A stretch of DNA of 64,000 nucleotides, taken from positions 62,001-126,000 of the forward strand of contig NZ_AP019785.1 in NCBI RefSeq assembly GCF_019670005.1. The letters are read 5' to 3'. Positions 1-64,000 of the stretch are shown here, one piece after another. Each line of letters opens with the position of its first letter. Within the stretch, counting starts at the first letter, position 1. The DNA is from Methylomagnum ishizawai. Its GTDB lineage: Bacteria; Pseudomonadota; Gammaproteobacteria; Methylococcales; Methylococcaceae. The notes beneath the pieces are model-generated. The model had not been told where the DNA came from. It was given only the letters and a program-made list of their open reading frames with translations, and ran no database searches. A program made the translations under genes and the position numbers.

Positions 1-1805
1 GCGACATTCCCACCCCCGAAGTCGTCGAATTCCGCCCCGGCGGCGTCGCCGAACCATAGCCCGACGTAACCGCCGCGCGGGTCGAAGAAGGCCCTGTCGG
101 CCCGGTCCAGGGCCACCGCGCCCACCTCGACGCCATTCTTGTAAACATGGACCGTCCCGGCCTTGGACCCGGTCCCGTACACCAGCGCGCCGAGCCGGTC
201 GCCGTTCCCGAACGCACGGGAGCGGAGCAATGGGTATTCCTTCCAGCGCCCGTTGGGCAGCAGCGTCGAGACCAGTACCGCCTTGTCCCTAGCGCGGTAG
301 TCCACGTTGATCACGCCCAGCCGGTAGTCGATGGCCTTGGAGGTCGACTGGACCTTGAGCATCAGTCCATGCTCGAAGCCGCCTTGGTTGACCTTGGCCA
401 GCGTCACGAAGGCCTGCGCGTTGACGCCGAAGCGGGTCGGCTTCCAGTAGGCCGGTCCCCCGGAGCGGACCTTCGCCCGGCCGTTCAGGATCATGTAGTC
501 CCCGGGTCCCACGGATCCGCTCCAATGGACCCTCAACGCGCCGTCCGGGCGGTTGAAGTCGTCGAGCACGTCGATGTATTCGAAGGCGCCGATATCGCAC
601 TTGCCGCCGGGGGGTTGCGGACGGCCCAACCCACGCTGGTCGGCCGTCACGCCGGTGTTGGCGCAGCCCCGACCCGGAACGAACACGATCCGGTCTACCG
701 CCTGGCTATCGGACGTCAATGCCTGGGTTTGGGTGGGGCCGCCGTTGTCGGCCAGGCCCGCGAGCCCCGCGTAGCCGGTCAGTTGGCCGGAAGCGGCGGC
801 GTTGCAACTGTTGTCCGAGACAAGGTTGAGCCCCGCGAACTCGCAGGCCCCGTCGATATCGTTCGGTGAGTTGTCCGCGACGATCGAATTGATCAACTTG
901 CCGACACCGCCTTCGCGCGCATAAACGCCGCCACCGGTGGCATAGCTATAAAGACCCGGCGCATAGACCTGGTTGAATGTGACGGTGCTATGGATAAGCG
1001 TAACCTTTGTTTCGCCGTAAACGCCACCGCCCTCCGTCAAGCCGCGGTAGGCGCAGGCCTCGTTCCCGAAGACCGTGCTGTTGGTCAGGGTGACCGCCCC
1101 GACGCCGTAGATGCCGCCGCCCGCGTATGCGCAATTGAAGCCGGGTTCGGAGGGCTTGTTGCCGGAGACGGTGCTGCCTTGCAGGGTGACCGGCCCGGCA
1201 CCGTAGATGCCGCCCCCTTCATCCAAAAAGAGATTGTCCGAGACGGTGCTGTTGATGAGGACGACCGGCCCGGAGCCGTAGATGCCGCCCCCCCAGGTGG
1301 CTTGGTTTCCGGTGACGGTGCTTTCGTTGAGCGTGACCGTGCCTTTGATTCCGCCGCCGCCGGTTTCGGACCCGAACGCGTCGCCCCCCTTCACCGTGAT
1401 CCGGTTGAGGGTGAGTTGGGCGCTGGTGGAGTCGAACAGCCGGAACGGTGGTGCTCCCGCCGCGCGGGCGACCGTGTGGTGGTTGCCGTTGACCGTGAGG
1501 GTGCCGACGACCGCGGGCAGGCCATTGCCGACGCCATCCGGGTCGGTGTTGTCCACCGCCGTCAAAGAGACATCGACCCGGAGGTCGATGATATCGCCGC
1601 CGCCATTCCGGTCGTCGCCCGCAGGGCATCCGTTGGTGGCGGCGTTGCGGTTGGCGGCGGCGATGGCGTCGACCAGGCCGCATGTGGTGCCGTTGACGAT
1701 GATGGTCGCCGCGGTCGTGGAGCCGGATCCGGCCGCGAATAGCAGCGGCATGGCCGCGAAAAATGATCGGCAACGAAGGTGCCTTATGAGCCAAGCTGTA
1801 GCCAT
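1..1805 (-). CDS. Secreted right-handed beta-helix protein, C-terminus cut by window edge
   Basis: Open from the start at 1805 to the window edge, so the gene is partial. A GGGAGG ribosome site 7 nt upstream chooses this start over an out-of-frame ATG at 1812. The first ~33 residues look like a signal peptide (basic start, FFAAMPLLFAA core). Residues ~90-330 carry repeated GGGIYG...VTL.NSTVSGN units typical of parallel beta-helix (choice-of-anchor/DUF1565-like) surface proteins, followed by a DIGAFEY motif common at the end of such helices. After DDFNRPDGAL begins a ~170-residue module that is nearly repeated at the end of the beta-propeller gene next door (1923-5205). The protein is probably exported or surface bound. 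The ligand is unknown and no catalytic residues are recognised. Confidence 0.8.
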   Translation of the reverse strand, partial: MATAWLIRHLRCRSFFAAMPLLFAAGSGSTTAATIIVNGTTCGLVDAIAAANRNAATNGCPAGDDRNGGGDIIDLRVDVSLTAVDNTDPDGVGNGLPAVVGTLTVNGNHHTVARAAGAPPFRLFDSTSAQLTLNRITVKGGDAFGSETGGGGIKGTVTLNESTVTGNQATWGGGIYGSGPVVLINSTVSDNLFLDEGGGIYGAGPVTLQGSTVSGNKPSEPGFNCAYAGGGIYGVGAVTLTNSTVFGNEACAYRGLTEGGGVYGETKVTLIHSTVTFNQVYAPGLYSYATGGGVYAREGGVGKLINSIVADNSPNDIDGACEFAGLNLVSDNSCNAAASGQLTGYAGLAGLADNGGPTQTQALTSDSQAVDRIVFVPGRGCANTGVTADQRGLGRPQPPGGKCDIGAFEYIDVLDDFNRPDGALRVHWSGSVGPGDYMILNGRAKVRSGGPAYWKPTRFGVNAQAFVTLAKVNQGGFEHGLMLKVQSTSKAIDYRLGVINVDYRARDKAVLVSTLLPNGRWKEYPLLRSRAFGNGDRLGALVYGTGSKAGTVHVYKNGVEVGAVALDRADRAFFDPRGGYVGLWFGDAAGAEFDDFGGGNV

Positions 1806-1922
1806 GATCCATCCTCCCTGATGTTTGTTGCCAAACGAGCGCCCTCCCAAAGGAGGCCCTCCTCGATAAAAGCGGCCACTTTTTTCTTCATGGCTGTGGA
1901 AGCCCCGTCCGGTCCGCGCGGG

Positions 1923-2465
1923 CTATGGCGCGGCATTCCCGCCCCCGAAGTCGTCGAATTCCGCCCCGGCGGCATCGCCGAACCACAGCCCGACGTAACC
2001 GCCGCGCGGGTCGAAGAAGGCCCTGTCGGCCCGGTCCAGGGCCACCGCGCCGATCTCGCCCCCGTTCCGGTAGACGCGGACCGTCCCGGCCCTGGGGCCG
2101 GTCCCGTAGACCGACGCGCCGAGCCGGTCGCCGTTCCTGAAGACTTGGGAACGGAGCAAGGGGTAGTCCTTCCAGCGCCCGTTCGGCAGCAGCGTCGATA
2201 CCAGCACCGCCCTCTCCCTGGCGCGGTAGTCCACGTTGACCACGCCGCGCCGGTAGTCGGTGGACTGGGCCTTGAGGACCAGGCCATGCTCGAAGCCGCC
2301 GGGGTTCACCCTGGACAGCGTCACGGAGGCCCGTTCGTCGACGCCGAAGCGGTTCGGCTTCCAGTAGATGGGGCCGCCGGAGCGGACCTTCACCTGGTGG
2401 TTGAGGATCGCGTAGCCGCCAATCCCGGAGGACCCGCCCCAGTTCGCTCCCAGCGCGCCCGCCGG
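1923..2465 (-). pseudogene. 3' half of the YVTN beta-propeller gene split by IS3 copy 1
   Basis: This segment encodes the C-terminal ~170 residues (from GALGANWGG to GGGNAAP and a TAG stop). It continues the gene that starts at 5205. Removing the IS (2466-4151) and one CCGG target copy joins ...DNFNRPA to GALGANWGG in frame, giving a predicted 530-residue protein. The module matches the end of the neighbouring beta-helix protein over its whole length (shared YRARxxAVLVSTLLPNGRWK and FFDPRGGYVGLWFGD). As it stands the segment has no start of its own and is unlikely to be made. Confidence 0.85.
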
Positions 2466-2534
2466 CCCCCGGCGTCAGAATAGTTGTCGCCTCTAATTTT
2501 CCGAATGAAAGAGGAAAGAAGAGGACAATTGCCC

Positions 2535-3032
2535 ATGATTACGACGTATTCCGCAGAGTTCAAAGAGCAAGCGCTTCGGAAGGTGTTTGCGCGTGGCCGC
2601 CGGTCGATAAAAGAGGTGGCCGAGGAACTGAACATGAACCACTTGACCTTGAAGGGCTGGATGAAAAAGAAATTACCCGAGGCGGTACGCGGCGCGGTGA
2701 AGCGGGAGAGGCGTCCCGGGGACTGGCGCCCGGAGGAACGGTTGGCGGCGTTGCAGGAGAGCCATGGCTTGGAAGGGGAAGCCCTGAACGCCTGGTGCCG
2801 GGAGCGCGGCCTGTTCGCCCACCAGCTGGACGGTTGGAAGCGGGACTTTTGCCGGGATCCAGGGGGCACGGGAGAGGCATCGACGAACGCCCGGGAACTG
2901 CGGGTCCTCAAGGAGCGCAACCAGAGCCTCGAACGGGAATTGGCGCGTAAGGACAAGGCGCTGGCGGAGGCGGCGGCGTTGCTGGTCCTTCAAAAAAAGT
3001 ACCGGGCGCTCTTGGGGGGAGGGGAAGAATGA
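2535..3032 (+). CDS. IS3-family OrfA (helix-turn-helix, leucine zipper)
   Basis: 165 residues from ATG 2535 (AGGA site 9 nt upstream) rather than the longer frame from 2484. The N-terminal half is a helix-turn-helix ([18 protein letters not shown], then [16 protein letters not shown]). The C-terminal half is a predicted coiled coil ([19 protein letters not shown]) that in IS3 elements mediates multimerisation. Its TGA overlaps the ATG of orfB (ATGA, 3029-3032), so OrfB is probably made by translational coupling rather than by the usual IS3 frameshift fusion. An intact twin lies at 40912-41409. Confidence 0.9.
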   Translation: MITTYSAEFKEQALRKVFARGRRSIKEVAEELNMNHLTLKGWMKKKLPEAVRGAVKRERRPGDWRPEERLAALQESHGLEGEALNAWCRERGLFAHQLDGWKRDFCRDPGGTGEASTNARELRVLKERNQSLERELARKDKALAEAAALLVLQKKYRALLGGGEE

Positions 3033-4111
3033 CCCCGCCGCAAGAGCGCGAAACCGTGACCGCCCTGATCGACGAGGCCACCGCCGCCGGCGCGCGCCTG
3101 GAGCGGGCCTGCGGGGTGCTGGGGTTGTCCGCCCGCACCGTCCAGCGCTGGCGATCCGGGGACGGCGTCCAGGCCGACCGGCGGCCCGCGCGGGTGTACG
3201 TTCCACCCCACAAGCTGAGCGAGGCCGAGCGGGCCAAGGTGCTGGCGGTGGCCAACTCCCCCGAGTTCGGCCATTTGCCGCCGTGCCAGATCGTGCCCCG
3301 GCTGGCGGACCGGGGGGAATACCTGGCCTCGGAATCGACCTTCCACCGCATCCTCAAGGCCGAAAACCAGTTGGCGCACCGCCGGGCCGAACGGCCGGGA
3401 CAGCCGCGCGGCAAGCCCAGGGCCCTGTGCGCCACGGCTCCCAATCAAGTCTACTGCTGGGACATCACCTATTTGCCCGCCGCGATCCGGGGCCAGTTCT
3501 TCTACCTCTATCTGTTCCTCGACCTGTTCAGCCGCAAGGTCGTGGGCTGGCAGGTCTACGGCGAGGAAAGCAGCGCCCTGGCCGGCGAACTCCTGCGCGA
3601 CGTATGTCGGCGCGAGGGCGTGGCCCCGGGCCAGGTCGTCCTACATTCGGACAACGGCGGGCCCATGAAAGGCTCGACCATGCTCGCGACCTTGCAATCC
3701 CTCGGCGTCGCGGCGTCCTTCAGCCGGCCCGCCGTCAGCAACGACAACCCCTATGCCGAGGCGGTGTTCAAGACCCTGAAATACCGGCCCGACCATCCGG
3801 TCCGGCCGTTCGACGACCTGGCGGCGGCGCGCCGTTGGGCCGAAGGCCTGGTCCGGTGGTACAACCACGAGCACCGCCACGGCGCGATCCGCTTCGTCAC
3901 CCCCGCCGAGCGGCATGCCGGCCAGGACGCCGACCTCCTGAAGCGGCGCCGAGCCGTCTATGAGGCCGCCCGCGCACGGCATCCGCAACGATGGACCGGT
4001 GGCCTCCGCAATTGGCGGCCGATCCCGGCCGTACACCTGAACCCGGAACGATCAGCCGCGCCAGCCAAGACCCAATCCGAGGTTCACGCCACGCCTCCAA
4101 AAGCGGCCTGA
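3029..4111 (+). CDS. IS3-family OrfB transposase (DDE integrase core)
   Basis: 360 residues. The N-terminal ~100 residues form an HTH region (LERACGVLGLSARTVQRW). An rve integrase core follows with the three acidic residues in CWDITYLP (first D), HSDNGGPM (second D) and NDNPYAEAVFKTLKY (E). It catalyses strand transfer of the element. The product is identical to the ORF at 39833-40915. It overlaps orfA by 4 nt. Confidence 0.92.
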   Translation: MTPPQERETVTALIDEATAAGARLERACGVLGLSARTVQRWRSGDGVQADRRPARVYVPPHKLSEAERAKVLAVANSPEFGHLPPCQIVPRLADRGEYLASESTFHRILKAENQLAHRRAERPGQPRGKPRALCATAPNQVYCWDITYLPAAIRGQFFYLYLFLDLFSRKVVGWQVYGEESSALAGELLRDVCRREGVAPGQVVLHSDNGGPMKGSTMLATLQSLGVAASFSRPAVSNDNPYAEAVFKTLKYRPDHPVRPFDDLAAARRWAEGLVRWYNHEHRHGAIRFVTPAERHAGQDADLLKRRRAVYEAARARHPQRWTGGLRNWRPIPAVHLNPERSAAPAKTQSEVHATPPKAA

Positions 4112-4151
4112 ACCCACAACGGCGAGGCGACAACTACATTGAAATCTTCCG

Positions 4152-5205
4152 CCGGGCGGTTGAAGTTGTCGAGCGCGGCGGGGGCGGGCGTGATGGCTAT
4201 CCCGCTGGGCCAGGTTCCCACCCGGATCGGCGGACCCACCACCGTGTGGGTGGCCGTGGAAATGACCGATACCGTGCCGGAACCGAAGTTCGCCACATAG
4301 GCGAACCGCCCATCCGGGGTGATGGCCACCTGGCGGGGGTTGCTCCCCACGGGGATCGGAGGACCCGCCACCCGGTGGCCGACGGTATCGATGACCGAAA
4401 CGGTATCGGAGTCATTGTTCGCCACGTAGGCGGATTTCCCATCCGGCGTGATCGCCAGACCGAGGGGCGAATACCCGACGGGGATCGGGGGCCCCGCCTC
4501 TAGATTCGTGGCCGTGTCGACCACGGAAACGGTGTGGTATTCGGAGACGGGGCTCGTCGCGTATAGGCGGGCTCCATCGGGGGCGATGGCGATGCCGTAG
4601 AGATTGGTGTTGGCGGTGTGGATGGTGTCCACCACCGTGTCGGTGGCCGTGTCGATCGCCGCGATATTGCCCGTCTCCACGCCCGTCCCCGTATAGGCCG
4701 TGTAAACGCGCTTCCCGTTGGGGGCGATGGCGATCCCTTGGGAGAGGTCCCCGATGGGGATGGTGTCCACCACCGCCCGGGTGGCCGTATCGACCACCGC
4801 GACGCTGCCAAACCCAATATAGGAGGTCATCGCCACATAGGCGCGGGTGCCGTCGGGGGCGAAGACCGCGCCGGTCGGGGAGGCGTCCAGCGGGATCTGG
4901 CCCGCGACCGTGTTGGCGGGGATATCGATGAGGGTTATGAACCCCCAAACCCAGCAATTCAGGACATAGGCTTGGGTTCCGGCGGGGTTGATGGCCATCC
5001 CGCATGGGGTGTTCAACTGGTCGGACTCGATGGTTTTCACCACGGTGTTATTGGCGGTATCGATCACCGATACGGTGTTGCTGACATAATTCGCCATATA
5101 GGCGAAAGGCGCGGATTCCGCCGTGCCCAGGCCGGAAGCCGCGAAAGCCATAACGGACAAGCCCCCGAGGATCATCGAGGTCCATTCTGAGCGGTATCCA
5201 TTCAT
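4152..5205 (-). pseudogene. 5' part of secreted YVTN/NHL beta-propeller protein, interrupted by IS3
   Basis: Start at ATG 5205, with GGGAGG 8 nt upstream in the same arrangement as at 1805. A signal peptide (residues ~1-32, MILGGLSVMAFAASG core) leads into about seven ~42-residue YVTN repeats of the form AYVANxxSxTVSVIDTATxxVVxxIPVGxxPxGIAITPDG. These fold as a beta-propeller found in surface and cell-wall proteins. The natural gene continues at 2465-1923 after the IS. As present, translation runs into the IS right end and stops at 4084 after ~16 foreign residues. The propeller may still be secreted without its C-terminal module. Confidence 0.85.
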
Positions 5206-5636
5206 CGCATCATCCTCCCTGGGATGAATTCCCATTCCCCGCCATCGCCGGAAAAACCGGCAACCCCGCCGACGACCCCGGCATGAATTCCAATGGGCGG
5301 GTGATAACGGCCCGGCCCAAGGGCGGCCTAGAACCGTTCCAAAACCGTGGTTCCGGCCCCTATTCGCAATAGGCATAATCGATCCGCGCCACCCTCCCGG
5401 TCCTTTTCTACACCCTGGGCTTTCCGGCTTCAACGAAGCATATCGGTCGAGATTTCCGATGGCGCACTGAACGATATTCATCGCTACATCCAATACCCGG
5501 CTCCGCGCCCACCGGAATGCCCGAGGCGGAATTCACGGCCTCGGTCAAACGCTTCGGGCCGACCGGTTTGGCAATCGATCAAGATCGGGTTCGGCGAGGC
5601 CCCATCAAACCAGGCGGGGTGGCCCGAAGGGCAGGG
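5206..5636. other. Intergenic, no gene recognised
   Basis: About 430 bp between the divergently placed propeller gene start and the end of the DUF4010 gene. Short frames here have no ribosome site or recognisable product. It presumably contains the leftward promoter for the propeller gene, but no clear -35/-10 pair stands out. Confidence 0.5.
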
Positions 5637-6908
5637 TCAGGGCAGCAAGGCCGCGGTCAAGAATCCCAGCGCCGCGCAGCCCAGCAACGCGCCCCCCGCC
5701 GTCCTCCCGGTTTCCCGGCCGCTCCAGAGCCATGCGTAGAAGGCCTTTAGCAAATTATTGCTGGAGGCCGCGATGACGACCGCCTTGGCAAGGAGGCTCT
5801 CCGCCCCCGCGAAATCGCCCTGGACCAGGGAAAGCACGAACGGATCGATATCGGCGAAGCCGACCGCGCCGGACAGCCAAAGCAGGCCCGTATGTGGATA
5901 GCGTTGCAGGACCCAATGGGTGATGGCGGTCATGGTCACGAACAACAGCGCGAAAACGAGGGCGGAACCGATGTCCAACGGATTGGCGTGTGGCTCCAAG
6001 GACGCGGCCCCATCGCCACCGCCCCGGCGCTTGACCCGGTAGGCCATCCCCCCCAGCAGTCCGGCGAATACCAGGAATACCGGCAGCAACCTCAAGCACA
6101 AGGCCGCATTGAAAATCGCCGCGATGGCCAGCAGGCGCAAGAACATGATCGCGCTCGCCAGGATAATCGCCGCCGCGCCGTCGCCGCCGGGCGAGAGGCT
6201 GGACTGGCGGGCGATGGCCACCGTGGTGGCCGTGCTCGAATACAGGCCGCCGATGGCTCCGGTCAGCAGCAAGCCCTTGCCCGGCGCCACGTAGGCATGG
6301 AGCAGGTAGCCCGCGAAGGAAATCCCGCAGACCACCACCACCGCCAGCCAGGTCTGATGGGGCGAAACCGGGATCAGCGGCGCCATGGGCGCGTCCGGCG
6401 CGAGCGGCAGGATTACCCCGGCCAACACCAGGAACTTGGCCAGGCTCAGGATATCGTCGTTGGCGATGGTCCGGGCGAGCCAGGCGATTCTGGGTTTGGC
6501 GTTCAAGGTCAAGAGGGTAACCATCGCGAACAGCACCAGGAACCACTTGGGAAAGGTCTCGGTGATCGGGCCGAGCAGGTAGCAGAGGAAGGCGACCAGG
6601 ATGCTGATCATCCCGAACTGGCCCTCCGCCACCCTGGCCCGGTAGTAGAGGCCCAGCAACGCGCCGATCAACAACATCCCGGCTAGAAAGGAAAGCCGTA
6701 GCGGGTCGAGTTGGAACAGCGCGAAACCGGCCATGCCGATGAACACGCAGGTCCGCGTGCTACCGAAAACCGGGTTCTTTTGGGCGGCGATGTGGTATTC
6801 CCGCAGGCCCAGGCCAATGAGCAAGGACAACGCGCCGGTCAGGAGGAAATCGACCAATAGCGGCGGGAACCAGCTGGAAACGAGGTCTTCCATAAAATCC
6901 GGGGGCAT
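5637..6908 (-). CDS. MgtC/SapB-type DUF4010 membrane protein
   Basis: About 423 residues from the ATG at 6908. The frame is open to an ATG at 7037, but those extra 43 residues are low-complexity and not typical of the family; neither start has a strong ribosome site. The N-terminal third matches MgtC/SapB membrane proteins (GALSLLIGLGLREYH, then tightly packed hydrophobic helices). The rest is the DUF4010 region with several transmembrane segments (GLYSSTATTVAIARQS, LLAKAVVIAASSNNLLKAFYAW). The likely location is the inner membrane. Function is unknown; MgtC relatives affect Mg limitation and ATP synthase, but that should not be carried over. It stands alone. Confidence 0.85.
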   Translation of the reverse strand: MPPDFMEDLVSSWFPPLLVDFLLTGALSLLIGLGLREYHIAAQKNPVFGSTRTCVFIGMAGFALFQLDPLRLSFLAGMLLIGALLGLYYRARVAEGQFGMISILVAFLCYLLGPITETFPKWFLVLFAMVTLLTLNAKPRIAWLARTIANDDILSLAKFLVLAGVILPLAPDAPMAPLIPVSPHQTWLAVVVVCGISFAGYLLHAYVAPGKGLLLTGAIGGLYSSTATTVAIARQSSLSPGGDGAAAIILASAIMFLRLLAIAAIFNAALCLRLLPVFLVFAGLLGGMAYRVKRRGGGDGAASLEPHANPLDIGSALVFALLFVTMTAITHWVLQRYPHTGLLWLSGAVGFADIDPFVLSLVQGDFAGAESLLAKAVVIAASSNNLLKAFYAWLWSGRETGRTAGGALLGCAALGFLTAALLP

Positions 6909-7195
6909 GGATGGATCGGGCGTGGGGCCAGGGGCGGCGGAGAATATACCAGCCCTTGAACCGGCCCGGGCTTGTGCCGCCATCGCGTTGATTGCCGAAA
7001 ATAGTGGGATCGCCACGATCAAGGCCGGTTTCCGCATGGGAATCGACGGCCATCACGGGAACCCCGGGCGCGGCTTAAAGGCCGACCCGGAAGCGATGGG
7101 CGGGGGAATCACGGCAGCGGGCGCTGGTCCAAGCAGAGCAGCCGCCGGAGCTTGCCCAACTTCTCATGGACCCCACAGCACAGGAGTGCGCGACC

Positions 7196-8230
7196 ATGCT
7201 CAAATCCAGATTCGTGATTGGCGTTGTTATGGGCTTGACGATGCCGGCCCTGCCGGTATCGGCGGCCTGGAGTGGTTTCATCCCGACCGGCACCGCCACG
7301 GCCCAGGGCGATCCGTCTTGCGCCCAGGTCTCGACCGGGCAGGTCGTTGTATGCGCCGCCCGCAACGGGACGTCCGGCCTCATGGTGAACCGGTTCAACG
7401 GGGCATCGTGGGGGGCATGGACCAACCTGGCGGGAACGGTCGGCTCCGATCCCAGTTGCGCCAGCGATGGCGCGGGCAAGGTGGTGTGCGCCGCGACGGC
7501 CACCAATGGCGGCTTGCTGGCGACCCTCTTCAACGGCGCGACCTGGAGCGCCCCGGCCAGCGTCGCCGGGGCGCTCTATTCGGCCCCGAGTTGCGCCGAA
7601 CTCACCGCTGGCCGTGTACTCTGCGCCGCCCGGAACGCCAGCGGCGGGATGGCCTGGTCCATCTTCAACGGCGCTTCGTGGACCCCGTTCGCCAATCTGG
7701 CGACATCCGCAGTCTCGGCTCCGGGTTGTACTACCGACGGCGTGGGCGGCGTGGTCTGCGCCATATTCACGACCGGGAGCGGCACCGTGGTGAACCGCTT
7801 CTCGGGGAACGCGTGGGCCGGATTCCTCAAGCTCGGCGGATTGGCCGGCGGCGAACCCGATTGCACCTCCATGAATTCGGGGGGGAAAGTCGTCTGTTTC
7901 GCGAAGGCCTATAACTCGGGAATCTATGGCGCCCTGTTCAAAGGAGGCGCTTGGACCCTGGGCGATTGGAACGGCTATGCCGGGATCGGCGGCAGCGTGA
8001 ACGAGAACGCCGATTGCACCACCCAGGCCGCGGGCGAATTGGTCTGCGGGGTGGTCGCCATCGACAACGCGTTCTGGGCCAACGTCTACAACGGAACCGG
8101 CTGGTCGGGATGGACCAAGGTCGGCGGGACCGGGGTGGGCACCCCCTCCTGCGCGGCCCTAGGCACGGGGCAGGTGGTTTGCGTGGTCCGGGGCGTGAAC
8201 AACAAACTGACCAGCGTCGTCGGGCCTTGA
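7196..8230 (+). CDS. Secreted seven-bladed beta-propeller, PLL lectin-like
   Basis: 344 residues from ATG 7196 (GGAG about 10 nt upstream), preferred over the in-frame ATG 7166 because the signal peptide (MLKSRFVIGVVMGLTMPALPVSAA) then sits at the N-terminus. The mature part is seven ~46-residue repeats of the form PSCAxxxxGxVVCAARNxxGxxxxxxFNGAxW. Seven repeats and the closing WxGWTKVGG motif resemble PLL/DUF346-type lectin propellers. Each blade has two cysteines, about 14 in all, suggesting one disulphide per blade after export. Sugar binding is an inference from fold only. It is monocistronic and convergent with the gene ending at 8336. Confidence 0.75.
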   Translation: MLKSRFVIGVVMGLTMPALPVSAAWSGFIPTGTATAQGDPSCAQVSTGQVVVCAARNGTSGLMVNRFNGASWGAWTNLAGTVGSDPSCASDGAGKVVCAATATNGGLLATLFNGATWSAPASVAGALYSAPSCAELTAGRVLCAARNASGGMAWSIFNGASWTPFANLATSAVSAPGCTTDGVGGVVCAIFTTGSGTVVNRFSGNAWAGFLKLGGLAGGEPDCTSMNSGGKVVCFAKAYNSGIYGALFKGGAWTLGDWNGYAGIGGSVNENADCTTQAAGELVCGVVAIDNAFWANVYNGTGWSGWTKVGGTGVGTPSCAALGTGQVVCVVRGVNNKLTSVVGP

Positions 8231-8250
8231 ATCACGGGGGATGGCCTGCG

Positions 8251-8273
8251 GGCGCGGCGGTTGCAGCCGCGCC
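8251..8273. terminator. Stem-loop between convergent genes, possible terminator
   Basis: Perfect 8-bp stem GGCGCGGC/GCCGCGCC (8251-8258 with 8266-8273) with a 7-nt loop, between the stop of the lectin-like gene (8230) and the stop of the leftward gene (8336). It is followed by AAAAA on the + strand, so it lacks a classical U-tract in either direction. Confidence 0.35.
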
Positions 8274-8335
8274 AAAAACCGCCGAATCCAGGACTTCCGA
8301 CGATTTGCCATCCCCACGGGGCCGGAAGCCTCGGC

Positions 8336-9371
8336 CTAGTTCGCCTTCCTGACCGCGAGATATTTGATCCGTGGGCGCGCGGCGTCATAGGCGGCGCTGC
8401 CCGCTTGGTTGGCGACGACGGCGCAGTTGCCGACGGCGATGCCGGTCACGAGGCCGTTCCCGTCGGTGGCGCAGATGGACGGCGTGGTGGTGCCGAAGCT
8501 CACCGGCAATCCCGAACTGGCCGTGGCGCTGGCCTGGGTGGTGCCCCCCACGATCAGCGGGGCATGGGCGAAGCCGATGGCAGCGATGGTCTGGCCGAGC
8601 TTGCCCACGCCGATGTTCAGGGTCGCCTGGGGGGCCGCGTCGTAAACGGCGTTGCCCGCTTGGTCGGCAGTCACGGTGCAGGTGCCCGCCGCCAAGAAAA
8701 TCACGGTTTTGCCGGAGACGGCGCAGACCTCCGGGGTCGCGGCGGCGAAGCGAACCGGATTGCCGGAATCCCCGCCGGTGGCGTGCAAGGCCGCGGTGCC
8801 GCCATAGGTTCCGGCGAACGGCGCGGCGGTGAACTGGGCGATGCGTTGCTCGGCCTTGAAGGCCCGCGCCACCTTGCTGATGCGGACCTCGTCGATATAG
8901 CCATCGAAATTGCCCAGGGTGACCGTGAAATCGTTGGAATACCCCCAGTTGACCGGCGAATGCACCGGCCCCCGCCCTTAGCTTCTTGTCGATATACACG
9001 GAATGGCTTTCCGTCGCCCCATCGAAAACCATCGCGACATGGGTCCAGCGCCCCGGCTGGATGAATTCCTTCACCTCGGCGGCCGCCAGGAGGGTCTTAT
9101 AGTTGTCCGGCCCCCAGGTGCCGGTGCCGAAATACCCGGTGGTGGGGAGTTGCCACATATTCTGCCGGTATTCGAAATACGAGTTGTACGTCTGCCGCAG
9201 CGAAATGAGCGGGGCGGAACCGCTGTCATAGGAAAACCAGGCGTCCACATAAATCCACGCCTCCAAGGTGAGCGACGCGTTCCCGGAGTTCGGCAGGATA
9301 TCGGCGTCGGGAATCGTCGCGGCCGCGTAACCACCGGCCTGGGTTTGGGGGTTGATCTTGGAGACCTTCAG
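8336..9371 (-). pseudogene. 3' part of gingipain-like/LamG secreted protein, split by ISNCY-like element
   Basis: This continues the gene starting at 16541. It encodes a LamG/concanavalin-like domain (SLTLEAWIYVDAWF, WTHVAMVFDGATESHSVYID, GYIDEVRIS), then two Ig-like repeats ending in cysteine motifs (TCTVTADQAGNAVYDAA and NCAVVANQAGSAAYDAA) and a TAG stop at 8336-8338. Besides the insertion there is a frameshift: five C on the + strand at 8969-8973 must be four to join YIDKKLRAG to PVHSPVNWGYSND. With one target copy removed and that base corrected, the parts total 3210 nt (1069 residues), a multiple of three. The extra base may be real or a homopolymer error. Confidence 0.8.
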
Positions 9372-9435
9372 GCAATTCTCATTTTGGCGCTGAACAGCTA
9401 TCGTCATCGTTGATGGATTGACCGGAGTCCCTGCG

Positions 9436-10471
9436 ATGAGCATCCCTTTTGGCCCTTTCGTCCTGACCCTGGACGACATCACGAAGCGGCTGCGCGGCGC
9501 CTTCGGGGAGTTCACCGACCCGAGGAGGGGCAGGAACAAGACCTACACGATGGTGGACGCGGCGCTGAGCGCGTTCTCGGTGTTCTTCACGCAGAGCCCC
9601 TCGTTCCTGGACTACCAGCGCAGCCTGGAACAAGCGCACGGCACCAACAATGCCCGGACGCTGTTCGGGGTCCACGAGGTTCCCTCGGACAACCAGATCC
9701 GCACGCTGCTCGACGCCACCCCGCCGGAGCGGCTGGGGCCGGTCTACGGCTTCCTGTCCGAGGCCTTGGCGCGGGCGGGCGTGCTGGACGGCTACCGCAC
9801 GCCGGGGGGATCGCTCCTGCTGGCCCTGGACGGGACGGAGTACTTCTCCTCGCAGGCGATCCATTGCGAACACTGTTCGACCCGTCGGCACGCCAACGGC
9901 AAGGAGACGCACTTCCACACGGTGCTGACCCCGGTGCTGGTCAAGCCGGGCGGCGACAAGGTGATCCCCCTGGCCCCGGAATTCATCCGCCCCCAGGATG
10001 GCGCGGACAAGCAGGACTGCGAGCTCAACGCCGCCAAGCGCTGGCTGGCGGAACACGGGGCCGACCCCGCCCTGCGCGGCGCCACCGTCCTCGGCGACGA
10101 CCTCTATTGCCATGAGCCGTTCTGCCGCGAACTGCGGGCCTCGGGGTTCGGCTTCGTCCTGGTCTGCAAGCCCGACTCCCACCCGGTCACCTACGAATGG
10201 CTCGGCGACCTGCAACGCCAGGGCGCGGTCGGCACCGTGGCCCACCGGCGCTGGACCGGCCGCCGCCACGAGACCGACACCTACCGCTACGCCGCCTCGG
10301 TCCCCCTGCGCGACGCCGACGACGCCCTGATGGTCAACTGGTGCGAACTGGTCACCACGGACGACCATGGCAAGGTGCTGTACCGCAACGCCTTCGCCAC
10401 CGACCGGCCCATCGACGCCGCGACCGACGCCGCGACCGTCGAGGCCGGGCGCTGCCGCTGGAAGGTCGAGC
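9436..10471 (+). pseudogene. ISNCY-like transposase, 5' exon (copy A)
   Basis: 345 residues from ATG 9436 (GGAG upstream), preferred over 9418. DDE motifs: first D in LALDGTEYFSS, second D in VLGDDLYCHEPF, E in CRWKVE at the exon end. Additional family features are a zinc-like HCEHCSTRRH motif and PEFIRPQDGADKQDCE. The frame continues into the intron and stops there; the 3' exon (from ~14028) supplies ENNNTLKT...HNYGHG. Activity would require accurate intron splicing, and copy A also has a lost stop codon. Confidence 0.8.
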
Positions 10472-11029
10472 GTGTGCCGCAGGCACACGGAAAGGGGGTT
10501 CGGGAAGAGCCGCCGAACCGTGTAGAAGCTGCATGGAAGATGAGGGCAGGCCCCTCGGAGTCGGCTTTCAGGAGCGGGCTTCAAACCACCCCAAGCCGCT
10601 GCGGTCAAGAGCCGTCGGTGGTGAGCGTTGGGGTCAAAGCGTCGGGGCTATACCCCGGGCAGGTATGGATCAGAGAGACGAACGAAAGTGAACCTTCGAT
10701 GACGCGCCGTAAGCCAGAGATTTGCCGTCGAAACCAGGGGCGTCTCTATCCCCTGGGACAAGTCTGCCGGATACCTGATTACTGGGCGGGCGGCGGTCGG
10801 CGTATAGGAGGCGTGAAGCTGATCCAGGCTTCTGTGTGGAACTGCGGGAACCAGTCGCCCCGATGGCAAGGGAGAAGCACAAGTGGCAGAAACCACGAGG
10901 CGAGAGTACCGATGCGGGGCACTGGGACGGACCGGTCCGTAGTAGCGGGAAGGCCGGTAATGCGGCCGGAGCGAAGGGACCGGATCAAGCCGCCGCGCTT
11001 GGCGTTCAACTGGCGACAGGAGGAAACGG

Positions 11030-12278
11030 ATGAGCGTGGCAAAACCCTATGCCATAGACAAATGGCTGGTGTACGAAGCGTACCAAGCGGTCAAGGCCAA
11101 TGCGGGAGCGGCGGGCGTGGACCGGCAAACGCTCGAGGACTTCGAGTCCGACCTCAAGGGAACCTCCACAGGATCTGGAACCGGATGTCGTCGGGCAGCT
11201 ATTTCCCCCGCCGGTCAAGGCGGTCGCCATTCCCAAGAAGAAGGGCGGGGAGCGCATCCTGGGCGTGCCGACGGTGGCGGACCGGGTGGCGCAGATGGTG
11301 GTCAAGAAGGTCATCGAACCCGGCATCGAGGCGTGCTTCCTGCCCGACTCCTACGGTTACCGGCCCGGAAAATCGGCGCTGGACGCGGTGGGGGTCACGC
11401 GTGAGCGGTGCTGGAAATATGACTGGGTGCTCGAGTTCGATATCCAGGGCCTATTCGACAACATCGACCATTCGCTGCTGGACAAGGCCATCGAGAAGCA
11501 TGTGAAGTGCGGATGGGCGAAGCTCTACCTCAGGCGCTGGATGACGGTGCCGCTACAACTGGCGGATGGTGCCTGCGTCGAACGCACGCGGGGCGTACCC
11601 CAGGGCGGTGTTGTCAGCCCCGTCTTGAGCAACCTCTTCCTTCATTACGCCTTCGATGTTTGGATGGCGAAAACCCATCCCCGCAATCCATGGTGCCGGT
11701 ATGCCGACGATGGCCCGGTACATTGCCGGACCGAGCGGGAAGCGCAGGCCCTGCGGGCGGCGCTCGAAGCAAGGTTTGGCCAGTGCGGGCTGCGAATGCA
11801 TCCGGACAAGACCCAGGTCGTTTACTGCAAGGATGGCAGCCGGAAGGGGAAATATCCGAACACGCAGTTCGACTTCCTCGGCTATACCTTCCGCCCCAGG
11901 CTGGTGAAGAACCGCAAGCGCAACACTATGTTCGTGAGCTTCACCCCGGCGGCGAGCAAGGCGGCGGTCAAGGCCATGCGGGAAACGACACGCAAGCTGA
12001 ACTATCGGAATCGAACGGAACTGAGCCTGGCGGACATCTCCCGATTGCACAATCCGATCCTGAGGGGTTGGTTGGAGTACTACGGAAAGTTCTGCCGGTC
12101 GGCGATGTACCCGGTCCTAAGGCACTTCAACAGGACGCTGGTGGCCTGGGCGATGAGGAAGTACAAGCGGCTGAAGGACCGCAAGACACGGGCGAGCAGG
12201 TTTCTTGAGGGACTTTCCGAGAAACAGCCTCACCTCTTCGTGCATTGGCAAAGAAAAATGGTAGGGGCGTTTGCTTGA
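11030..12278 (+). pseudogene. ltrA: Group II intron reverse transcriptase/maturase, frameshifted (copy A)
   Basis: Same protein as the intact copy at 60453-61703 but with two 1-nt losses: GGGG to GGG near 11158-11161 and CCCCCC to CCCCC near 11203-11207. The second brings the frame used from 11100 into register to the stop at 12278. The catalytic motif reads YADDGPVHC here against YADDGLVHC in copy B, a change at a CCTGG site. Both indels and this substitution fit long-read consensus errors as well as decay. If real, the intron copy cannot encode its own maturase but could use that of copy B in trans. Confidence 0.8.
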
Positions 12279-12282
12279 TGGG

Positions 12283-13953
12283 CGGAAGATTTCAATGTAG
12301 TTGTCGCCTCGCCGTTGTGGGTTCAGGCCGCTTTTGGAGGCGTGGCGTGAACCTCGGATTGGGTCTTGGCTGGCGCGGCTGATCGTTCCGGGTTCAGGTG
12401 TACGGCCGGGATCGGCCGCCAATTGCGGAGGCCACCGGTCCATCGTTGCGGATGCCGTGCGCGGGCGGCCTCATAGACGGCTCGGCGCCGCTTCAGGAGG
12501 TCGGCGTCCTGGCCGGCATGCCGCTCGGCGGGGGTGACGAAGCGGATCGCGCCGTGGCGGTGCTCGTGGTTGTACCACCGGACCAGCCTTCGGCCCAACG
12601 GCGCGCCGCCGCCGTCGTCGAACGGCCGGACCGGATGGTCGGGCCGGTATTTCAGGGTCTTGAACACCGCCTCGGCATAGGGGTTGTCGTTGCTGACGGC
12701 GGGCCGGCTGAAGGACGCCGCGACGCCGAGGGATTGCAAGGTCGCGAGCATGGTCGAGCCTTTCATGGGCCCGCCGTTGTCCGAATGTAGGACGACTCGC
12801 CCGGGGCCACGCCCTCGCGCCGACATACGTCGCGCAGGAGTTCGCCGGCCAGGGCGCTGCTTTCCTCGCCGTAGACCTGCCAGCCCACGACCTTGCGGCT
12901 GAACAGGTCGAGGAACAGATAGAGGTAGAAGAACTGGCCCCGGATCGCGGCGGGCAAATAGGTGATGTCCCAGCAGTAGACTTGATTGGGAGCCGTGGCG
13001 CACAGGGCCCTGGGCTTGCCGCGCGGCTGTCCCGGCCGTTCGGCCCGGCGGTGCGCCAACTGGTTTTCGGCCTTGAGGATGCGGTGGAAGGTCGATTCCG
13101 AGGCCGTATTCCCCGGTCCGCCAGCCGGGGCACGATCTGGCACGGCGGCAAATGGCCGAACTCGGGGAGTTGGCCACCGCCAGCACCTTGGCCCGCTCGG
13201 CCTCGCTCAGCTTGTGGGGTGGAACGTACACCCGCGCGGGCCGCCGGTCGGCCTGGACGCCGTCCCCGGAACGCCAGCGCTGGACGGTGCGGGCGGACAA
13301 CCCCAGCACCCCGCAGGCCCGCTCCAGGCGCGCGCCGGCGCCGTGGCCTCGTCGATCAGGGCGGTCACGGTTTCGCGCTCTTGCGGCGGGGTCATTCTTC
13401 CCTCCCCCAAGAGCGCCCGGTACTTTTTTGAAGGACCAGCAACGCCGCCGCCTCCGCCAGCGCCTTGTCCTTACGCGCCAATTCCCGTTCGAGGCTCTGG
13501 TTGCGCTCCTTGAGGACCCGCAGTTCCCGGGCGTTCGTCGATGCCTCTCCCGTGCCCCCTGGATCCCGGCAAAGTCCCGCTTCCAACCGTCCAGCTGGTG
13601 GGCGAACAGGCCGCGCTCCCGGCACCGGGCGTTCAGGGCTTCCCTTCCAAGCCATGGCTCTCCTGCAACGCCGCCAACCGTTCCTCCGGGCGCCAGTCCC
13701 CGGGACGCCTCTCCCGCTTCACCGCGCCGCGTACCGCCTCGGGTAATTTCTTTTTCATCCAGCCCTTCAAGGTCAAGTGGTTCATGTTCAGTTCCTCGGC
13801 CACCTCTTTTATCGACCGGCGGCCACGCGCAAACACCTTCCGAAGCGCTTGCTCTTTGAACTCTGCGGAATACGTCGTAATCATGGGCAATTGTCCTCTT
13901 CTTTCCTCTTTCATTCGGAAAATTAGAGGCGACAACTATTCTGACGCCGGGGG
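12283..13953 (-). mobile_element. IS3-family element copy 2, degenerate, inside the group II intron
   Basis: Same ends as copy 1, flanked by a 4-bp direct repeat TGGG (12279-12282 and 13954-13957). It lies between the maturase stop and intron domain V, so it separates the ORF from the catalytic core of the RNA. orfA and orfB are both broken by many small differences from copies 1 and 3: homopolymer contractions, and changes at several CCWGG sites (for example near 12582, 12643, 12800 and 13108). No intact transposase can be made from it as written. Confidence 0.85.
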
Positions 13954-13956
13954 TGG

Positions 13957-13990
13957 GAGCGGTGTGAGTCGAGAGGTTCACGCACCGTTC
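13957..13990 (+). ncRNA. Group II intron domain V (copy A)
   Basis: Thirty-four nt starting GAGCGGUGUGAG and ending CACGCACCGUUC, which pair as a long hairpin with a GAGA-type loop. Length and the GAGC...GUUC ends match the catalytic domain V of bacterial group II introns. It is followed by a domain VI hairpin (GGCCGGGGG...CCUCCGGCC) with an unpaired A candidate for the branch site. The IS3 target duplication ends on its first base. Confidence 0.85.
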
Positions 13991-14027
13991 TGTGAGAGGC
14001 CGGGGGTGAAATTCCTCCGGCCTACTC

Positions 14028-14353
14028 GCCACGAGAACAACAACACGCTGAAAACCCAGGGTTACCATTTCCAGCACAACTACGGCCATGGCCGGGAACA
14101 CCCCTCGTCCTTGCTCGCCAGCCTCATCATCCTGGCTTTCCTAACCCACACCGTATTGGATTGGATGGACGGCAAGTACCGCCTGCTGCGCCAGAAGCTG
14201 CCCTCGCGCAAGCGCATGTTCAACGATATCCGCGCCTTGACCAGCTACCTATGCTTCCAGTCCTGGGACGCGTTGATGGACTTCATGCTGAAAAGCTTCG
14301 AACCCCTCCCGCCATCCCCGGAAACCGGGCGATTCGGCCAAAATGAGAATTGC
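14028..14353 (+). pseudogene. ISNCY-like transposase, 3' exon (copy A)
   Basis: Encodes ENNNTLKTQGYHFQHNYGHG and a hydrophobic stretch (LLASLIILAFLTHTVLDWMD), ending SFEPLPPSPETG. In copy B a TGA follows ETG; here that codon reads CGA, so the frame runs out of the element into the flanking gene. Exon 2 differs from copy B from its first codons onward, unlike the last 358 bp of exon 1, which are identical. Confidence 0.75.
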
Positions 14354-16541
14354 TGGAGACCTTCAGGCATTCCCGCGACGGCCCGGCCACGCCCTTGCCG
14401 GGGGCGGTGAACGCGGCATCGCCGCCCAGCGTCACGGTATAACCATGGCCGCTGGCGTCGTCGCCGTTGCCGTTCAGGGGCCAAAGCGCGGTGGTATCGC
14501 CATCGGGCGAATATTCGGGACGTTCCGCATACAGATACGGCAACCGTTGGCTAGAGGCGGAGCTATTGGGCGGCGTCAGGGAATCGGCGAGGCCTTGGAG
14601 GGTCAAGGCGTAGGCCATGCCGCTGGTATGCGGCGTGGTGCCGAGGACGACGGTGTGCCGGTCGGATTGCAGGGTGGCGGAGGAAACGGCGACGCCATTG
14701 TTGATCGCGTAATGCCCTGGGGTTTCGGCGGAGGCTTGATCCAACGCCTTATCGAACACGATCCGCAGTTGGTTGCTGGCGAGGGGTTCGGCCAGCAGCG
14801 CCCTGGGCGCTTGTTCATCGAGGACGCCCACGCTGGTGTTGAGGTAGGTGCCGCTGCCGGACGAGGCGTCGAGCTTCACCGCCTTGACCTGATAACGCGC
14901 CCCCCGGACCGGATTGCCGACCGCGTAGGCCGGGCCGGAAACGGGGGTGGCGTTCAACCTCACGAAGGGTCCGGTCGCGGACCGCCCGCCGTACACGTCG
15001 TATCCCAACAAGCCCGCTTCCGGCGAAGCGTCCCAAGTCACCAGACCGGACGGCCCCGCCCTCACGTTCGAGGGCGGGGCCACGATATGCATCCGCAGGC
15101 TCGGATCGCCCAGCAGGTTCAAATGCACGCCGCGCCGGTTCAGTTCCATCGGGGGATCGTTCTCGACGGGATACCCCTTTAGGGCATAGTAGAGGTCGTT
15201 GTTCTGGCTCAGCCGGGCGGCCGCGCCTATCGTCCCGCCCAGCGCCATCTGGTGCAGCACCCAATCGGGGTTCTCGGACCAGAAATTCACCAGCCCATAG
15301 CCCTTCGCGGCCAGGGGCGCCCGCAGGAAGGCGTTCTCCACGTCCCATTCGGAATAGAAGCTGGCGAACCAGCTGTTGAAGACGATCTTGACGCCGGGGG
15401 AGCGGGCGAAATCGGCGGTGGAACCGATGCCGACCGTGCCGTCGTAATAGCCGCCGCCGCCGCCCTTGAGCAGCCAGAGATAGCTGTCGTCCTCGAAGAG
15501 GCCGAACCATGCCGCGCTGTCGTTCGAATCCGGGACCATGAAGGTCGGCGCGGTGCCGAACATCTGCTGGAAATTGTACTTGCCGGTTTCCGAGCCCATC
15601 TGGGCGGCGCGGTTTTCCACGGCGAAGGCCTTGGCGCGGAAGGCGTGGTCCTTGTCCAGATAGGTGCGCAGCATTTCCTGCTCGGTCGCGCCGAGCCGGT
15701 AGAAGGCGGTCATATCGTAGAAATCGACGCGGCCCACCTGGAGTTCGAGGTCGGAGGGGATCAGGGTTTGATCGAATTTCCCATCCCTCGGCACATTGAT
15801 CCACCAGTCATAACCGCCTATGGCGCGGTTGTCGCCGTTGACCCGGGTATCGGTCCATACCCCGTCCATGTCCGCGTAGAAGGCATCGGTCGGCGCGGGG
15901 CGGCTGCCATGCTGGTCGGGATTCATCCAGCCCGAGTGGACCACGGGGATATGGCCGAGCAGGAACACCGCGACCGTGTTGGCCGGGTCGGAGCGGTATA
16001 GGGCTTTGATCCGTCCTTTGATCTTGGTGGCCGGTTCGTCGCGGGAGACATCGACGCGCAGCACGGTCCATCCATCCCCCGCCAGGTCCCGCTCCAAGCG
16101 CTGGATCTCGAAGGCCAAACCGGCCGAAAACTGGTTATCGACCACCAGCACGATTTTCCCGCGGCTTTCCACCTGGGGTAGTTCGATCCCGGCCAGGATG
16201 TATGCCTCGTCCACATCGGACCAAGCGGGCACCACCCGGTATTCATAGGCCGTGCCCGCGGCCACCTGGGTATCGGTCCAGGTCGCGGCCGGGGTGGTGT
16301 CGATGGTCGCGACCGGCATGCCCCAGCTTCCTTTGAAGTTGCCGATGGCGGTGGTCCGGTAAATGGTGTAGGTCTCCTGGCCCCACCACGCGTTGGGTTC
16401 CGAGAGGTTGAGCGTGATTTGTGGCGCGGGTGTCTTTTGGGTGGTCGCGTAAATCTGGACCGGGCTCGCGGCCTGGAGGTTGTGCGCGAACAAGGACAGC
16501 AGGAAAACAACGGGGACGAGGCGCGGCGGGTAAATGTTCAT
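14354..16541 (-). pseudogene. 5' part of gingipain-like (C25-type) secreted protein, interrupted by ISNCY-like element
   Basis: Start at ATG 16541 (GAGGT about 7 nt upstream) with signal peptide MNIYPPRLVPVVFLLSLFAHNLQA; the frame extends to 16580 but that start would bury the signal. Residues ~30-120 are fibronectin type III-like. Residues ~150-480 resemble C25/gingipain-like caspase-fold proteins (VFLLGHIPVVHSG, FYADMDGVWTD, VGRVDFYDM, MLRTYLDKDHAFR, and a late GYGLVNFWSENPDWV). Further FnIII/Big-like domains follow before the break at LKVS. The rest is at 8336-9371. Peptidase activity is an inference; a catalytic Cys-His pair could not be assigned. It is exported and probably surface-associated. 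Confidence 0.7.
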
Positions 16542-16643
16542 GGCGGGGACCTCGATGTTATCGGCCTTGCGAAAATCCATTCGGCGACCTGAACAATCGT
16601 AGACCCAATAGTCAAACTTGCCAGTTTTTATAGGCGGAATACG

Positions 16644-16662
16644 ATGCCAATCCTATTGGCAT
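16644..16662. repeat. Perfect inverted repeat ATGCCAAT-cct-ATTGGCAT
   Basis: An 8-bp inverted repeat with a 3-nt spacer in an AT-rich 266-bp gap upstream of the leftward gingipain-like gene and left of the IS5 element. It is followed on the + strand by GTCATTTTGTTTTT. It could be an operator for the gene starting at 16541 or a weak rightward terminator. Nothing else was recognised in 16542-16807. Confidence 0.5.
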
Positions 16663-16807
16663 GTCATTTTGTTTTTCTATTGAAGATTAAAATATTCCAC
16701 AAAACACGGCCATATATACTTGCGAGGCGATGGAAACGGATATTTTTGGCGATCCAAAACCAGCAATCACGGCATGATTGGCAAAAAAAATTTTTGCGGC
16801 GCTGATG

Positions 16808-17957
16808 AGACATTATTAAAAACCAAATTGTTACGTAGATTCACAAACTCATGCTGAAATCCGGCATGGCAAACGTCTCAACCATCATCAGATGGCCTAT
16901 CTGTGAATCAGGATGTGAACCCATAGATTCTGGTTATCTATGGCCGAAGAATGACCGGACTAAAGGCCGATATGACTATTATTCCGTTTCCTGGCGCTCA
17001 GTAGGAAACGCGGCGCTGATAACTCCTGAAGTTATGTAGCGCACAGGCCAGTTCCATCACATCGTCGTCGTATCCTGACAAGGTATTACGGAACACGTCC
17101 TTCACAATCCGGCAACGTTTCACCCCGGCGATCACATGCTCAACAACGACTCTGATACTGGAAATCAGGCGGTTGTTTTCCTTTTCTTCATCCGTGAGTT
17201 CCCCGCCGCGCGGTTTCTTCTTGGGTTGATGGATATTCACCCCTTCCATTTCGTGGCCTTGAAACCCGGTGTCCCGGTAAAGATCGCTGCCTTCCGGCAA
17301 GAGGATACCCTCCTCGTCGCAGATTTTCTTATCATGCTTCTTCCCTTCGTGGGTTCCGCTCAACCCCTTGATTTGCATATCTTCCAGACCGGCAACCAGG
17401 TTGTTCTTCAGGGTGTGGGCTTTTTTTTACCGCTATAAACTCCCCTTTCCGCATCCGCGTTGGAGGGCCGGACAATACGCCTTTCGGTGCCGTCTATGCC
17501 GTAGTCTTGAGGATGTTCCTGGTTGAGTCTTTCCAACATTTCATCGGTTAACCTTGGCGGGACAAAACCGCCTTCCTGCAAGGCAAGTTTGAGTATATGG
17601 CTGAACTGATGGATCAGAATATTGGCGGCCCCCTGGCTAATACCAAAGGAATAGGCAATGACTTCCTGGAGCGGGTAGGTTTTCAGGTAGAAAAGGATGA
17701 AAAGCAGGCGATCCTCCATGGTTTTCAGCGCATGGGGTCGTCCTCCCTTGCCGGGATTCCTCTCGCTTTGCTTGGTGAACTCGTTCCAATGCCTTCCGAA
17801 TAAGACGCATAGCTCAGAAAACTCTTGGACCGTCAAACTCGTCAAGCTGAGAAACGTCCTTTCATCTTGTTTTGCAGTTTCGTATGAAAACATATCACGT
17901 AATTAAAAATATTTATTTTTATGATACCAACTAAGTTAGTGGTTTTTAATAATGTCT
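16808..17957 (-). mobile_element. IS5-family (ISL2/IS427-like) element
   Basis: Bounded by an 18-bp inverted repeat AGACATTATTAAAAACCA (16808-16825 and complement 17940-17957). The interior is markedly AT-richer than the surroundings, pointing to recent acquisition from a lower-GC host. No clear target duplication is seen. The right end was later hit by IS4 copy 1, six bases further on. Confidence 0.8.
16998..17893 (-). CDS. IS5-family transposase, two frames joined at an A8 run
   Basis: The first frame (from 17893) holds the N-terminal HTH region and the first catalytic D (DYGIDGTERRI), and stops at 17408. The second frame continues KAHTLKNNLVAGLEDMQIKG with the second D (LYRDTGFQGHEM) and E (RVVVEHVIAGVK) to the stop at 16998. 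The switch is a -1 shift on eight A (T at 17421-17428), the type of site used for programmed frameshifting or slippage in IS5-family elements. It could equally be an under-called homopolymer. Combined length (~298 residues) is normal for the family. Confidence 0.8.
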
Positions 17958-17963
17958 AGGGAC

Positions 17964-19380
17964 CAGCCCTTTCAAAGTGACTACTTCTTCTTCCTAAGTA
18001 ATTGATATGTCGAGACATGTGGCTGTTTCGGGTCGTAGGGCGGTTTGTCGATGGGCTTTTTCGGGCCGCGCGGATGCTTTTTGAGGGTACGCAACGGGAT
18101 GTTCCGGGCGGTTTCGCGCAGCCACGCGGCGAATTCCGCCGGGGTTTGTTCGGAGACGAACAGCCAGTCGCCGACCCCGCTGAGTTGGATGAGCGCGAGG
18201 AAAGTGGCGGCGATCTCGTGGGAGAGATAATACCCGGAGATATCCTTGGACACGGGTTTTCCATGGGCGCAGTCCAGCGCCGAGATCATGACCGAGAAGA
18301 GGTTATAGGCGACCAGGGCCAGGGCGAATCCGAACAGGGCGGCCTTGGGATAGGCCAGGGTTTCGATCTCGGACTTGAAATGTTTTTCGACGTGTTGGAA
18401 CGCGGTTTCCAGGGTCCAGCGCCTGCGGTAGAGGTCGGCGACGGTGGCGGCGGGTATGTCCGCCGGGAGGTCGGTCAGGATATCGACGAAGGCATCGCCG
18501 TCGCGGGTGGGTTGTTCGAGTTCGACGCGGACGAGGCGATAGGGCCGCCCGGCCACGCCGACCCGCTTTTCCAAAAGCCGCCCGCCGCCCTGTTCCCCGG
18601 CCTGGGAAAACAGGGTTTCCTCGGTCAGCGGCAGGTTCAGGTGCAAGCGCATCAAGGCGTGGGCGTTCCGGCCCTGGAGCCGGTCGAGGAATCCCACGGT
18701 GCAGAAGTTGCGGTCGGCGATCCACAGTTCGCCGGCCTTGGGGATACCGGCCACGGCGTCGAGCAGGCGGCGCTCCTGGGCATGTCCGTCCTCGCAAGGG
18801 AACACGTCCCGCATCAGGCGGCGCTCCGGGTCGAACACCACCAGCGACTTGCCCGGCAACGCGGCACCGCCGACCTCGCGGTGGACGGCGAGGCGTTTCT
18901 CGCTCGCCGCCAGACAGTTGCCGTCGAGGAGGCGGACCGGATAACCCGGCAACCAGGGTTCGGGGGTGAAACCCAGGGCATCGAGAATATCCGACAGGTC
19001 TTCCGAGGTATCGCGCAGCAGGGCTTGGGACACGGATAATTCAACGCCCTTGAGTTTCTCGTAGAGCGCGGATACCGTTACCCCCAGGGGTTCCGGGTGT
19101 TTCTGGTAGGCCGCGTTGATCGAGGGATGGACCTTGAGGACCACGCTCAGCATGAGGTCGCACACCGTCGAAAATAGGATTTCCCGCGTGTATTGCTCCT
19201 TCGCGTTCTCCAGGAAAATCCTGTCCAGCCTCTCCGCCGCAAAGCAGCGTTCCAGTAGGCCGTGCAGCAGGCAGGACAGGGGCATTTTCTGGCGGAATAG
19301 CTCTAGCATTGATCTCGACTATTGGTGTTGGTATGTTGAGCGCCGATAATACTATCGGTTATTTCAGTTTGAAAGGGCTG
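17964..19380 (-). mobile_element. IS4-family element copy 1
   Basis: 1417 bp with inverted ends CAGCCCTTTCAAA. It is flanked by an 11-bp direct repeat TGTCTAGGGAC (17953-17963 and 19381-19391), typical of IS4 elements. It inserted across the right edge of the IS5 element at 16808-17957. A near-identical second copy lies at 58170-59586. Confidence 0.9.
17981..19309 (-). CDS. IS4-family DDE transposase
   Basis: 442 residues. Catalytic residues sit in VRLLDGNCLAASEKR (first D), WIADRNFCTVGFL (second D) and the Y-x2-R-x3-E signature LYRRRWTLETAFQHVEKH (E). A lysine-rich tail ends the protein. It is identical to the copy at 58187-59515 except one residue (LKKHPRG here, LTKHPRG there). It should be active. 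Confidence 0.93.
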   Translation of the reverse strand: MLELFRQKMPLSCLLHGLLERCFAAERLDRIFLENAKEQYTREILFSTVCDLMLSVVLKVHPSINAAYQKHPEPLGVTVSALYEKLKGVELSVSQALLRDTSEDLSDILDALGFTPEPWLPGYPVRLLDGNCLAASEKRLAVHREVGGAALPGKSLVVFDPERRLMRDVFPCEDGHAQERRLLDAVAGIPKAGELWIADRNFCTVGFLDRLQGRNAHALMRLHLNLPLTEETLFSQAGEQGGGRLLEKRVGVAGRPYRLVRVELEQPTRDGDAFVDILTDLPADIPAATVADLYRRRWTLETAFQHVEKHFKSEIETLAYPKAALFGFALALVAYNLFSVMISALDCAHGKPVSKDISGYYLSHEIAATFLALIQLSGVGDWLFVSEQTPAEFAAWLRETARNIPLRTLKKHPRGPKKPIDKPPYDPKQPHVSTYQLLRKKK

Positions 19381-19429
19381 TGTCTAGGGACTCAGCCGGG
19401 ATAAGTGGATTATTCCCAGGAGGTTCCCC

Positions 19430-19663
19430 ATGGCCGGTCACATTTTCGACATCGACGCTGCCAATAGCGAACAGGTCAGGGCGTATATCCTGCGCCAGTT
19501 CGCCACCCGCCCGTGGTGGCCCGCCGCGGAGCCCGCCCGCGCCCAGGCGGAATTCGAGGCCGCACAATCCGATCCCGGACGGATTGCCGCGTGGTGCGGA
19601 AAATGGTTGGACGGAGGACAGTGGCGGCTGCTCGGGAACGCCTTGCGCCGGACCGCTGGTTAG
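19430..19663 (+). CDS. Small hypothetical protein
   Basis: 77 residues (MAGHIFDIDAANSEQVRAYI...) with a good AGGAGG site 6 nt before ATG 19430, so it is probably translated. It is rich in Ala, Trp and Arg, with no signal peptide, transmembrane segment or known motif. It lies just downstream of the IS4 target repeat and overlaps the longest reading of the depolymerase-like frame; its own promoter region may have been displaced by the IS. Function unknown. Confidence 0.55.
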   Translation: MAGHIFDIDAANSEQVRAYILRQFATRPWWPAAEPARAQAEFEAAQSDPGRIAAWCGKWLDGGQWRLLGNALRRTAG

Positions 19664-20725
19664 GGCGGGCCCACCATGTTCCCCCGCTGGCCAAGCGGCC
19701 CCGGAAGCGGCTTACGGTCGGCCTGCTCCTGTTGTGGGCATTGCAGGGTTGCGCGATCCGGGACCACGGCTTGGCGAAACTTCCCGCCTATGGGGCCGAC
19801 CCCGCCATGGCCATGCAATTCCATGTGACCCATTCGGCGACCGTCCGGGGTGCCGGGATCATCGCGGGTCCCCCTTATGACTGCGCCGGGAACGATAGCC
19901 GCCGGGTGGTTACGAACTGCGCGAGGCCCGATACCGACCACCCCCCGCCCGATGCGGAACACTTGGAGTCGGTGACCTGGAACTTGGCCAAGGCGGGGGC
20001 GATAGACGACCCCGGAAATCTGCGGGATTCCCGCGTCTGGTTGTTCTCCGGGAAGGCCGACACGACCATCCACCGCCCGGTGATGGACGCCGTGGCCCGT
20101 TATTACCGATATTTCCTGGACGGGGACCGGATCGTCTACAAGACCGACCTCGCCGCCGGCCATGCCCTGATCACCGAAGGCCACGGGAATCCCTAATGGC
20201 CCGCTCTACATCAACGACTGCGGTTTCGATTCGGCCGGCGCTTTGCTGGGCCAGATCTATGGCAGGCTCAACGCGCCCAGCGACCGGGCCGACGGCCATT
20301 GGGTCGCCTTCGACCAACGGGAGTTCTTTGCCGATGGCAGCGCCTACGCCCATGGCCTGAGCGATACCGGCTACGCCTATATCCCGGGGCGTTGCGACTC
20401 GCGAACCTGCCGGGTCCATATCGCGTTCCATGCCTGCCGCCAGAACGCCGACGAGGTCGGCGACGCCTTCTATCGCCATGGGGGCTATAACCGGTGGGCC
20501 GACAGCAACGATATCATCGTGCTGTACCCCCAGACCACCACGCGGTATGGCTGGGGCTTCCCGTTCTGGACCCTGAACTTCGTCTGGAACCTCTATGCGT
20601 GCTGGGATTGGTGGGGCTACGACGGCGACGACTACCCCACCCGGAATGGATCTCAGATCAAAGCGGTACGGGCGATGCTGGACCGCTTGGCCGGGGCAAG
20701 GCGGGACTATCCGATGGCCCCTTGA
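19603..20725 (+). pseudogene. PHB-depolymerase-like lipoprotein gene, frameshifted
   Basis: An N-terminal lipoprotein signal (KRPRKR, LTVGLLLLWAL, lipobox LQGC) starts near 19690; the true start codon is unclear and 19603 is only the nearest in-frame ATG. The body resembles the extracellular poly(3-hydroxybutyrate) depolymerase family (MAMQFHVTHSATVRGAGIIAGPPYDC; VHIAFHACRQNADEVGDAFYRHGGYNRWA; late YGDDY-like end). The frame breaks at 20193-20196: one extra T turns GGNP-NGPLYINDCGFDS into a stop. The expected GxSxG nucleophile before GAD reads LPAYGAD, so the copy may be catalytically dead even without the frameshift. Confidence 0.65.
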
Positions 20726-20783
20726 ATGGCACCGCCGCACGGATTCGATCCTATTTCGCCCAATGGATTAAGGAGGCAGGGAG

Positions 20784-21401
20784 ATGCGCGAATTACTTTT
20801 CAGCCTGTTGCTCATGCAGGCGCTCCTGCTGGCCGGATGCGGCTATAACACGCTCCAGCAGCAAGACGAACAGATCAAGGCGGAATGGTCCGAGGTGGTG
20901 AATCAATACCAGCGGCGGGCCGATCTGGTGCCCAACCTGGTCAACGTGGTCAAAGGCTACGCCGCCCACGAAAAGGATGTGCTGACCCAGGTGGCCGATG
21001 CCCGTTCGCGGGCGGGTTCGGTCCAGGCCACTCCGGAATTGCTCAACGACCCCAAGGCGTTCCAGTCGTTCCTGGCCGCCCAGGGCCAGCTTTCCGGCTC
21101 GCTGTCGCGGCTACTGGCGGTGGCGGAAAACTATCCCCAACTCAAGGCCGACACCTTGTTCCGGGATTTGCAAGCGCAACTCGAGGGGACCGAGAACCGC
21201 ATCGCCGTGGCCCGGAATCGTTATATCCAGACGGTGCGTGAATACAACATCACCGTGCGTTCGTTCCCGACCAACCTTACGGCCAAGATGTTCGGGTTGG
21301 ACGTGAAGCCGAACTTCACGGTGGAGAACGAAAAGGAGATTTCCGGCGCGCCCAAGGTGGATTTCGGCTCGCCGACTCCCGCCACGGCACCGATCCGGTA
21401 A
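20784..21401 (+). CDS. lemA: LemA family protein
   Basis: 205 residues with an AGGAGG site upstream of ATG 20784. The N-terminus is a short lipoprotein-type signal (LLLMQALLLAGC). The body is the LemA helical bundle (YNTLQQQDEQIKAEWSEV, QYQRRADLVPNLVNVVKGYA, ending ARNRYIQTVREYN...FPTN). LemA proteins are membrane-anchored and of unknown biochemical role. They are usually encoded with TPM-domain proteins, exactly as here (next gene 6 nt downstream), so the three genes form an operon. Confidence 0.92.
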   Translation: MRELLFSLLLMQALLLAGCGYNTLQQQDEQIKAEWSEVVNQYQRRADLVPNLVNVVKGYAAHEKDVLTQVADARSRAGSVQATPELLNDPKAFQSFLAAQGQLSGSLSRLLAVAENYPQLKADTLFRDLQAQLEGTENRIAVARNRYIQTVREYNITVRSFPTNLTAKMFGLDVKPNFTVENEKEISGAPKVDFGSPTPATAPIR

Positions 21402-21407
21402 GCGGCC

Positions 21408-22280
21408 ATGAGAACGGCGTCGAATCGCGGCCGCTCATCCTGGTATGGAATGATCTGGATTTTGGTTTTCCTGGTGGCGGCAACCGCCCCGCCGCTACGC
21501 CCGGAGGTCGCTGTGCCGCCGCTGGCGAACCGGGTCACGGACCAGACGGGCACGCTCACGCCCGATCAGCGCGCCCACCTGGAGGGCTTTCTGGCCGCCT
21601 TGGAAGCCGAGAAGGGCAGCCAGGTCGCCATGCTGCTGGTTCCGACCACGCAACCGGAAACCCTCGAGCAATATTCCATGAGGGTGGCGGATGCCTGGAA
21701 ACTAGGCCGTCAAGGCGTTGACGACGGCGTCCTCGTGATCTTCGCCAAAGAGGACCGCGCCGCTCGGATCGAGGTTGGTCGCGGACTCGAGGGCGTGATC
21801 CCGGATGCCGTTGCCAAGGATATAGTGGAGGACGGAATGATTCCGTATTTTAGACGGGGAGATTTCTACGGCGGACTCTCCGCGGGTTTTGACCGGATCG
21901 CCGGGCTCATCCGCGGCGAGCCATTGCCGTCGCCCGCCAACGGTCGGGAGCAAACCCCGGATTCCGCCACGGGATTGTCGTTGTCGCTCGTCGGAGGCCT
22001 ATTCGGCGGCCGAATTCTCCGCGCGATGTTGGGCGCCTTTCTGGGTGGATTGATTGCCTCCGTGGGCGCGGCCGCAGCGGCCCTGTGGTTCGGCCTGCCA
22101 GCGCTGTTTTCGCTATTCGTGGGCGCATGTGTGTTCTTCGCGGTGGCCGCGGGGGGCGGACGTTCCTCCCCTGGCGGCTGGTACGGAGGCTCCGGTGGGT
22201 TCTCGGGCGGCCCTGGGGGCGGCGGCTTCTCCGGAGGCGGAGGCGGGTTCGCCGGCGGCGGCGCCTCGGGTCGGTGGTGA
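21408..22280 (+). CDS. TPM-domain membrane protein (YgcG-like)
   Basis: 290 residues. An N-terminal membrane segment (WILVFLVAATAPP) is followed by a TPM domain at ~40-180 (VTDQTGTLTPDQRAHLEGFL, KGSQVAMLLVPTTQPETLEQYS, DDGVLVIFAKEDRAARIEVGRGLE). Two hydrophobic segments follow (~195-250), and then a Gly/Ser-rich tail ending GGGFAGGGASGRW. This is the standard layout of the YgcG partner of LemA. Its TGA overlaps the ATG of the next gene (TGATG). Confidence 0.9.
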   Translation: MRTASNRGRSSWYGMIWILVFLVAATAPPLRPEVAVPPLANRVTDQTGTLTPDQRAHLEGFLAALEAEKGSQVAMLLVPTTQPETLEQYSMRVADAWKLGRQGVDDGVLVIFAKEDRAARIEVGRGLEGVIPDAVAKDIVEDGMIPYFRRGDFYGGLSAGFDRIAGLIRGEPLPSPANGREQTPDSATGLSLSLVGGLFGGRILRAMLGAFLGGLIASVGAAAAALWFGLPALFSLFVGACVFFAVAAGGGRSSPGGWYGGSGGFSGGPGGGGFSGGGGGFAGGGASGRW

Positions 22281-22789
22281 TGCACGGGAATCCCGTCCGC
22301 GCCCTCAAACACCTCTGCTTTCCGACCTGGCGGCTGCGGAGGGTTCTGCCGCGGCGGTCCCTGGAAGCCATCACGGGGGCAATTCGGGACAGCGAGCGGC
22401 ATCATGCCGGGGAAATCCATTTCGCCGTCGAAACCGGGCTGGACTGGCATCGGTTGCTGCGCGGATTGTCGGCGAGGGAACGGGCGGTCGAGGTGTTCTC
22501 CCAATTGAGGGTCTGGGACACCGAGCAAAACAACGGCGTGCTGATTTATCTCCTGCTCGCCGACCGGAGCGTGGAAATCGTCGCCGACCGGGGCATCGAT
22601 CGGCGGGTCGAACCGGGCGACTGGGAAGGGATTTGCCGGAGGATGGAATCGGCCTTCCGGGAAGGCGACTTCGAAGCGGGCATCATTGCCGGCGTCGAGG
22701 CGGTGGGCATCCATATGATCCGGCACTTTGGCGGCGCGGATGTCCAGGGTAACGAATTGCCCGACCGGCCGAGCATCGTCGAAGGGTAA
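22280..22789 (+). CDS. Cytoplasmic TPM-domain protein
   Basis: 169 residues starting at ATG 22280, which overlaps the stop of the preceding gene; the longer frame upstream is a shadow of that gene. It is a single TPM domain (LEAITGAIRDSERHHAGEIHFAVE, RAVEVFSQLRVWDTEQNNGVLIYLLLADRSVEIVADRGID) without a signal peptide or membrane segment. It is the third member of the lemA-TPM-TPM operon, as in many proteobacteria. Biochemical function unknown. Confidence 0.88.
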   Translation: MHGNPVRALKHLCFPTWRLRRVLPRRSLEAITGAIRDSERHHAGEIHFAVETGLDWHRLLRGLSARERAVEVFSQLRVWDTEQNNGVLIYLLLADRSVEIVADRGIDRRVEPGDWEGICRRMESAFREGDFEAGIIAGVEAVGIHMIRHFGGADVQGNELPDRPSIVEG

Positions 22790-23080
22790 CCTCCGGATAT
22801 ACGCGATGGGCGGTCAATTCCCAGCGTGAATCCGCTCGCGCCTTGCTCCCCCGTCGACCGGGAAACCTGAAGAGCTATCAGGAACCGATTTCGTGGCAGC
22901 GAAGCCCATCGCCTTTACGACATGGCTTCAATGACCGCTCAGGTGCGGCGGCAATAATTTTGAACGCGTGAAAGCAGTCATTCCCGACGCCTGATCTCCG
23001 CGAAAGCTGGGTGACCGTTATGGCCGAACTTCGGTCCCACCATGCCGTTACCAAAATAGCAAGCTATTGCCAAGCCGCCC

Positions 23081-24270
23081 CTCATCACCTATCAATTTCG
23101 CATGGCCGCGCAAAAGGCGGGCAAAGGCATGTCGTTTTGTAGGCGTCGCTTTAGGTAGCGCAAGCCCCGGGTGAACCAGGAGACCAAGCTGCGGCGGAGC
23201 TTCCTGAAGCTCCAGTGTCCGGCATCGGTTTGCGACCAGGCTTTTTTTCGAGCGGCGTCGGGCGGTTGGAGGCGTCGTCCCGCCCGACCTGGACGCACCA
23301 CCACATGGCCAGCGACATGACGAGGATCAGGCGTTCCAAACGGTCGGCGTGTTCCAGTTGCGAATCCTCCAACCCGAAGCCCCGGCCCTTGAAATCCGAG
23401 AACATGGGCTCGATGGACCAGCGCGCCGCGTAGTCCAACACCGCCGCCCGCGTGGGGGCGCAGTCCATCGCGATGATCCAGGGCTCGGGATGGCCGGGTT
23501 CGTGGAGGATGCCCACGTGGGTCATCACCCCGTGCGCGAACAGCCGCACTCCCGGCAGATAGCGTTCCTCCGCGCCCCGCGCCAGTCCGCCCGTGGTGGT
23601 TTCCTCCCCTTCGCCGGTGTCCGCCAGCACATTGCCTTTCAACCGCAGCCGATAGCCCCAGCCCCGCGCGCCCAGCCAATCGAACAAGGCCACCGAGGGG
23701 TAGAACCGGTCCGCCGAGAGCAATACGTCCGCCCCCGGCGGCAGCCAGGCCAGGACCCGCTCCAACACCCGCTCCTGGCCCTCGAAACCGATATTGGCCG
23801 GCCCCTCTTCCGCCACCCAGGCCAAGGGCAGCGCCCGGTCGCCGACCCGCACGCCCACCATCAGCACCGCCATCCGGTCCCCGAGGTCGGTCTGGTCCAG
23901 GCTCAACTGCACGGTCTGGCCGTTCCGCGCGGCCCGGGCGAGTTCGGCCCGCGCGAACGGCTCCATCACCACCGCCGACCCCAGCAGCGGATTCTTCAAC
24001 AAGCGCCTCAGCCATTGCTCGCGCATGTCCTGCCTCTCCGTCGGCAAGGGCAGCAGGTTCGCCAACTCCACCGTGTTCGGCGTCCGCCCCTCGATCATCG
24101 CCCCCACCGCCAGCGCCAGCTTCCCGACCACCGTCTTGCGCAGTCCAGGAAGGGCCTGTTCCAGCCCACGCCCTACTTCCTCGGCCAGTTTCTTTACAGT
24201 TCCCATCGCTTCGTCAGTCGAAATTCGTTCCGGCCTTCAAGCCTACCCGAAAATTGATTAGGTGATGAGA
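23081..24270 (-). mobile_element. IS4-type element with imperfect inverted ends
   Basis: The left end CTCATCACCTATCAATTTCG and the right end (complement) CTCATCACCTAATCAATTTTCG form an imperfect inverted repeat around one transposase gene, giving ~1190 bp. No matching target duplication was found (CCGCCC left, ACGAGG right). The 291 bp before it (22790-23080) contains nothing recognisable. Confidence 0.75.
23092..24206 (-). CDS. IS4-type transposase, C-terminus in a second frame
   Basis: The main frame from ATG 24206 encodes ~320 residues with D in LSLDQTDLGDRM, D in LLSADRFYPSVALFDWL and E in AARWSIEPMFSDFKGRG. It ends in nonsense at 23151. A -1 shift at the A7 run (T at 23242-23248) instead gives AWSQTDAGHWSFRKLRRSLV...YLKRRL, a natural-looking transposase end, with a stop at 23092. 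So either a programmed frameshift, a 1-nt deletion or an under-called homopolymer lies here. Confidence 0.78.
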
Positions 24271-24304
24271 CGAGGCCTGGCCGCGTGCCGAGGGGGATAC
24301 CTGG

Positions 24305-24587
24305 ATGGGCTTGTCCGTGTTCGCCATCGACGGCTCCAAGTACCGCCTGCCCGCCTTCGACCCCGACGGCGGGCTGGACCGGCCGGGCCGGGGGCATTAT
24401 CCGCTCTGCCTGGTTTCGACCGCCCACGACATGTTCCGCCGGATACCCATCGCCCGGACCGTCCAGCCGATGGCGCGGGCCGACGAGCGGGAGGAGGCCA
24501 AGGCCCTGCTCCCCCACATCCCGCCCGCCCGGCGGCGTCATCCTGTTCGACCGGGGCTACCCCGGCCACGACCTCATCGACCACCTA
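24305..24587 (+). pseudogene. Remnant of a second IS4-type transposase
   Basis: Central part only: VFAIDGSKYRLPAFDPDGG (first catalytic D region) through PIARTVQPMARADEREEAKALLPHI, then after a frameshift in a CCCGCCC run GGVILFDRGYPGHDLIDHL (second D region). It is cut at 24587 by a fragment of the IS5-family end also found at 28089, 53033 and 56720. No active product. Confidence 0.7.
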
Positions 24588-24670
24588 GAGGACATCCGGC
24601 ACATCTTGTGCTTTGCGCGGCGAACGCTTAAAAGACCCGTCTTTTGCGAAGCGGAAGCGGAGGAGACCCA
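24588..24670 (+). repeat. 83-bp solo end of the IS5-family element
   Basis: Matches the first 83 bp of the IS5-family elements at 28089, 53033 and (complement) 56720, from GAGGACATCCGGCACAT through the leader GAAGCGGAAGCGGAGGAGACCCA. It stops exactly before the transposase ATG. It marks a deletion or recombination endpoint between the IS4-type remnant and the replication region. Confidence 0.85.
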
Positions 24671-24714
24671 GCCCTTCCTCGCCGGGATCCGCGCCTACAG
24701 GGTCCGCTTGGCTT

Positions 24715-24876
24715 CGGCAAGAATAATACAAAGAAGATTAAAACAAAGAATAGAAGAATAGGGATGGAAAAACCGATGTTTTTTTCTTTAAAAACAAACT
24801 GTTGCAAATATAACCCGCGACCTATACCTACCGAACCTTGGGCGCATTCCCCAACTTATCCACAGGTTTATCCACA
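24715..24876. other. Candidate replication origin: AT-rich tract plus two DnaA boxes
   Basis: Two exact TTATCCACA DnaA boxes lie in tandem at 24856-24864 and 24868-24876, inside the last codons of the replication initiator gene. Directly beyond the gene end is ~120 bp of A/T-rich sequence (24715-24835) with three AAGAATA words, unlike the GC-rich surroundings, suitable for strand opening. Together with the adjacent initiator this is a plausible plasmid-type origin. No long iteron array was found. Confidence 0.5.
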
Positions 24877-25907
24877 GCCAGGGCGTAGCGTTTGTTGGCG
24901 GCTTTCATCTCCTTGACAAACTCGGGTGTCGGCGTGAGGACGTAATTGATGTCTTCGATCTTGCCGCGTAGGCCGGTGATATTTTGCTTGGTGCAGCTTT
25001 GCAGGACGCCTTGGTCCTGGAGTTCCATGAGGGCCTTGCCGAGCGCGTCCATGCAGTCGCGTTCCCGGGCGTAGTTGAGCAGCGCGCTGTCGCGCTTGAC
25101 CGTGCTGTAGCGCATCTCGAAATGGGTCAACATGCTGGCAAAGGTGAACTTCAGGCTCAGTTGCTTATGCAGCCAGCGGGCTAGCTGGGTTTTGTGGGCC
25201 ATCATCTGGTGGTAGTTGTACTGGCGGTAGGTCAGCGCGTCGATGCTTTGGGTGACCAGGGGATGGAACTGGGCGGACCATTTCGCCTTGGGATCGTCGC
25301 GCAATTTCTTGCGGGAAACGGCGGTGAGCGACGGTAGGTAGTTGGTGCGCGAGAAGCCTTCCATGGAGGATCCGTCGTCGGTTCGGATTTCGATGAGGCT
25401 GCCCGACAGGATCCGCAGGCTTTTGATGATCTCCTGATAAGAGCGCGTATGCCCACGTTTGTTGAGTTCCTCGCGCAGCATATAGAGCGAGAACACCACG
25501 CCACTGCGGTAGTTGGCCCGGTCGAAATAGCCGTGGTTCTGGTCGGTCGCGATTTTGCGCAGGGCGTCTTCGACCAATTCCTCGTTGGCGCTGGGATAGT
25601 AGTCCTGGGTCGTTCCCTCCTCTTCGCGGATACGGGCAGGCTGGATGATGGCCTTTAAGCCCGTTCCCCGGTAATTGAAGTCGATCTCCAATAAGTCGAG
25701 GAAACCTTTCTCGGAGCGGAGCTTGATCATGGCCTGCCGTGAGAGGGAGTAGCGCGGGATGCTGTCCCACAGGTCGATGGTATTCGACAAATGGTCGCGT
25801 TCAAGCTCGGTGTTGCAGAGGAAATTTTGGAAAAGTTCCAGTTGAGGGTCCATGTGGGCGCCTTCGGATGGCCGGGGGACGATGCTGTTTGGTTTATTTT
25901 TGATCAT
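24828..25907 (-). CDS. Plasmid-type replication initiator protein
   Basis: About 359 residues. AAGGA at 25915-25919 is 7 nt from ATG 25907, making that the likely start rather than the ATG at 25913. The sequence resembles plasmid Rep initiators with a winged-helix layout: SNTIDLWDSIPRYSLSRQ, KAIIQPARIREEEGTTQDYY, ANEELVEDALRKIA, then WLHKQLSLKFTFASMLTHFE and KRDSALLNYARERDCMDAL, the last part being the likely second DNA-binding domain. It would bind origin repeats and recruit DnaA/DnaB. The context (DnaA boxes, AT tract, palindromic upstream site, AbiE system) supports a plasmid or integrated-plasmid source. Confidence 0.7.
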   Translation of the reverse strand: MIKNKPNSIVPRPSEGAHMDPQLELFQNFLCNTELERDHLSNTIDLWDSIPRYSLSRQAMIKLRSEKGFLDLLEIDFNYRGTGLKAIIQPARIREEEGTTQDYYPSANEELVEDALRKIATDQNHGYFDRANYRSGVVFSLYMLREELNKRGHTRSYQEIIKSLRILSGSLIEIRTDDGSSMEGFSRTNYLPSLTAVSRKKLRDDPKAKWSAQFHPLVTQSIDALTYRQYNYHQMMAHKTQLARWLHKQLSLKFTFASMLTHFEMRYSTVKRDSALLNYARERDCMDALGKALMELQDQGVLQSCTKQNITGLRGKIEDINYVLTPTPEFVKEMKAANKRYALAVDKPVDKLGNAPKVR

Positions 25908-25926
25908 GTTCATGTCCTTTTATTTC

Positions 25927-25942
25927 GGCATGGATCCATGCC
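25927..25942. promoter_or_regulatory. 16-bp perfect palindrome upstream of the replication initiator
   Basis: GGCATGGATCCATGCC, symmetric over all 16 bases, lies 20 nt upstream of the initiator ATG and just before its ribosome site. Position and symmetry suggest an operator, possibly for autoregulation by the Rep protein, or a stem in the leader RNA. Confidence 0.5.
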
Positions 25943-26020
25943 GTTATCCGTCGGTTGGGACAATCATTCCTCATCCTTGCCCTTACCCTTGCGTGGCGTG
26001 GAGGCACCAATACGCCCGGG

Positions 26021-26089
26021 AGGGCACTGTCAAGTTCTCGAAAGCGCGAAGCAAGAACTCTTATCTGTCGGCCGATAAGCGGGTGCCCT
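26021..26089. ncRNA. Structured three-stem element between rep and abiEii
   Basis: A closing stem AGGGCAC/GTGCCCT (26021-26027 with 26083-26089) encloses two hairpins: AGTTCT/AGAACT (26033-26038 with 26054-26059) and CTTATC/GATAAG (26060-26065 with 26074-26079, 8-nt loop). All three helices are perfect and use nearly the whole 69 nt, giving a compact three-way junction. It lies ~80-150 nt upstream of the initiator start. Strand and function are unknown: a copy-control RNA, a leader element or a single-strand origin are all possible. Confidence 0.4.
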
Positions 26090-26171
26090 CGGGTGGGCCT
26101 GCCGCTTCGATAACCGATGATTTCCTTGAAAGGCGGCTTTCGGGCGCTGCTCGAAGGGGCTTCGACCCGCT

Positions 26172-27086
26172 TCAACCCACCACCGGAGTCCAGGGCCCGC
26201 CAGCCGGCCAGTGTCGCGGGGGGTGGGCGTCGGCGCTCGCCGCCGCGATGACCGGAAGCAAGAAATCCCGGAGCGATGCCACGACGTCCTCCAGGGGCGG
26301 CGCTTCCAGCCTGTTCTTTCCCAGGAACGCCCGCCACTGCGTCCGCTTTTGCGCGTCCCGCGCAAAACCGTCGGTCAGGCCCAAGGGGGCGCCCGGGGGC
26401 AACCCCGTCTTGCGGCGATCGAAGGTTGCCCGGAGGGCGCGGCGCAGGGTGTCGCCGTCGAATCCGGTGTGGCGCGACAGGATCCAGAGGTCGAAATAAT
26501 CCTTCATCCGGCTGTTGGCGATCCCGAGCGAGGCCAATGCCTCCACCTTTTCAGCCACCACGGTATAGCGCGGATAGACGCGCAGCCTCGGTGCCGTGAA
26601 CTCCGGGAGCATCACGGGGTACTGGGCGTCCTCCGGCCCCGGCGTCACGGCATCGCCGAAACCGATGTCGATCTGCATGGGGCAGCGCGCGCCGTCGATC
26701 AGCCCGAGCAAGGTGACGCGCACGCCGGCGTAGTTGGCCTCCTTCCGGATCTCCGCCGCCCGGACGGTGTCCGGCCGGAACATCATCCCGTCGTCGGCGT
26801 CGACCACGCAGACTTCCTGGAAGACGGCTTCGAGGCTTGGCAACTCGGCCGGGCCGAATCCGAGGAAGTCGGCGTCCCTGGTCGGGCGGTGCGGGATGTC
26901 GAACCACAGGTCGAACAGCAAGGCACCCTTGAGCAGGAACTGGTCGGCGTGGGGGGAAACACTGAGCCGGTACAGCAGGCGCTCCAGCGCGTAGCGGGTC
27001 AGGACCAGATTGAAGTCCTGCCGGGTTTCGCGGGCGCGGTTGAGCAGGCGTGCCCGCACGGATGCCGCTAGGTTCCGTTCGCTCAT
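26172..27086 (-). CDS. abiEii: AbiEii-type nucleotidyltransferase toxin
   Basis: 304 residues from ATG 27086, which overlaps the antitoxin stop (ATGA); the longer frame to 27182 is inside the antitoxin gene. It carries the AbiEii nucleotidyltransferase signature: LLKGALLFDLWF, then RPTRDADFLGFG (acidic pair for metal), with a later MQIDIGFGDAVTPG and KVEALASLGIANSRMKDYFDLW. Type IV AbiE toxins transfer nucleotides to target RNA and give phage defence or growth arrest when unneutralised. It forms an operon with the gene upstream. Confidence 0.9.
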   Translation of the reverse strand: MSERNLAASVRARLLNRARETRQDFNLVLTRYALERLLYRLSVSPHADQFLLKGALLFDLWFDIPHRPTRDADFLGFGPAELPSLEAVFQEVCVVDADDGMMFRPDTVRAAEIRKEANYAGVRVTLLGLIDGARCPMQIDIGFGDAVTPGPEDAQYPVMLPEFTAPRLRVYPRYTVVAEKVEALASLGIANSRMKDYFDLWILSRHTGFDGDTLRRALRATFDRRKTGLPPGAPLGLTDGFARDAQKRTQWRAFLGKNRLEAPPLEDVVASLRDFLLPVIAAASADAHPPRHWPAGGPWTPVVG

Positions 27087-27682
27087 GGCAGGCTTTCCAG
27101 GTAGGGGCGCATCACATTGGCCACCCTGCACGGCGCCGCGAACCGCCACAGTTCGTCCATGCTGGACCGCCTGGCCCGCCACGCCTCCCGTAGCGCCTCC
27201 AGCGCGACATCGAGACCGATCTTGTTGCGGAACTTGAAGCAGTCGGCCACCGTCCGGGCGACGTTGGTCACCCGCACCGGCACGCCGTCGATGACGTGTT
27301 CTTCGATCCCTTCGGTCAGCGCGGCGCCGGAGAAGCGAACGATGCGCAGCGGGGGATAGTCCATCCTCGGCGCGCGCGCCTTGTTGGGGATGGCCAACCA
27401 GACCTCGGACGGTGACTGCGTGGTGAGGTCGTGCACGCGCAGCGCCGACAGCAGGCAGACGATGCCTTGCGGGTGTTTGCGCGCGACCCCGGCCAGCGTG
27501 CCATGCTCCGACACGGCGCGGTCGGGACGGCCATACAGGCCGCGCCCCACCCGGGCGAGCCGACCCTGCCGGACCAGCCGGGTGAGGGCGACACTGGGCA
27601 GCCCAAGCGCAGCGAGGTCGCGCGGGCGGATCAGGCCGCGCTCATCGGCCAGGTCCAGAATGGTCTGATGCGAGCTTTGCAT
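27083..27682 (-). CDS. abiEi: AbiEi-type antitoxin/transcriptional regulator
   Basis: 199 residues from ATG 27682. The frame is open to 27814, but the family start (HQTILDLADERGLIRPRDLAALGLPS) fits here. An N-terminal winged HTH is followed by the AbiEi antitoxin domain (QGIVCLLSALRVHDLTTQSPSEVWLAI; FKFRNKIGLDVALEALREAW). AbiEi proteins repress their own promoter and block AbiEii without direct binding. It overlaps abiEii by 4 nt, so the two are translationally coupled. Confidence 0.9.
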   Translation of the reverse strand: MQSSHQTILDLADERGLIRPRDLAALGLPSVALTRLVRQGRLARVGRGLYGRPDRAVSEHGTLAGVARKHPQGIVCLLSALRVHDLTTQSPSEVWLAIPNKARAPRMDYPPLRIVRFSGAALTEGIEEHVIDGVPVRVTNVARTVADCFKFRNKIGLDVALEALREAWRARRSSMDELWRFAAPCRVANVMRPYLESLP

Positions 27683-27799
27683 GCCGCCATGATGTTGTCT
27701 TACGTCGGTAGATGTCAATGACCGCCGACAAAATACAACCGGTATGATTGCCCTTGCCCGCCGATGCCGCGATCCAACCGCTTGATCCGTCCGTGCGCA

Positions 27800-28050
27800 A
27801 TCCATTGACTGCATGGCGCCGTATCGCGGCCTTCAGGCCAGTTGCGGGGAACGCCGCTTGCGCAAGGCCTCCGCCCACCAGAGGTGGTGCCGGATTTGAT
27901 TTCCAGGGCGAGGAGCCTTCCCGCCTTTCCCGAACAAATCCACCCCGCGCCGGGTGCTGTCCCGCCAGAAATAAATGCTGCCTCCCGTTGGCAATGGATT
28001 TCGGGTTGCCCTTTTGGGGCGGGCATCATCGAGGAACGTCCCAAGCCTAT
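27800..28050 (-). pseudogene. C-terminal remnant of a DUF4143-type ATPase
   Basis: In two frames one reads GSIYFWRDSTRRGVDL and then, one frame over, GRLLALEIKSGTT. Together these match the end of DUF4143-containing AAA ATPases (FWRD...EVDLxIE...LxPVEIKSG), with a 1-2 nt indel between them. The piece is cut near 28088 by the IS5-family element. No product expected. The remainder of 27683-27800 holds only the antitoxin leader. Confidence 0.5.
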
Positions 28051-28088
28051 GGCTCCAGACGGCGGCTTATCTGGGAAAAAAATCTTAA

Positions 28089-29022
28089 GAGGACATCCGG
28101 CACATCTTGTGCCTTGCGCGGCGAACGCTTAAAAGACCCGTCTTTTGCGAAGCGGAAGCGGAGGAGACCCATGAGTTGCCTGGAAATCTCGGACCGGCTG
28201 TGGGAGCGGGTAGAGCCATTGTTGGAGCCGTTCAAGCGGCGCAGGCCGGGCGGCTCCAAGCCGCTGGAATTCCGGACGGTCATGAACGGGATTCTGTATG
28301 TGCTCAAGACCGGTTGCCAATGGGATTGCCTGCCGGCCTGCTACGGCTCGAAAAGCGCGGTCCACGAGCACTTTCAGAGATGGGTTGCCGCCGGCGTGTT
28401 CAAGGAGATGTTCCGCTGGTCGGCGGCGGAGTACGAGGAACTCGAGGGGTTCGACCTGGCTTGGCAGTCGATGGACGGCAGCCTGGTGCAGGCCCCGGTC
28501 CGCCAAGCCCGCTGCCAGAAGGACGAGGGCCTGGGGCGCAATCCCACGGATCGTGGGCGCAGCGGTGGCAAGATCCACCTTCAGGTGGACGGGAAGGGGA
28601 TGCCTTTCGCCGTCGCGCAGGCCGGGGCCAACGTGCACGACAGCCGCCTGGTGACGGTCACCGTCGAGGCGGCCGTGATCGAGGCACCCGCCGACGCCGG
28701 GCAAAGTCCCAGGCATCTTTGCCTGGACAAAGGGTATGGCTACGAACGGGTCGAGCGGGAAGTCGCGGGACTGGGCTACACCCCCCATATCCGCAAGATC
28801 GGCGAGGAGAAGCGTTCCTGCGACTCCGAGCCAACCCACCCCGCGCGGAGGTGGGTGGTCGAGCGCGCTTTCGCCTGGCTCAAGGGCTTCCGGGCCATCC
28901 GAACCCGCTACACCTGCCGGGGAGCCAACTATCTGGCCTTCCTTCAGTTGGCGTGCGCCCTGATCCTGGGAAGACGGATCGAGGCCAAAACCGTGTAAGC
29001 AGTTTATGTGCCGGATGTCCTC
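28089..29022 (+). mobile_element. IS5-family element, copy C1
   Basis: 934 bp with inverted ends GAGGACATCCGGCACAT. Adjacent trinucleotides are TAA (left) and TTA (right), whereas copy C3 has TAA on both sides. C2 has TTA left and TAA right, so C1 and C2 look as if they exchanged outer flanks. A 4-bp reading TTAA/TTAA is also possible for this copy. Confidence 0.9.
28171..28998 (+). CDS. IS5-family transposase
   Basis: 275 residues. The N-terminal DUF4096-like region (SDRLWERVEPLLEPFKRRRPGG, CQWDCLP) is followed by a DDE core: D in QSMDGSLVQAP, D in LCLDKGYGYERVE, E in RRWVVERAFAWLKGFR. It is the same as the proteins at 53115-53942 and 55811-56638 apart from one residue (WERVEP here, WEHVEP there). 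Intact. Confidence 0.93.
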   Translation: MSCLEISDRLWERVEPLLEPFKRRRPGGSKPLEFRTVMNGILYVLKTGCQWDCLPACYGSKSAVHEHFQRWVAAGVFKEMFRWSAAEYEELEGFDLAWQSMDGSLVQAPVRQARCQKDEGLGRNPTDRGRSGGKIHLQVDGKGMPFAVAQAGANVHDSRLVTVTVEAAVIEAPADAGQSPRHLCLDKGYGYERVEREVAGLGYTPHIRKIGEEKRSCDSEPTHPARRWVVERAFAWLKGFRAIRTRYTCRGANYLAFLQLACALILGRRIEAKTV

Positions 29023-29619
29023 TTAATGGGTCGCACGGGTTTCGGTGGCCCCGGCGGGCCGGGCCTGTCTGGGATGCCGTCCCTCCGCGAACTCCTCGAT
29101 CATTTTCCGGTTGAAATCCGGGAGGTCGTCCGGTTTCCGGCTCGACACCAAGCCCCGGTCCACGACCACGGCCTCGTCCACCCATTCCGCCCCGGCGTTC
29201 TGGAGGTCCCGCTTGAGCGAGGGCCAGGAAGTCAGCCGCCGCCCCCGCACCACGCCCGCGTCGATCAGCGTCCACGGCCCATGGCAGATCGCCGCCACGG
29301 GCTTGTCGGCGTCGAAGAAGCCGTGGACGAAGGCGACGGCCTCCGGGTTCATCCGCAGCTTGTCGGGGTTGATGACCCCGCCGGGCAGCAGCAGCGCGTC
29401 GAACTGGTCCGGGCTGGCCCGATCTAGCGGCACATCGACCGGGACTTCCTCGCCCCAGTCGGCGGCGCGCCAGCCCTTGACCCGGCCCGCCGTGGGCGAG
29501 ACCACAGAAGCCTCCGCGCCCGCTTGTTCGAGCGCCCGGCGGGGCTCCATCAATTCGGATTGCTCGAAGCCGTTCTCGACCAGGATGGCGACCCTCTTTC
29601 CTTGCAGTGGCTGGGCCAT
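29023..29619 (-). CDS. DJ-1/PfpI-type glutamine amidotransferase-like protein
   Basis: 198 residues from ATG 29619 (AAGGAG 6 nt upstream), preferred over the longer frame to 29682. Class I glutamine amidotransferase-like fold of the PfpI/YhbO group: VAILVENGFEQSELMEPR (Glu of the active site), LLLPGGVINPDKLR, and the nucleophile elbow AAICHGPWTLIDAG with Cys. Relatives act on stress and protein or nucleotide glycation damage. The stop codon TAA is formed by the three bases next to IS copy C1, so the IS landed exactly at the gene end. Confidence 0.9.
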   Translation of the reverse strand: MAQPLQGKRVAILVENGFEQSELMEPRRALEQAGAEASVVSPTAGRVKGWRAADWGEEVPVDVPLDRASPDQFDALLLPGGVINPDKLRMNPEAVAFVHGFFDADKPVAAICHGPWTLIDAGVVRGRRLTSWPSLKRDLQNAGAEWVDEAVVVDRGLVSSRKPDDLPDFNRKMIEEFAEGRHPRQARPAGATETRATH

Positions 29620-29804
29620 GGCGTTTCTCCTTGGGTGGGGTATGTCTGACTTAGGACTGCGGATTAGCCGGATATGTCCCACCCACCCGGGGGAATTTTC
29701 GGGGAGGGATTGCCTTGGACGGGCATCACAGCGTGCGTTAAAGTCCGCTCACGCAATTGCGCAGCTAGCCGTCTAAGGATTTGGCCAGGAATAACTTCCC
29801 GGAA

Positions 29805-30570
29805 TCAGATAGCCATGGGAATGGCGCGGTAGTTCCATCGGGGAAGGAAGTCGTCGAAGACGATCCTCATGGTTTCGAGGAAGTCGGCGGAGCACTTCTT
29901 CCCCGTGGCGTAGGTCCCGGCCAGGATATCCACCGTCACCCTCAATCCCTTGGAGGTCTTGGCCCGCGCCATGAATTGCCGGGCGATGGCGACGGAATGG
30001 AACACCACGCCCTGGCAGGCGCGGGTGATGTGCGGGAACAGCCGGTGCTCGATGGGGTTGTGCTTCGAGCAATACGGTGGGTAGTGCGCCACGCGGATTT
30101 CCAGGCCCAGCCGGTCGGCGAGCCGTTGCAGGGCGTCCTTGAACACATGCCGGTTGGAGGCGTTGCTGCCGCCCCCATCGCACAGCAGCAGCAACCGGCG
30201 GCGGCCGGGATAGTTCCGGCGACCGTGCCGCTCCCACCAATGGGCGATGCTGTCGCAACAGAACTCGCTGGTGTCATGGTCCAGAACGTCGACGGGCACC
30301 TGGGTATGGGTATGGCCCTCCCGGGCGAAGTTGCCGACCAGTTCCTTCTTCTTGGTGTCGATGCTGATCACGGGGTCGCCCGCCGCCAAGTATCCCGCCT
30401 TGAGCTTGGCGATGTTGCGGAACTGCGCGTCGCGGTCGGGATGGGCCCCCAGCGACTTCTTCTTGCGCGCCTTGCGCTGCCCCAGGCCGTGCCGCCTCAT
30501 CAGCTTGCGGACCGTGTGGCGGCTCGCCGGGCTTCCCATCTCCGTGTGCGTCAAAGCGGTACGCAGACCT
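29805..30570 (-). pseudogene. ISAzo13-family transposase, N-terminally truncated
   Basis: Contains HPDRDAQFRNIAKLK, VISIDTKKKELVGNF, LLLLCDGGGSN and CSKHNPIEHRLFPHI, the core of ISAzo13 transposases. The usual ~40 residues between the KKKELVG motif and DHDTSEF are shortened, and the N-terminal HTH half is missing. The right part ends near 30570, where the AT-richer biosynthetic locus begins, so this remnant marks one border of that locus. Confidence 0.75.
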
Positions 30571-30639
30571 GAACGAAAACGCCCGAGTGCACTACTATTA
30601 ACAAAACTTGGCAACTCTCTACCCCACTCAGAGAACATC

Positions 30640-30915
30640 ATGACGAAATCCGAATTGACCTATTTTATTAAGCAAGAAATCGCTGATCGCTTTGAAAAAC
30701 CACTCGATGCGATTAGTGATGACACCGATCTCATTGAAGATCTGGGTGCCGACTCCCTAGAAATGACGGAGATTCTGGTCAGAATTGAAGACAAACTGGG
30801 CGTCCGGTTTGAGGACGACACGATTGCACTCCTGGGTACACCTGCCAAGCTCGCCGAATTCATGGAAAGCTATGTGGTATCCATCGATTATCACAGCATT
30901 CCAACCAACGGATGA
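30640..30915 (+). CDS. Acyl carrier protein
   Basis: 91 residues from ATG 30640. Standard ACP helix pattern with the phosphopantetheine serine in DLGADSLEMTEIL (residue ~45) and an acidic helix II (RIEDKLGVRFEDD). It is the first gene of the lower-GC locus and overlaps the next frame by 4 nt (ATGA). It is free-standing, so it probably supplies or holds an acyl or aminoacyl intermediate for the locus rather than serving general fatty-acid synthesis. Confidence 0.9.
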   Translation: MTKSELTYFIKQEIADRFEKPLDAISDDTDLIEDLGADSLEMTEILVRIEDKLGVRFEDDTIALLGTPAKLAEFMESYVVSIDYHSIPTNG

Positions 30916-31049
30916 AACGCAGGGTTGTCATTACCGGTGTGGGAGCGATTGACCACAATGGGCACTCGGCCCCCATGATCTGGGACAACGTGGCCCAAGG
31001 GGCTAGTAGTCGTATTGAGAAGATATACAGCGTGAGGGAGCATTTTTAA
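30912..31049 (+). pseudogene. N-terminal stub of a beta-ketoacyl-ACP synthase
   Basis: 45 residues, MKRRVVITGVGAIDHNGHS...WDNVAQGASSRIEKI, which matches the start of FabF-type ketosynthases. It then ends in SVREHF and TAA, before any catalytic Cys-His-His. ATG overlaps the ACP stop, so the pair came as a coupled ACP-KS unit. No continuation was found in the ~70 nt before the next gene. It is likely a deletion remnant. Confidence 0.75.
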
Positions 31050-31118
31050 TGCAATTCTGGCTTTATATAACATGCAGCATCCTGCAACTGGTCGTCAACA
31101 CAATCTAAGGATATTCCG

Positions 31119-32183
31119 ATGAAGGTTACTAGCATTGATGGAATGGGCAGCTATGGCGTTTATATAGATGGCGTGGATTTTGAGTATCTAACCGACGAGC
31201 AGTGGAGAGAGATCGGCCATATCCACATGAAGAGTCTGGTCACCATTATTCGTGACTGCAATCTAACCTGCGAGAACCAACTGGGATGGATCAGGAAGTT
31301 TGGCGAACCCAGACATGGCCTGTATTACAGGCTGATGAGGAAATACGGCATAACATCATTGGGGCTTATTGTTCGACTGGGTCTGAGCGCGAGTAGCCCG
31401 ATGGATGAAGAAGATAAAAGCGTGATACGGGAACATATCCGATATCACCAGCCTTCCTCCGAAGGTTCGGGCGTCACGCGGGTTAGTGGGATCAAGGATG
31501 ACAATGGGAGGTCGATCGGACTATTTAATGATGGTGAATTGCTTTGGCATTCTAATGAGGCGGCTACCCTGACCTTTGCCCCCGGCGTGGCGTTGCTGGG
31601 TGGGAAGTGCATGGTGGGTTCGTCAACGGGTTTTTTGCAAACCGCGGATTATTATGAATCGGTCAGCGAATCATTCCGCTCGGAACTGGATGAGATGGTT
31701 TTGACTCACCGCCATACGGAGGGAAAGATAAACCCGGCCCTCAATGACAATATGGAGCGTTTAAACATGTGTCCAGTCGATGATGTGGAGATTCCGATGG
31801 TCATCATGAGTCCTGGGGGCATTAAGGGGTTGCACTACCCACTAAATACGGTTTATGGGGTTCGTGGAATGAATAAGGCCGAAAGCGATAGCCTCTTCGC
31901 AGAAATCGACAAACATTTGTACGTCGATCACTATATTTACGATCATTGGTACAAAAATGACGGCGACCTCCTGTTGTTTGACAACTCGATCACACTGCAT
32001 AGACGTCTTGGGAATGTAACTGGTCGTCTCGCCTATCGCATCCAGCACGACTACAGCGAGTTGCAGGATGATTTCTGGCAACCTTACTTCCAGAAAGAGT
32101 TTGCGGATAAATACAAGGAAGCAATCACAGACTTTGTCGAGACACTGGGCATCCAGAGTTTTAAGTTGCCTCAAGTCGGCTAG
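31119..32183 (+). CDS. TauD/TfdA-like Fe(II)/2-oxoglutarate oxygenase
   Basis: 354 residues. The jelly-roll core has LLWHSNEAATLTFAPGVALLGG (residues ~141-160) in the place of the TauD WHxD motif. The distal ligand and 2OG-binding residues are FDNSITLHRRLG (His ~293) and AYRIQHD (Arg ~307). The expected HxD reads HSN, followed by E, so metal binding may use Asn or Glu, or be weakened. Such enzymes hydroxylate or desaturate small molecules, including carrier-bound amino acids. It lies between the ACP and radical SAM genes of the locus and probably tailors the NRPS substrate. Confidence 0.75.
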   Translation: MKVTSIDGMGSYGVYIDGVDFEYLTDEQWREIGHIHMKSLVTIIRDCNLTCENQLGWIRKFGEPRHGLYYRLMRKYGITSLGLIVRLGLSASSPMDEEDKSVIREHIRYHQPSSEGSGVTRVSGIKDDNGRSIGLFNDGELLWHSNEAATLTFAPGVALLGGKCMVGSSTGFLQTADYYESVSESFRSELDEMVLTHRHTEGKINPALNDNMERLNMCPVDDVEIPMVIMSPGGIKGLHYPLNTVYGVRGMNKAESDSLFAEIDKHLYVDHYIYDHWYKNDGDLLLFDNSITLHRRLGNVTGRLAYRIQHDYSELQDDFWQPYFQKEFADKYKEAITDFVETLGIQSFKLPQVG

Positions 32184-32251
32184 TTAAGCGATTCCAGATA
32201 AATATATATCTTGGGCGTTCATCGTAATATCTGTGTCAGGTATATTTGAAA

Positions 32252-33319
32252 ATGCAAAGAAGCCGTCTCGATCATTACCTTTTGGACAATCCATCTCTGC
32301 AAAGGCGCTATAAGAAAATCAAGAAGCATGTCAATCGTCTGATCATTTCAGGCTATGACATTACTAATCGATGCAATCTCCGCTGCAAAGGGTGCTACTT
32401 CTTTGAAGGCGAACGCTCCTCCAGATTCAATGATGACCGGACCCTGGATGAGTTCGACGCTTTTTTTGCCAGTGAAGTCAAGCGTGGTGTGACCATGCCC
32501 CATTTTGCCGGGGCAGAACCGGCAAAAGTTCCGGAGAGGCTCGCATTAGCCGCCAAATACTGGAATCGAGGCGTTATCTATACGAATGGCACCTTGCCCA
32601 TCGCGCCGGATCTGCCCTTTATGCTGCATATCTCGCTTTGGGGGGCGGAGGAAACGGATGCGCGCCTGAGGGGGAAGCATGCCTTCAGAAGTGCGCTCGA
32701 TAACTTCTCTCGGGATGCGCGGGCGGTGTTTATCTTTACCATAAACCGCCAAAATATCGGTGAAATGGCGGAGGTGACAGATATCTGCGCCCAGCATGGG
32801 ACTAAACTCTCGTTCAATCACTATAGTCCTACGCGCTGGTACGGATCGTCAGGCACTGAGATGCCCAACGAAATACGTTTCAGAGGCAAAGGACGTTTCA
32901 GTGGCCCTGACGACCAGCTTGCTTTACGTATCGAAGACCTGAAAATTATAAAAGATCACATACAGGAACTGCTTATCCGTTATCCGAATACCCTGATTTA
33001 TTCATCTTATTACAACGAGCGCATCAACAGCCCTGATGTCCTTTTCAATATTAACTCACAAACGGGTGTTGCGACGAATTGTGCCATACTCAATTCCACT
33101 CATCATCGTGAATATCGAACCGACCTAACCTGGGATGACGCCGATTGCTGTATTCCTAATACCGATTGTGCTACCTGCCGCCATTATGTTGCTAATTACA
33201 GTAAGATCATGGGCGAATTTCATAACCATCTTGACAGCATTAACCAATTCGAAAAATGGCTGGAGGTTTATGAGACCTGGTGCAAATTGAATATTAGAAG
33301 CTGGGATACCCTGGACTGA
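32252..33319 (+). CDS. Radical SAM enzyme
   Basis: 355 residues from ATG 32252. A CNLRCKGC motif (Cys 41, 45, 48) binds the SAM-cleaving 4Fe-4S cluster; HFAGAEPAKVPER stands where GGEP is usual, and HISLWGAEETDARLRG follows. C-terminal cysteines (TNCAILN, DDADCCIPNTDCATCRHY) suggest one or two auxiliary clusters in a SPASM-like region. The substrate is unknown. Position directly before the NRPS gene (56-nt gap) suggests action on its amino-acid or peptide product. Lower GC content matches its neighbours. Confidence 0.88.
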   Translation: MQRSRLDHYLLDNPSLQRRYKKIKKHVNRLIISGYDITNRCNLRCKGCYFFEGERSSRFNDDRTLDEFDAFFASEVKRGVTMPHFAGAEPAKVPERLALAAKYWNRGVIYTNGTLPIAPDLPFMLHISLWGAEETDARLRGKHAFRSALDNFSRDARAVFIFTINRQNIGEMAEVTDICAQHGTKLSFNHYSPTRWYGSSGTEMPNEIRFRGKGRFSGPDDQLALRIEDLKIIKDHIQELLIRYPNTLIYSSYYNERINSPDVLFNINSQTGVATNCAILNSTHHREYRTDLTWDDADCCIPNTDCATCRHYVANYSKIMGEFHNHLDSINQFEKWLEVYETWCKLNIRSWDTLD

Positions 33320-33375
33320 GCAAGTAGAAGCTTCCGGATATTCCGCTCTATGCTAGTGAATGGCTGACTAAATTT

Positions 33376-36300
33376 ATGGGTAATAAATCTGCACCCCAAA
33401 CCCATCCTTTTCTGGTTCATCCTAGCCCCACGCCGCTTTATCCCTTGACGCAGGCCCAACAAGATATCTGGTTCCATCAAATATTGCATGAGGAACTGCC
33501 ACTCTACAACATCGGCGTAAAGGTGCATCTACCTGGTACAGTGGATGTTGCGCGATTTCGGGAGTCTGTCCGCTTACTGGTATTGAAACACGATTGCCTG
33601 CGTATTCAATTAACCCAACGCTGGGATGAATATGGAGTCCCCCAACAGACCATTGCCCCGCCCTTTGAGCCTGAGGTGACCCTACATGATTTCCGTGAAG
33701 AAGCTGAGCCACTGATTGCCGCAACGCAGTGGATGCAGCGACGTTTCGTGGAACCGTTTGTACTCGACGATTTTCCATTGTTCCGCTACGACCTGGTCCG
33801 GGTAGCCGAGGCTGACTACTATTTGCTGATGCAATACCATCATCTAATCACGGACGGTTGGAGTAGTTCCCTACTGGTTTGCTCGCTTGGAGGGATCTAT
33901 ACGGCCTTGGCCTGCGGAGAGACGCCTGACCTATGGGGTCCATCCTACCTCGATTTTATCGCTAGCGATCAAGAGTACAGATGTTCCGATCAATACCAGA
34001 AGCACGGAGAATTCTGGAAAGGGCAATTCACTTATCCACCCGAACCTTTGTTGATACCCAAGTCGGGAAGCCATTTACCAGCACCCAGCGATTGTCGCAG
34101 CGCGCAGGTGTCGAGAGCGCTGATCCAACGACTCGAGACCTTGGCTAAGGGTTATCAGGTGAGTTTTTTTCACGTTCTGATCGCCGTCCTGGCAATCTAT
34201 TTCACACGCACCAGAGGCGTGGATGAACTGGTGATTGGTCTTCCGATGCAAAATCGGTCCAGTGTCCAGTTCAAGCAAACTGCGGGACTCTTTGCCTGGG
34301 TCTTCCCCTTCAGATTACAGGTCGATATCAGGGAATCTTTCGATGTTTTCTTACAGCGGATTGCTAAGCAGCTTATGCAACGCTACCGCTATCAGCGCTA
34401 TCCCATCGGTGCCATCTACCATGAGGTTAGGCCGGTCGCGGCTCACCGGCAACTATTCGATATCGTTCTTTCCTACGAAAGGCGGGACTACGATACCTCT
34501 TTTGGGGAAATCGTTAGCTACACAGAAGGCGTGCAGAATGATGCGGAACAGATTCCATTGGCGTTGTATTTTCGAGATTTCCACCTCCACTCGGATGCCC
34601 GTTGGGATTTTGTCACGAATCGGGCCTACTTCGACGACCAACAGTTGGCGGCTATGCAAAGCCATCTGTTATATCTGCTGGAGGCCGTTGCCAAGCAACC
34701 GAGGAGCACGCTCGACCTGATTTCCCTGGTACCCGAGTCTGAGGTGGCGCAATTACATGCCTGGGGCCAGGGCCCCCGCACCGCTCCCCTGCAACATACC
34801 GTGGTAGGGCTGTTCGAGGCACAGGTGGCATGTCGTCCCGAGGCCACGGCCCTGGAGTTTGGCGAACGGCGACTCAGCTACCGGGCGCTGAACAAGGCGG
34901 CCAACCGCGTAGCCCATGGCCTGATGGGCCGGGGCGTAGGCCCGGATATACTGGTGGGCCTGATCTGCGAGCGCTCGATCGAGCTGATCGTGGGCCTGCT
35001 GGGCATCCTCAAGGCCGGAGGGGCCTATGTACCCATCGATCCGGACTATCCGCAGGCGCGGATCAAATATCTGCTGGAAGACAGCGGGGTGCGGATATTG
35101 CTGACCCAGCGGGGCCTGCGGGAGTGGATCCCGCAGGGTGAGGGCGTAGAAGTCTTGTGCCTGGATGAAACGGAGGAATGGCCGGTCTCGGTGGAAAATC
35201 CCGTCAGATGGGCCGGACTGAATGATCTGGCCTACGTGATCTACACCTCCGGCTCCACTGGACGGCCCAAGGGTGTCATGCTGCCTCATGGTGTATTAGC
35301 CAATCTCATAGCCTATAGTCGTCAACAGCCTGGGCTTGGGAAAGCCTATAGAACGCTACAGCAGACATCGTTGAGTTTCGATGTTTCCTTACAGGAAATC
35401 TTTTCCACGTTCGATACCGGAGGCTGTTTAGTATTGATCGATGAAGCTACACGGCGGGATAGTGAATTACTATGCGGTTACCTGGAAGCACATCGAATCG
35501 AGCGGCTTTTTCTGCCCTATGCGGGCTTGACGCAGCTAACGGAAATTGCCGCAAAAAATCCTCCCAGCAGTCTTGTCGCCGTAATCACGGCCGGTGAGCA
35601 ATTACGCGTTACTTCATCAATACAGCAATTCTTTTCAGTGCTACCAGATTGTCATTTCTGGAATCACTATGGCCCATCAGAAACCCATGTTGTCACCACA
35701 TATGCATTGGAGGGCATTCCAGAGGGTTGGGCAACCTTTCCGCCCATAGGTCGACCTATCGCCAACACCCAGATTTACGTCCTCGACCCACAGGGGCAGC
35801 CCGTGCCCATTGGAGTTCCCGGCGAGCTGTACATTGGTGGAATGGGCTTGGCGCGGGGATACTTGAACCGTCCCGAGCTGACGGCGGAGCGCTTCGTCGA
35901 GTTGGAAGTGTTTGGCCAGCGGCAGCGGATGTACCGCACGGGCGACCGGGTGCGCTGGCAGGAGGACGGACAGTTGCTGTTCCTAGGACGGCTGGACCAC
36001 CAGATTAAGCTGCGCGGCTACCGCATCGAACTGGGCGAGATCGAAGCGACACTGGTCTCTTTGTCGGGAATTAAGGAATGTGTGGTGATGGTTCGAGAGG
36101 ATCATCCAGGTGAGCGACGACTGGTCGCTTACGTCGTTCTCGACCAGGAAAGCGATCCAATCGGGCCGGATCTGCGCGGTGCCTTGGCGGAACAGTTGCC
36201 GGACTACATGATCCCAGTCGCCATTGTGCCTTTGGACAGTCTGCCATTGACACCGAATGGCAAGATAGACCGTGCGGCCCTGCCGGCACCGGAGATTGAT

Positions 36301-39300
36301 CGAGCGGCGCTCGGCACTGCCTATGTCGCGCCGCGTAACCCGATAGAAGAGACCCTGGCAGAACTGTGGCAGGAAATCCTGATGCTCAATGAGTTGCCGG
36401 GGATACACGACAACTTCTTTAACCTAGGGGGCCACTCGTTGTTATCCGCGAGACTGGTCAGCCGCATCAAGACTGGCTTTGGTCTGGCCTTGTCCCTGCG
36501 GGATTTCTTTCAGTCGCCGACAATTGCCAGTCTGGCTGAGTTGCTAAAACAGCCCGCCAACGGGGATGGGATCGGGCAAGCAGAACAACATCTGCGTTCT
36601 GGAGTACGCAGGTTGCTCGATCCAGCTATTTGGCATCAATTACAAAGCTATGTGATGAGTTGGCAGGGCGAACGGGCCGGTCCGGAAAGCCTGATTGTTG
36701 GGCATAATCTGGAAGGCACCCGCCCGCCGCTGTTTTGGGTCTTTCAAGGCCAAGAGGAATTTGCCCAACTTGGCCATTACCTGGGCGTGGATCAACCCCT
36801 CTATGGTATGCGCTCCGGGCACCTGGTCATGGATTATACCGAGGACAATATTCAAGCCCTGGCACTCGATTATGTGCGGGAGATCCAGGCGCTGCGCCCT
36901 CGCGGGGCGCTGGTCCTGGGGGGTAACTGCCAGGGAACCCTTATTACCATGGCTATTGCCCAGCACCTGATGCGCCGGGAATGCCATGTGCTGTTGCTTA
37001 TCCTCATGGAATGGACCTTTTCGGCACAACCCTATGCCGGCCCAGTGGGGCTGATCTTCGGGCGTGAAAGCGATGTCACCAATCCATATCGCCATTTCCG
37101 GCAACCAGAATTGATGTGGCAGCGGGCTTGGCCCCGGCATCGGGTCGAATTTATCCCTGGCGCATACGGTGAACTCTTCCGTGAGCCCAATGTGCAGAGC
37201 CTGGCGGGGGCGGTCTCACGCCTGATCGATGATGCGCGGAATATCCCTTTGAATCTACTGCCAGCCGAAGGCAGGAAGGCTACGATAGCCGTCGATGAAC
37301 CGCCACTGCGGATGTGGCCGGGAGAACGGTGCCTGATTGCGGTACGGGTTACCAATACCAGCCCGCTTTCCTGGCCAGACGGCAGGGAATTGGGGCTGTT
37401 CCTGGTCAACCAATGGTGTAAAGGCGATGGCAAGCCTTTGATGCTCAAGGACGGGGGCATCCCCCTGCCAGCCCTGGCCAGTGGCGAGGAGACGGTGCAA
37501 TGGCTACCCATTCGCGCTCCGAAGACATCGGAGGCACTTCAGCTACGGTTGAAAGTGGTGGAAGAGGGTGTGTTCACTTGGTTAAGGCACGATTATGAGC
37601 CACTGCAACTATCGGTTCAAATCGTTCCAAACACTGAAGCAACCGTGGCGTCGGTGGCGCAATTGGGAAACCAATATAGCCCCCCGATCCTCATTGGTGG
37701 AACCGGCGGATCAGGCACCCGTGTCATATCCCGAATTCTGCAACAACTCGGCGTACATCTGGGGACGCGATTCAATCCCTCCGACGACAGCATCGAGTTG
37801 GCGGGCGAGTGGTGGGCGCGGTTGTTGCCCTATTGGAAGGCAGAACTCCCCATCGAGATCGAATCCGCCATTGTCCATGCCCTGGGCGCGAAGCTCGCGG
37901 TATTTCTGGATGGCGTGGCGAAGAACAGCCAGTGGGGGTGGAAATTGCCGCCGACGGTCTTTTTCGCACCCTTCTGGCACCGGCTCTGGCCGGGCGTGCG
38001 TTGCATCCATGTGGTGCGGGACGGGCGTGACATGGCGCTGTCTCACAACCAGAAGCAGTTGAACTATCTGGCCCCCGTGGTCCTGCAAAGCGATGAACTG
38101 TTGCTGGACAAGGCGCAACGCAGTATTCGCCTGTGGGATCGCCTTAATCTGTGGTTGGCTGAGTACGCCGAGGCCAAGATGCCGGGACAATACTTGCGTA
38201 TACGCTACGAGGACCTGTGCGCTCAGCCCAGGGTGGAGATCGAACGCCTGATGAAATTTCTCGGTCTGGAGGGAGATGCCGAGGCGTTGGTCAAACAGGT
38301 ACAACCGAGTCCCGGTATCGGTCGCTGGCGACAGCAGGCAAAGGACTGGCTAATACAGGTCGAACACGCCGGGCGGGAAGGATTGGCGCGCTTTGGCTAT
38401 CTGGATGGAGGAAAACCAGTTGACGGAATCCCATCGTTACCCGCTCAGCCAGACCTCTACGATGCAGGACTCATTGCATTCCAACGGGGAGAATATGATC
38501 GGGCCATCGAACAACTGAACCCGGCTCTGGACCGGGTCAACCGCTTGCTACCGGCCCTGGCGGAGTCTTTCCACCGTCAACATCGCTATGATGAGGCCGA
38601 GCGAGTTTGGCGTCAGGCCCTGGCGCTCAACCAGAATGACGGTCGTTTATGGCTGGGACTGGGGCTGAGTTGCCAATCGCTTGGCAACTCGAATGAGGCC
38701 GTGAGCGCCTATAAAACGGCATACGAGAGAGGCCTGATGCGTCCGGTGGAGGCGTTGACACCACTGTTCGAGTTGGCGCAATCCGCGCATGAGGGGATCG
38801 CCGAGGTGGCTGCTTTAGTTAACCGCGCACTGAAACAGACTCCTCAGGATACGGAATTGCTTGCCCTGGTGGCCCAGGTGCAATTGCAATCGAACGAGCC
38901 AGATGCCGTAGTCGCAACGGTTCATAAGCTGATCGCGCTACGTCCTGACCAATTCGGCCCGGTGGTGCAGATCATTTGGAAAATCATTGGACGGCGCATG
39001 CTGGCGGAAGCTAGATTGCTGATCACAGAGTTGATGGAACGGCTGCCCGATGAGCCTGCGGTGCTACTTCTGCTAGTCCATTACACACTTCGTATAGACC
39101 ATGACGCTAAAAAGACATTGAGCCTTTGTGACGCCGTACTCAAGCGGGAACCCCATCGGTTCGTGTTTTACGGGTATAAAGGGGAATGCCTCTCTGAATT
39201 AGGTGAGCTGGATCATGCCTTAGCGGCTTTCGACCGGGCGATCGAAGGATTAGGCGACCGGGTACCAGTGCATTTCTTGGCGAAACGTGGACAGCTACAG

Positions 39301-39432
39301 CAAAGACGCGGGGTATTTGATAAGGCGAAAGAAGACCTGCTGAGGGCCATAGAGATAAGTCCTGATACGAAATGGATCAGAGATGCTCTGAACAGTTGTA
39401 TTGCGTTAGCAGAAGGAGCGGAGTTTCAGTAA
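33376..39432 (+). CDS. NRPS C-A-T-TE fused to sulfotransferase and TPR repeats
   Basis: 2018 residues in one frame. Condensation domain ~20-450 (active site HHLITDG at ~155). Adenylation ~470-965 (IYTSGSTGRPKG at ~621, YRTGDRVRW, NGKIDR). Its binding-pocket residues, aligned by eye to GrsA, read close to DVQ-A-IAHVV, which resembles proline codes. Carrier domain ~975-1060 (NLGGHSLLS, Ser ~1018). Thioesterase-like ~1090-1300 with GGNCQG, i.e. a cysteine nucleophile; the usual His position reads GAYGELF. A beta-sandwich ~1305-1415 precedes a PAPS-type sulfotransferase ~1435-1655 (GGTGGSGTR for the 5' phosphosulfate loop, HVVRDGRD for the 3' phosphate). TPR-like helices run ~1690-2018. Domain limits are approximate. 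Confidence 0.88.
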   Translation: MGNKSAPQTHPFLVHPSPTPLYPLTQAQQDIWFHQILHEELPLYNIGVKVHLPGTVDVARFRESVRLLVLKHDCLRIQLTQRWDEYGVPQQTIAPPFEPEVTLHDFREEAEPLIAATQWMQRRFVEPFVLDDFPLFRYDLVRVAEADYYLLMQYHHLITDGWSSSLLVCSLGGIYTALACGETPDLWGPSYLDFIASDQEYRCSDQYQKHGEFWKGQFTYPPEPLLIPKSGSHLPAPSDCRSAQVSRALIQRLETLAKGYQVSFFHVLIAVLAIYFTRTRGVDELVIGLPMQNRSSVQFKQTAGLFAWVFPFRLQVDIRESFDVFLQRIAKQLMQRYRYQRYPIGAIYHEVRPVAAHRQLFDIVLSYERRDYDTSFGEIVSYTEGVQNDAEQIPLALYFRDFHLHSDARWDFVTNRAYFDDQQLAAMQSHLLYLLEAVAKQPRSTLDLISLVPESEVAQLHAWGQGPRTAPLQHTVVGLFEAQVACRPEATALEFGERRLSYRALNKAANRVAHGLMGRGVGPDILVGLICERSIELIVGLLGILKAGGAYVPIDPDYPQARIKYLLEDSGVRILLTQRGLREWIPQGEGVEVLCLDETEEWPVSVENPVRWAGLNDLAYVIYTSGSTGRPKGVMLPHGVLANLIAYSRQQPGLGKAYRTLQQTSLSFDVSLQEIFSTFDTGGCLVLIDEATRRDSELLCGYLEAHRIERLFLPYAGLTQLTEIAAKNPPSSLVAVITAGEQLRVTSSIQQFFSVLPDCHFWNHYGPSETHVVTTYALEGIPEGWATFPPIGRPIANTQIYVLDPQGQPVPIGVPGELYIGGMGLARGYLNRPELTAERFVELEVFGQRQRMYRTGDRVRWQEDGQLLFLGRLDHQIKLRGYRIELGEIEATLVSLSGIKECVVMVREDHPGERRLVAYVVLDQESDPIGPDLRGALAEQLPDYMIPVAIVPLDSLPLTPNGKIDRAALPAPEIDRAALGTAYVAPRNPIEETLAELWQEILMLNELPGIHDNFFNLGGHSLLSARLVSRIKTGFGLALSLRDFFQSPTIASLAELLKQPANGDGIGQAEQHLRSGVRRLLDPAIWHQLQSYVMSWQGERAGPESLIVGHNLEGTRPPLFWVFQGQEEFAQLGHYLGVDQPLYGMRSGHLVMDYTEDNIQALALDYVREIQALRPRGALVLGGNCQGTLITMAIAQHLMRRECHVLLLILMEWTFSAQPYAGPVGLIFGRESDVTNPYRHFRQPELMWQRAWPRHRVEFIPGAYGELFREPNVQSLAGAVSRLIDDARNIPLNLLPAEGRKATIAVDEPPLRMWPGERCLIAVRVTNTSPLSWPDGRELGLFLVNQWCKGDGKPLMLKDGGIPLPALASGEETVQWLPIRAPKTSEALQLRLKVVEEGVFTWLRHDYEPLQLSVQIVPNTEATVASVAQLGNQYSPPILIGGTGGSGTRVISRILQQLGVHLGTRFNPSDDSIELAGEWWARLLPYWKAELPIEIESAIVHALGAKLAVFLDGVAKNSQWGWKLPPTVFFAPFWHRLWPGVRCIHVVRDGRDMALSHNQKQLNYLAPVVLQSDELLLDKAQRSIRLWDRLNLWLAEYAEAKMPGQYLRIRYEDLCAQPRVEIERLMKFLGLEGDAEALVKQVQPSPGIGRWRQQAKDWLIQVEHAGREGLARFGYLDGGKPVDGIPSLPAQPDLYDAGLIAFQRGEYDRAIEQLNPALDRVNRLLPALAESFHRQHRYDEAERVWRQALALNQNDGRLWLGLGLSCQSLGNSNEAVSAYKTAYERGLMRPVEALTPLFELAQSAHEGIAEVAALVNRALKQTPQDTELLALVAQVQLQSNEPDAVVATVHKLIALRPDQFGPVVQIIWKIIGRRMLAEARLLITELMERLPDEPAVLLLLVHYTLRIDHDAKKTLSLCDAVLKREPHRFVFYGYKGECLSELGELDHALAAFDRAIEGLGDRVPVHFLAKRGQLQQRRGVFDKAKEDLLRAIEISPDTKWIRDALNSCIALAEGAEFQ

Positions 39433-39502
39433 GCTTGCAGGGAAAGCCGGTTTGAACCGCCCCGGGTTTCTCGGAGGCTCCAACATTTGAGAGTATGGAG
39501 CC

Positions 39503-39551
39503 ATGAAGAAAACAACAAACTTTTCACCCAAAGTCAGGGAGCGGGCGGTTT
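39503..39551 (+). pseudogene. 5' scrap of another IS3-family orfA
   Basis: ATG 39503 begins MKKTTNFSPKVRERAV, the standard start of many IS3 OrfA proteins, with typical upstream sequence (TTTGAGAGTATGGAGCC). It breaks after ~16 residues where IS630-derived DNA begins. The preceding 70 bp (39433-39502) separates the NRPS stop from this scrap and shows no terminator. Confidence 0.6.
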
Positions 39552-39575
39552 CCAATTCTTTTCCGGTATTCACGT

Positions 39576-39792
39576 ATTACTCCCTTCCCGCCCTAAGACC
39601 CCCCACTTTTTGGCAGGCGGTAGATATGGCTGAGAATGTTCTTGACCTGCTGGGGTGTTTGGGGAGTGGCCTGGGCCAAGTGCCGATGGACGCGCTCGGC
39701 CCGCTGCTGGACCGTCATGGCATGGGGCAGGTGGTAGAGGGAGTTCTTCCTGACGAGGCGGATGAGGTATTCGGCCGGGTTGAACTTGGGGG
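39576..39792 (-). repeat. 3' fragment of IS630-family element
   Basis: Matches 54920-55136 in inverse orientation: it encodes KFNPAEYLIRLVRKNSLYHL...LSHIYRLPKSGG, including the catalytic E, and ends at the same ATTACTCCC terminus. It was cut by, or recombined with, IS3 copy 3 at 39793. Confidence 0.85.
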
Positions 39793-39832
39793 CGGAAGAT
39801 TTCAATGTAGTTGTCGCCTCGCCGTTGTGGGT

Positions 39833-40915
39833 TCAGGCCGCTTTTGGAGGCGTGGCGTGAACCTCGGATTGGGTCTTGGCTGGCGCGGCTGATCGTTCCG
39901 GGTTCAGGTGTACGGCCGGGATCGGCCGCCAATTGCGGAGGCCACCGGTCCATCGTTGCGGATGCCGTGCGCGGGCGGCCTCATAGACGGCTCGGCGCCG
40001 CTTCAGGAGGTCGGCGTCCTGGCCGGCATGCCGCTCGGCGGGGGTGACGAAGCGGATCGCGCCGTGGCGGTGCTCGTGGTTGTACCACCGGACCAGGCCT
40101 TCGGCCCAACGGCGCGCCGCCGCCAGGTCGTCGAACGGCCGGACCGGATGGTCGGGCCGGTATTTCAGGGTCTTGAACACCGCCTCGGCATAGGGGTTGT
40201 CGTTGCTGACGGCGGGCCGGCTGAAGGACGCCGCGACGCCGAGGGATTGCAAGGTCGCGAGCATGGTCGAGCCTTTCATGGGCCCGCCGTTGTCCGAATG
40301 TAGGACGACCTGGCCCGGGGCCACGCCCTCGCGCCGACATACGTCGCGCAGGAGTTCGCCGGCCAGGGCGCTGCTTTCCTCGCCGTAGACCTGCCAGCCC
40401 ACGACCTTGCGGCTGAACAGGTCGAGGAACAGATAGAGGTAGAAGAACTGGCCCCGGATCGCGGCGGGCAAATAGGTGATGTCCCAGCAGTAGACTTGAT
40501 TGGGAGCCGTGGCGCACAGGGCCCTGGGCTTGCCGCGCGGCTGTCCCGGCCGTTCGGCCCGGCGGTGCGCCAACTGGTTTTCGGCCTTGAGGATGCGGTG
40601 GAAGGTCGATTCCGAGGCCAGGTATTCCCCCCGGTCCGCCAGCCGGGGCACGATCTGGCACGGCGGCAAATGGCCGAACTCGGGGGAGTTGGCCACCGCC
40701 AGCACCTTGGCCCGCTCGGCCTCGCTCAGCTTGTGGGGTGGAACGTACACCCGCGCGGGCCGCCGGTCGGCCTGGACGCCGTCCCCGGATCGCCAGCGCT
40801 GGACGGTGCGGGCGGACAACCCCAGCACCCCGCAGGCCCGCTCCAGGCGCGCGCCGGCGGCGGTGGCCTCGTCGATCAGGGCGGTCACGGTTTCGCGCTC
40901 TTGCGGCGGGGTCAT
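39833..40915 (-). CDS. IS3-family OrfB transposase
   Basis: 360 residues, the same protein as at 3029-4111 with the DDE residues in CWDITYLP, HSDNGGPM and PYAEAVFKTLKY. It overlaps orfA by 4 nt (ATGA). Probably the functional source of transposase, together with copy 1. Confidence 0.92.
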   Translation of the reverse strand: MTPPQERETVTALIDEATAAGARLERACGVLGLSARTVQRWRSGDGVQADRRPARVYVPPHKLSEAERAKVLAVANSPEFGHLPPCQIVPRLADRGEYLASESTFHRILKAENQLAHRRAERPGQPRGKPRALCATAPNQVYCWDITYLPAAIRGQFFYLYLFLDLFSRKVVGWQVYGEESSALAGELLRDVCRREGVAPGQVVLHSDNGGPMKGSTMLATLQSLGVAASFSRPAVSNDNPYAEAVFKTLKYRPDHPVRPFDDLAAARRWAEGLVRWYNHEHRHGAIRFVTPAERHAGQDADLLKRRRAVYEAARARHPQRWTGGLRNWRPIPAVHLNPERSAAPAKTQSEVHATPPKAA

Positions 40916-41409
40916 TCTTCCCCTCCCCCCAAGAGCGCCCGGTACTTTTTTTGAAGGACCAGCAACGCCGCCGCCTCCGCCAGCGCCTTGTCCTTACGCG
41001 CCAATTCCCGTTCGAGGCTCTGGTTGCGCTCCTTGAGGACCCGCAGTTCCCGGGCGTTCGTCGATGCCTCTCCCGTGCCCCCTGGATCCCGGCAAAAGTC
41101 CCGCTTCCAACCGTCCAGCTGGTGGGCGAACAGGCCGCGCTCCCGGCACCAGGCATTCAGAGCTTCCCCTTCCAGGCCATGGCTCTCCTGCAACGCCGCC
41201 AACCGTTCCTCCGGGCGCCAGTCCCCGGGACGCCTCTCCCGCTTCACCGCGCCGCGTACCGCCTCGGGTAATTTCTTTTTCATCCAGCCCTTCAAGGTCA
41301 AGTGGTTCATGTTCAGTTCCTCGGCCACCTCTTTTATCGACCGGCGGCCACGCGCAAACACCTTCCGAAGCGCTTGCTCTTTGAACTCTGCGGAATACGT
41401 CGTAATCAT
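40912..41409 (-). CDS. IS3-family OrfA
   Basis: 165 residues from ATG 41409, the same protein as at 2535-3032: an HTH N-terminal half and a coiled-coil C-terminal half. Required with OrfB for transposition. Confidence 0.9.
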
Positions 41410-41478
41410 GGGCAATTGTCCTCTTCTTTCCTCTTACATTCGGAAAATTAGAGGCGACAACTATTCTGACGCCGGGGG

Positions 41479-41830
41479 CTGCTGCATGTACAGGTCCATG
41501 CCGCCAACCTGCACGACACGGTGGGGGCGTGCGAGGTGCTGCGCCGGGCGGCGGAGAAGCACTCCCGGCATCGAGGCGTTCTCCGGCGACGCGGGCTATC
41601 GCGGCACGGCGGTCCGGTTCGTGAGCGAGAAGCTGGGCTTGGTGCTGCACATCTCCGAACGGATCGTGGACGGCTTCGCCGCCCTGCCGAAGCGCTGGAT
41701 CGTCGAGCGGACGTTCGCCTGGTTCGGCTCGTTCCGCCGCTTGAGCAAGGATTTCGAAACCCTCACCGGCACCGCCGAGAACGTCATCCGCATCGCCATG
41801 CTGAGGACCACCCTTGCAAAATGCGTCTGA
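41479..41830 (+). pseudogene. C-terminal fragment of an IS5-family transposase
   Basis: Reads [19 protein letters not shown], then after an indel [25 protein letters not shown] and [22 protein letters not shown], the second D and the E of an IS5-type DDE core, to a TGA at 41828-41830. The N-terminal half is absent. It differs from the IS5 elements elsewhere in the window. Confidence 0.75.
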
Positions 41831-41845
41831 ATTTTTGCCAGACAG

Positions 41846-42450
41846 CTTCTGAACTGGCAGCCCTGGTCGCTGTTGAAAATCTCCGGGGTACCGTAGGCGC
41901 CCAGCGCCTGTTCCAGGCAGTCCACGCAGAAGCCGCCGTCCAGGGTGTTCGAGACCCGCCACGCCAGCACCTTGCGCGAATACCAGTCGATCACCGCCAC
42001 CAGGTAGACGAACCCGCCTGGCAGGCGCACGTAGGTGATATCGGCTGACCAGACCTGGTTCGGACGGCCGATCTCCATGCCGCGCAGCAGATAGGGATAG
42101 ACCTTGTGCCGGGGATGCGGCCGGCTGGTGTCTGGCCCCGGCCCCGGCCCCGGCCCCGGCGCCATGCCCGCCAGCCCCAGCGTCCGCATCAGCCTTTGGA
42201 CCCGCTTGCGGTTGACCCGGTGCCCCAGGTCGCGCAGGTGGCGCAGGTGGCGCACCATCCGGCGGCTGCCGGGTGTATTCCGCGTCGATCAGCGCCAGGA
42301 GTTCCAGATCCCGGGCGCTGGGCCCGCGCTCGCGGCGGGGCGCGTACAGCACCGAGCGCGACACCCCGGCCAACTCGCACTGGCGGCTCTGCACCAACGG
42401 TTCCTCCCGGTCGATCCAGCCCTGGCGCTCCCTCAGCGGCCAATCCCGGA
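41846..42450 (-). pseudogene. Truncated, frameshifted IS3-type OrfB (second IS3 lineage)
   Basis: Begins RDWPLRERQGWIDREEPLVQSRQCELAGVSRSVLYA, shifts frame near QPPDG, then continues RMVRHLRHLRDLGHRVNRKRVQRLMR and the rve core QVWSADITYVRLPGGFVYLVAVID...IFNSDQGCQF. It ends there, before the catalytic E, where the IS5 fragment begins. A GPGPGPGP insertion is encoded by a CCCCGG tandem repeat. Dead. Confidence 0.75.
42134..42161. repeat. Short GGCCCC tandem repeat
   Basis: Four to five tandem copies of a 6-bp GGCCCC unit encoding Gly-Pro dipeptides inside the dead IS3 orfB. Likely replication slippage. Confidence 0.75.
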
Positions 42451-42753
42451 CTTTTTTTTCAGCCAGTCCAGTTCCATCTTCAGCCGCCCGATCTCCGAAT
42501 ACAGCCACTCGGCGCTCGCCGACTCATCGGCGACTTTCGGACCGCGCTTGGCCTCGAACAGGCTTCCCGCCTGCTCCTGGAGTTCCTTCTTCCACACGCC
42601 CACCTGGGTCGGGTGCACCCCGAATTCCTGGGCGATCTGGTTCACCGTACTCACCCCCCGGACCGCCTCCAAGGCCACCTTCGCCTTGAACTCCCCACTG
42701 AATACCTTGCGTTTCTTCTCGCTCACTTTGGGCTCCGATTTCTCCACCGTCAC
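42433..42753 (-). CDS. IS3-type OrfA of the truncated element
   Basis: 106 residues with the classical IS3 OrfA start (KRKVFSGEFKAKVALEAVRGVSTVNQIAQEFGVHPTQVGVWKKEL) and a leucine-rich tail (LYSEIGRLKMELDWLKKK). It is complete, but its partner OrfB is dead, so the element is not autonomous. The presumed outer end is near 42790 (TGTCCGGAAACCGGGGTCCAC). Confidence 0.85.
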   Translation of the reverse strand: MTVEKSEPKVSEKKRKVFSGEFKAKVALEAVRGVSTVNQIAQEFGVHPTQVGVWKKELQEQAGSLFEAKRGPKVADESASAEWLYSEIGRLKMELDWLKKKSGIGR

Positions 42754-42791
42754 CCTCTTAAATGACTGTCCGGAAACCGGGGTCCACTATA

Positions 42792-42899
42792 GTCGTCAGG
42801 AAGGTCTCGAAACTCATCTTGGTCAAGAAGGGCCAGATGATCCAGGCCGGCGGACGGACGTTGTCCGCCGCCGAGCAGTTCTATTCCCTGGCGGCCTGA
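42792..42899 (+). pseudogene. 35-residue tail of an unidentified ORF
   Basis: In frame to a TGA at 42897-42899: KLILVKKGQMIQAGGRTLSAAEQFYSLAA. It looks like the end of a real protein, plausibly a transposase, that was cut at ~42790 by the IS3-type element. Family not recognised. Confidence 0.4.
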
Positions 42900-42999
42900 T
42901 TACGCCCGCCGAAAGCCCGGCCGCGCTCAGCGGAAAATAACGTAACAGAACCTTCAGATTTAGTATCCTTGGCGGATTGTTCATTGGATATGAGTCACC

Positions 43000-44826
43000 G
43001 TGGCATTTCGGAACGTTTTTTCCGGCGAATTGGATACCTTCCGCGCCTTGCTGCCTTTGCTCGCGCCCTATCGCTGGGCGGTGGCCGGCTTCGTGGTGCT
43101 GGGCCTGCTGGCTTCGCTACTGGAGGGGTTGGGCATCGGTTTGATGATTCCCTTGCTCCAGGGCTATGCCGTCCCCGCAGGCAATGGCGGTGGCCCGCTG
43201 TTGGATGGGCTCGAACGCCTGGCCGCAGCCTTCCCGGCGGAATCGCGCAGCGCCACGCTCATGGGGCTGGTGTTCGCCGCGATCCTGGTCAAGATCGTGC
43301 TGGCCTACCTGTTCACCGGCTTGGCGGCCTGGATCAGGAGCCGGGTGGTTTACGACCTCCGCATCCGCATGTATCGCCAGATCCTGGCGCTATCTCAGGC
43401 ATACCTGGACGCGGCACCGACAGGCACCTTGTTGCAGACCCTCACCACCAACGCGGCGGAAACCGCTTACTCGGCAACTTGCCTGCTGTGGTTGGCGCTC
43501 AATATCAGCGCGGTATTGGTGTTCGCCCTGTTGCTGGCGGCCATCGCCTGGAAAACGACGTTGGCGGTCCTGGCCGTGCTGTTGCTGCTTTCCAAGTTGG
43601 TGCGGGCGGCGCTGGGCGGGGTGAAGGCGCTGGGCCAGCGCAACCTGGGGCTTTACAACGAAATCAGCCATCTCATCAAGGAAACCCTGGCCGGCCTCCG
43701 CACCATCCACGCCTTTGGCCGGGAAACCTACGAGCTGGGGCGCTTCGAGGCGGCGCACCTCGCCAGCCACCGCCTGGAGTTCAAGCAGGAGCGCATGGTG
43801 GCCTTGGCCCATCCCTTGTCGGAAGGTTTGGCCGCCATGGTGCTGATGGGTTTGGTCATCCTAGCGTTGCGGACCGGCCTGAGCTTGCCGATACTGGCCA
43901 CCCTCGTATTCATGCTGCTCAGGCTGTTGCCGCACATCCAAAGCGCCAATACCCAAATCACGGTGATCCTGTCGCGGAGCGCGGCGGTGTGCTCGGTATT
44001 GGACTTGCTGGACGGGCGCGGCAAACTCTATCCCAAGGCGGGGAGCGCCCGTTTCGGGGGATTCCGGCGCGATATCCATTTCGAGCGGGTCTGTTTCGGC
44101 TATCAGGGCAAGGAACAGCCCGCTCTGCAAGACATCGACCTGCGGATCGGGCGCGACCAGACCGTTGCCTTGGTAGGCCCGTCCGGCGCGGGCAAATCGA
44201 CGCTGATCCATATGTTGTGCCGTTTCTACGAACCCAGCGGCGGGCGCATCCTGGTCGATGGGCGGGATTTGGCGGAATTCGATCTGGCTTCCTGGCGGGA
44301 ACGTATCGCCCTGGTCGGCCAGGATGTGCATATCTTCAACGCCACGGTGCGGGACAACATCGCCTATGGCCGGTTGGAAGCCGGCCCGGCGGATATCGTC
44401 GCCGCCGCCCGCCGCGCCCATGCCCATAATTTCATCGCCGACTTGCCCCAAGGTTACGACACGTTGCTGGGCGACCGGGGCGTATTGTTGTCCGGCGGAC
44501 AACGGCAGCGGATTTCCATCGCCCGCGCCATCTTGCGCGACCCGGATATTTTGATCTTGGACGAAGCCACCAACGCCCTGGACGCCGTCTCCGAAACCCA
44601 TATCCAAGCCGCCATCGAAGCGCTGGGCCGGAGCCGCACAGTGCTGGTCGTGGCCCATCGCCTATCCACCATCGAGCGGGCCGACCGCATCGTGGTGTTG
44701 GATCAAGGCCGGGTGGCGGAACAGGGCCGTTTCGACGAATTGCTGGAGCGGGGGGGCTTGTTCGCCACTTTGTACCGGGGCCACCGGCTGGGCTTGGTCG
44801 AACCGGCAGCGGAGGTGTCGGCATGA
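43000..44826 (+). CDS. MsbA-like ABC transporter (permease-ATPase fusion)
   Basis: 608 residues from a GTG at 43000; the nearby ATG 42990 is out of frame. N-terminal ABC type-1 exporter domain (~1-330) with about six transmembrane helices. C-terminal ATPase has Walker A GPSGAGKST (~395), Q-loop LVGQDVHIFN, signature LSGGQRQR (~497) and Walker B ILILDEAT. Half-transporters of this type flip lipid-linked sugars or lipids across the inner membrane. It heads a rightward run of four genes and overlaps the next by 4 nt, so it probably exports the glycan built by the neighbouring glycosyltransferases. Confidence 0.92.
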   Translation: MAFRNVFSGELDTFRALLPLLAPYRWAVAGFVVLGLLASLLEGLGIGLMIPLLQGYAVPAGNGGGPLLDGLERLAAAFPAESRSATLMGLVFAAILVKIVLAYLFTGLAAWIRSRVVYDLRIRMYRQILALSQAYLDAAPTGTLLQTLTTNAAETAYSATCLLWLALNISAVLVFALLLAAIAWKTTLAVLAVLLLLSKLVRAALGGVKALGQRNLGLYNEISHLIKETLAGLRTIHAFGRETYELGRFEAAHLASHRLEFKQERMVALAHPLSEGLAAMVLMGLVILALRTGLSLPILATLVFMLLRLLPHIQSANTQITVILSRSAAVCSVLDLLDGRGKLYPKAGSARFGGFRRDIHFERVCFGYQGKEQPALQDIDLRIGRDQTVALVGPSGAGKSTLIHMLCRFYEPSGGRILVDGRDLAEFDLASWRERIALVGQDVHIFNATVRDNIAYGRLEAGPADIVAAARRAHAHNFIADLPQGYDTLLGDRGVLLSGGQRQRISIARAILRDPDILILDEATNALDAVSETHIQAAIEALGRSRTVLVVAHRLSTIERADRIVVLDQGRVAEQGRFDELLERGGLFATLYRGHRLGLVEPAAEVSA

Positions 44827-45725
44827 CCGGCATCAAACCAGCCGTTTCCGTCATCGTCCCGGCCTACCGGGCTTGGGAGGCCTTGCCCCGCTGCCTGGAT
44901 GCGTTGCGGAAGCAGTCGGGCGGGGTCGCGTTTGAAACCATCGTCGTGGCCAGTGGCGAGGTGGCGGCGGAAGCCCCGCTGGCGGCAAGGTTCCCCGAAG
45001 TTCGGTTCTTGCTGTCCGCCGGGCGCAGGTTCCCCGGCGCGGCCCGCAACCTGGGGGCACAAGTGGCGCGAGGCGATATCTTCTTGTTCTTGGATGCGGA
45101 TTGCGCCTTGGCCAAGGATGGGTTGGCGCGGGTGGTGGCGGGCCATGCCCAGCATGCAGCGCCCGTGATCGGTGGTTGTGCCGATCAAGGCGAGACCGCC
45201 ACCGGCGCGGGCTGGGGCTACTATTTCGCCAGCGTCGCCCCCTGGCTGGTCCGGCCCGCCGACGAGCCCATCCCGGTGCCCGATTTGGCGACCCCGTGTT
45301 ATTCCATCAAACGCTGGGCCTTCGAGCGATACGGGCCTTTCGCGGAAGCCCGCTATTGCGAGGACACCCTGTTGTGTTGGCAAATCCAGGCGGCGGGCCA
45401 TGCGCTGTTACTCGATCCTGGCTTGCGGGTCCGCCACGATGGCATCGACGCGCTGGGTCCCGTGCTGCGGCGCAAATTCCGCCATGGCGCGGCTTTCGCG
45501 GTGCTACGTGCCCAAACCCAGGGTTGGGGATGGGCGCGGCGGCGTTGGCAGGCGTTGGGTGCGCCGCTGGTTCCGTGGGTGCTGCTATACCGGATCGGGC
45601 GGGCGGTATCCCAAGCCGGGTGCTACCGCCGCCGTTTTTGGCTGAGCTTGCCTTATACCGCGTTGGCGGTGTTGGCCTGGGCGCTGGGCGAGGCCGTGGG
45701 GCTGTGGTTTGGCGCGGTTGATTGA
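44823..45725 (+). CDS. Family 2 glycosyltransferase with C-terminal membrane segment
   Basis: 300 residues. GT2 Rossmann-type start (VSVIVPAYRAWEALPRCLDAL), the RFPGAARNLGAQVARGDIF region, the metal-binding LFLDADCALAKDG, and an acidic acceptor motif YCEDTLLCW. A hydrophobic end (YTALAVLAWALGEAVGLWFG) suggests membrane attachment. Its start overlaps the ABC gene stop (ATGA). Confidence 0.9.
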   Translation: MTGIKPAVSVIVPAYRAWEALPRCLDALRKQSGGVAFETIVVASGEVAAEAPLAARFPEVRFLLSAGRRFPGAARNLGAQVARGDIFLFLDADCALAKDGLARVVAGHAQHAAPVIGGCADQGETATGAGWGYYFASVAPWLVRPADEPIPVPDLATPCYSIKRWAFERYGPFAEARYCEDTLLCWQIQAAGHALLLDPGLRVRHDGIDALGPVLRRKFRHGAAFAVLRAQTQGWGWARRRWQALGAPLVPWVLLYRIGRAVSQAGCYRRRFWLSLPYTALAVLAWALGEAVGLWFGAVD

Positions 45726-45748
45726 CGCTTTGATTGTAAGGGTCCGCG

Positions 45749-46639
45749 ATGCATAGCGATTTACCCCGGTTCTCCATCGTCATCCCCACCTACAACCGGC
45801 CCGGACCGCTCCGGCAATGCCTGCTGGCATTGGCGGCCTTGGATTATCCGGCGGAATGCTACGAAGTGATCGTGGTGGACGATGGCGGGCACGGGTCTTT
45901 GGATGAGGCCGTCGCCGGACTGGACACCCGGTTCCGGCTGCGTTCGCTCCGCCAGAACAACGCCGGTCCCGGCGCGGCCCGCAACGCTGGCGCGGCGGTG
46001 GCCGATGGCGAATACCTGGCCTTCACCGATGATGATTGCCGCCCCGAACCGGGCTGGCTGCGGGCTTTCGCAGTGGGTTTCGCCGTCCGGCCCGGCGATT
46101 TGCTGGGTGGCCGTACCCTTAACGGGTTGGCCGGGAATCTTTATTCGGAGGCCAGCCAATCCCTGCAAGCGTGGTTTTACGACCACTGCGCGGGCTGCGC
46201 TTCGCCGTTGCGGTTCTTCGCCTCCAACAACCTGGGCCTATCGACGGCGCGGTTCCGCGAGTTGGGCGGCTTCGACACCGCGACCCTGCGGTTCGCCTCG
46301 GAGGACCGGGAATTCTGCGGGCGCTGGCTGGCGGCGGGCGGGGCGCTCGGCTATGTGCCGGACGCCATGGTCCGGCATTATCACGACCTGGATCCGGTGC
46401 GGTTCTGGCGGCAGCATTTCGCCTATGGACGGGGTGCCTACCGGCTGCGGCTGGCGCGGCGGCGGCGGGGTTTGCCGCCCCTGCCCGGCGACCGGGCTTG
46501 GATGTGGGCGAGCGTGTCCCGCTATCCCTGCGCCGAACCCGGCCCGGGCCGCAAATTGGCCCTGGCTGGCTTGGCCCTCGCGACCCACGTGGCGAACCTG
46601 GCTGGCTATCTGTTCGAGCAGGCCCATGATCCCACCTGA
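45749..46639 (+). CDS. Family 2 glycosyltransferase
   Basis: 296 residues. FSIVIPTYNRPGPLRQCL, VIVVDDGGHGSLDEAV, GPGAARNAGAAVADGEYLAFTDDDCRPEPGWL (DDD metal motif) and FASEDREFCGRWL (catalytic acid region). Cytoplasmic face of the inner membrane. Follows the previous gene by 23 nt, in the same direction. Confidence 0.92.
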   Translation: MHSDLPRFSIVIPTYNRPGPLRQCLLALAALDYPAECYEVIVVDDGGHGSLDEAVAGLDTRFRLRSLRQNNAGPGAARNAGAAVADGEYLAFTDDDCRPEPGWLRAFAVGFAVRPGDLLGGRTLNGLAGNLYSEASQSLQAWFYDHCAGCASPLRFFASNNLGLSTARFRELGGFDTATLRFASEDREFCGRWLAAGGALGYVPDAMVRHYHDLDPVRFWRQHFAYGRGAYRLRLARRRRGLPPLPGDRAWMWASVSRYPCAEPGPGRKLALAGLALATHVANLAGYLFEQAHDPT

Positions 46640-46666
46640 ACCAGACCCGGAATCCCCGCCCCGACC

Positions 46667-47419
46667 ATGAAAGCCTACATCATCACCTTGTCCGGCAACC
46701 CAAGCTCCGCCGCGGCGGCGCGGAACTGCCATGCCAGCGCCCTGGCCCAGGGCTACGACGTGGCCTATTTCGAAGCCTCGACCGGAACCACGGGGCGGGC
46801 AGTATTACAGGAGGAGGGGATACGACCCATCACCGCCACCGGCGGTGGAACGGCCAGCTTGCGCCGCCATCAGCGGGAATGGCTGGAACAACCCGGCACC
46901 CTGGGCTGCTATGCCTCGCATTTCCGGTTGTGGCGGCGGTCCGTCGAATTGGGCGAACCCATCGTGGTGTTCGAGCACGATGCCTTGGCGCTGGCCCCGT
47001 TCCCTGCCATCGGGTGGCGCGACGTATTGCATATGGAGTGCGAGGGGAATTTGACCCGGCTCGGGGCCGATTGGGCGCGGAACGACCGCATGGAAACCGG
47101 CCACGGAATCTATCGGCTGGGATTCAGCCCATCCGAGTTGCCGGAGTTGGTGTGCATGCCGTGCTGCCATGCCTACGCCATCCAACCCCACGCGGCGGCG
47201 GCCTTGATCGAAGATGCCCGCCGCCAGGGTTGGTTCGCGGTGGACCGGGCCATGCGCGAGCCGGTGGTGATGATCGAAACCCACAGCCCCTCACTGGCGA
47301 CTTTCCAGAAGGAGTATATGAACGTCAGCAGCACCGCCTCGTGGCGCTGGAAAAGCCGCCATTGGCTGGGCAACGCCATCGCCCGCGCCAAACGCCGGGT
47401 GGGTTGGCCAGTCCCGTAA
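46667..47419 (+). CDS. GT25-like glycosyltransferase
   Basis: 250 residues starting MKAYIITLSGNPSSAAAARNC, as in LPS family 25 enzymes (start strand, then short helix), with GTLGCYASHFRLWRRSVELGEPIVVFEHDALALAP as the nucleotide-sugar/metal region; EHDA stands where EDDA is usual. It is more divergent than the two GT25 genes on the other strand. Last gene of the rightward run; its stop is 17 nt from the stop of the leftward run. Confidence 0.75.
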   Translation: MKAYIITLSGNPSSAAAARNCHASALAQGYDVAYFEASTGTTGRAVLQEEGIRPITATGGGTASLRRHQREWLEQPGTLGCYASHFRLWRRSVELGEPIVVFEHDALALAPFPAIGWRDVLHMECEGNLTRLGADWARNDRMETGHGIYRLGFSPSELPELVCMPCCHAYAIQPHAAAALIEDARRQGWFAVDRAMREPVVMIETHSPSLATFQKEYMNVSSTASWRWKSRHWLGNAIARAKRRVGWPVP

Positions 47420-47436
47420 CGGCGTCCGCCCCGGAT

Positions 47437-48213
47437 TCAAATGATTTTGCCCGGATGCCACCGCCGGTATTGATCGGTCCCCCAAACCCGAGCCCGGTAA
47501 ATCCATAAACGGATGCCCGTGGGCAGGGCCGGATAAACCAATTGGCGACGCAGCGCTTCCCGTTCCGGCATGGTGCTGTGCGCGGGGTCGTCCAAGGTAT
47601 AGCGGTGGCGGACCAAAACAGGGTCGATGCCGTACAGCCCGAGGCCAGCCGCCTCGTGCCCGCCGGTCCAATGATCGATGGGGACATGCAATGGATAGGC
47701 CCGCGCCAAAATCTTGCGGGCGGCGGCCTGGGTGGCGAGATAACCGACGGTGCAATAAGGCGGACGGACAAACCGCCGCGCCGTCCAGCCCGGTGCGAGG
47801 GTTTTCCGCTGCCAATGGGAATATTCCCCCCCGGCGTGGTAAAGCAACAACAGCTCGCAGTCGGTGGGCAAGCCATCGCGCCTGGCCAATAGCCCGGGCA
47901 AAGCGGGCGTTATCACGGCGTCGTCCTCCAGGATCAGCGCGGACTCGATGTTTTCATCCACCATGCGCCGCAACAGCCGCAAATGGGACAGGGCACAGCC
48001 GATTTCCCCTGCCGCCAATTCCCGCCCCAGGCGCTGCCGCGCCCGTTCCAGGCTGTAGACCCCGGCCAAATCGGCCCCGGACAACCGGCGGCCATCCACG
48101 GCGGGCACGATCTCGAACGGCAGGCCCAAAGCTTCCAGTTGCTCCACCATGCAGGCGCGGCGTTCGGGGGAACGGTCCAGGTTGACGACCCAGACCGGAG
48201 GGAAAACCGCCAT
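47437..48213 (-). CDS. GT25 glycosyltransferase
   Basis: 258 residues from ATG 48213; the frame extends to 48351 but the family starts at VWVVNLDRSPERRACM. Key motifs: LGLPFEIVPAVDGRRL, GEIGCALSHLRLLRRMVDENIESALILEDDAVITP (EDD metal site), PIDHWTGG. Related in sequence to 49207-49989, so the pair arose by duplication. GT25 enzymes add hexoses to LPS or other surface glycans. Confidence 0.9.
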   Translation of the reverse strand: MAVFPPVWVVNLDRSPERRACMVEQLEALGLPFEIVPAVDGRRLSGADLAGVYSLERARQRLGRELAAGEIGCALSHLRLLRRMVDENIESALILEDDAVITPALPGLLARRDGLPTDCELLLLYHAGGEYSHWQRKTLAPGWTARRFVRPPYCTVGYLATQAAARKILARAYPLHVPIDHWTGGHEAAGLGLYGIDPVLVRHRYTLDDPAHSTMPEREALRRQLVYPALPTGIRLWIYRARVWGTDQYRRWHPGKII

Positions 48214-48347
48214 GTTCGATCGGCCCTCATCAGGCTGTGGATCGGAAACCGCAAATACCACCCGATAAAAGCATTTTTTATTTGCATCGAATCCGGGGCA
48301 GAAACGGGTAAACGCTATTTTGAGCGGTCTTGGCATGGGGATTTGAA

Positions 48348-49172
48348 TCACTCGTTGGGCACGGTATCCAGCTCGTCCCGGCGATACGGGTGGATGGGGG
48401 TTTTATGCAGGAGTCTTTCATGGATGGTGCTGGCGAACCGAGTCCAGAGGAAATGCCGGAGGGGTTGCGGCAGGAGCGGCTTGCCGACGGCCATGGCGAT
48501 ATCCATCGCCTGCAAGGCCAACTTGGAAATACATTGGCCCAGCCGGGAGCGCTTTTGGTTGAAAGCATAGCTGGCAGCGATATGCCGTGGCCCTGAATAA
48601 CCCATGAAATCCAAAATGGCATTCATCCCCGCCGACGAGTTCAAAACCTCCGTCTGGAAACAGGCGACATGCCGGGGATATTGGGCGACCAGCCGCTCTA
48701 TTTCGGCATGGTAAGCATCCCAATATAACCCCAGCGCCCGGGCTTTGTCCGGCTCGGGAAATTTGGGGAACGACGCATCCCAAAACGGGTTTTTCTGCCA
48801 CACGCCGCCATCATGCTCATACCAGTGGTTGAAATTTTCGGTTTTCTTGAGATAGCTTGCCACCATATGTTCACGCGGGCGTTCCAGGCAGATGAAGCGG
48901 CATTCGGGGACTTCCCCGAGCAGGAATTCCACATAAGGGAGGTAATACATGCCGATGTCGCCAAAATATTCCCCCGAACCATAACGCGAGCGCAATTCCC
49001 CGATCCAAGCCAGCAGATTGTCGTGGTCGCCCGTCCATTTCAGCGGGCGCTTAGTGGTGTCGTCGATTCCACCTTCGTGCAGCATGGTGATACCCGGTTG
49101 GTCGCATAGCAAATGCGCCAGGGAAAGGGTGCCACAGCGGCCAGTACCGAGACCAATAATGAGTTTACCCAT
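48348..49172 (-). CDS. Sulfotransferase-like P-loop protein
   Basis: 274 residues. The N-terminal loop KLIIGLGTGRCGTLSLAHLL fits the 5'-phosphosulfate-binding loop of PAPS-dependent sulfotransferases. ECRFICLERPREHMVASYLKK is the likely 3'-phosphate region, though the serine/arginine pattern is not classical. It stands between two GT25 genes, which points to sulfation of the surface glycan. It is a second sulfotransferase in the same 24-kb segment as the NRPS-fused one. Confidence 0.78.
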   Translation of the reverse strand: MGKLIIGLGTGRCGTLSLAHLLCDQPGITMLHEGGIDDTTKRPLKWTGDHDNLLAWIGELRSRYGSGEYFGDIGMYYLPYVEFLLGEVPECRFICLERPREHMVASYLKKTENFNHWYEHDGGVWQKNPFWDASFPKFPEPDKARALGLYWDAYHAEIERLVAQYPRHVACFQTEVLNSSAGMNAILDFMGYSGPRHIAASYAFNQKRSRLGQCISKLALQAMDIAMAVGKPLLPQPLRHFLWTRFASTIHERLLHKTPIHPYRRDELDTVPNE

Positions 49173-49206
49173 AGTCGTGATTCCGTGGCATGGGGGCGGT
49201 CCGGGC

Positions 49207-49989
49207 CTAGAGGCGTTTTCCGGGATGGTATTTGCGGTAGCGCTTGATCATCCAAACCTTGAGGCGATAAAGGTATAGCCCCAGGCCGGCGGGGAGTTCC
49301 GGCAAGCCCCATTGTTTCCAGTAACGTTCCCGGTCGGCGGCGATGATCGAACCGCCGGTGTCCTCCGGCGCGGCTTCCCGGATACCCAAGGGATCGACAC
49401 CGTACAACCGCAGTCCCGCCGCCAGGCTGCCGCCGGTCCAGTGGTCGATGGGTGCCCGGAGCGGCAGGGTTTGGGCCAGCAATTTCAGCGCCGCGCCGCG
49501 CCGGACCAAATAGCCGAGCGTGCTGAAAGCGGGATGGGCGAAACGGCCAATCCGGTAGCCCGGCACCCAGTGCCGCCGTCCCCAACGCGACAATTGCCCA
49601 TCGACATGGTAGAGCATCACCACCTCCCAATCGTCCGGTAGATCCGCCCGCGCCGCCAGCAGGCGGCACAGGGCGGGGCCGGGCTGGGCGTCGTCTTCGA
49701 GGATCAACGCCGCTTCGATATCCTCGTCCACCATACGCCGGTATAGCCGCAGATGGGACAGGGCGCAGCCGATTTCGCCGGGCGTCAGCTCCCGCCCGAG
49801 GCTGGCGACCGCCTGCCTGGGATCGTAGACCGTTGCCAAGTCGGCGGGGCCGAGCGTCGCGCCGTCGATGGCGGGAACGATTTCAAAGGGCAGGCCGAGC
49901 GCCTGCAAATGACGGTGGATATGGGCGCGGCGCTCGCTGGAGCGGGCCAGATTGACCACCCAGATGGGCGGGAAACCGGCCTGCTTCAT
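49207..49989 (-). CDS. GT25 glycosyltransferase
   Basis: 260 residues from ATG 49989, which overlaps the TGA of the upstream gene (ATGA); the longer frame to 50346 is its shadow. IWVVNLARSSERRAHIHRHL, LPFEIVPAIDGATLG, GEIGCALSHLRLYRRMVDEDIEAALILEDDAQPG (EDD), PIDHWTGGSLAAGL. Paralogous to 47437-48213. Confidence 0.92.
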   Translation of the reverse strand: MKQAGFPPIWVVNLARSSERRAHIHRHLQALGLPFEIVPAIDGATLGPADLATVYDPRQAVASLGRELTPGEIGCALSHLRLYRRMVDEDIEAALILEDDAQPGPALCRLLAARADLPDDWEVVMLYHVDGQLSRWGRRHWVPGYRIGRFAHPAFSTLGYLVRRGAALKLLAQTLPLRAPIDHWTGGSLAAGLRLYGVDPLGIREAAPEDTGGSIIAADRERYWKQWGLPELPAGLGLYLYRLKVWMIKRYRKYHPGKRL

Positions 49990-51470
49990 GGGGAGACGGG
50001 CATTTCCAGGGGTATCGGGACCAGCCGGTCGCCGCCCTTGGCTTTGGATTCCGCGCCATCCTCCTCGTGGTAGCCGTCCTCGGTGTTGACCGACCACACA
50101 TCCCAGGCTTCCTCCAGCACGTTGCGGGCGGCGTAGATGCCGGTGAGCATGGAATGGTCCATGTTGTTGTAGCGGTGCAGGCCATTGCGGCCGATGGTCT
50201 GCAAATTCCCGAAATGGGCCAGGTAGTCGCGGAGGATGCCGACCAGCCGTTGATATTCGTGGTCGTAGACCGGATAGGCCATCTCCGCCCGCACCACCGT
50301 GCCATCCCGCACCTCGCCAGCCCGGATCAAGCCCAGCCGGGCGCATTCGAGGATGCCCAGGTCGATCAATCGCTCATCCGGCCAGTTCCATTCGGGATCG
50401 CTGTCCCACAGGAAATATTCCAGGCCCAGGGTCGTAGTCGAGGGGTCGGGCACCATGTGGGGACTCCAGTTCTTGTAGTTCTGGATGCGGCCCAGCTTGA
50501 CTTCCGGGGTGTGGATGTAAATCCAGTTGTCGGGGAACACGTCCGCCCGGTCCACGATCAGCACCACGCTGAGGAAATCCCGGTAGCGCAGGCCATGGGC
50601 CGCCCGCAGCACCTCGTCGGGCGGCGGCGGGTCCAAGGCCAGGATCAAATCGCGCAGGGCCATGGAGGAAATGAAATGGCTGCCAGCGAATTCCACCCGC
50701 TCGCCGTCCGGGCCACGGCCATGCACGCATTCCACCCGTCCGTGGCGGTGGCAGACGGCGCCGACCCGGACGCCGGTGGCGACGCTATTGCCCTGCGCCC
50801 GGATGCGGTCGCGGAAACACTCCCACATCAAGCCCGGCCCCAGGCGCGGATAATGGAAACGCTCGATCAGCGAAGTCGGCACCGGCCCCGCCCCGCGCCC
50901 GAAGGGCAAGGCGTTGAGCAAGGCTTTCTTCAGCGATAAATCCTTGATCCGCTGCGACGCCCAATCGGCGGAAATATGGTCGCAAGGGATGCCCCAAACC
51001 TTTTCGGTATAGGTCTTGAAAAAGATCTCGAATAGCCGTTTGCCAAAACGCCGGCTGACCCATTCCTCGAAGCTGCGGTCGGGTGAGCGGCGGGGCAAAA
51101 CATGGGCGTGGGCATAACTGGCGGCCACCCGCATCGATTCCAGCACCCCCAGCCCGGACAGGGCGTTCAGAGGCCGCAAGGGGTAGTCGAAGAAATGCCC
51201 CCGGTAATGGATGCGGGAGAGGCGGGGCCGTTCGAGGAATGCCTCGCCCAGCGTCTCGCGCCAGAGGGCGTTGATTTCGGGAAGCCTGGAAAAGAAGCGA
51301 TGGCCGCCGATATCGAAACGGTAATCGCGGTAGGTGGCGGTGCGGGAGAGGCCGCCCATTTCCGCGGAAGCTTCCAGGACGGTGGTGGCGGCACCCTGCC
51401 GCCCCAATTCGTAGGCGGCGGTCAGCCCGGCGGGGCCAGCCCCGATGACGATGGTGTGAGGGTAAGACAT
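49986..51470 (-). CDS. FAD-dependent amine-oxidase/UDP-galactopyranose-mutase-like protein
   Basis: 494 residues. Dinucleotide-binding start TIVIGAGPAGLTAAYELGRQG, then GGLSRTATYRDYRFDIGGHRFF, TYTEKVWGIPCDHISADWASQRIKDLS and the end motif HRYNNMDHSMLTGIYAARNV. These features are shared by a group of FAD proteins (protoporphyrinogen-oxidase/UGM-like) common in polysaccharide clusters. Substrate not known; a sugar-nucleotide or polyprenyl-sugar is a reasonable guess from context. Coupled to the downstream GT25 gene. Confidence 0.88.
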   Translation of the reverse strand: MSYPHTIVIGAGPAGLTAAYELGRQGAATTVLEASAEMGGLSRTATYRDYRFDIGGHRFFSRLPEINALWRETLGEAFLERPRLSRIHYRGHFFDYPLRPLNALSGLGVLESMRVAASYAHAHVLPRRSPDRSFEEWVSRRFGKRLFEIFFKTYTEKVWGIPCDHISADWASQRIKDLSLKKALLNALPFGRGAGPVPTSLIERFHYPRLGPGLMWECFRDRIRAQGNSVATGVRVGAVCHRHGRVECVHGRGPDGERVEFAGSHFISSMALRDLILALDPPPPDEVLRAAHGLRYRDFLSVVLIVDRADVFPDNWIYIHTPEVKLGRIQNYKNWSPHMVPDPSTTTLGLEYFLWDSDPEWNWPDERLIDLGILECARLGLIRAGEVRDGTVVRAEMAYPVYDHEYQRLVGILRDYLAHFGNLQTIGRNGLHRYNNMDHSMLTGIYAARNVLEEAWDVWSVNTEDGYHEEDGAESKAKGGDRLVPIPLEMPVSP

Positions 51471-51526
51471 GGGATTAAACGAGGGAGAGCGGTTTTGATT
51501 TTTAGTGTTCTATGGCGTAGGCGACC

Positions 51527-52540
51527 TCATTTTACGCGATTGTGGCGGTGGTCCGCGCCATCCACGATAGCGACGTAGGCGAAAGCGCCGCTAGCGTACA
51601 AGAAATACAGCCAATGCCATGGCACTACCCGCGCCGCGAACCAAGCGCCTCGGACACGCCAGAAAAACCGATACAGCGGCGCGTTCAACACCAGTAACCC
51701 CGCCGCCGCCAGCCCGGCCAGAAGCCCCGCCCAGGGCCATAGCGCCGCGCTGCCCAAGCCCCCCGCGAACACCCAGGCCAGTACCGCGCTGAGCCGGGCC
51801 GCATGGCTCAGGTTCAAATCGTTCCGCAACGCTCCATGCCGCCGGAGCAACCGCGTCCAGGGAATGGCCCGTTGGAAAATATCGGTGCGGAGCAGGGTCC
51901 ACACATCCCAGCGCTTGAGGTGCTTGACCTGGATGTCCTTGCACAAGCGGATGCGGTGGCCGACCGCGCCCAGGCGGTAGCCGAACTCGATATCCTCCAT
52001 GGCCGGAATATCGATCCCGGCATCGAAACCGCCGAGCGCGGTGAATATCCCGCGCCGGACCGCGCCGCAAGCGGTCCAGAAGGTATGGGCGTCCTCCCGT
52101 GCGGTTTGATGGACATGATGATGCAAGAGATTGCGGTATTGGGACAGGAAGCCCGGATGTCCCGGCGCATCGTCGTAGGAGCCGAACAGCGCGGCCAAGT
52201 CCGGCCCATTGTGGAAAACGGCGCGGACCTGGGCCACCACTGTCGGCGTGGGCACCACATCCGCATCCAGGAACAACAGGATATCGCTGCGGGCCAGCCG
52301 CGCCGCGGCGTTGCGGGCGGCGGCGGGACCGGAACGCGCTGGCAAATGCGTCACCTTGGCCCCCATGGCCGCCGCCCTGGCCGCCGAGCCATCGTCCGCC
52401 CCGTCCACCGCCACGATTACTTCGTCCGGCGGCGGTACCAAGCATTGCAGGCCCGCCAGGCATTGCCGGAATTCGTCGCCGCCTTGGTGGACGGGCACAA
52501 GCACGGCGACGGTAGGAAGCATGGATTCCATGGGTATCAT
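51527..52540 (-). CDS. Family 2 glycosyltransferase with C-terminal membrane helices
   Basis: 337 residues from ATG 52540 (52531 and 52522 are also possible starts). GT2 motifs: VAVLVPVHQGGDEFRQCL, VIVAVDGADDGSAARAA, GPAAARNAAARLARSDILLFLDADVVPTP and a downstream IPAMEDIEFGYRLGA. The C-terminal ~100 residues hold two or three hydrophobic segments (VLAWVFAGGLGSAALWPWAGLLAGLAAAG). First gene of the leftward run. Confidence 0.9.
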   Translation of the reverse strand: MIPMESMLPTVAVLVPVHQGGDEFRQCLAGLQCLVPPPDEVIVAVDGADDGSAARAAAMGAKVTHLPARSGPAAARNAAARLARSDILLFLDADVVPTPTVVAQVRAVFHNGPDLAALFGSYDDAPGHPGFLSQYRNLLHHHVHQTAREDAHTFWTACGAVRRGIFTALGGFDAGIDIPAMEDIEFGYRLGAVGHRIRLCKDIQVKHLKRWDVWTLLRTDIFQRAIPWTRLLRRHGALRNDLNLSHAARLSAVLAWVFAGGLGSAALWPWAGLLAGLAAAGLLVLNAPLYRFFWRVRGAWFAARVVPWHWLYFLYASGAFAYVAIVDGADHRHNRVK

Positions 52541-52897
52541 CCGGTTCGATGGATCGCTGGGGACATGGCCGGAAATAATTTCCCGGAATCATTGGGTACG
52601 GCGTCATGTGTCCAGGCGCATGGGCCGGGAGGAACGGGTACTATGCCACCAGGATACCCCGGCTGGATTCGATTCAGGCCGACCCCGGCATTCCCGGATG
52701 CTCCCGCATCGAGCCCATGCCCGACACCGCCGTTTTCGGAGACCTACCGCAACGCGGTCGGGCGGCATTCCCCAACGACCGGCCACCCAAGGACCCCGGG
52801 CAGCGAATGGCCGCTCGATAGGGCGTCCATAAAAAGCCTGCTTCCATGGCCGACACAATACAACCCTGCCTTATGGCTTCTTTCCCCGAGCTGATAT
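52541..52897. other. Intergenic with a sequence resembling the ISAzo13 end
   Basis: Promoter gap between the leftward GT2 gene and the truncated rightward gene at 52898. Bases 52563-52590 (GGCCGGAAATAATTTCCCGGAATCA) closely match the sequence just past the ISAzo13-type remnant at 29783-29810, so it may be an element scar. Nothing else recognised. Confidence 0.4.
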
Positions 52898-53032
52898 ATG
52901 CCTAGACGCGCTTTTTTCTTGGCTCCCTTCCTGCGGATACCGCTCCCGCTCGTCCTGGCCTGCGGTGCCTTGCTCGCCTGGACCCTGGCTATCCACATCG
53001 AAAACGCCCGGCTTCTAGGCGACGCCAGCTTA
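52898..53032 (+). pseudogene. N-terminus of a membrane protein cut by IS5 copy C2
   Basis: 45 residues from ATG 52898: basic start MPRRAFF, one hydrophobic segment (IPLPLVLACGALLAWTLAIHI), then ENARLLGDAS before the IS. A single N-terminal anchor followed by a periplasmic stretch would be normal for a polysaccharide-related or chain-length protein, but the family cannot be told. The continuation is not found on the other side of C2 or C1. Confidence 0.55.
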
Positions 53033-53966
53033 GAGGACATCCGGCACATCTTGTGCTTTGCGCGGCGAACGCTTAAAAGACCCGTCTTTTGCGAAGCGGA
53101 AGCGGAGGAGACCCATGAGTTGCCTGGAAATCTCGGACCGGCTGTGGGAGCACGTGGAGCCATTGTTGGAGCCGTTCAAGCGGCGCAGGCCGGGCGGCTC
53201 CAAGCCGCTGGAGTTCCGGACGGTCATGAACGGGATTCTGTATGTGCTCAAGACCGGTTGCCAATGGGATTGCCTGCCGGCCTGCTACGGCTCGAAAAGC
53301 GCGGTCCACGAGCACTTTCAGAGATGGGTTGCCGCCGGCGTGTTCAAGGAGATGTTCCGCTGGTCGGCGGCGGAGTACGAGGAACTCGAGGGGTTCGACC
53401 TGGCTTGGCAGTCGATGGACGGCAGCCTGGTGCAGGCCCCGGTCCGCCAAGCCCGCTGCCAGAAGGACGAGGGCCTGGGGCGCAATCCCACGGATCGTGG
53501 GCGCAGCGGTGGCAAGATCCACCTTCAGGTGGACGGGAAGGGGATGCCTTTCGCCGTCGCGCAGGCCGGGGCCAACGTGCACGACAGCCGCCTGGTGACG
53601 GTCACCGTCGAGGCGGCCGTGATCGAGGCACCCGCCGACGCCGGGCAAAGTCCCAGGCATCTTTGCCTGGACAAAGGGTATGGCTACGAACGGGTCGAGC
53701 GGGAAGTCGCGGGACTGGGCTACACCCCCCATATCCGCAAGATCGGCGAGGAGAAGCGTTCCTGCGACTCCGAGCCAACCCACCCCGCGCGGAGGTGGGT
53801 GGTCGAGCGCGCTTTCGCCTGGCTCAAGGGCTTCCGGGCCATCCGAACCCGCTACACCTGCCGGGGAGCCAACTATCTGGCCTTCCTTCAGTTGGCGTGC
53901 GCCCTGATCCTGGGAAGACGGATCGAGGCCAAAACCGTGTAAGCAGTTTATGTGCCGGATGTCCTC
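53033..53966 (+). mobile_element. IS5-family element, copy C2
   Basis: 934 bp, same orientation as C1. Adjacent trinucleotides TTA (left) and TAA (right) do not match each other but match the inner and outer flanks of C1. Confidence 0.92.
53115..53942 (+). CDS. IS5-family transposase
   Basis: 275 residues, identical to the copy at 55811-56638 and one residue different from 28171-28998. DDE residues in QSMDGSLVQ, LCLDKGYGY and WVVERAFAW. Intact. Confidence 0.93.
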   Translation: MSCLEISDRLWEHVEPLLEPFKRRRPGGSKPLEFRTVMNGILYVLKTGCQWDCLPACYGSKSAVHEHFQRWVAAGVFKEMFRWSAAEYEELEGFDLAWQSMDGSLVQAPVRQARCQKDEGLGRNPTDRGRSGGKIHLQVDGKGMPFAVAQAGANVHDSRLVTVTVEAAVIEAPADAGQSPRHLCLDKGYGYERVEREVAGLGYTPHIRKIGEEKRSCDSEPTHPARRWVVERAFAWLKGFRAIRTRYTCRGANYLAFLQLACALILGRRIEAKTV

Positions 53967-54005
53967 TAAGCTTATAGGCAATCGAACTGGACTGGGAAAG
54001 GCACG

Positions 54006-55119
54006 ATGAACCGCTGTATCCGCATCCAACGGCTGGCCCCGCAGGACCGTGAACGGTGGCAGGCGCTGTTCTACCGCCACCAGCAGCAAAGCCGACGGCG
54101 TAGGCTGCTGGCCTTGAAGGCCCTGTGGGACGGCGAGAGCATGGCCGGGGTCTGCCGCAGCCAGGGAGTCCAGCGCAAGACGCTGGAGGAGTGGCTGGAC
54201 AGCTACCTGCATGGTGGCTTCGACGCCCTGCTGGCCCCGCAAAGGCGGCCCCGCCCGCAAGCCCTGAACCCGCAGCGGCGCAAGGTCCTGCGCTACATCC
54301 TGCTCCACAAGACGCCGGCGGACTATGGCATCGACAGTTACCAATGGACGGCGGCCCACGTCCAGGGTTTGCTCGTTAAGAAGTGGGGCCTGCCGCTGAG
54401 CGCCAACCGGCTTTACGAAATCTTCGACGAACTGGGCCTCTCCCACCAGCGCGCCCACCGCGACTACGGCCCCGCCCAGCCCGCCGAGCGGGCCGGCTTC
54501 GTGGAGGCGCTCGAAAAAAAACCGCCGAGGCCGACCCCGGCACCGCCCTCGTAGCCCTCGACGAGTTCGCGCTGCTGTCCACGACCTGCACCCACTACGC
54601 CTGGGCGGAGAAGAACACCGCCCCGGCGCCGCCGAGCAACGAGAAGCGGCGGGAGAAACTGAACGGTTTCCTGGCCCTGGACCTGGGCAGCGGCCAGACC
54701 ACCGTGGACTTCCAACCCCAGGCCAAAACCCCGAACGCCGTTTACGTCATCGCCCTGATCGTCCTGCGCTACGCCAGCCTGGACTACCAAAGGATTCTGT
54801 TCATCCTCGACAACTGCTCCATCCACAACGACTCCATGAAGGCCGCTCTGGCCGAGTTGCTGGCGGAAATCCCCCTGGCCCAGGGCATCGCCGTGCACTT
54901 CCTCCACACCCCGGCTACTCCCCCAAGTTCAACCCGGCCGAATACCTCATCCGCCTCGTCAGGAAGAACTCCCTCTACCACCTGCCCCATGCCATGACGG
55001 TCCAGCAGCGGGCCGAGCGCGTCCATCGGCACTTGGCCCAGGCCCCTCCCCAAACACCCCAGCAGGTCAAGAACATTCTCAGCCATATCTACCGCCTGCC
55101 AAAAAGTGGGTGGTCTTAG
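54006..55119 (+). pseudogene. IS630-family transposase with two frame breaks
   Basis: Frame 1 (54006-54554): HTH half, RRRRLLALKALWDGESMAGVCRSQGV. A -1 shift at A8 (54514-54521) continues KTAEADPGTALVALDEFALLST (first D) and ILFILDNCSIHND (second D). A missing C at 54909-54912 is then needed to reach GYSPKFNPAEYLIRLVRK (E) and the stop at 55119. The A8 shift could be programmed, as in some IS630 elements; the C4 loss would inactivate the copy unless it is a base-calling error. Confidence 0.78.
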
Positions 55120-55136
55120 GGCGGGAAGGGAGTAAT
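54006..55136 (+). mobile_element. IS630-family element (left end not determined)
   Basis: The right end ...GGGAGTAAT (55136) is shared with the fragment at 39576. The left end could not be fixed; it lies between C2 (53966) and the gene start at 54006. One transposase gene with two frame problems. Confidence 0.75.
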
Positions 55137-55609
55137 GCTGACAAAGCCGCCAAGGCTAGGATTATCAATTTCCATTTGAATGATATTTGAAGAATTTTAT
55201 TCATAGCGTTACCCCACGTGATCCGTCCAGACCTTGAAGTTCGTCAACTTACTCCTTATCTTGGGGTTGCAACGGATGGTCGCCCATGGACAATGGCAAC
55301 ACGCGGTCGTACGTAAAACCCGCGCCCAAGCCGAGTACCCCACTAGAGTCGTTGTGACGTCGGAGCAGGCTGGAATGCGGATTACGCGTTTTGGTTTTGG
55401 AGGCCTGTTTTCATCGTGAACATGGTTGCCGCGAGGCGGGCGAAGACATGGAGAGGCGCAAGCTGACGGCGATGTCCCCCATTAACAGGCACAGGAAGCG
55501 CCCCAGAATCGCTTGTGGGAGAAGTTGTTCGGAGGGGTGACCCAAGCGGGCCCGCACCGAAGGGATCGCGTGAACCCCGCCGCGCCTGTGAGCCTCGCAC
55601 GGCGGGATC
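55137..55609. other. Non-coding region upstream of a terminator, possible RNA gene
   Basis: No convincing ORF: the 61-residue frame at 55234 lacks a ribosome site and family. The last ~190 bases (55420-55609) are GC-rich and contain a strong stem CCCGCCG/CGGCGGG (about 55576-55605) directly before an intrinsic terminator, as in small stable RNAs or a leader. No known RNA family is recognised. Confidence 0.35.
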
Positions 55610-55641
55610 AAGCCGGTTCCGCGCACCCTGACCGGCTTTTT
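55610..55641 (+). terminator. Intrinsic terminator
   Basis: Stem AAGCCGGT/ACCGGCTT (55610-55617 with 55631-55638), 13-nt loop, followed by TTT and a short A/T stretch. It reads rightward with no ORF ending immediately upstream. Confidence 0.65.
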
Positions 55642-55786
55642 AATGCCTGATCGAAATCTATCCACCCGCCCGCAATGCAAGGGCACCGCCGGGTCCGGGC
55701 CATCGCTGCGGCGATTTTTCCACAGAAGCTCGGGATAATTCAGCCGCCCATGGGGACGGTAAGGCCTCCGTTCCCATCGGGGCTAA

Positions 55787-56720
55787 GAGGACATCCGGCA
55801 CATAAACTGCTTACACGGTTTTGGCCTCGATCCGTCTTCCCAGGATCAGGGCGCACGCCAACTGAAGGAAGGCCAGATAGTTGGCTCCCCGGCAGGTGTA
55901 GCGGGTTCGGATGGCCCGGAAGCCCTTGAGCCAGGCGAAAGCGCGCTCGACCACCCACCTCCGCGCGGGGTGGGTTGGCTCGGAGTCGCAGGAACGCTTC
56001 TCCTCGCCGATCTTGCGGATATGGGGGGTGTAGCCCAGTCCCGCGACTTCCCGCTCGACCCGTTCGTAGCCATACCCTTTGTCCAGGCAAAGATGCCTGG
56101 GACTTTGCCCGGCGTCGGCGGGTGCCTCGATCACGGCCGCCTCGACGGTGACCGTCACCAGGCGGCTGTCGTGCACGTTGGCCCCGGCCTGCGCGACGGC
56201 GAAAGGCATCCCCTTCCCGTCCACCTGAAGGTGGATCTTGCCACCGCTGCGCCCACGATCCGTGGGATTGCGCCCCAGGCCCTCGTCCTTCTGGCAGCGG
56301 GCTTGGCGGACCGGGGCCTGCACCAGGCTGCCGTCCATCGACTGCCAAGCCAGGTCGAACCCCTCGAGTTCCTCGTACTCCGCCGCCGACCAGCGGAACA
56401 TCTCCTTGAACACGCCGGCGGCAACCCATCTCTGAAAGTGCTCGTGGACCGCGCTTTTCGAGCCGTAGCAGGCCGGCAGGCAATCCCATTGGCAACCGGT
56501 CTTGAGCACATACAGAATCCCGTTCATGACCGTCCGGAACTCCAGCGGCTTGGAGCCGCCCGGCCTGCGCCGCTTGAACGGCTCCAACAATGGCTCCACG
56601 TGCTCCCACAGCCGGTCCGAGATTTCCAGGCAACTCATGGGTCTCCTCCGCTTCCGCTTCGCAAAAGACGGGTCTTTTAAGCGTTCGCCGCGCAAAGCAC
56701 AAGATGTGCCGGATGTCCTC
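55787..56720 (-). mobile_element. IS5-family element, copy C3
   Basis: 934 bp in inverse orientation to C1 and C2, flanked by a clean 3-bp duplication TAA on both sides (55784-55786 and 56721-56723). This sets the target duplication size for the element. Confidence 0.93.
55811..56638 (-). CDS. IS5-family transposase
   Basis: 275 residues, identical to 53115-53942, with the same DDE motifs. Probably a recent transposition product together with C2. Confidence 0.93.
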   Translation of the reverse strand: MSCLEISDRLWEHVEPLLEPFKRRRPGGSKPLEFRTVMNGILYVLKTGCQWDCLPACYGSKSAVHEHFQRWVAAGVFKEMFRWSAAEYEELEGFDLAWQSMDGSLVQAPVRQARCQKDEGLGRNPTDRGRSGGKIHLQVDGKGMPFAVAQAGANVHDSRLVTVTVEAAVIEAPADAGQSPRHLCLDKGYGYERVEREVAGLGYTPHIRKIGEEKRSCDSEPTHPARRWVVERAFAWLKGFRAIRTRYTCRGANYLAFLQLACALILGRRIEAKTV

Positions 56721-56791
56721 TAAGGTCAAGCCAATATGCTATTTACGCACTAACGCCTAATGGCGCGAGAAATTTCGACCATCAACGAACA

Positions 56792-57403
56792 TCAGGCGTG
56801 CGACTTGGCTGTTGCCCCATCGTGCGACTTGGCTGTTGCTCCTTCGTGCGGCTTAGCTGCTTCGCCAGGTGTCGCCTGCCCTCGCGCATGGGTGGACTCC
56901 GCCGTCTTTCCAGCTACCTCAGACGTGAGCCGGGCGGTTGTCTTGGTTGCTTGTTGAGTGGCCTCGACCATGTGCTCCGCCGCATCTTCGACCAAGCCGC
57001 CCAGGGTGTTAGACAATTCATTGGCTAGCTTTAAATAAGCCTCGCCGCGATCCACCAGCCTCTCGCTGAACTCGCCGAGAAGCTTGCGTTCTTCGTTCTT
57101 CCATTTCGGAATATTTTTGACATCGCACCATAGGTTGCGCTGGCGGATTCCCATATCCAGATAATCCTGGGCCAAGCCCAGGTTGTGCTGAATAATCTTT
57201 TCCGTAGCTCTAAATATGAACTCGTTCCCGCGCATTAAGGGATTCAGCGCTACGCGATTGATCTCAAAAAATTGATCGAATATTTGTCGGCTTCCGACGA
57301 GCTTTTCCAGGGACTGGAACATAATTTCATTCCACGAAACGACTGGTTCCAGTGCCGCACGGTTAAATTCGAACCATTGATGGCATATATTATTTGCATT
57401 CAT
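56792..57403 (-). CDS. Phasin family protein (polyhydroxyalkanoate granule)
   Basis: 203 residues from ATG 57403 (AAGGA about 8 nt upstream), preferred over the 66-residue-longer frame to 57601. The body is the phasin-type helical pattern (WFEFNRAALEPVVSWNEIMFQSLEKLVGSRQIFDQFFEINRVAL; FSERLVDRGEAYLKLANELSNTLGGLVEDAAEHMVEATQQATK). Phasins coat PHA granules and stabilise them. The C-terminal tail is an AKSHDGAT repeat encoded by a 24-bp tandem repeat. A PHB-depolymerase-like gene at 19.6-20.7 kb supports PHA metabolism in this organism. Monocistronic. Confidence 0.82.
   Translation of the reverse strand: MNANNICHQWFEFNRAALEPVVSWNEIMFQSLEKLVGSRQIFDQFFEINRVALNPLMRGNEFIFRATEKIIQHNLGLAQDYLDMGIRQRNLWCDVKNIPKWKNEERKLLGEFSERLVDRGEAYLKLANELSNTLGGLVEDAAEHMVEATQQATKTTARLTSEVAGKTAESTHARGQATPGEAAKPHEGATAKSHDGATAKSHA
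56797..56863 (-). repeat. 24-bp tandem repeat in the phasin tail
   Basis: Two full units (56797-56820, 56821-56844; starting CGTGCGACTTGGCTGTTGC on the + strand) and a partial third, coding AKSHDGAT in the Lys/Ala/His-rich tail. Expected to vary in copy number between strains. Confidence 0.85.
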
Positions 57404-57436
57404 GGCAATATCCTTTTGTGGTTTACCGTATAAAAA

Positions 57437-57452
57437 GCGTATCGAAATACGC
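57437..57452 (-). promoter_or_regulatory. Hairpin in the phasin leader
   Basis: GCGTAT-TTCG-ATACGC on the - strand, a 6-bp stem with a UUCG tetraloop, 34 nt upstream of the phasin ATG. A leader stem or operator half-sites for a PhaR-like repressor are possible; neither is shown. Confidence 0.4.
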
Positions 57453-58169
57453 GCTGAGTCTGCTGAGTTTCCTACGCCGCACAATAGCGCTCGCGCGACG
57501 GTTTTTGACCTTGGCACCCCGGCCATCTCCCGCAGCCGCTTCGCGTCCACCCTCAGGCGGTCCATCCAGCACTCGTCTTTCCGAAGGGACTTATCGGACA
57601 AGCCCGCATTCGCTCCATGTCCTCAGGCAACGCCTATTTACCAACGAGGCAACGGCATGAATATAAATTATTTTCTGCGTTGCAGCATATTCCATCAAGA
57701 ATATATCATCAATAAGTAATATTGCTTTTTTCCGGCGGCGTTGGCGCATAAATAACCTTATGGCTGAGATTCTCATTGCCCCACCGAACTCAGGGCGCAG
57801 CAATTGGTTCTCATGACATGGACGCGCCCCACCTAAATCCCGAGAAAAATACTTTGTTTAAATCGCCAGAAAACGGCGGGATCGGCCATGACCTGGGCTG
57901 TCTTCGAGGAGCGTGGGAAGATGCGGAATGACGGCTCCCAACGTTACTGTGGCTACATTTCTCTTATGCACTAACGCGCCAAAGTAACGGGGATGATGAT
58001 TGGGATTCGCCGATCCAGGACGTCGATCATCCGAAATCGGCGTTTGCTTGGGAGGATGCCAATTTACCCGCGCCAGCATGGACTGCCCCGCTAGGTAAGG
58101 AGCCTTATTGCGCAAGACGTGGCGGGGGAGAATGATCGATGTCCAATCCAATTTAATTGATATGAAGGC
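57453..58169. other. Intergenic, AT-richer, no confident gene
   Basis: Contains the phasin promoter region and a possible 20-residue ORF (57658-57720, MNINYFLRCSIFHQEY) with a weak ribosome site. Other frames are unconvincing. It ends at the IS4 target repeat (GATATGAAGG). Confidence 0.4.
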
Positions 58170-59586
58170 CAGCCCTTTCAAAGTGACTACTTCTTCTTCC
58201 TAAGTAATTGATATGTCGAGACATGTGGCTGTTTCGGGTCGTAGGGCGGTTTGTCGATGGGCTTTTTCGGGCCGCGCGGATGCTTTGTGAGGGTACGCAA
58301 CGGGATGTTCCGGGCGGTTTCGCGCAGCCACGCGGCGAATTCCGCCGGGGTTTGTTCGGAGACGAACAGCCAGTCGCCGACCCCGCTGAGTTGGATGAGC
58401 GCGAGGAAAGTGGCGGCGATCTCGTGGGAGAGATAATACCCGGAGATATCCTTGGACACGGGTTTTCCATGGGCGCAGTCCAGCGCCGAGATCATGACCG
58501 AGAAGAGGTTATAGGCGACCAGGGCCAGGGCGAATCCGAACAGGGCGGCCTTGGGATAGGCCAGGGTTTCGATCTCGGACTTGAAATGTTTTTCGACGTG
58601 TTGGAACGCGGTTTCCAGGGTCCAGCGCCTGCGGTAGAGGTCGGCGACGGTGGCGGCGGGTATGTCCGCCGGGAGGTCGGTCAGGATATCGACGAAGGCA
58701 TCGCCGTCGCGGGTGGGTTGTTCGAGTTCGACGCGGACGAGGCGATAGGGCCGCCCGGCCACGCCGACCCGCTTTTCCAAAAGCCGCCCGCCGCCCTGTT
58801 CCCCGGCCTGGGAAAACAGGGTTTCCTCGGTCAGCGGCAGGTTCAGGTGCAAGCGCATCAAGGCGTGGGCGTTCCGGCCCTGGAGCCGGTCGAGGAATCC
58901 CACGGTGCAGAAGTTGCGGTCGGCGATCCACAGTTCGCCGGCCTTGGGGATACCGGCCACGGCGTCGAGCAGGCGGCGCTCCTGGGCATGTCCGTCCTCG
59001 CAAGGGAACACGTCCCGCATCAGGCGGCGCTCCGGGTCGAACACCACCAGCGACTTGCCCGGCAACGCGGCACCGCCGACCTCGCGGTGGACGGCGAGGC
59101 GTTTCTCGCTCGCCGCCAGACAGTTGCCGTCGAGGAGGCGGACCGGATAACCCGGCAACCAGGGTTCGGGGGTGAAACCCAGGGCATCGAGAATATCCGA
59201 CAGGTCTTCCGAGGTATCGCGCAGCAGGGCTTGGGACACGGATAATTCAACGCCCTTGAGTTTCTCGTAGAGCGCGGATACCGTTACCCCCAGGGGTTCC
59301 GGGTGTTTCTGGTAGGCCGCGTTGATCGAGGGATGGACCTTGAGGACCACGCTCAGCATGAGGTCGCACACCGTCGAAAATAGGATTTCCCGCGTGTATT
59401 GCTCCTTCGCGTTCTCCAGGAAAATCCTGTCCAGCCTCTCCGCCGCAAAGCAGCGTTCCAGTAGGCCGTGCAGCAGGCAGGACAGGGGCATTTTCTGGCG
59501 GAATAGCTCTAGCATTGATCTCGACTATTGGTGTTGGTATGTTGAGCGCCGATAATACTATCGGTTATTTCAGTTTGAAAGGGCTG
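58170..59586 (-). mobile_element. IS4-family element copy 2
   Basis: Same 1417-bp element as at 17964, flanked by a 10-bp repeat ATATGAAGGC (58160-58169 and 59587-59596). Apparent differences from copy 1 are minimal, so the two copies are recent. Confidence 0.92.
58187..59515 (-). CDS. IS4-family DDE transposase
   Basis: 442 residues, differing from 17981-19309 by one Lys/Thr change near the C-terminus. Catalytic motifs LLDGNCLAAS, IADRNFCTVG and YRRRWTLETAF are intact. Confidence 0.93.
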   Translation of the reverse strand: MLELFRQKMPLSCLLHGLLERCFAAERLDRIFLENAKEQYTREILFSTVCDLMLSVVLKVHPSINAAYQKHPEPLGVTVSALYEKLKGVELSVSQALLRDTSEDLSDILDALGFTPEPWLPGYPVRLLDGNCLAASEKRLAVHREVGGAALPGKSLVVFDPERRLMRDVFPCEDGHAQERRLLDAVAGIPKAGELWIADRNFCTVGFLDRLQGRNAHALMRLHLNLPLTEETLFSQAGEQGGGRLLEKRVGVAGRPYRLVRVELEQPTRDGDAFVDILTDLPADIPAATVADLYRRRWTLETAFQHVEKHFKSEIETLAYPKAALFGFALALVAYNLFSVMISALDCAHGKPVSKDISGYYLSHEIAATFLALIQLSGVGDWLFVSEQTPAEFAAWLRETARNIPLRTLTKHPRGPKKPIDKPPYDPKQPHVSTYQLLRKKK

Positions 59587-59796
59587 ATATGAAGGCTTTC
59601 TGACGGAGACATAGGGCTAGAAAATTGGTACAAATTTGGATGGGTAGGCCCGTGGGATCTGTATGGACCATCGTTCCATTGGGGGTACGAAAAAGGGGTA
59701 TCCCGCCGATCCGTTGGATTTGCAATGGATGAGCGGCACCAAGCCCGCAAGGGACTTTCGACACCAAAGGGGCATCACAATCCAGGGAGCGCCGTC

Positions 59797-60055
59797 ATGG
59801 CTTCTATCGAACCGGATTTCGCATTGGTCAAACGTGCCCAGCAGGGGGACAAATCGGCGTTCAGCGCCTTGGTCGCCAAATATCAGATCAAGATCGTCAA
59901 ATTGATTGTCCAGCACATCAGGGATCCCAGCGAAGCGGTGGACGTCGCGCAGGAATCCTTCATGAGGGCTTACCGCGCCTTGCCGAATTTCCGCGGGGAA
60001 AGCGCCTTCTATACCTGGTTCTACCGCATCGCCGTCAATACCGCCAAGAATTCCA
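59797..60055 (+). pseudogene. RpoE-type ECF sigma factor, 5' part, split by ISNCY-like element
   Basis: Starts at ATG 59797 (AGGGAG 8 nt upstream). Encodes region 2: LVKRAQQGDKSAFSALVAKYQIKIVKLI, DVAQESFMRAYRALPNFRGESAFYTWFYRIAVNTAKNS, the core- and -10-binding part. The element inserted at codon ~86. With one target repeat (CAAGAATTCCA) removed, the halves join in frame as TAKNSIQMRARRSREED, total 192 residues, the normal size. The stub alone lacks region 4 and could not recognise a -35 element. Confidence 0.9.
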
Positions 60056-60076
60056 GCAATTCTCATTTTGGCCGAA

Positions 60077-60373
60077 TCACCCGGTTTCCGGGGATGGCGG
60101 GAGGGGTTCGAAGCTTTGCAGCATGAAGGCCATCAGCGCTTCCCAGGACTGCAAGCATAGGTAGCTGGTCAAAGCGCGGATATCGTTGAACAACCGCTTG
60201 CGCGGTAGCTTCTGGCGGAGCAGGCGGTATTGGGCGTCCATCCATTCCAGTACGGTGTGGGTCAGGAAGGCCAGGATGATCAGGCTGGCCAGCATGGACG
60301 CGAGATGGTTCTGGCCATGGCCATAGTTGTGCTCGAAGCGGTAGCCGCCGGTTTTCAGGGTGTTGTTGTTTTC
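60077..60373 (-). pseudogene. ISNCY-like transposase, 3' exon (copy B)
   Basis: Encodes ENNNTLKTGGYRFEHNYGHGQNH through SFEPLPPSPETG and a TGA at 60077-60079. About 15-20% different at the DNA level from the copy A exon, starting within a few bases of the intron border. Confidence 0.8.
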
Positions 60374-60415
60374 GTGGCGAGTAGGCCGGAGGAATTTCAC
60401 CCCCGGCCTCTCACA

Positions 60416-60449
60416 GAACGGTGCGTGAACCTCTCGACTCACACCGCTC
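60416..60449 (-). ncRNA. Group II intron domain V (copy B)
   Basis: The same 34-nt hairpin as 13957-13990 (GAGC...GUUC ends, GAGA-type loop). Unlike copy A, nothing separates it from the maturase stop beyond a few bases. Confidence 0.87.
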
Positions 60450-60452
60450 CCA

Positions 60453-61703
60453 TCAAGCAAACGCCCCTACCATTTTTCTTTGCCAATGCACGAAGAGGTG
60501 GGGCTGTTTCTCGGAAAGTCCCTCAAGAAACCTGCTCGCCCGTGTCTTGCGGTCCTTCAGCCGCTTGTACTTCCTCATCGCCCAGGCCACCAGCGTCCTG
60601 TTGAAGTGCCTTAGGACCGGGTACATCGCCGACCGGCAGAACTTTCCGTAGTACTCCAACCAACCCCTCAGGATCGGATTGTGCAATCGGGAGATGTCCG
60701 CCAGGCTCAGTTCCGTTCGATTCCGATAGTTCAGCTTGCGTGTCGTTTCCCGCATGGCCTTGACCGCCGCCTTGCTCGCCGCCGGGGTGAAGCTCACGAA
60801 CATAGTGTTGCGCTTGCGGTTCTTCACCAGCCTGGGGCGGAAGGTATAGCCGAGGAAGTCGAACTGCGTGTTCGGATATTTCCCCTTCCGGCTGCCATCC
60901 TTGCAGTAAACGACCTGGGTCTTGTCCGGATGCATTCGCAGCCCGCACTGGCCAAACCTTGCTTCGAGCGCCGCCCGCAGGGCCTGCGCTTCCCGCTCGG
61001 TCCGGCAATGTACCAGGCCATCGTCGGCATACCGGCACCATGGATTGCGGGGATGGGTTTTCGCCATCCAAACATCGAAGGCGTAATGAAGGAAGAGGTT
61101 GCTCAAGACGGGGCTGACAACACCGCCCTGGGGTACGCCCCGCGTGCGTTCGACGCAGGCACCATCCGCCAGTTGCAGCGGCACCGTCATCCAGCGCCTG
61201 AGGTAGAGCTTCGCCCATCCGCACTTCACATGCTTCTCGATGGCCTTGTCCAGCAGCGAATGGTCGATGTTGTCGAATAGGCCCTGGATATCGAACTCGA
61301 GCACCCAGTCATATTTCCAGCACCGCTCACGCGTGACCCCCACCGCGTCCAGCGCCGATTTTCCGGGCCGGTAACCGTAGGAGTCGGGCAGGAAGCACGC
61401 CTCGATGCCGGGTTCGATGACCTTCTTGACCACCATCTGCGCCACCCGGTCCGCCACCGTCGGCACGCCCAGGATGCGCTCCCCGCCCTTCTTCTTGGGA
61501 ATGGCGACCGCCTTGACCGGCGGGGGGAAATAGCTGCCCGACGACATCCGGTTCCAGATCCTGTGGAGGTTCCCCTTGAGGTCGGACTCGAAGTCCTCGA
61601 GCGTTTGCCGGTCCACGCCCGCCGCTCCCGCATTGGCCTTGACCGCTTGGTACGCTTCGTACACCAGCCATTTGTCTATGGCATAGGGTTTTGCCACGCT
61701 CAT
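60453..61703 (-). CDS. ltrA: Group II intron reverse transcriptase/maturase
   Basis: 416 residues from ATG 61703 (GGAGG upstream). Reverse transcriptase domains run from AGAAGVDRQTLEDFE (RT0-1) through YGYRPGKSALDAV, EFDIQGLFDNIDHSLL (first catalytic D), GVPQGGVVSPVLSNLFLHYAFD and YADDGLVHC (catalytic YADD). The maturase X domain covers ~300-400 (NRTELSLADISRLHNPILRGWLEYYGKFC). It ends at HWQRKMVGAFA with no HNH domain, as in class D. It aids splicing and drives retrohoming. The product may also serve the damaged copy A intron. Confidence 0.93.
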   Translation of the reverse strand: MSVAKPYAIDKWLVYEAYQAVKANAGAAGVDRQTLEDFESDLKGNLHRIWNRMSSGSYFPPPVKAVAIPKKKGGERILGVPTVADRVAQMVVKKVIEPGIEACFLPDSYGYRPGKSALDAVGVTRERCWKYDWVLEFDIQGLFDNIDHSLLDKAIEKHVKCGWAKLYLRRWMTVPLQLADGACVERTRGVPQGGVVSPVLSNLFLHYAFDVWMAKTHPRNPWCRYADDGLVHCRTEREAQALRAALEARFGQCGLRMHPDKTQVVYCKDGSRKGKYPNTQFDFLGYTFRPRLVKNRKRNTMFVSFTPAASKAAVKAMRETTRKLNYRNRTELSLADISRLHNPILRGWLEYYGKFCRSAMYPVLRHFNRTLVAWAMRKYKRLKDRKTRASRFLEGLSEKQPHLFVHWQRKMVGAFA

Positions 61704-62262
61704 CCGTTTCCTCCTGTCGCCAGTTGAACGCCAAGCGCGGCGGCTTGATCCGGTCCCTTCGCTCCGGCCGCATTACCGGCCTTCCCCGCTACTACGGACC
61801 GGTCCGTCCCAGTGCCCCGCATCGGTACTCTCGCCTCGTGGTTTCTGCCACTTGTGCTTCTCCCTTGCCATCGGGGCGACTGGTTCCCGCAGTTCCACAC
61901 AGAAGCCTGGATCAGCTTCACGCCTCCTATACGCCGACCGCCGCCCGCCCAGTAATCAGGTATCCGGCAGACTTGTCCCAGGGGATAGAGACGCCCCTGG
62001 TTTCGACGGCAAATCTCTGGCTTACGACGCGTCATCGAAGGTTCACTTTCGTTCGTCTCTCTGATCCATACCTGCCCGGGGTATAGCCCCGACGCTTTGA
62101 CCCCAACGCTCACCACCGACGGCTCTTGACCGCAGCGGCTTGGGGTGGTTTGAAGCCCGCTCCTGAAAGCCGACTCCGAGGGGCCTGCCCTCATCTTCCA
62201 TGCAGCTTCTACACGGTTCGGCGGCTCTTCCCGAACCCCCTTTCCGTGTGCCTGCGGCACAC

Positions 62263-63298
62263 GCTCGACCTTCCAGCGGCAGCGCCCGGCCTCGACGGTC
62301 GCGGCGTCGGTCGCGGCGTCGATGGGCCGGTCGGTGGCGAAGGCGTTGCGGTACAGCACCTTGCCATGGTCGTCCGTGGTGACCAGTTCGCACCAGTTGA
62401 CCATCAGGGCGTCGTCGGCGTCGCGCAGGGGGACCGAGGCGGCGTAGCGGTAGGTGTCGGTCTCGTGGCGGCGGCCGGTCCAGCGCCGGTGGGCCACGGT
62501 GCCGACCGCGCCCTGGCGTTGCAGGTCGCCGAGCCATTCGTAGGTGACCGGGTGGGAGTCGGGCTTGCAGACCAGGACGAAGCCGAACCCCGAGGCCCGC
62601 AGTTCGCGGCAGAACGGCTCGTGGCAGTAGAGGTCGTCGCCGAGCAGGGTGGCTCCCCGGAGCGCGGGTTCGGCCCCGGGCCCGGCCAGCCAGCGCTTGG
62701 CGGCGTTGAGTTCGCAATCCTGCTTGTCCGCGCCGTCCTGCGGGCGGACGAATTCCGGGGCCAGGGGGATCACCTTGTCGCCGCCCGGCTTGACCAGCAC
62801 CGGGGTCAGCACGGTGTGGAAATACGTCGCCTTGCCGTTGGCGTGTCGGCGCGCAGAACACCGCTCGCAATGGATCGCCTGCGAGGAGAAATACTCCGTC
62901 CCGTCCAGGGCCAGCAGGAGCGCCCCTCCGGGAGAGCGGTAGGTATCCACCACGCCCGCCCGCGCCAGGGCATCGAACAGGAAGGCATAGACCGGCCCCA
63001 GCCGCTCCGGCGGGGTGGCGTCGAGCAGCGCGCGGATCTGGTTGTCCGAGGGAACCTCGTGGACCCCGAACAGCGTCCGGGCATTGTTGGTGCCGTGCGC
63101 TTGTTCCAGGCTGCGCTGGTAGTCCAGGAACGAGGGGCTCTGCGTGAAGAACACCGAGAACGCGCTCAGCGCCGCGTCCACCATCGTGTAGGTCTTGTTC
63201 CTGCCCCTCCTCGGATCGGCGAACTCCCCGAAGGCACCGCGCAGCCGCTTCGTGATGTCGTCCAGGGTCAGGGCGAAAGGGCCAAAAGGGATGCTCAT
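62263..63298 (-). pseudogene. ISNCY-like transposase, 5' exon (copy B)
   Basis: From ATG 63298 to the intron. D in LALDGTEYFSS, D in LLGDDLYCHEPF, E in CRWKVE. The last 358 bp before the intron are identical to copy A (10114-10471), whereas sequence just upstream differs by roughly one base in five. Functional only if the intron is spliced. Confidence 0.82.
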
Positions 63299-63362
63299 CG
63301 CAGGGACTCCGGTCAATCCATCAACGATGACGATAGCTGTTCAGCGCCAAAATGAGAATTGC

Positions 63363-63695
63363 TGCAAGAATTCCATCCAGATGCGGGCCCGGCGCAGCAG
63401 GGAGGAGGATATCGATTTCGACGAGGCCCTCCTGCTCGACGCGCCCGGCCGGTTGCGCAATTTCGACACCCCGGAGGAATTGGCCATGAGCGATGAAATG
63501 GCGGGGATCATCAAGACGGGATTCGACAGTCTGCCCGGGGAACTGGGCGAGGCGTTGGCCCTCAGGGAAATGGAAGGCTATTCCTACGACGAGATCGCGG
63601 CGATCATGCACTGTCCGGTCGGAACGGTCCGGTCGCGGATTTTCCGGGCGCGCGAAACCATGGACAAGGCGCTGCTGGAGTACCTGTACCACTAA
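63363..63695 (+). pseudogene. RpoE-type ECF sigma factor, 3' part
   Basis: Encodes the linker (RARRSREEDIDFDEALLLDAPGRL) and region 4 (LREMEGYSYDEIAAIMHCPVGTVRSRIFRARETMDKALLEYLYH), the -35-recognition HTH, ending at 63695. It has no start of its own. No anti-sigma gene (rseA-like) follows; the next gene is an antiporter, so this was a stand-alone ECF sigma or an rpoE paralogue. Confidence 0.9.
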
Positions 63696-63868
63696 ATGGC
63701 GTGGGGTGCCGGGCCGGCAATCGCCGACGACATGGATTTTCAGGCCACAGGGGCATTCCCCGTATCGGCGGGTCCATAGGTCAATCCCCGCAGCGCATGG
63801 ATGGCACGCGGCGCTTAGAATTCCACCGATGGCCGCTTTTTTTCAGGCCCAGCGCCGCGGGGTACGCC

Positions 63869-64000
63869 ATGTCCTTCGCCCTCTGGTCGCTCGTCATTGG
63901 CGCATTGCTGATCGCGATGGCCTTGTCCGGTTCCCTGCTGAAGCGGCTGCCCATCAGCAACGCCATGCTTTACCTCGGCGTGGGGTATGGCCTGGGTCCG
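63869..64000 (+). CDS. Cation/proton antiporter N-terminus (cut by window edge)
   Basis: 44 residues visible from ATG 63869: MSFALWSLVIGALLIAMALSG...LKRLPISNAMLYLGVGYGLGP. This pattern (first helix, then LKRLPxSxAMLYLxVGxxLGP) matches the start of NhaP-type CPA1 sodium/proton antiporters. Inner membrane. No clear ribosome site is seen. The ~170-bp gap before it shows no other gene. Confidence 0.7.
   Translation, partial: MSFALWSLVIGALLIAMALSGSLLKRLPISNAMLYLGVGYGLGP

Follow-up and report, generated by a model that had tools for sequence, protein, structure and literature searches.

The locus described here raises the question of what a non-ribosomal peptide synthetase (NRPS) of only one module can make when its own sulfotransferase belongs to the same chain. 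The synthetase gene is found in a 64,000-nucleotide stretch of the Methylomagnum ishizawai genome (from now on, the window), at positions 33376..39432 of the + strand, where all the genes and domains given below also lie; the open reading frame is exact, from the ATG at 33376 to the stop ending at 39432, and encodes 2018 amino acids. According to Pfam matches, motifs and folds, the order of its parts is: condensation (C), adenylation (A), thiolation (T), thioesterase-like (TE-like), Ig beta-sandwich, sulfotransferase (ST) and TPR region. The fusion occurs in three of 301 genomes of the order, corresponding to two genera of methanotrophs: (i) the window species; (ii) a second species of the genus; and (iii) Methylocucumis oryzae. 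Since the second species encodes a 2003-aa counterpart in which the main Pfam domains recur (with a Thioesterase match that falls short of the 1e-5 limit used), the frame is not an artefact. Our preferred answer, held tentatively and at a little below even confidence, is a lipo-amino-acid synthetase of one module that attaches sulfate to what it makes.

The module itself is complete. The C domain (33439..34755; Pfam Condensation at residues 22-460, E 4e-74) contains HHLITDG at residues 155-161, in agreement with the HHxxxDG motif; the A domain (34813..36264; AMP-binding at residues 480-830, 1e-80, and AMP-binding_C at 888-963) has the expected core motifs; and the T domain (36352..36546; PP-binding at residues 993-1057) carries LGGHSL, an instance of LGGxS, with Ser1021. 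The first-pass annotation's description of a single-module NRPS and a sulfotransferase in one chain is borne out by these domains and motifs.

Regarding the first substrate, the closest solved match of the C domain is the starter domain RzmA-Cs (7c1k/7c1h; 147 bits, versus 100 bits for the next other chain). The domain begins at residue 22, as the N-terminal part of the first module, and by similarity and position it is starter-like, with a putative use of an acyl donor. In the comparison with RzmA-Cs, its Ser164 sits at the acyl-length gate, a site at which, as a passage of the literature describes, smaller side chains admit longer acyls (PMC7804268). This likeness, together with an acyl carrier protein (ACP) gene upstream, makes an N-acyl amino acid more likely than the aminoacyl or dipeptidyl product that had initially been suggested.

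As far as the amino acid is concerned, the specificity code located through anchor motifs comprises D669, V670, Q673, A716, I737, A739, H764, V772, V773 and K963, which is proline-like under the position rules and reference codes that we assume. Among solved chains matching with one A-domain stretch, the best is 9bfd_B (TycB1; 423 bits), whose A domain presumably uses proline. The proline-like pocket, originally proposed from a reading by eye, consequently gains support from the anchor-read code, itself read by eye, and from the TycB1 likeness. In the M. oryzae version, the A domain is interrupted by a methyltransferase (PF08241, 30.9 bits) and the pocket differs; hence, an N-alkylated residue is a possible substrate of both versions.

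The synthetase closes a small methanotroph cluster, flanked on both sides by transposase genes (27748-28998, 29805-30641 and 39833-40915). Its first gene encodes the 91-aa ACP (30640..30915; PF00550, 49.4 bits versus 20.8), with an intact Ser site (GADSLEM) and 92% identity to its sister-species counterpart (L077, 4666-4935). The ACP is in the cluster of all three genomes, and its frame adjoins a ketosynthase (KS) in Methylocucumis too. The KS is intact in two of the three genomes; in the window, a remnant of approximately 32 N-terminal residues persists (30912..31049); an internal deletion of about 1.1 kb, mapped by the blastn gap and by tblastn using the undamaged KS of L077, has removed the rest. 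Relocation of the KS within the window's genome was considered and rejected, as the genome has no other copy and the next best KS is 48% identical.

With its KS gone and its TE-like domain altered, the locus might be undergoing decay in the window's species, the synthetase having ceased to make its product. The short KS remnant with no second copy and the transposase genes on both sides agree with such a view, but the frames of the synthetase, the TauD-family protein and the radical SAM protein are intact, with dN/dS values versus the sister species of 0.29 (over the whole synthetase gene, at 92% protein identity), 0.15 and 0.13, respectively. Within the synthetase, the values are 0.34 for the ST part and 0.35 for the TE part, both rough on account of the low dS. 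In addition, the altered TE residue is also present in the sister species, whose KS is retained, and the 48% identical KS could substitute for the lost one. All in all, we regard decay as improbable.

Two further genes may supply tailoring steps. The TauD-family protein (31119..32183; Fe/2-oxoglutarate oxygenase type; PF02668, 61.7 bits versus 27) has W-H-S-N in place of W-H-x-D. The Fe(II)/2OG oxygenases of the TauD/TfdA type bind their metal through an HxD/E...H triad; this triad is absent in all three genomes, which share H144-S145-N146...H294 (aligned to WHTD of 5bk9) and a good family profile match. Judging from its motif, the protein may not bind iron in the normal manner. The radical SAM protein (32246..33319) contains CNLRCKGC and further C-terminal Cys, with ten Cys at matching places in the three genomes; its PF04055 match (27.9 bits) is just under the cut-off of 29.5, and it scores far below the cut-offs of all 19 NCBIfam models compared. 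Relatives are found in five of 369 genomes of the class, own included; with the queries used, no KS, TauD, NRPS or ST was found beside three of them (L123, L124 and L125; the weakest, L122, was left out).

The TE-like domain (36628..37251; residues 1085-1292) has an alpha/beta hydrolase fold, as evidenced by structure comparison with the NocB TE (Z 18.7, 2.5 A over 170 residues), while its Pfam Thioesterase match (PF00975, residues 1157-1211) scores 22.6 bits where the cut-off is 26.4. It belongs to a family with the signature YGMRSG...GGNCQ...NP...HGxFFxEPN, frequently partnered by an Ig domain, whose best solved sequence match is 4zxh (AB3403; E 3.4e-13). The family alignment has 43 rows, of which 42 are readable (L114 stops short of the motif): the window, L077, L009, L078, L070, L074, L075 and the named loci, 36 of 37 of which have a TE match (L092 has none in the greedy ORF set). 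The duplicate contigs L069, L071, L072 and L073, equal to L079, L088, L089 and L101, were each used once. The Cys nucleophile is present in all 42 readable rows (Cys1185, in GGNCQG, in the window protein). Its catalytic partner His is found at the aligned place in 36 of the 42, the exceptions being the window, L077, L081 and L108 (Tyr), L091 (Met) and L107 (Pro, badly aligned). The window domain thus has Tyr1264 instead of the catalytic His, a replacement common to both species of the genus. The TE assigned earlier therefore stands as to its fold and its Cys nucleophile, but it is noncanonical, and the missing His puts in doubt ordinary release of the product, which had been thought to be released or transferred from the synthetase.

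The beta-sandwich suspected behind this domain is real: predicted structure and fold matches place it at residues 1293-1418 (37252..37629). The three-domain model gave no judgeable Ig part, which was hence folded separately (pLDDT 89.7). Among solved structures, this model resembles 4ole, the Ig domain of NBR1 (E 1.4e-5 in Foldseek), and 6vhi, the FW domain of ILRUN (Z 10.5, 2.6 A over 104 residues), many other sandwiches giving Z 8-9.7. PF16158 (N_BRCA1_IG) matches 14 of 23 family members at E up to 0.1 (best, 6.3e-6), and the window copy matches no Pfam family. In view of the model, an NBR1-like fold is predicted.

The sulfotransferase (37651..38445; residues 1426-1690) follows. Sulfotransfer_3 (PF13469) covers residues 1437-1632 (E 1.5e-14, 55.3 bits versus a cut-off of 27) and Sulfotransfer_1 reaches 38.5 bits (cut-off, 22). 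From motif knowledge, we take GGTGGSGTR (1441-1449) and VVRDGRDMALS (1546-1556) to be the 5' and 3' PAPS loops. The domain expected after residue ~1420 is then real, and use of PAPS is predicted for it. Its best solved sequence relative is not a natural-product enzyme but a protein-tyrosine sulfotransferase (8w5z, E 1.6e-4), and its fold matches TPST-2 (Z 16.0, 5.3 A over 225 residues).

These matches, and the TPRs placed directly after the ST (38545..39369; Pfam, residues about 1724 to 2000), are what speaks for a TPR-bound protein or glycan as the target, as the first-pass annotation had proposed. Nevertheless, the M. oryzae version has the sulfotransferase with no TPR behind it (its gene lies in several frames of a draft contig), and TE-like proteins with TPRs but lacking a sulfotransferase (L081, L083, L009, L078, L074 and L075) occur in the same genome and in cyanobacteria. 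Being absent in the third genome and present on ST-less relatives, the TPRs probably do not bind what is sulfated, and we find this reading very improbable.

Sulfation could instead prime release, as in curacin: a beta-hydroxyl on the tethered residue would be sulfated, and a hydrolysis in which CO2 and sulfate leave would yield an enamide or alkene free of sulfate. The ST and TE-like domains do share a chain, the cluster includes an oxygenase-type gene, and a precedent exists in the haliamide ST-TE, described in part of the source as homologous to CurM and proposed to form a terminal alkene (PMC6274090). The ST also has a weak sequence match (E 0.26) to 4gox, listed as a polyketide synthase. 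We take 4gox to be an olefin-synthase ST; nothing in the CurM/olefin-synthase group matches better. As the order is TE then ST, the reverse of ST then TE, and the TE of this genus lacks the catalytic His, we deem curacin-like release unlikely.

Returning to the lipo-amino-acid synthetase, we infer the following course. Acyl chains would be carried on the cluster ACP, extended by the KS where the genome keeps it, and received by the starter C domain; the A domain would load a proline-like residue on the T domain, to which the C domain would join the acyl chain. The sulfotransferase would then sulfate the T-tethered N-acyl-aminoacyl chain with PAPS, most likely at a hydroxyl put in by the TauD-type or radical SAM enzyme. 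Finally, the Cys TE-like domain would take the chain for release or, in proteins that have lost the His, just hold it; the Ig and TPR parts would be structural or serve for docking. This model is favoured by the domains and motifs, the RzmA-Cs likeness, the ACP of three genomes, the intact KS of two, the TycB1-like A domain, the dN/dS values of the ST and TE parts and the second pairing of sulfation with the TE-like family (see below); it is weakened by the KS deletion, the H-x-N of TauD, the missing TE His, the frame breaks in M. oryzae, the family loci without ST and the protein-tyrosine ST match. A bolder version, which we consider improbable, is that the TE-Ig pair forms a Cys domain class of a new kind, for holding or transferring acyl chains, and that in this genus, with its His lost, product formation is driven by the attached sulfotransferase: once sulfated, the held chain would undergo elimination or transfer, a new NRPS ending.

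Known systems share parts of this architecture. Lipopeptide initiation modules (Cs-A-T; RzmA, CDA) likewise have an N-terminal starter-like C, one A and one T, but the window synthetase is a single module passing straight to TE-Ig-ST-TPR. As in CDA, an ACP is the likely acyl donor, unlike the RzmA cluster, for which a passage of the source reports that no ACP gene was found (PMC7804268). Curacin CurM and haliamide HlaB also place an assembly-line sulfotransferase beside a TE, yet as ST-TE at a polyketide terminus, whereas here T-TE-Ig-ST follows an NRPS module. In sulfazecin (SulM/SulN), a Cys-nucleophile TE and a PAPS sulfotransferase work with an NRPS; however, SulN is a separate protein, the window pocket reads by eye as proline-like and not as one for diaminopropionate, and the SulM TE is described as having a complete Cys-His-Asp triad (PMC11298585), which the Tyr of the window domain breaks. 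The AB3403 termination module (4zxh) resembles the window synthetase in its C-A-T-TE order and Cys nucleophile, but consists of four domains only, with no Ig, ST or TPR, and has an aspartate in the usual place according to part of the same source (PMC11298585). Assembly-line sulfotransferases (curacin, haliamide) are few and instructive, and this compact one-module case allows a test of whether sulfation decorates the product or takes part in releasing the chain.

Such a combination seems to be rare. The fusion was found only in the own genome among 369 genomes of the class and, likewise, among 398 of the phylum; the order, class and phylum searches scored up to 3 to 4 candidates per genome, so weak copies may be missed. 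Matches of the TE-ST-TPR part in 25 of 38 family genomes (own included) were not counted as fusions, given that the listed rows outside the genus are single TE, ST or TPR stretches. Among plasmid records, none of 2433 matches covers >80% of the query, and the ten listed reach residue 1218 at most. Neither a C-A-T-TE-sulfotransferase-TPR protein nor the TE-Ig family nor this cluster is named in the titles and abstract starts of the open-licence literature searched.

Within the TE-like family, sulfation appears in a second form. A different sulfotransferase is fused to the neighbouring A-T protein (A-T-ST) in six relatives' loci among the 37 named (three of the six tested by Pfam). The window ST does not detectably belong to that group: phmmer finds none of its members at 1e-3, and the best local alignments with two of the six show 27 identities over 100 residues and 26 over 98. 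With seven ST queries, no sulfotransferase was found in 28 of the 37 loci, a soft figure because of the few queries and the unequal locus lengths (3 to 21 kb); L082 has its ST as a separate gene, and L099, with one weak distant match, is outside the eight loci counted as having one. Sulfation and the TE-like family have therefore been paired at least twice, as counted in loci of this family alone, with no control set of other TE loci; its signature, Ig partner and two ST groups provide a handle for genome mining.

The synthetase is encoded by one frame (33376-39432, + strand; 2018 residues) in which Pfam detects, in this order: (i) Condensation; (ii) AMP-binding; (iii) PP-binding; (iv) Thioesterase, sub-threshold; (v) Sulfotransfer_3/1; and (vi) TPRs. 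Its motifs begin at residues 155 (HHLITDG), 1017 (LGGHSL), 1182 (GGNCQG), 1441 (GGTGGSGTR) and 1546 (VVRDGRDMALS); the last two, together with the Pfam matches, bear out the claim of the first-pass annotation that a sulfotransferase (ST) lies inside the NRPS chain. The structure prediction proposed there agrees: the model of residues 1085-1690, built from 33 related rows (pLDDT 80.1, pTM 0.52; poor at model residues 380-444), is predicted to contain an alpha/beta hydrolase, then a beta-sandwich (Ig) and then a sulfotransferase. This model resembles the solved thioesterases (TEs) of NocB (Z 18.7, 2.5 A over 170) and SulM (Z 17.4, 2.4 A over 178), as well as TPST-2 (Z 16.0, 5.3 A over 225 residues). 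Modelled alone (pLDDT 89.7), the Ig part is similar to the Ig domain of NBR1 and the FW domain of ILRUN.

Three genes of the genome score above the cut-off of PF02461 (methane/ammonia monooxygenase family) and Methylocucumis oryzae is a relative within the order; the host is, hence, a gammaproteobacterial methanotroph. Upstream of the synthetase, on the same strand, are found an ACP, a ketosynthase (KS) remnant, a TauD-type protein and a radical SAM protein. The sister species (L077, on a 4.6 Mb contig) has the intact ACP-KS-TauD-radical SAM-synthetase order, its KS passing the fabF model (517 bits vs. 494), and in M. oryzae (L069/L079) the gene set is the same, with three members (ACP, KS and TauD, the last shortened) on the opposite strand. 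In consequence, the fusion belongs to a conserved cluster, at about 30640-39432 in the window. Transposase genes, such as those at 27748, 29805 and 39833, flank it on both sides. Elsewhere in the window, a DDE transposase gene occurs in two copies (17981-19309 and 58187-59515, - strand) that differ at 1 of 1329 bases, and a type IV TA pair (AbiEii toxin and AbiEi antitoxin; 26172-27814, - strand) lies upstream of the cluster.

The fusion seems rare. Among 301 sampled genomes of the order, both parts of the TE-Ig-ST query occur in one gene, or its broken frames, in three, and these are the three with the radical SAM protein (E up to 1e-15); in the class (369 genomes) and phylum (398 genomes) samples, likewise drawn from larger groups, they occur together in the window's own genome only. 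A scan of 84,980 named species with two peptide patterns, which misses divergent members and may omit records near the window, found relatives of the TE-Ig query at 37 loci, M. oryzae being the sole one with this fusion. Our search of open-licence papers found no description of the C-A-T-TE-Ig-ST-TPR architecture. NRPS-like clusters are mentioned in a survey of the metabolite clusters of methanotrophs, and the word sulfotransferase is absent from its main text (PMC11964084). Sulfotransferases embedded in assembly lines (CurM, HlaB) are known already, and so are Cys TEs that work with a stand-alone sulfotransferase (SulM/SulN; PMC11298585).

TE-Ig relatives share the signatures YGMRSG, GGNCQ, an NP motif and HGxFFxEPN. 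The nucleophile is Cys in all 42 readable TE rows and the aligned catalytic place holds His in 36 of them, Tyr being found there in the window's protein, the sister species, the Gomphosphaeria copy (L081) and L108. In 18 of the 37 named loci, phmmer detects an Ig after the TE (the query misses some likely cases, e.g., the paralog L009). The Xenococcus member (L083) is a C-A-T-TE-Ig-TPR protein, and that of Gomphosphaeria is similar, with a partial A domain. The window's own genome encodes an 800-aa TE-Ig-TPR paralog (L009, 9029-11431, - strand), also present in the sister species (L078). In L009, the neighbours tested with Pfam comprise an AMP ligase, a P450, a radical SAM/SPASM protein and a fusion of a glycosyltransferase with a TylF methyltransferase. 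In four alphaproteobacterial loci (L090, L093, L094, L100), the TE-Ig proteins are short and separate, and lie together with an AMP ligase and a P450. The window's genome also holds, on a different contig (G000:C2:230855-264762), a large NRPS system with open frames of 4377, 3322 and 4446 aa.

With the queries used here, a clear sulfotransferase was found in 8 of the 37 named loci, in 7 of which it forms part of an NRPS-type protein, and none in 28. Six loci (L084, L085, L086, L087, L089, L095; records named Gammaproteobacteria, beta proteobacterium, Nitrosomonas, Akkermansiaceae, Cycloclasticus and Brevundimonas) hold a two-gene cassette: (i) an A-T-sulfotransferase, with Sulfotransfer_3 at about 92 bits in each of the three Pfam-tested; and (ii) a C-T-TE, with Ig detected in five of the six. 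Since the cassette sulfotransferase appears to belong to a different group from the window's ST, sulfation and the TE-Ig family were probably brought together on at least two occasions, judging by a count of loci rather than a test against chance.

The C domain most resembles RzmA-Cs, a starter C domain (147 bits, compared with 100 for the next other chain). According to PMC7804268, acyl length is set by R148 in RzmA (acetyl) and by A149 in HolA (octanoyl), with longer chains accommodated by smaller residues. Ser164 of the synthetase aligns with an Arg of 7c1h and an Ala of 7c1k, a place taken for the R148 site and, hence, a medium or long acyl would be expected. The proline-like adenylation pocket that had been read by eye held up: the anchor-read code is DVQAIAHVVK, which we take to be one letter off the usual proline code, and TycB1 is the top solved match among those with one stretch. 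In M. oryzae a methyltransferase interrupts the A domain, whose pocket (about DLFGGALTYK, by eye) presumably suits a small residue. N-alkylation is common to proline and N-methyl amino acids, and an N-alkylated residue may be what the line needs.

From the parts, motifs, folds and conservation directly seen, we infer the following reactions: (i) acyl-ACP would pass its chain to the starter C domain; (ii) the acyl would be joined to a proline-like residue on T; (iii) the ST of the same chain would sulfate the T-bound product; and (iv) the Cys of the TE-like domain would take the chain over. Two features speak against simple mechanisms, namely the lost TE His, which casts doubt on ordinary hydrolysis in this genus, and the TauD-family protein (31119-32183), whose metal triad has H-S-N, identical in the three genomes, in place of the H-x-D seen in aligned solved relatives. 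It would not be far-fetched for the TE-like domain to hold or transfer the chain, since one study reportedly found a TE domain moving an aminoacyl chain rather than releasing it. Sulfate could instead act as leaving group in a curacin-like chain release (PMC6274090), but the domain order is reversed here and such a route is less likely. M. oryzae has the ST but no TPRs, which weakens the earlier suggestion that a TPR-bound target is sulfated. Sulfation of the T-bound product is the preferred, if tentative, account.

Regarding the state of the locus, the KS gene (30912-31049) has a ~1.1 kb internal deletion vs. the sister species, leaving about 32 residues, and the preceding ACP is intact. An intact copy was not found elsewhere in the genome, where the nearest KS is 48% identical; it is possible, therefore, that another KS takes over its role or that the pathway is undergoing change. 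Comparison with the sister species gives dN/dS values of 0.29 (synthetase), 0.15 (TauD) and 0.13 (radical SAM protein); by domain, they are 0.18 (C), 0.31 (A), 0.65 (T), 0.35 (TE), 0.20 (Ig), 0.34 (ST) and 0.47 (TPR), the T, TE and ST ratios being rough because dS is very low (0.02-0.055). In the C domain and TauD, dS is near 0.37, which makes recombination between lineages possible.
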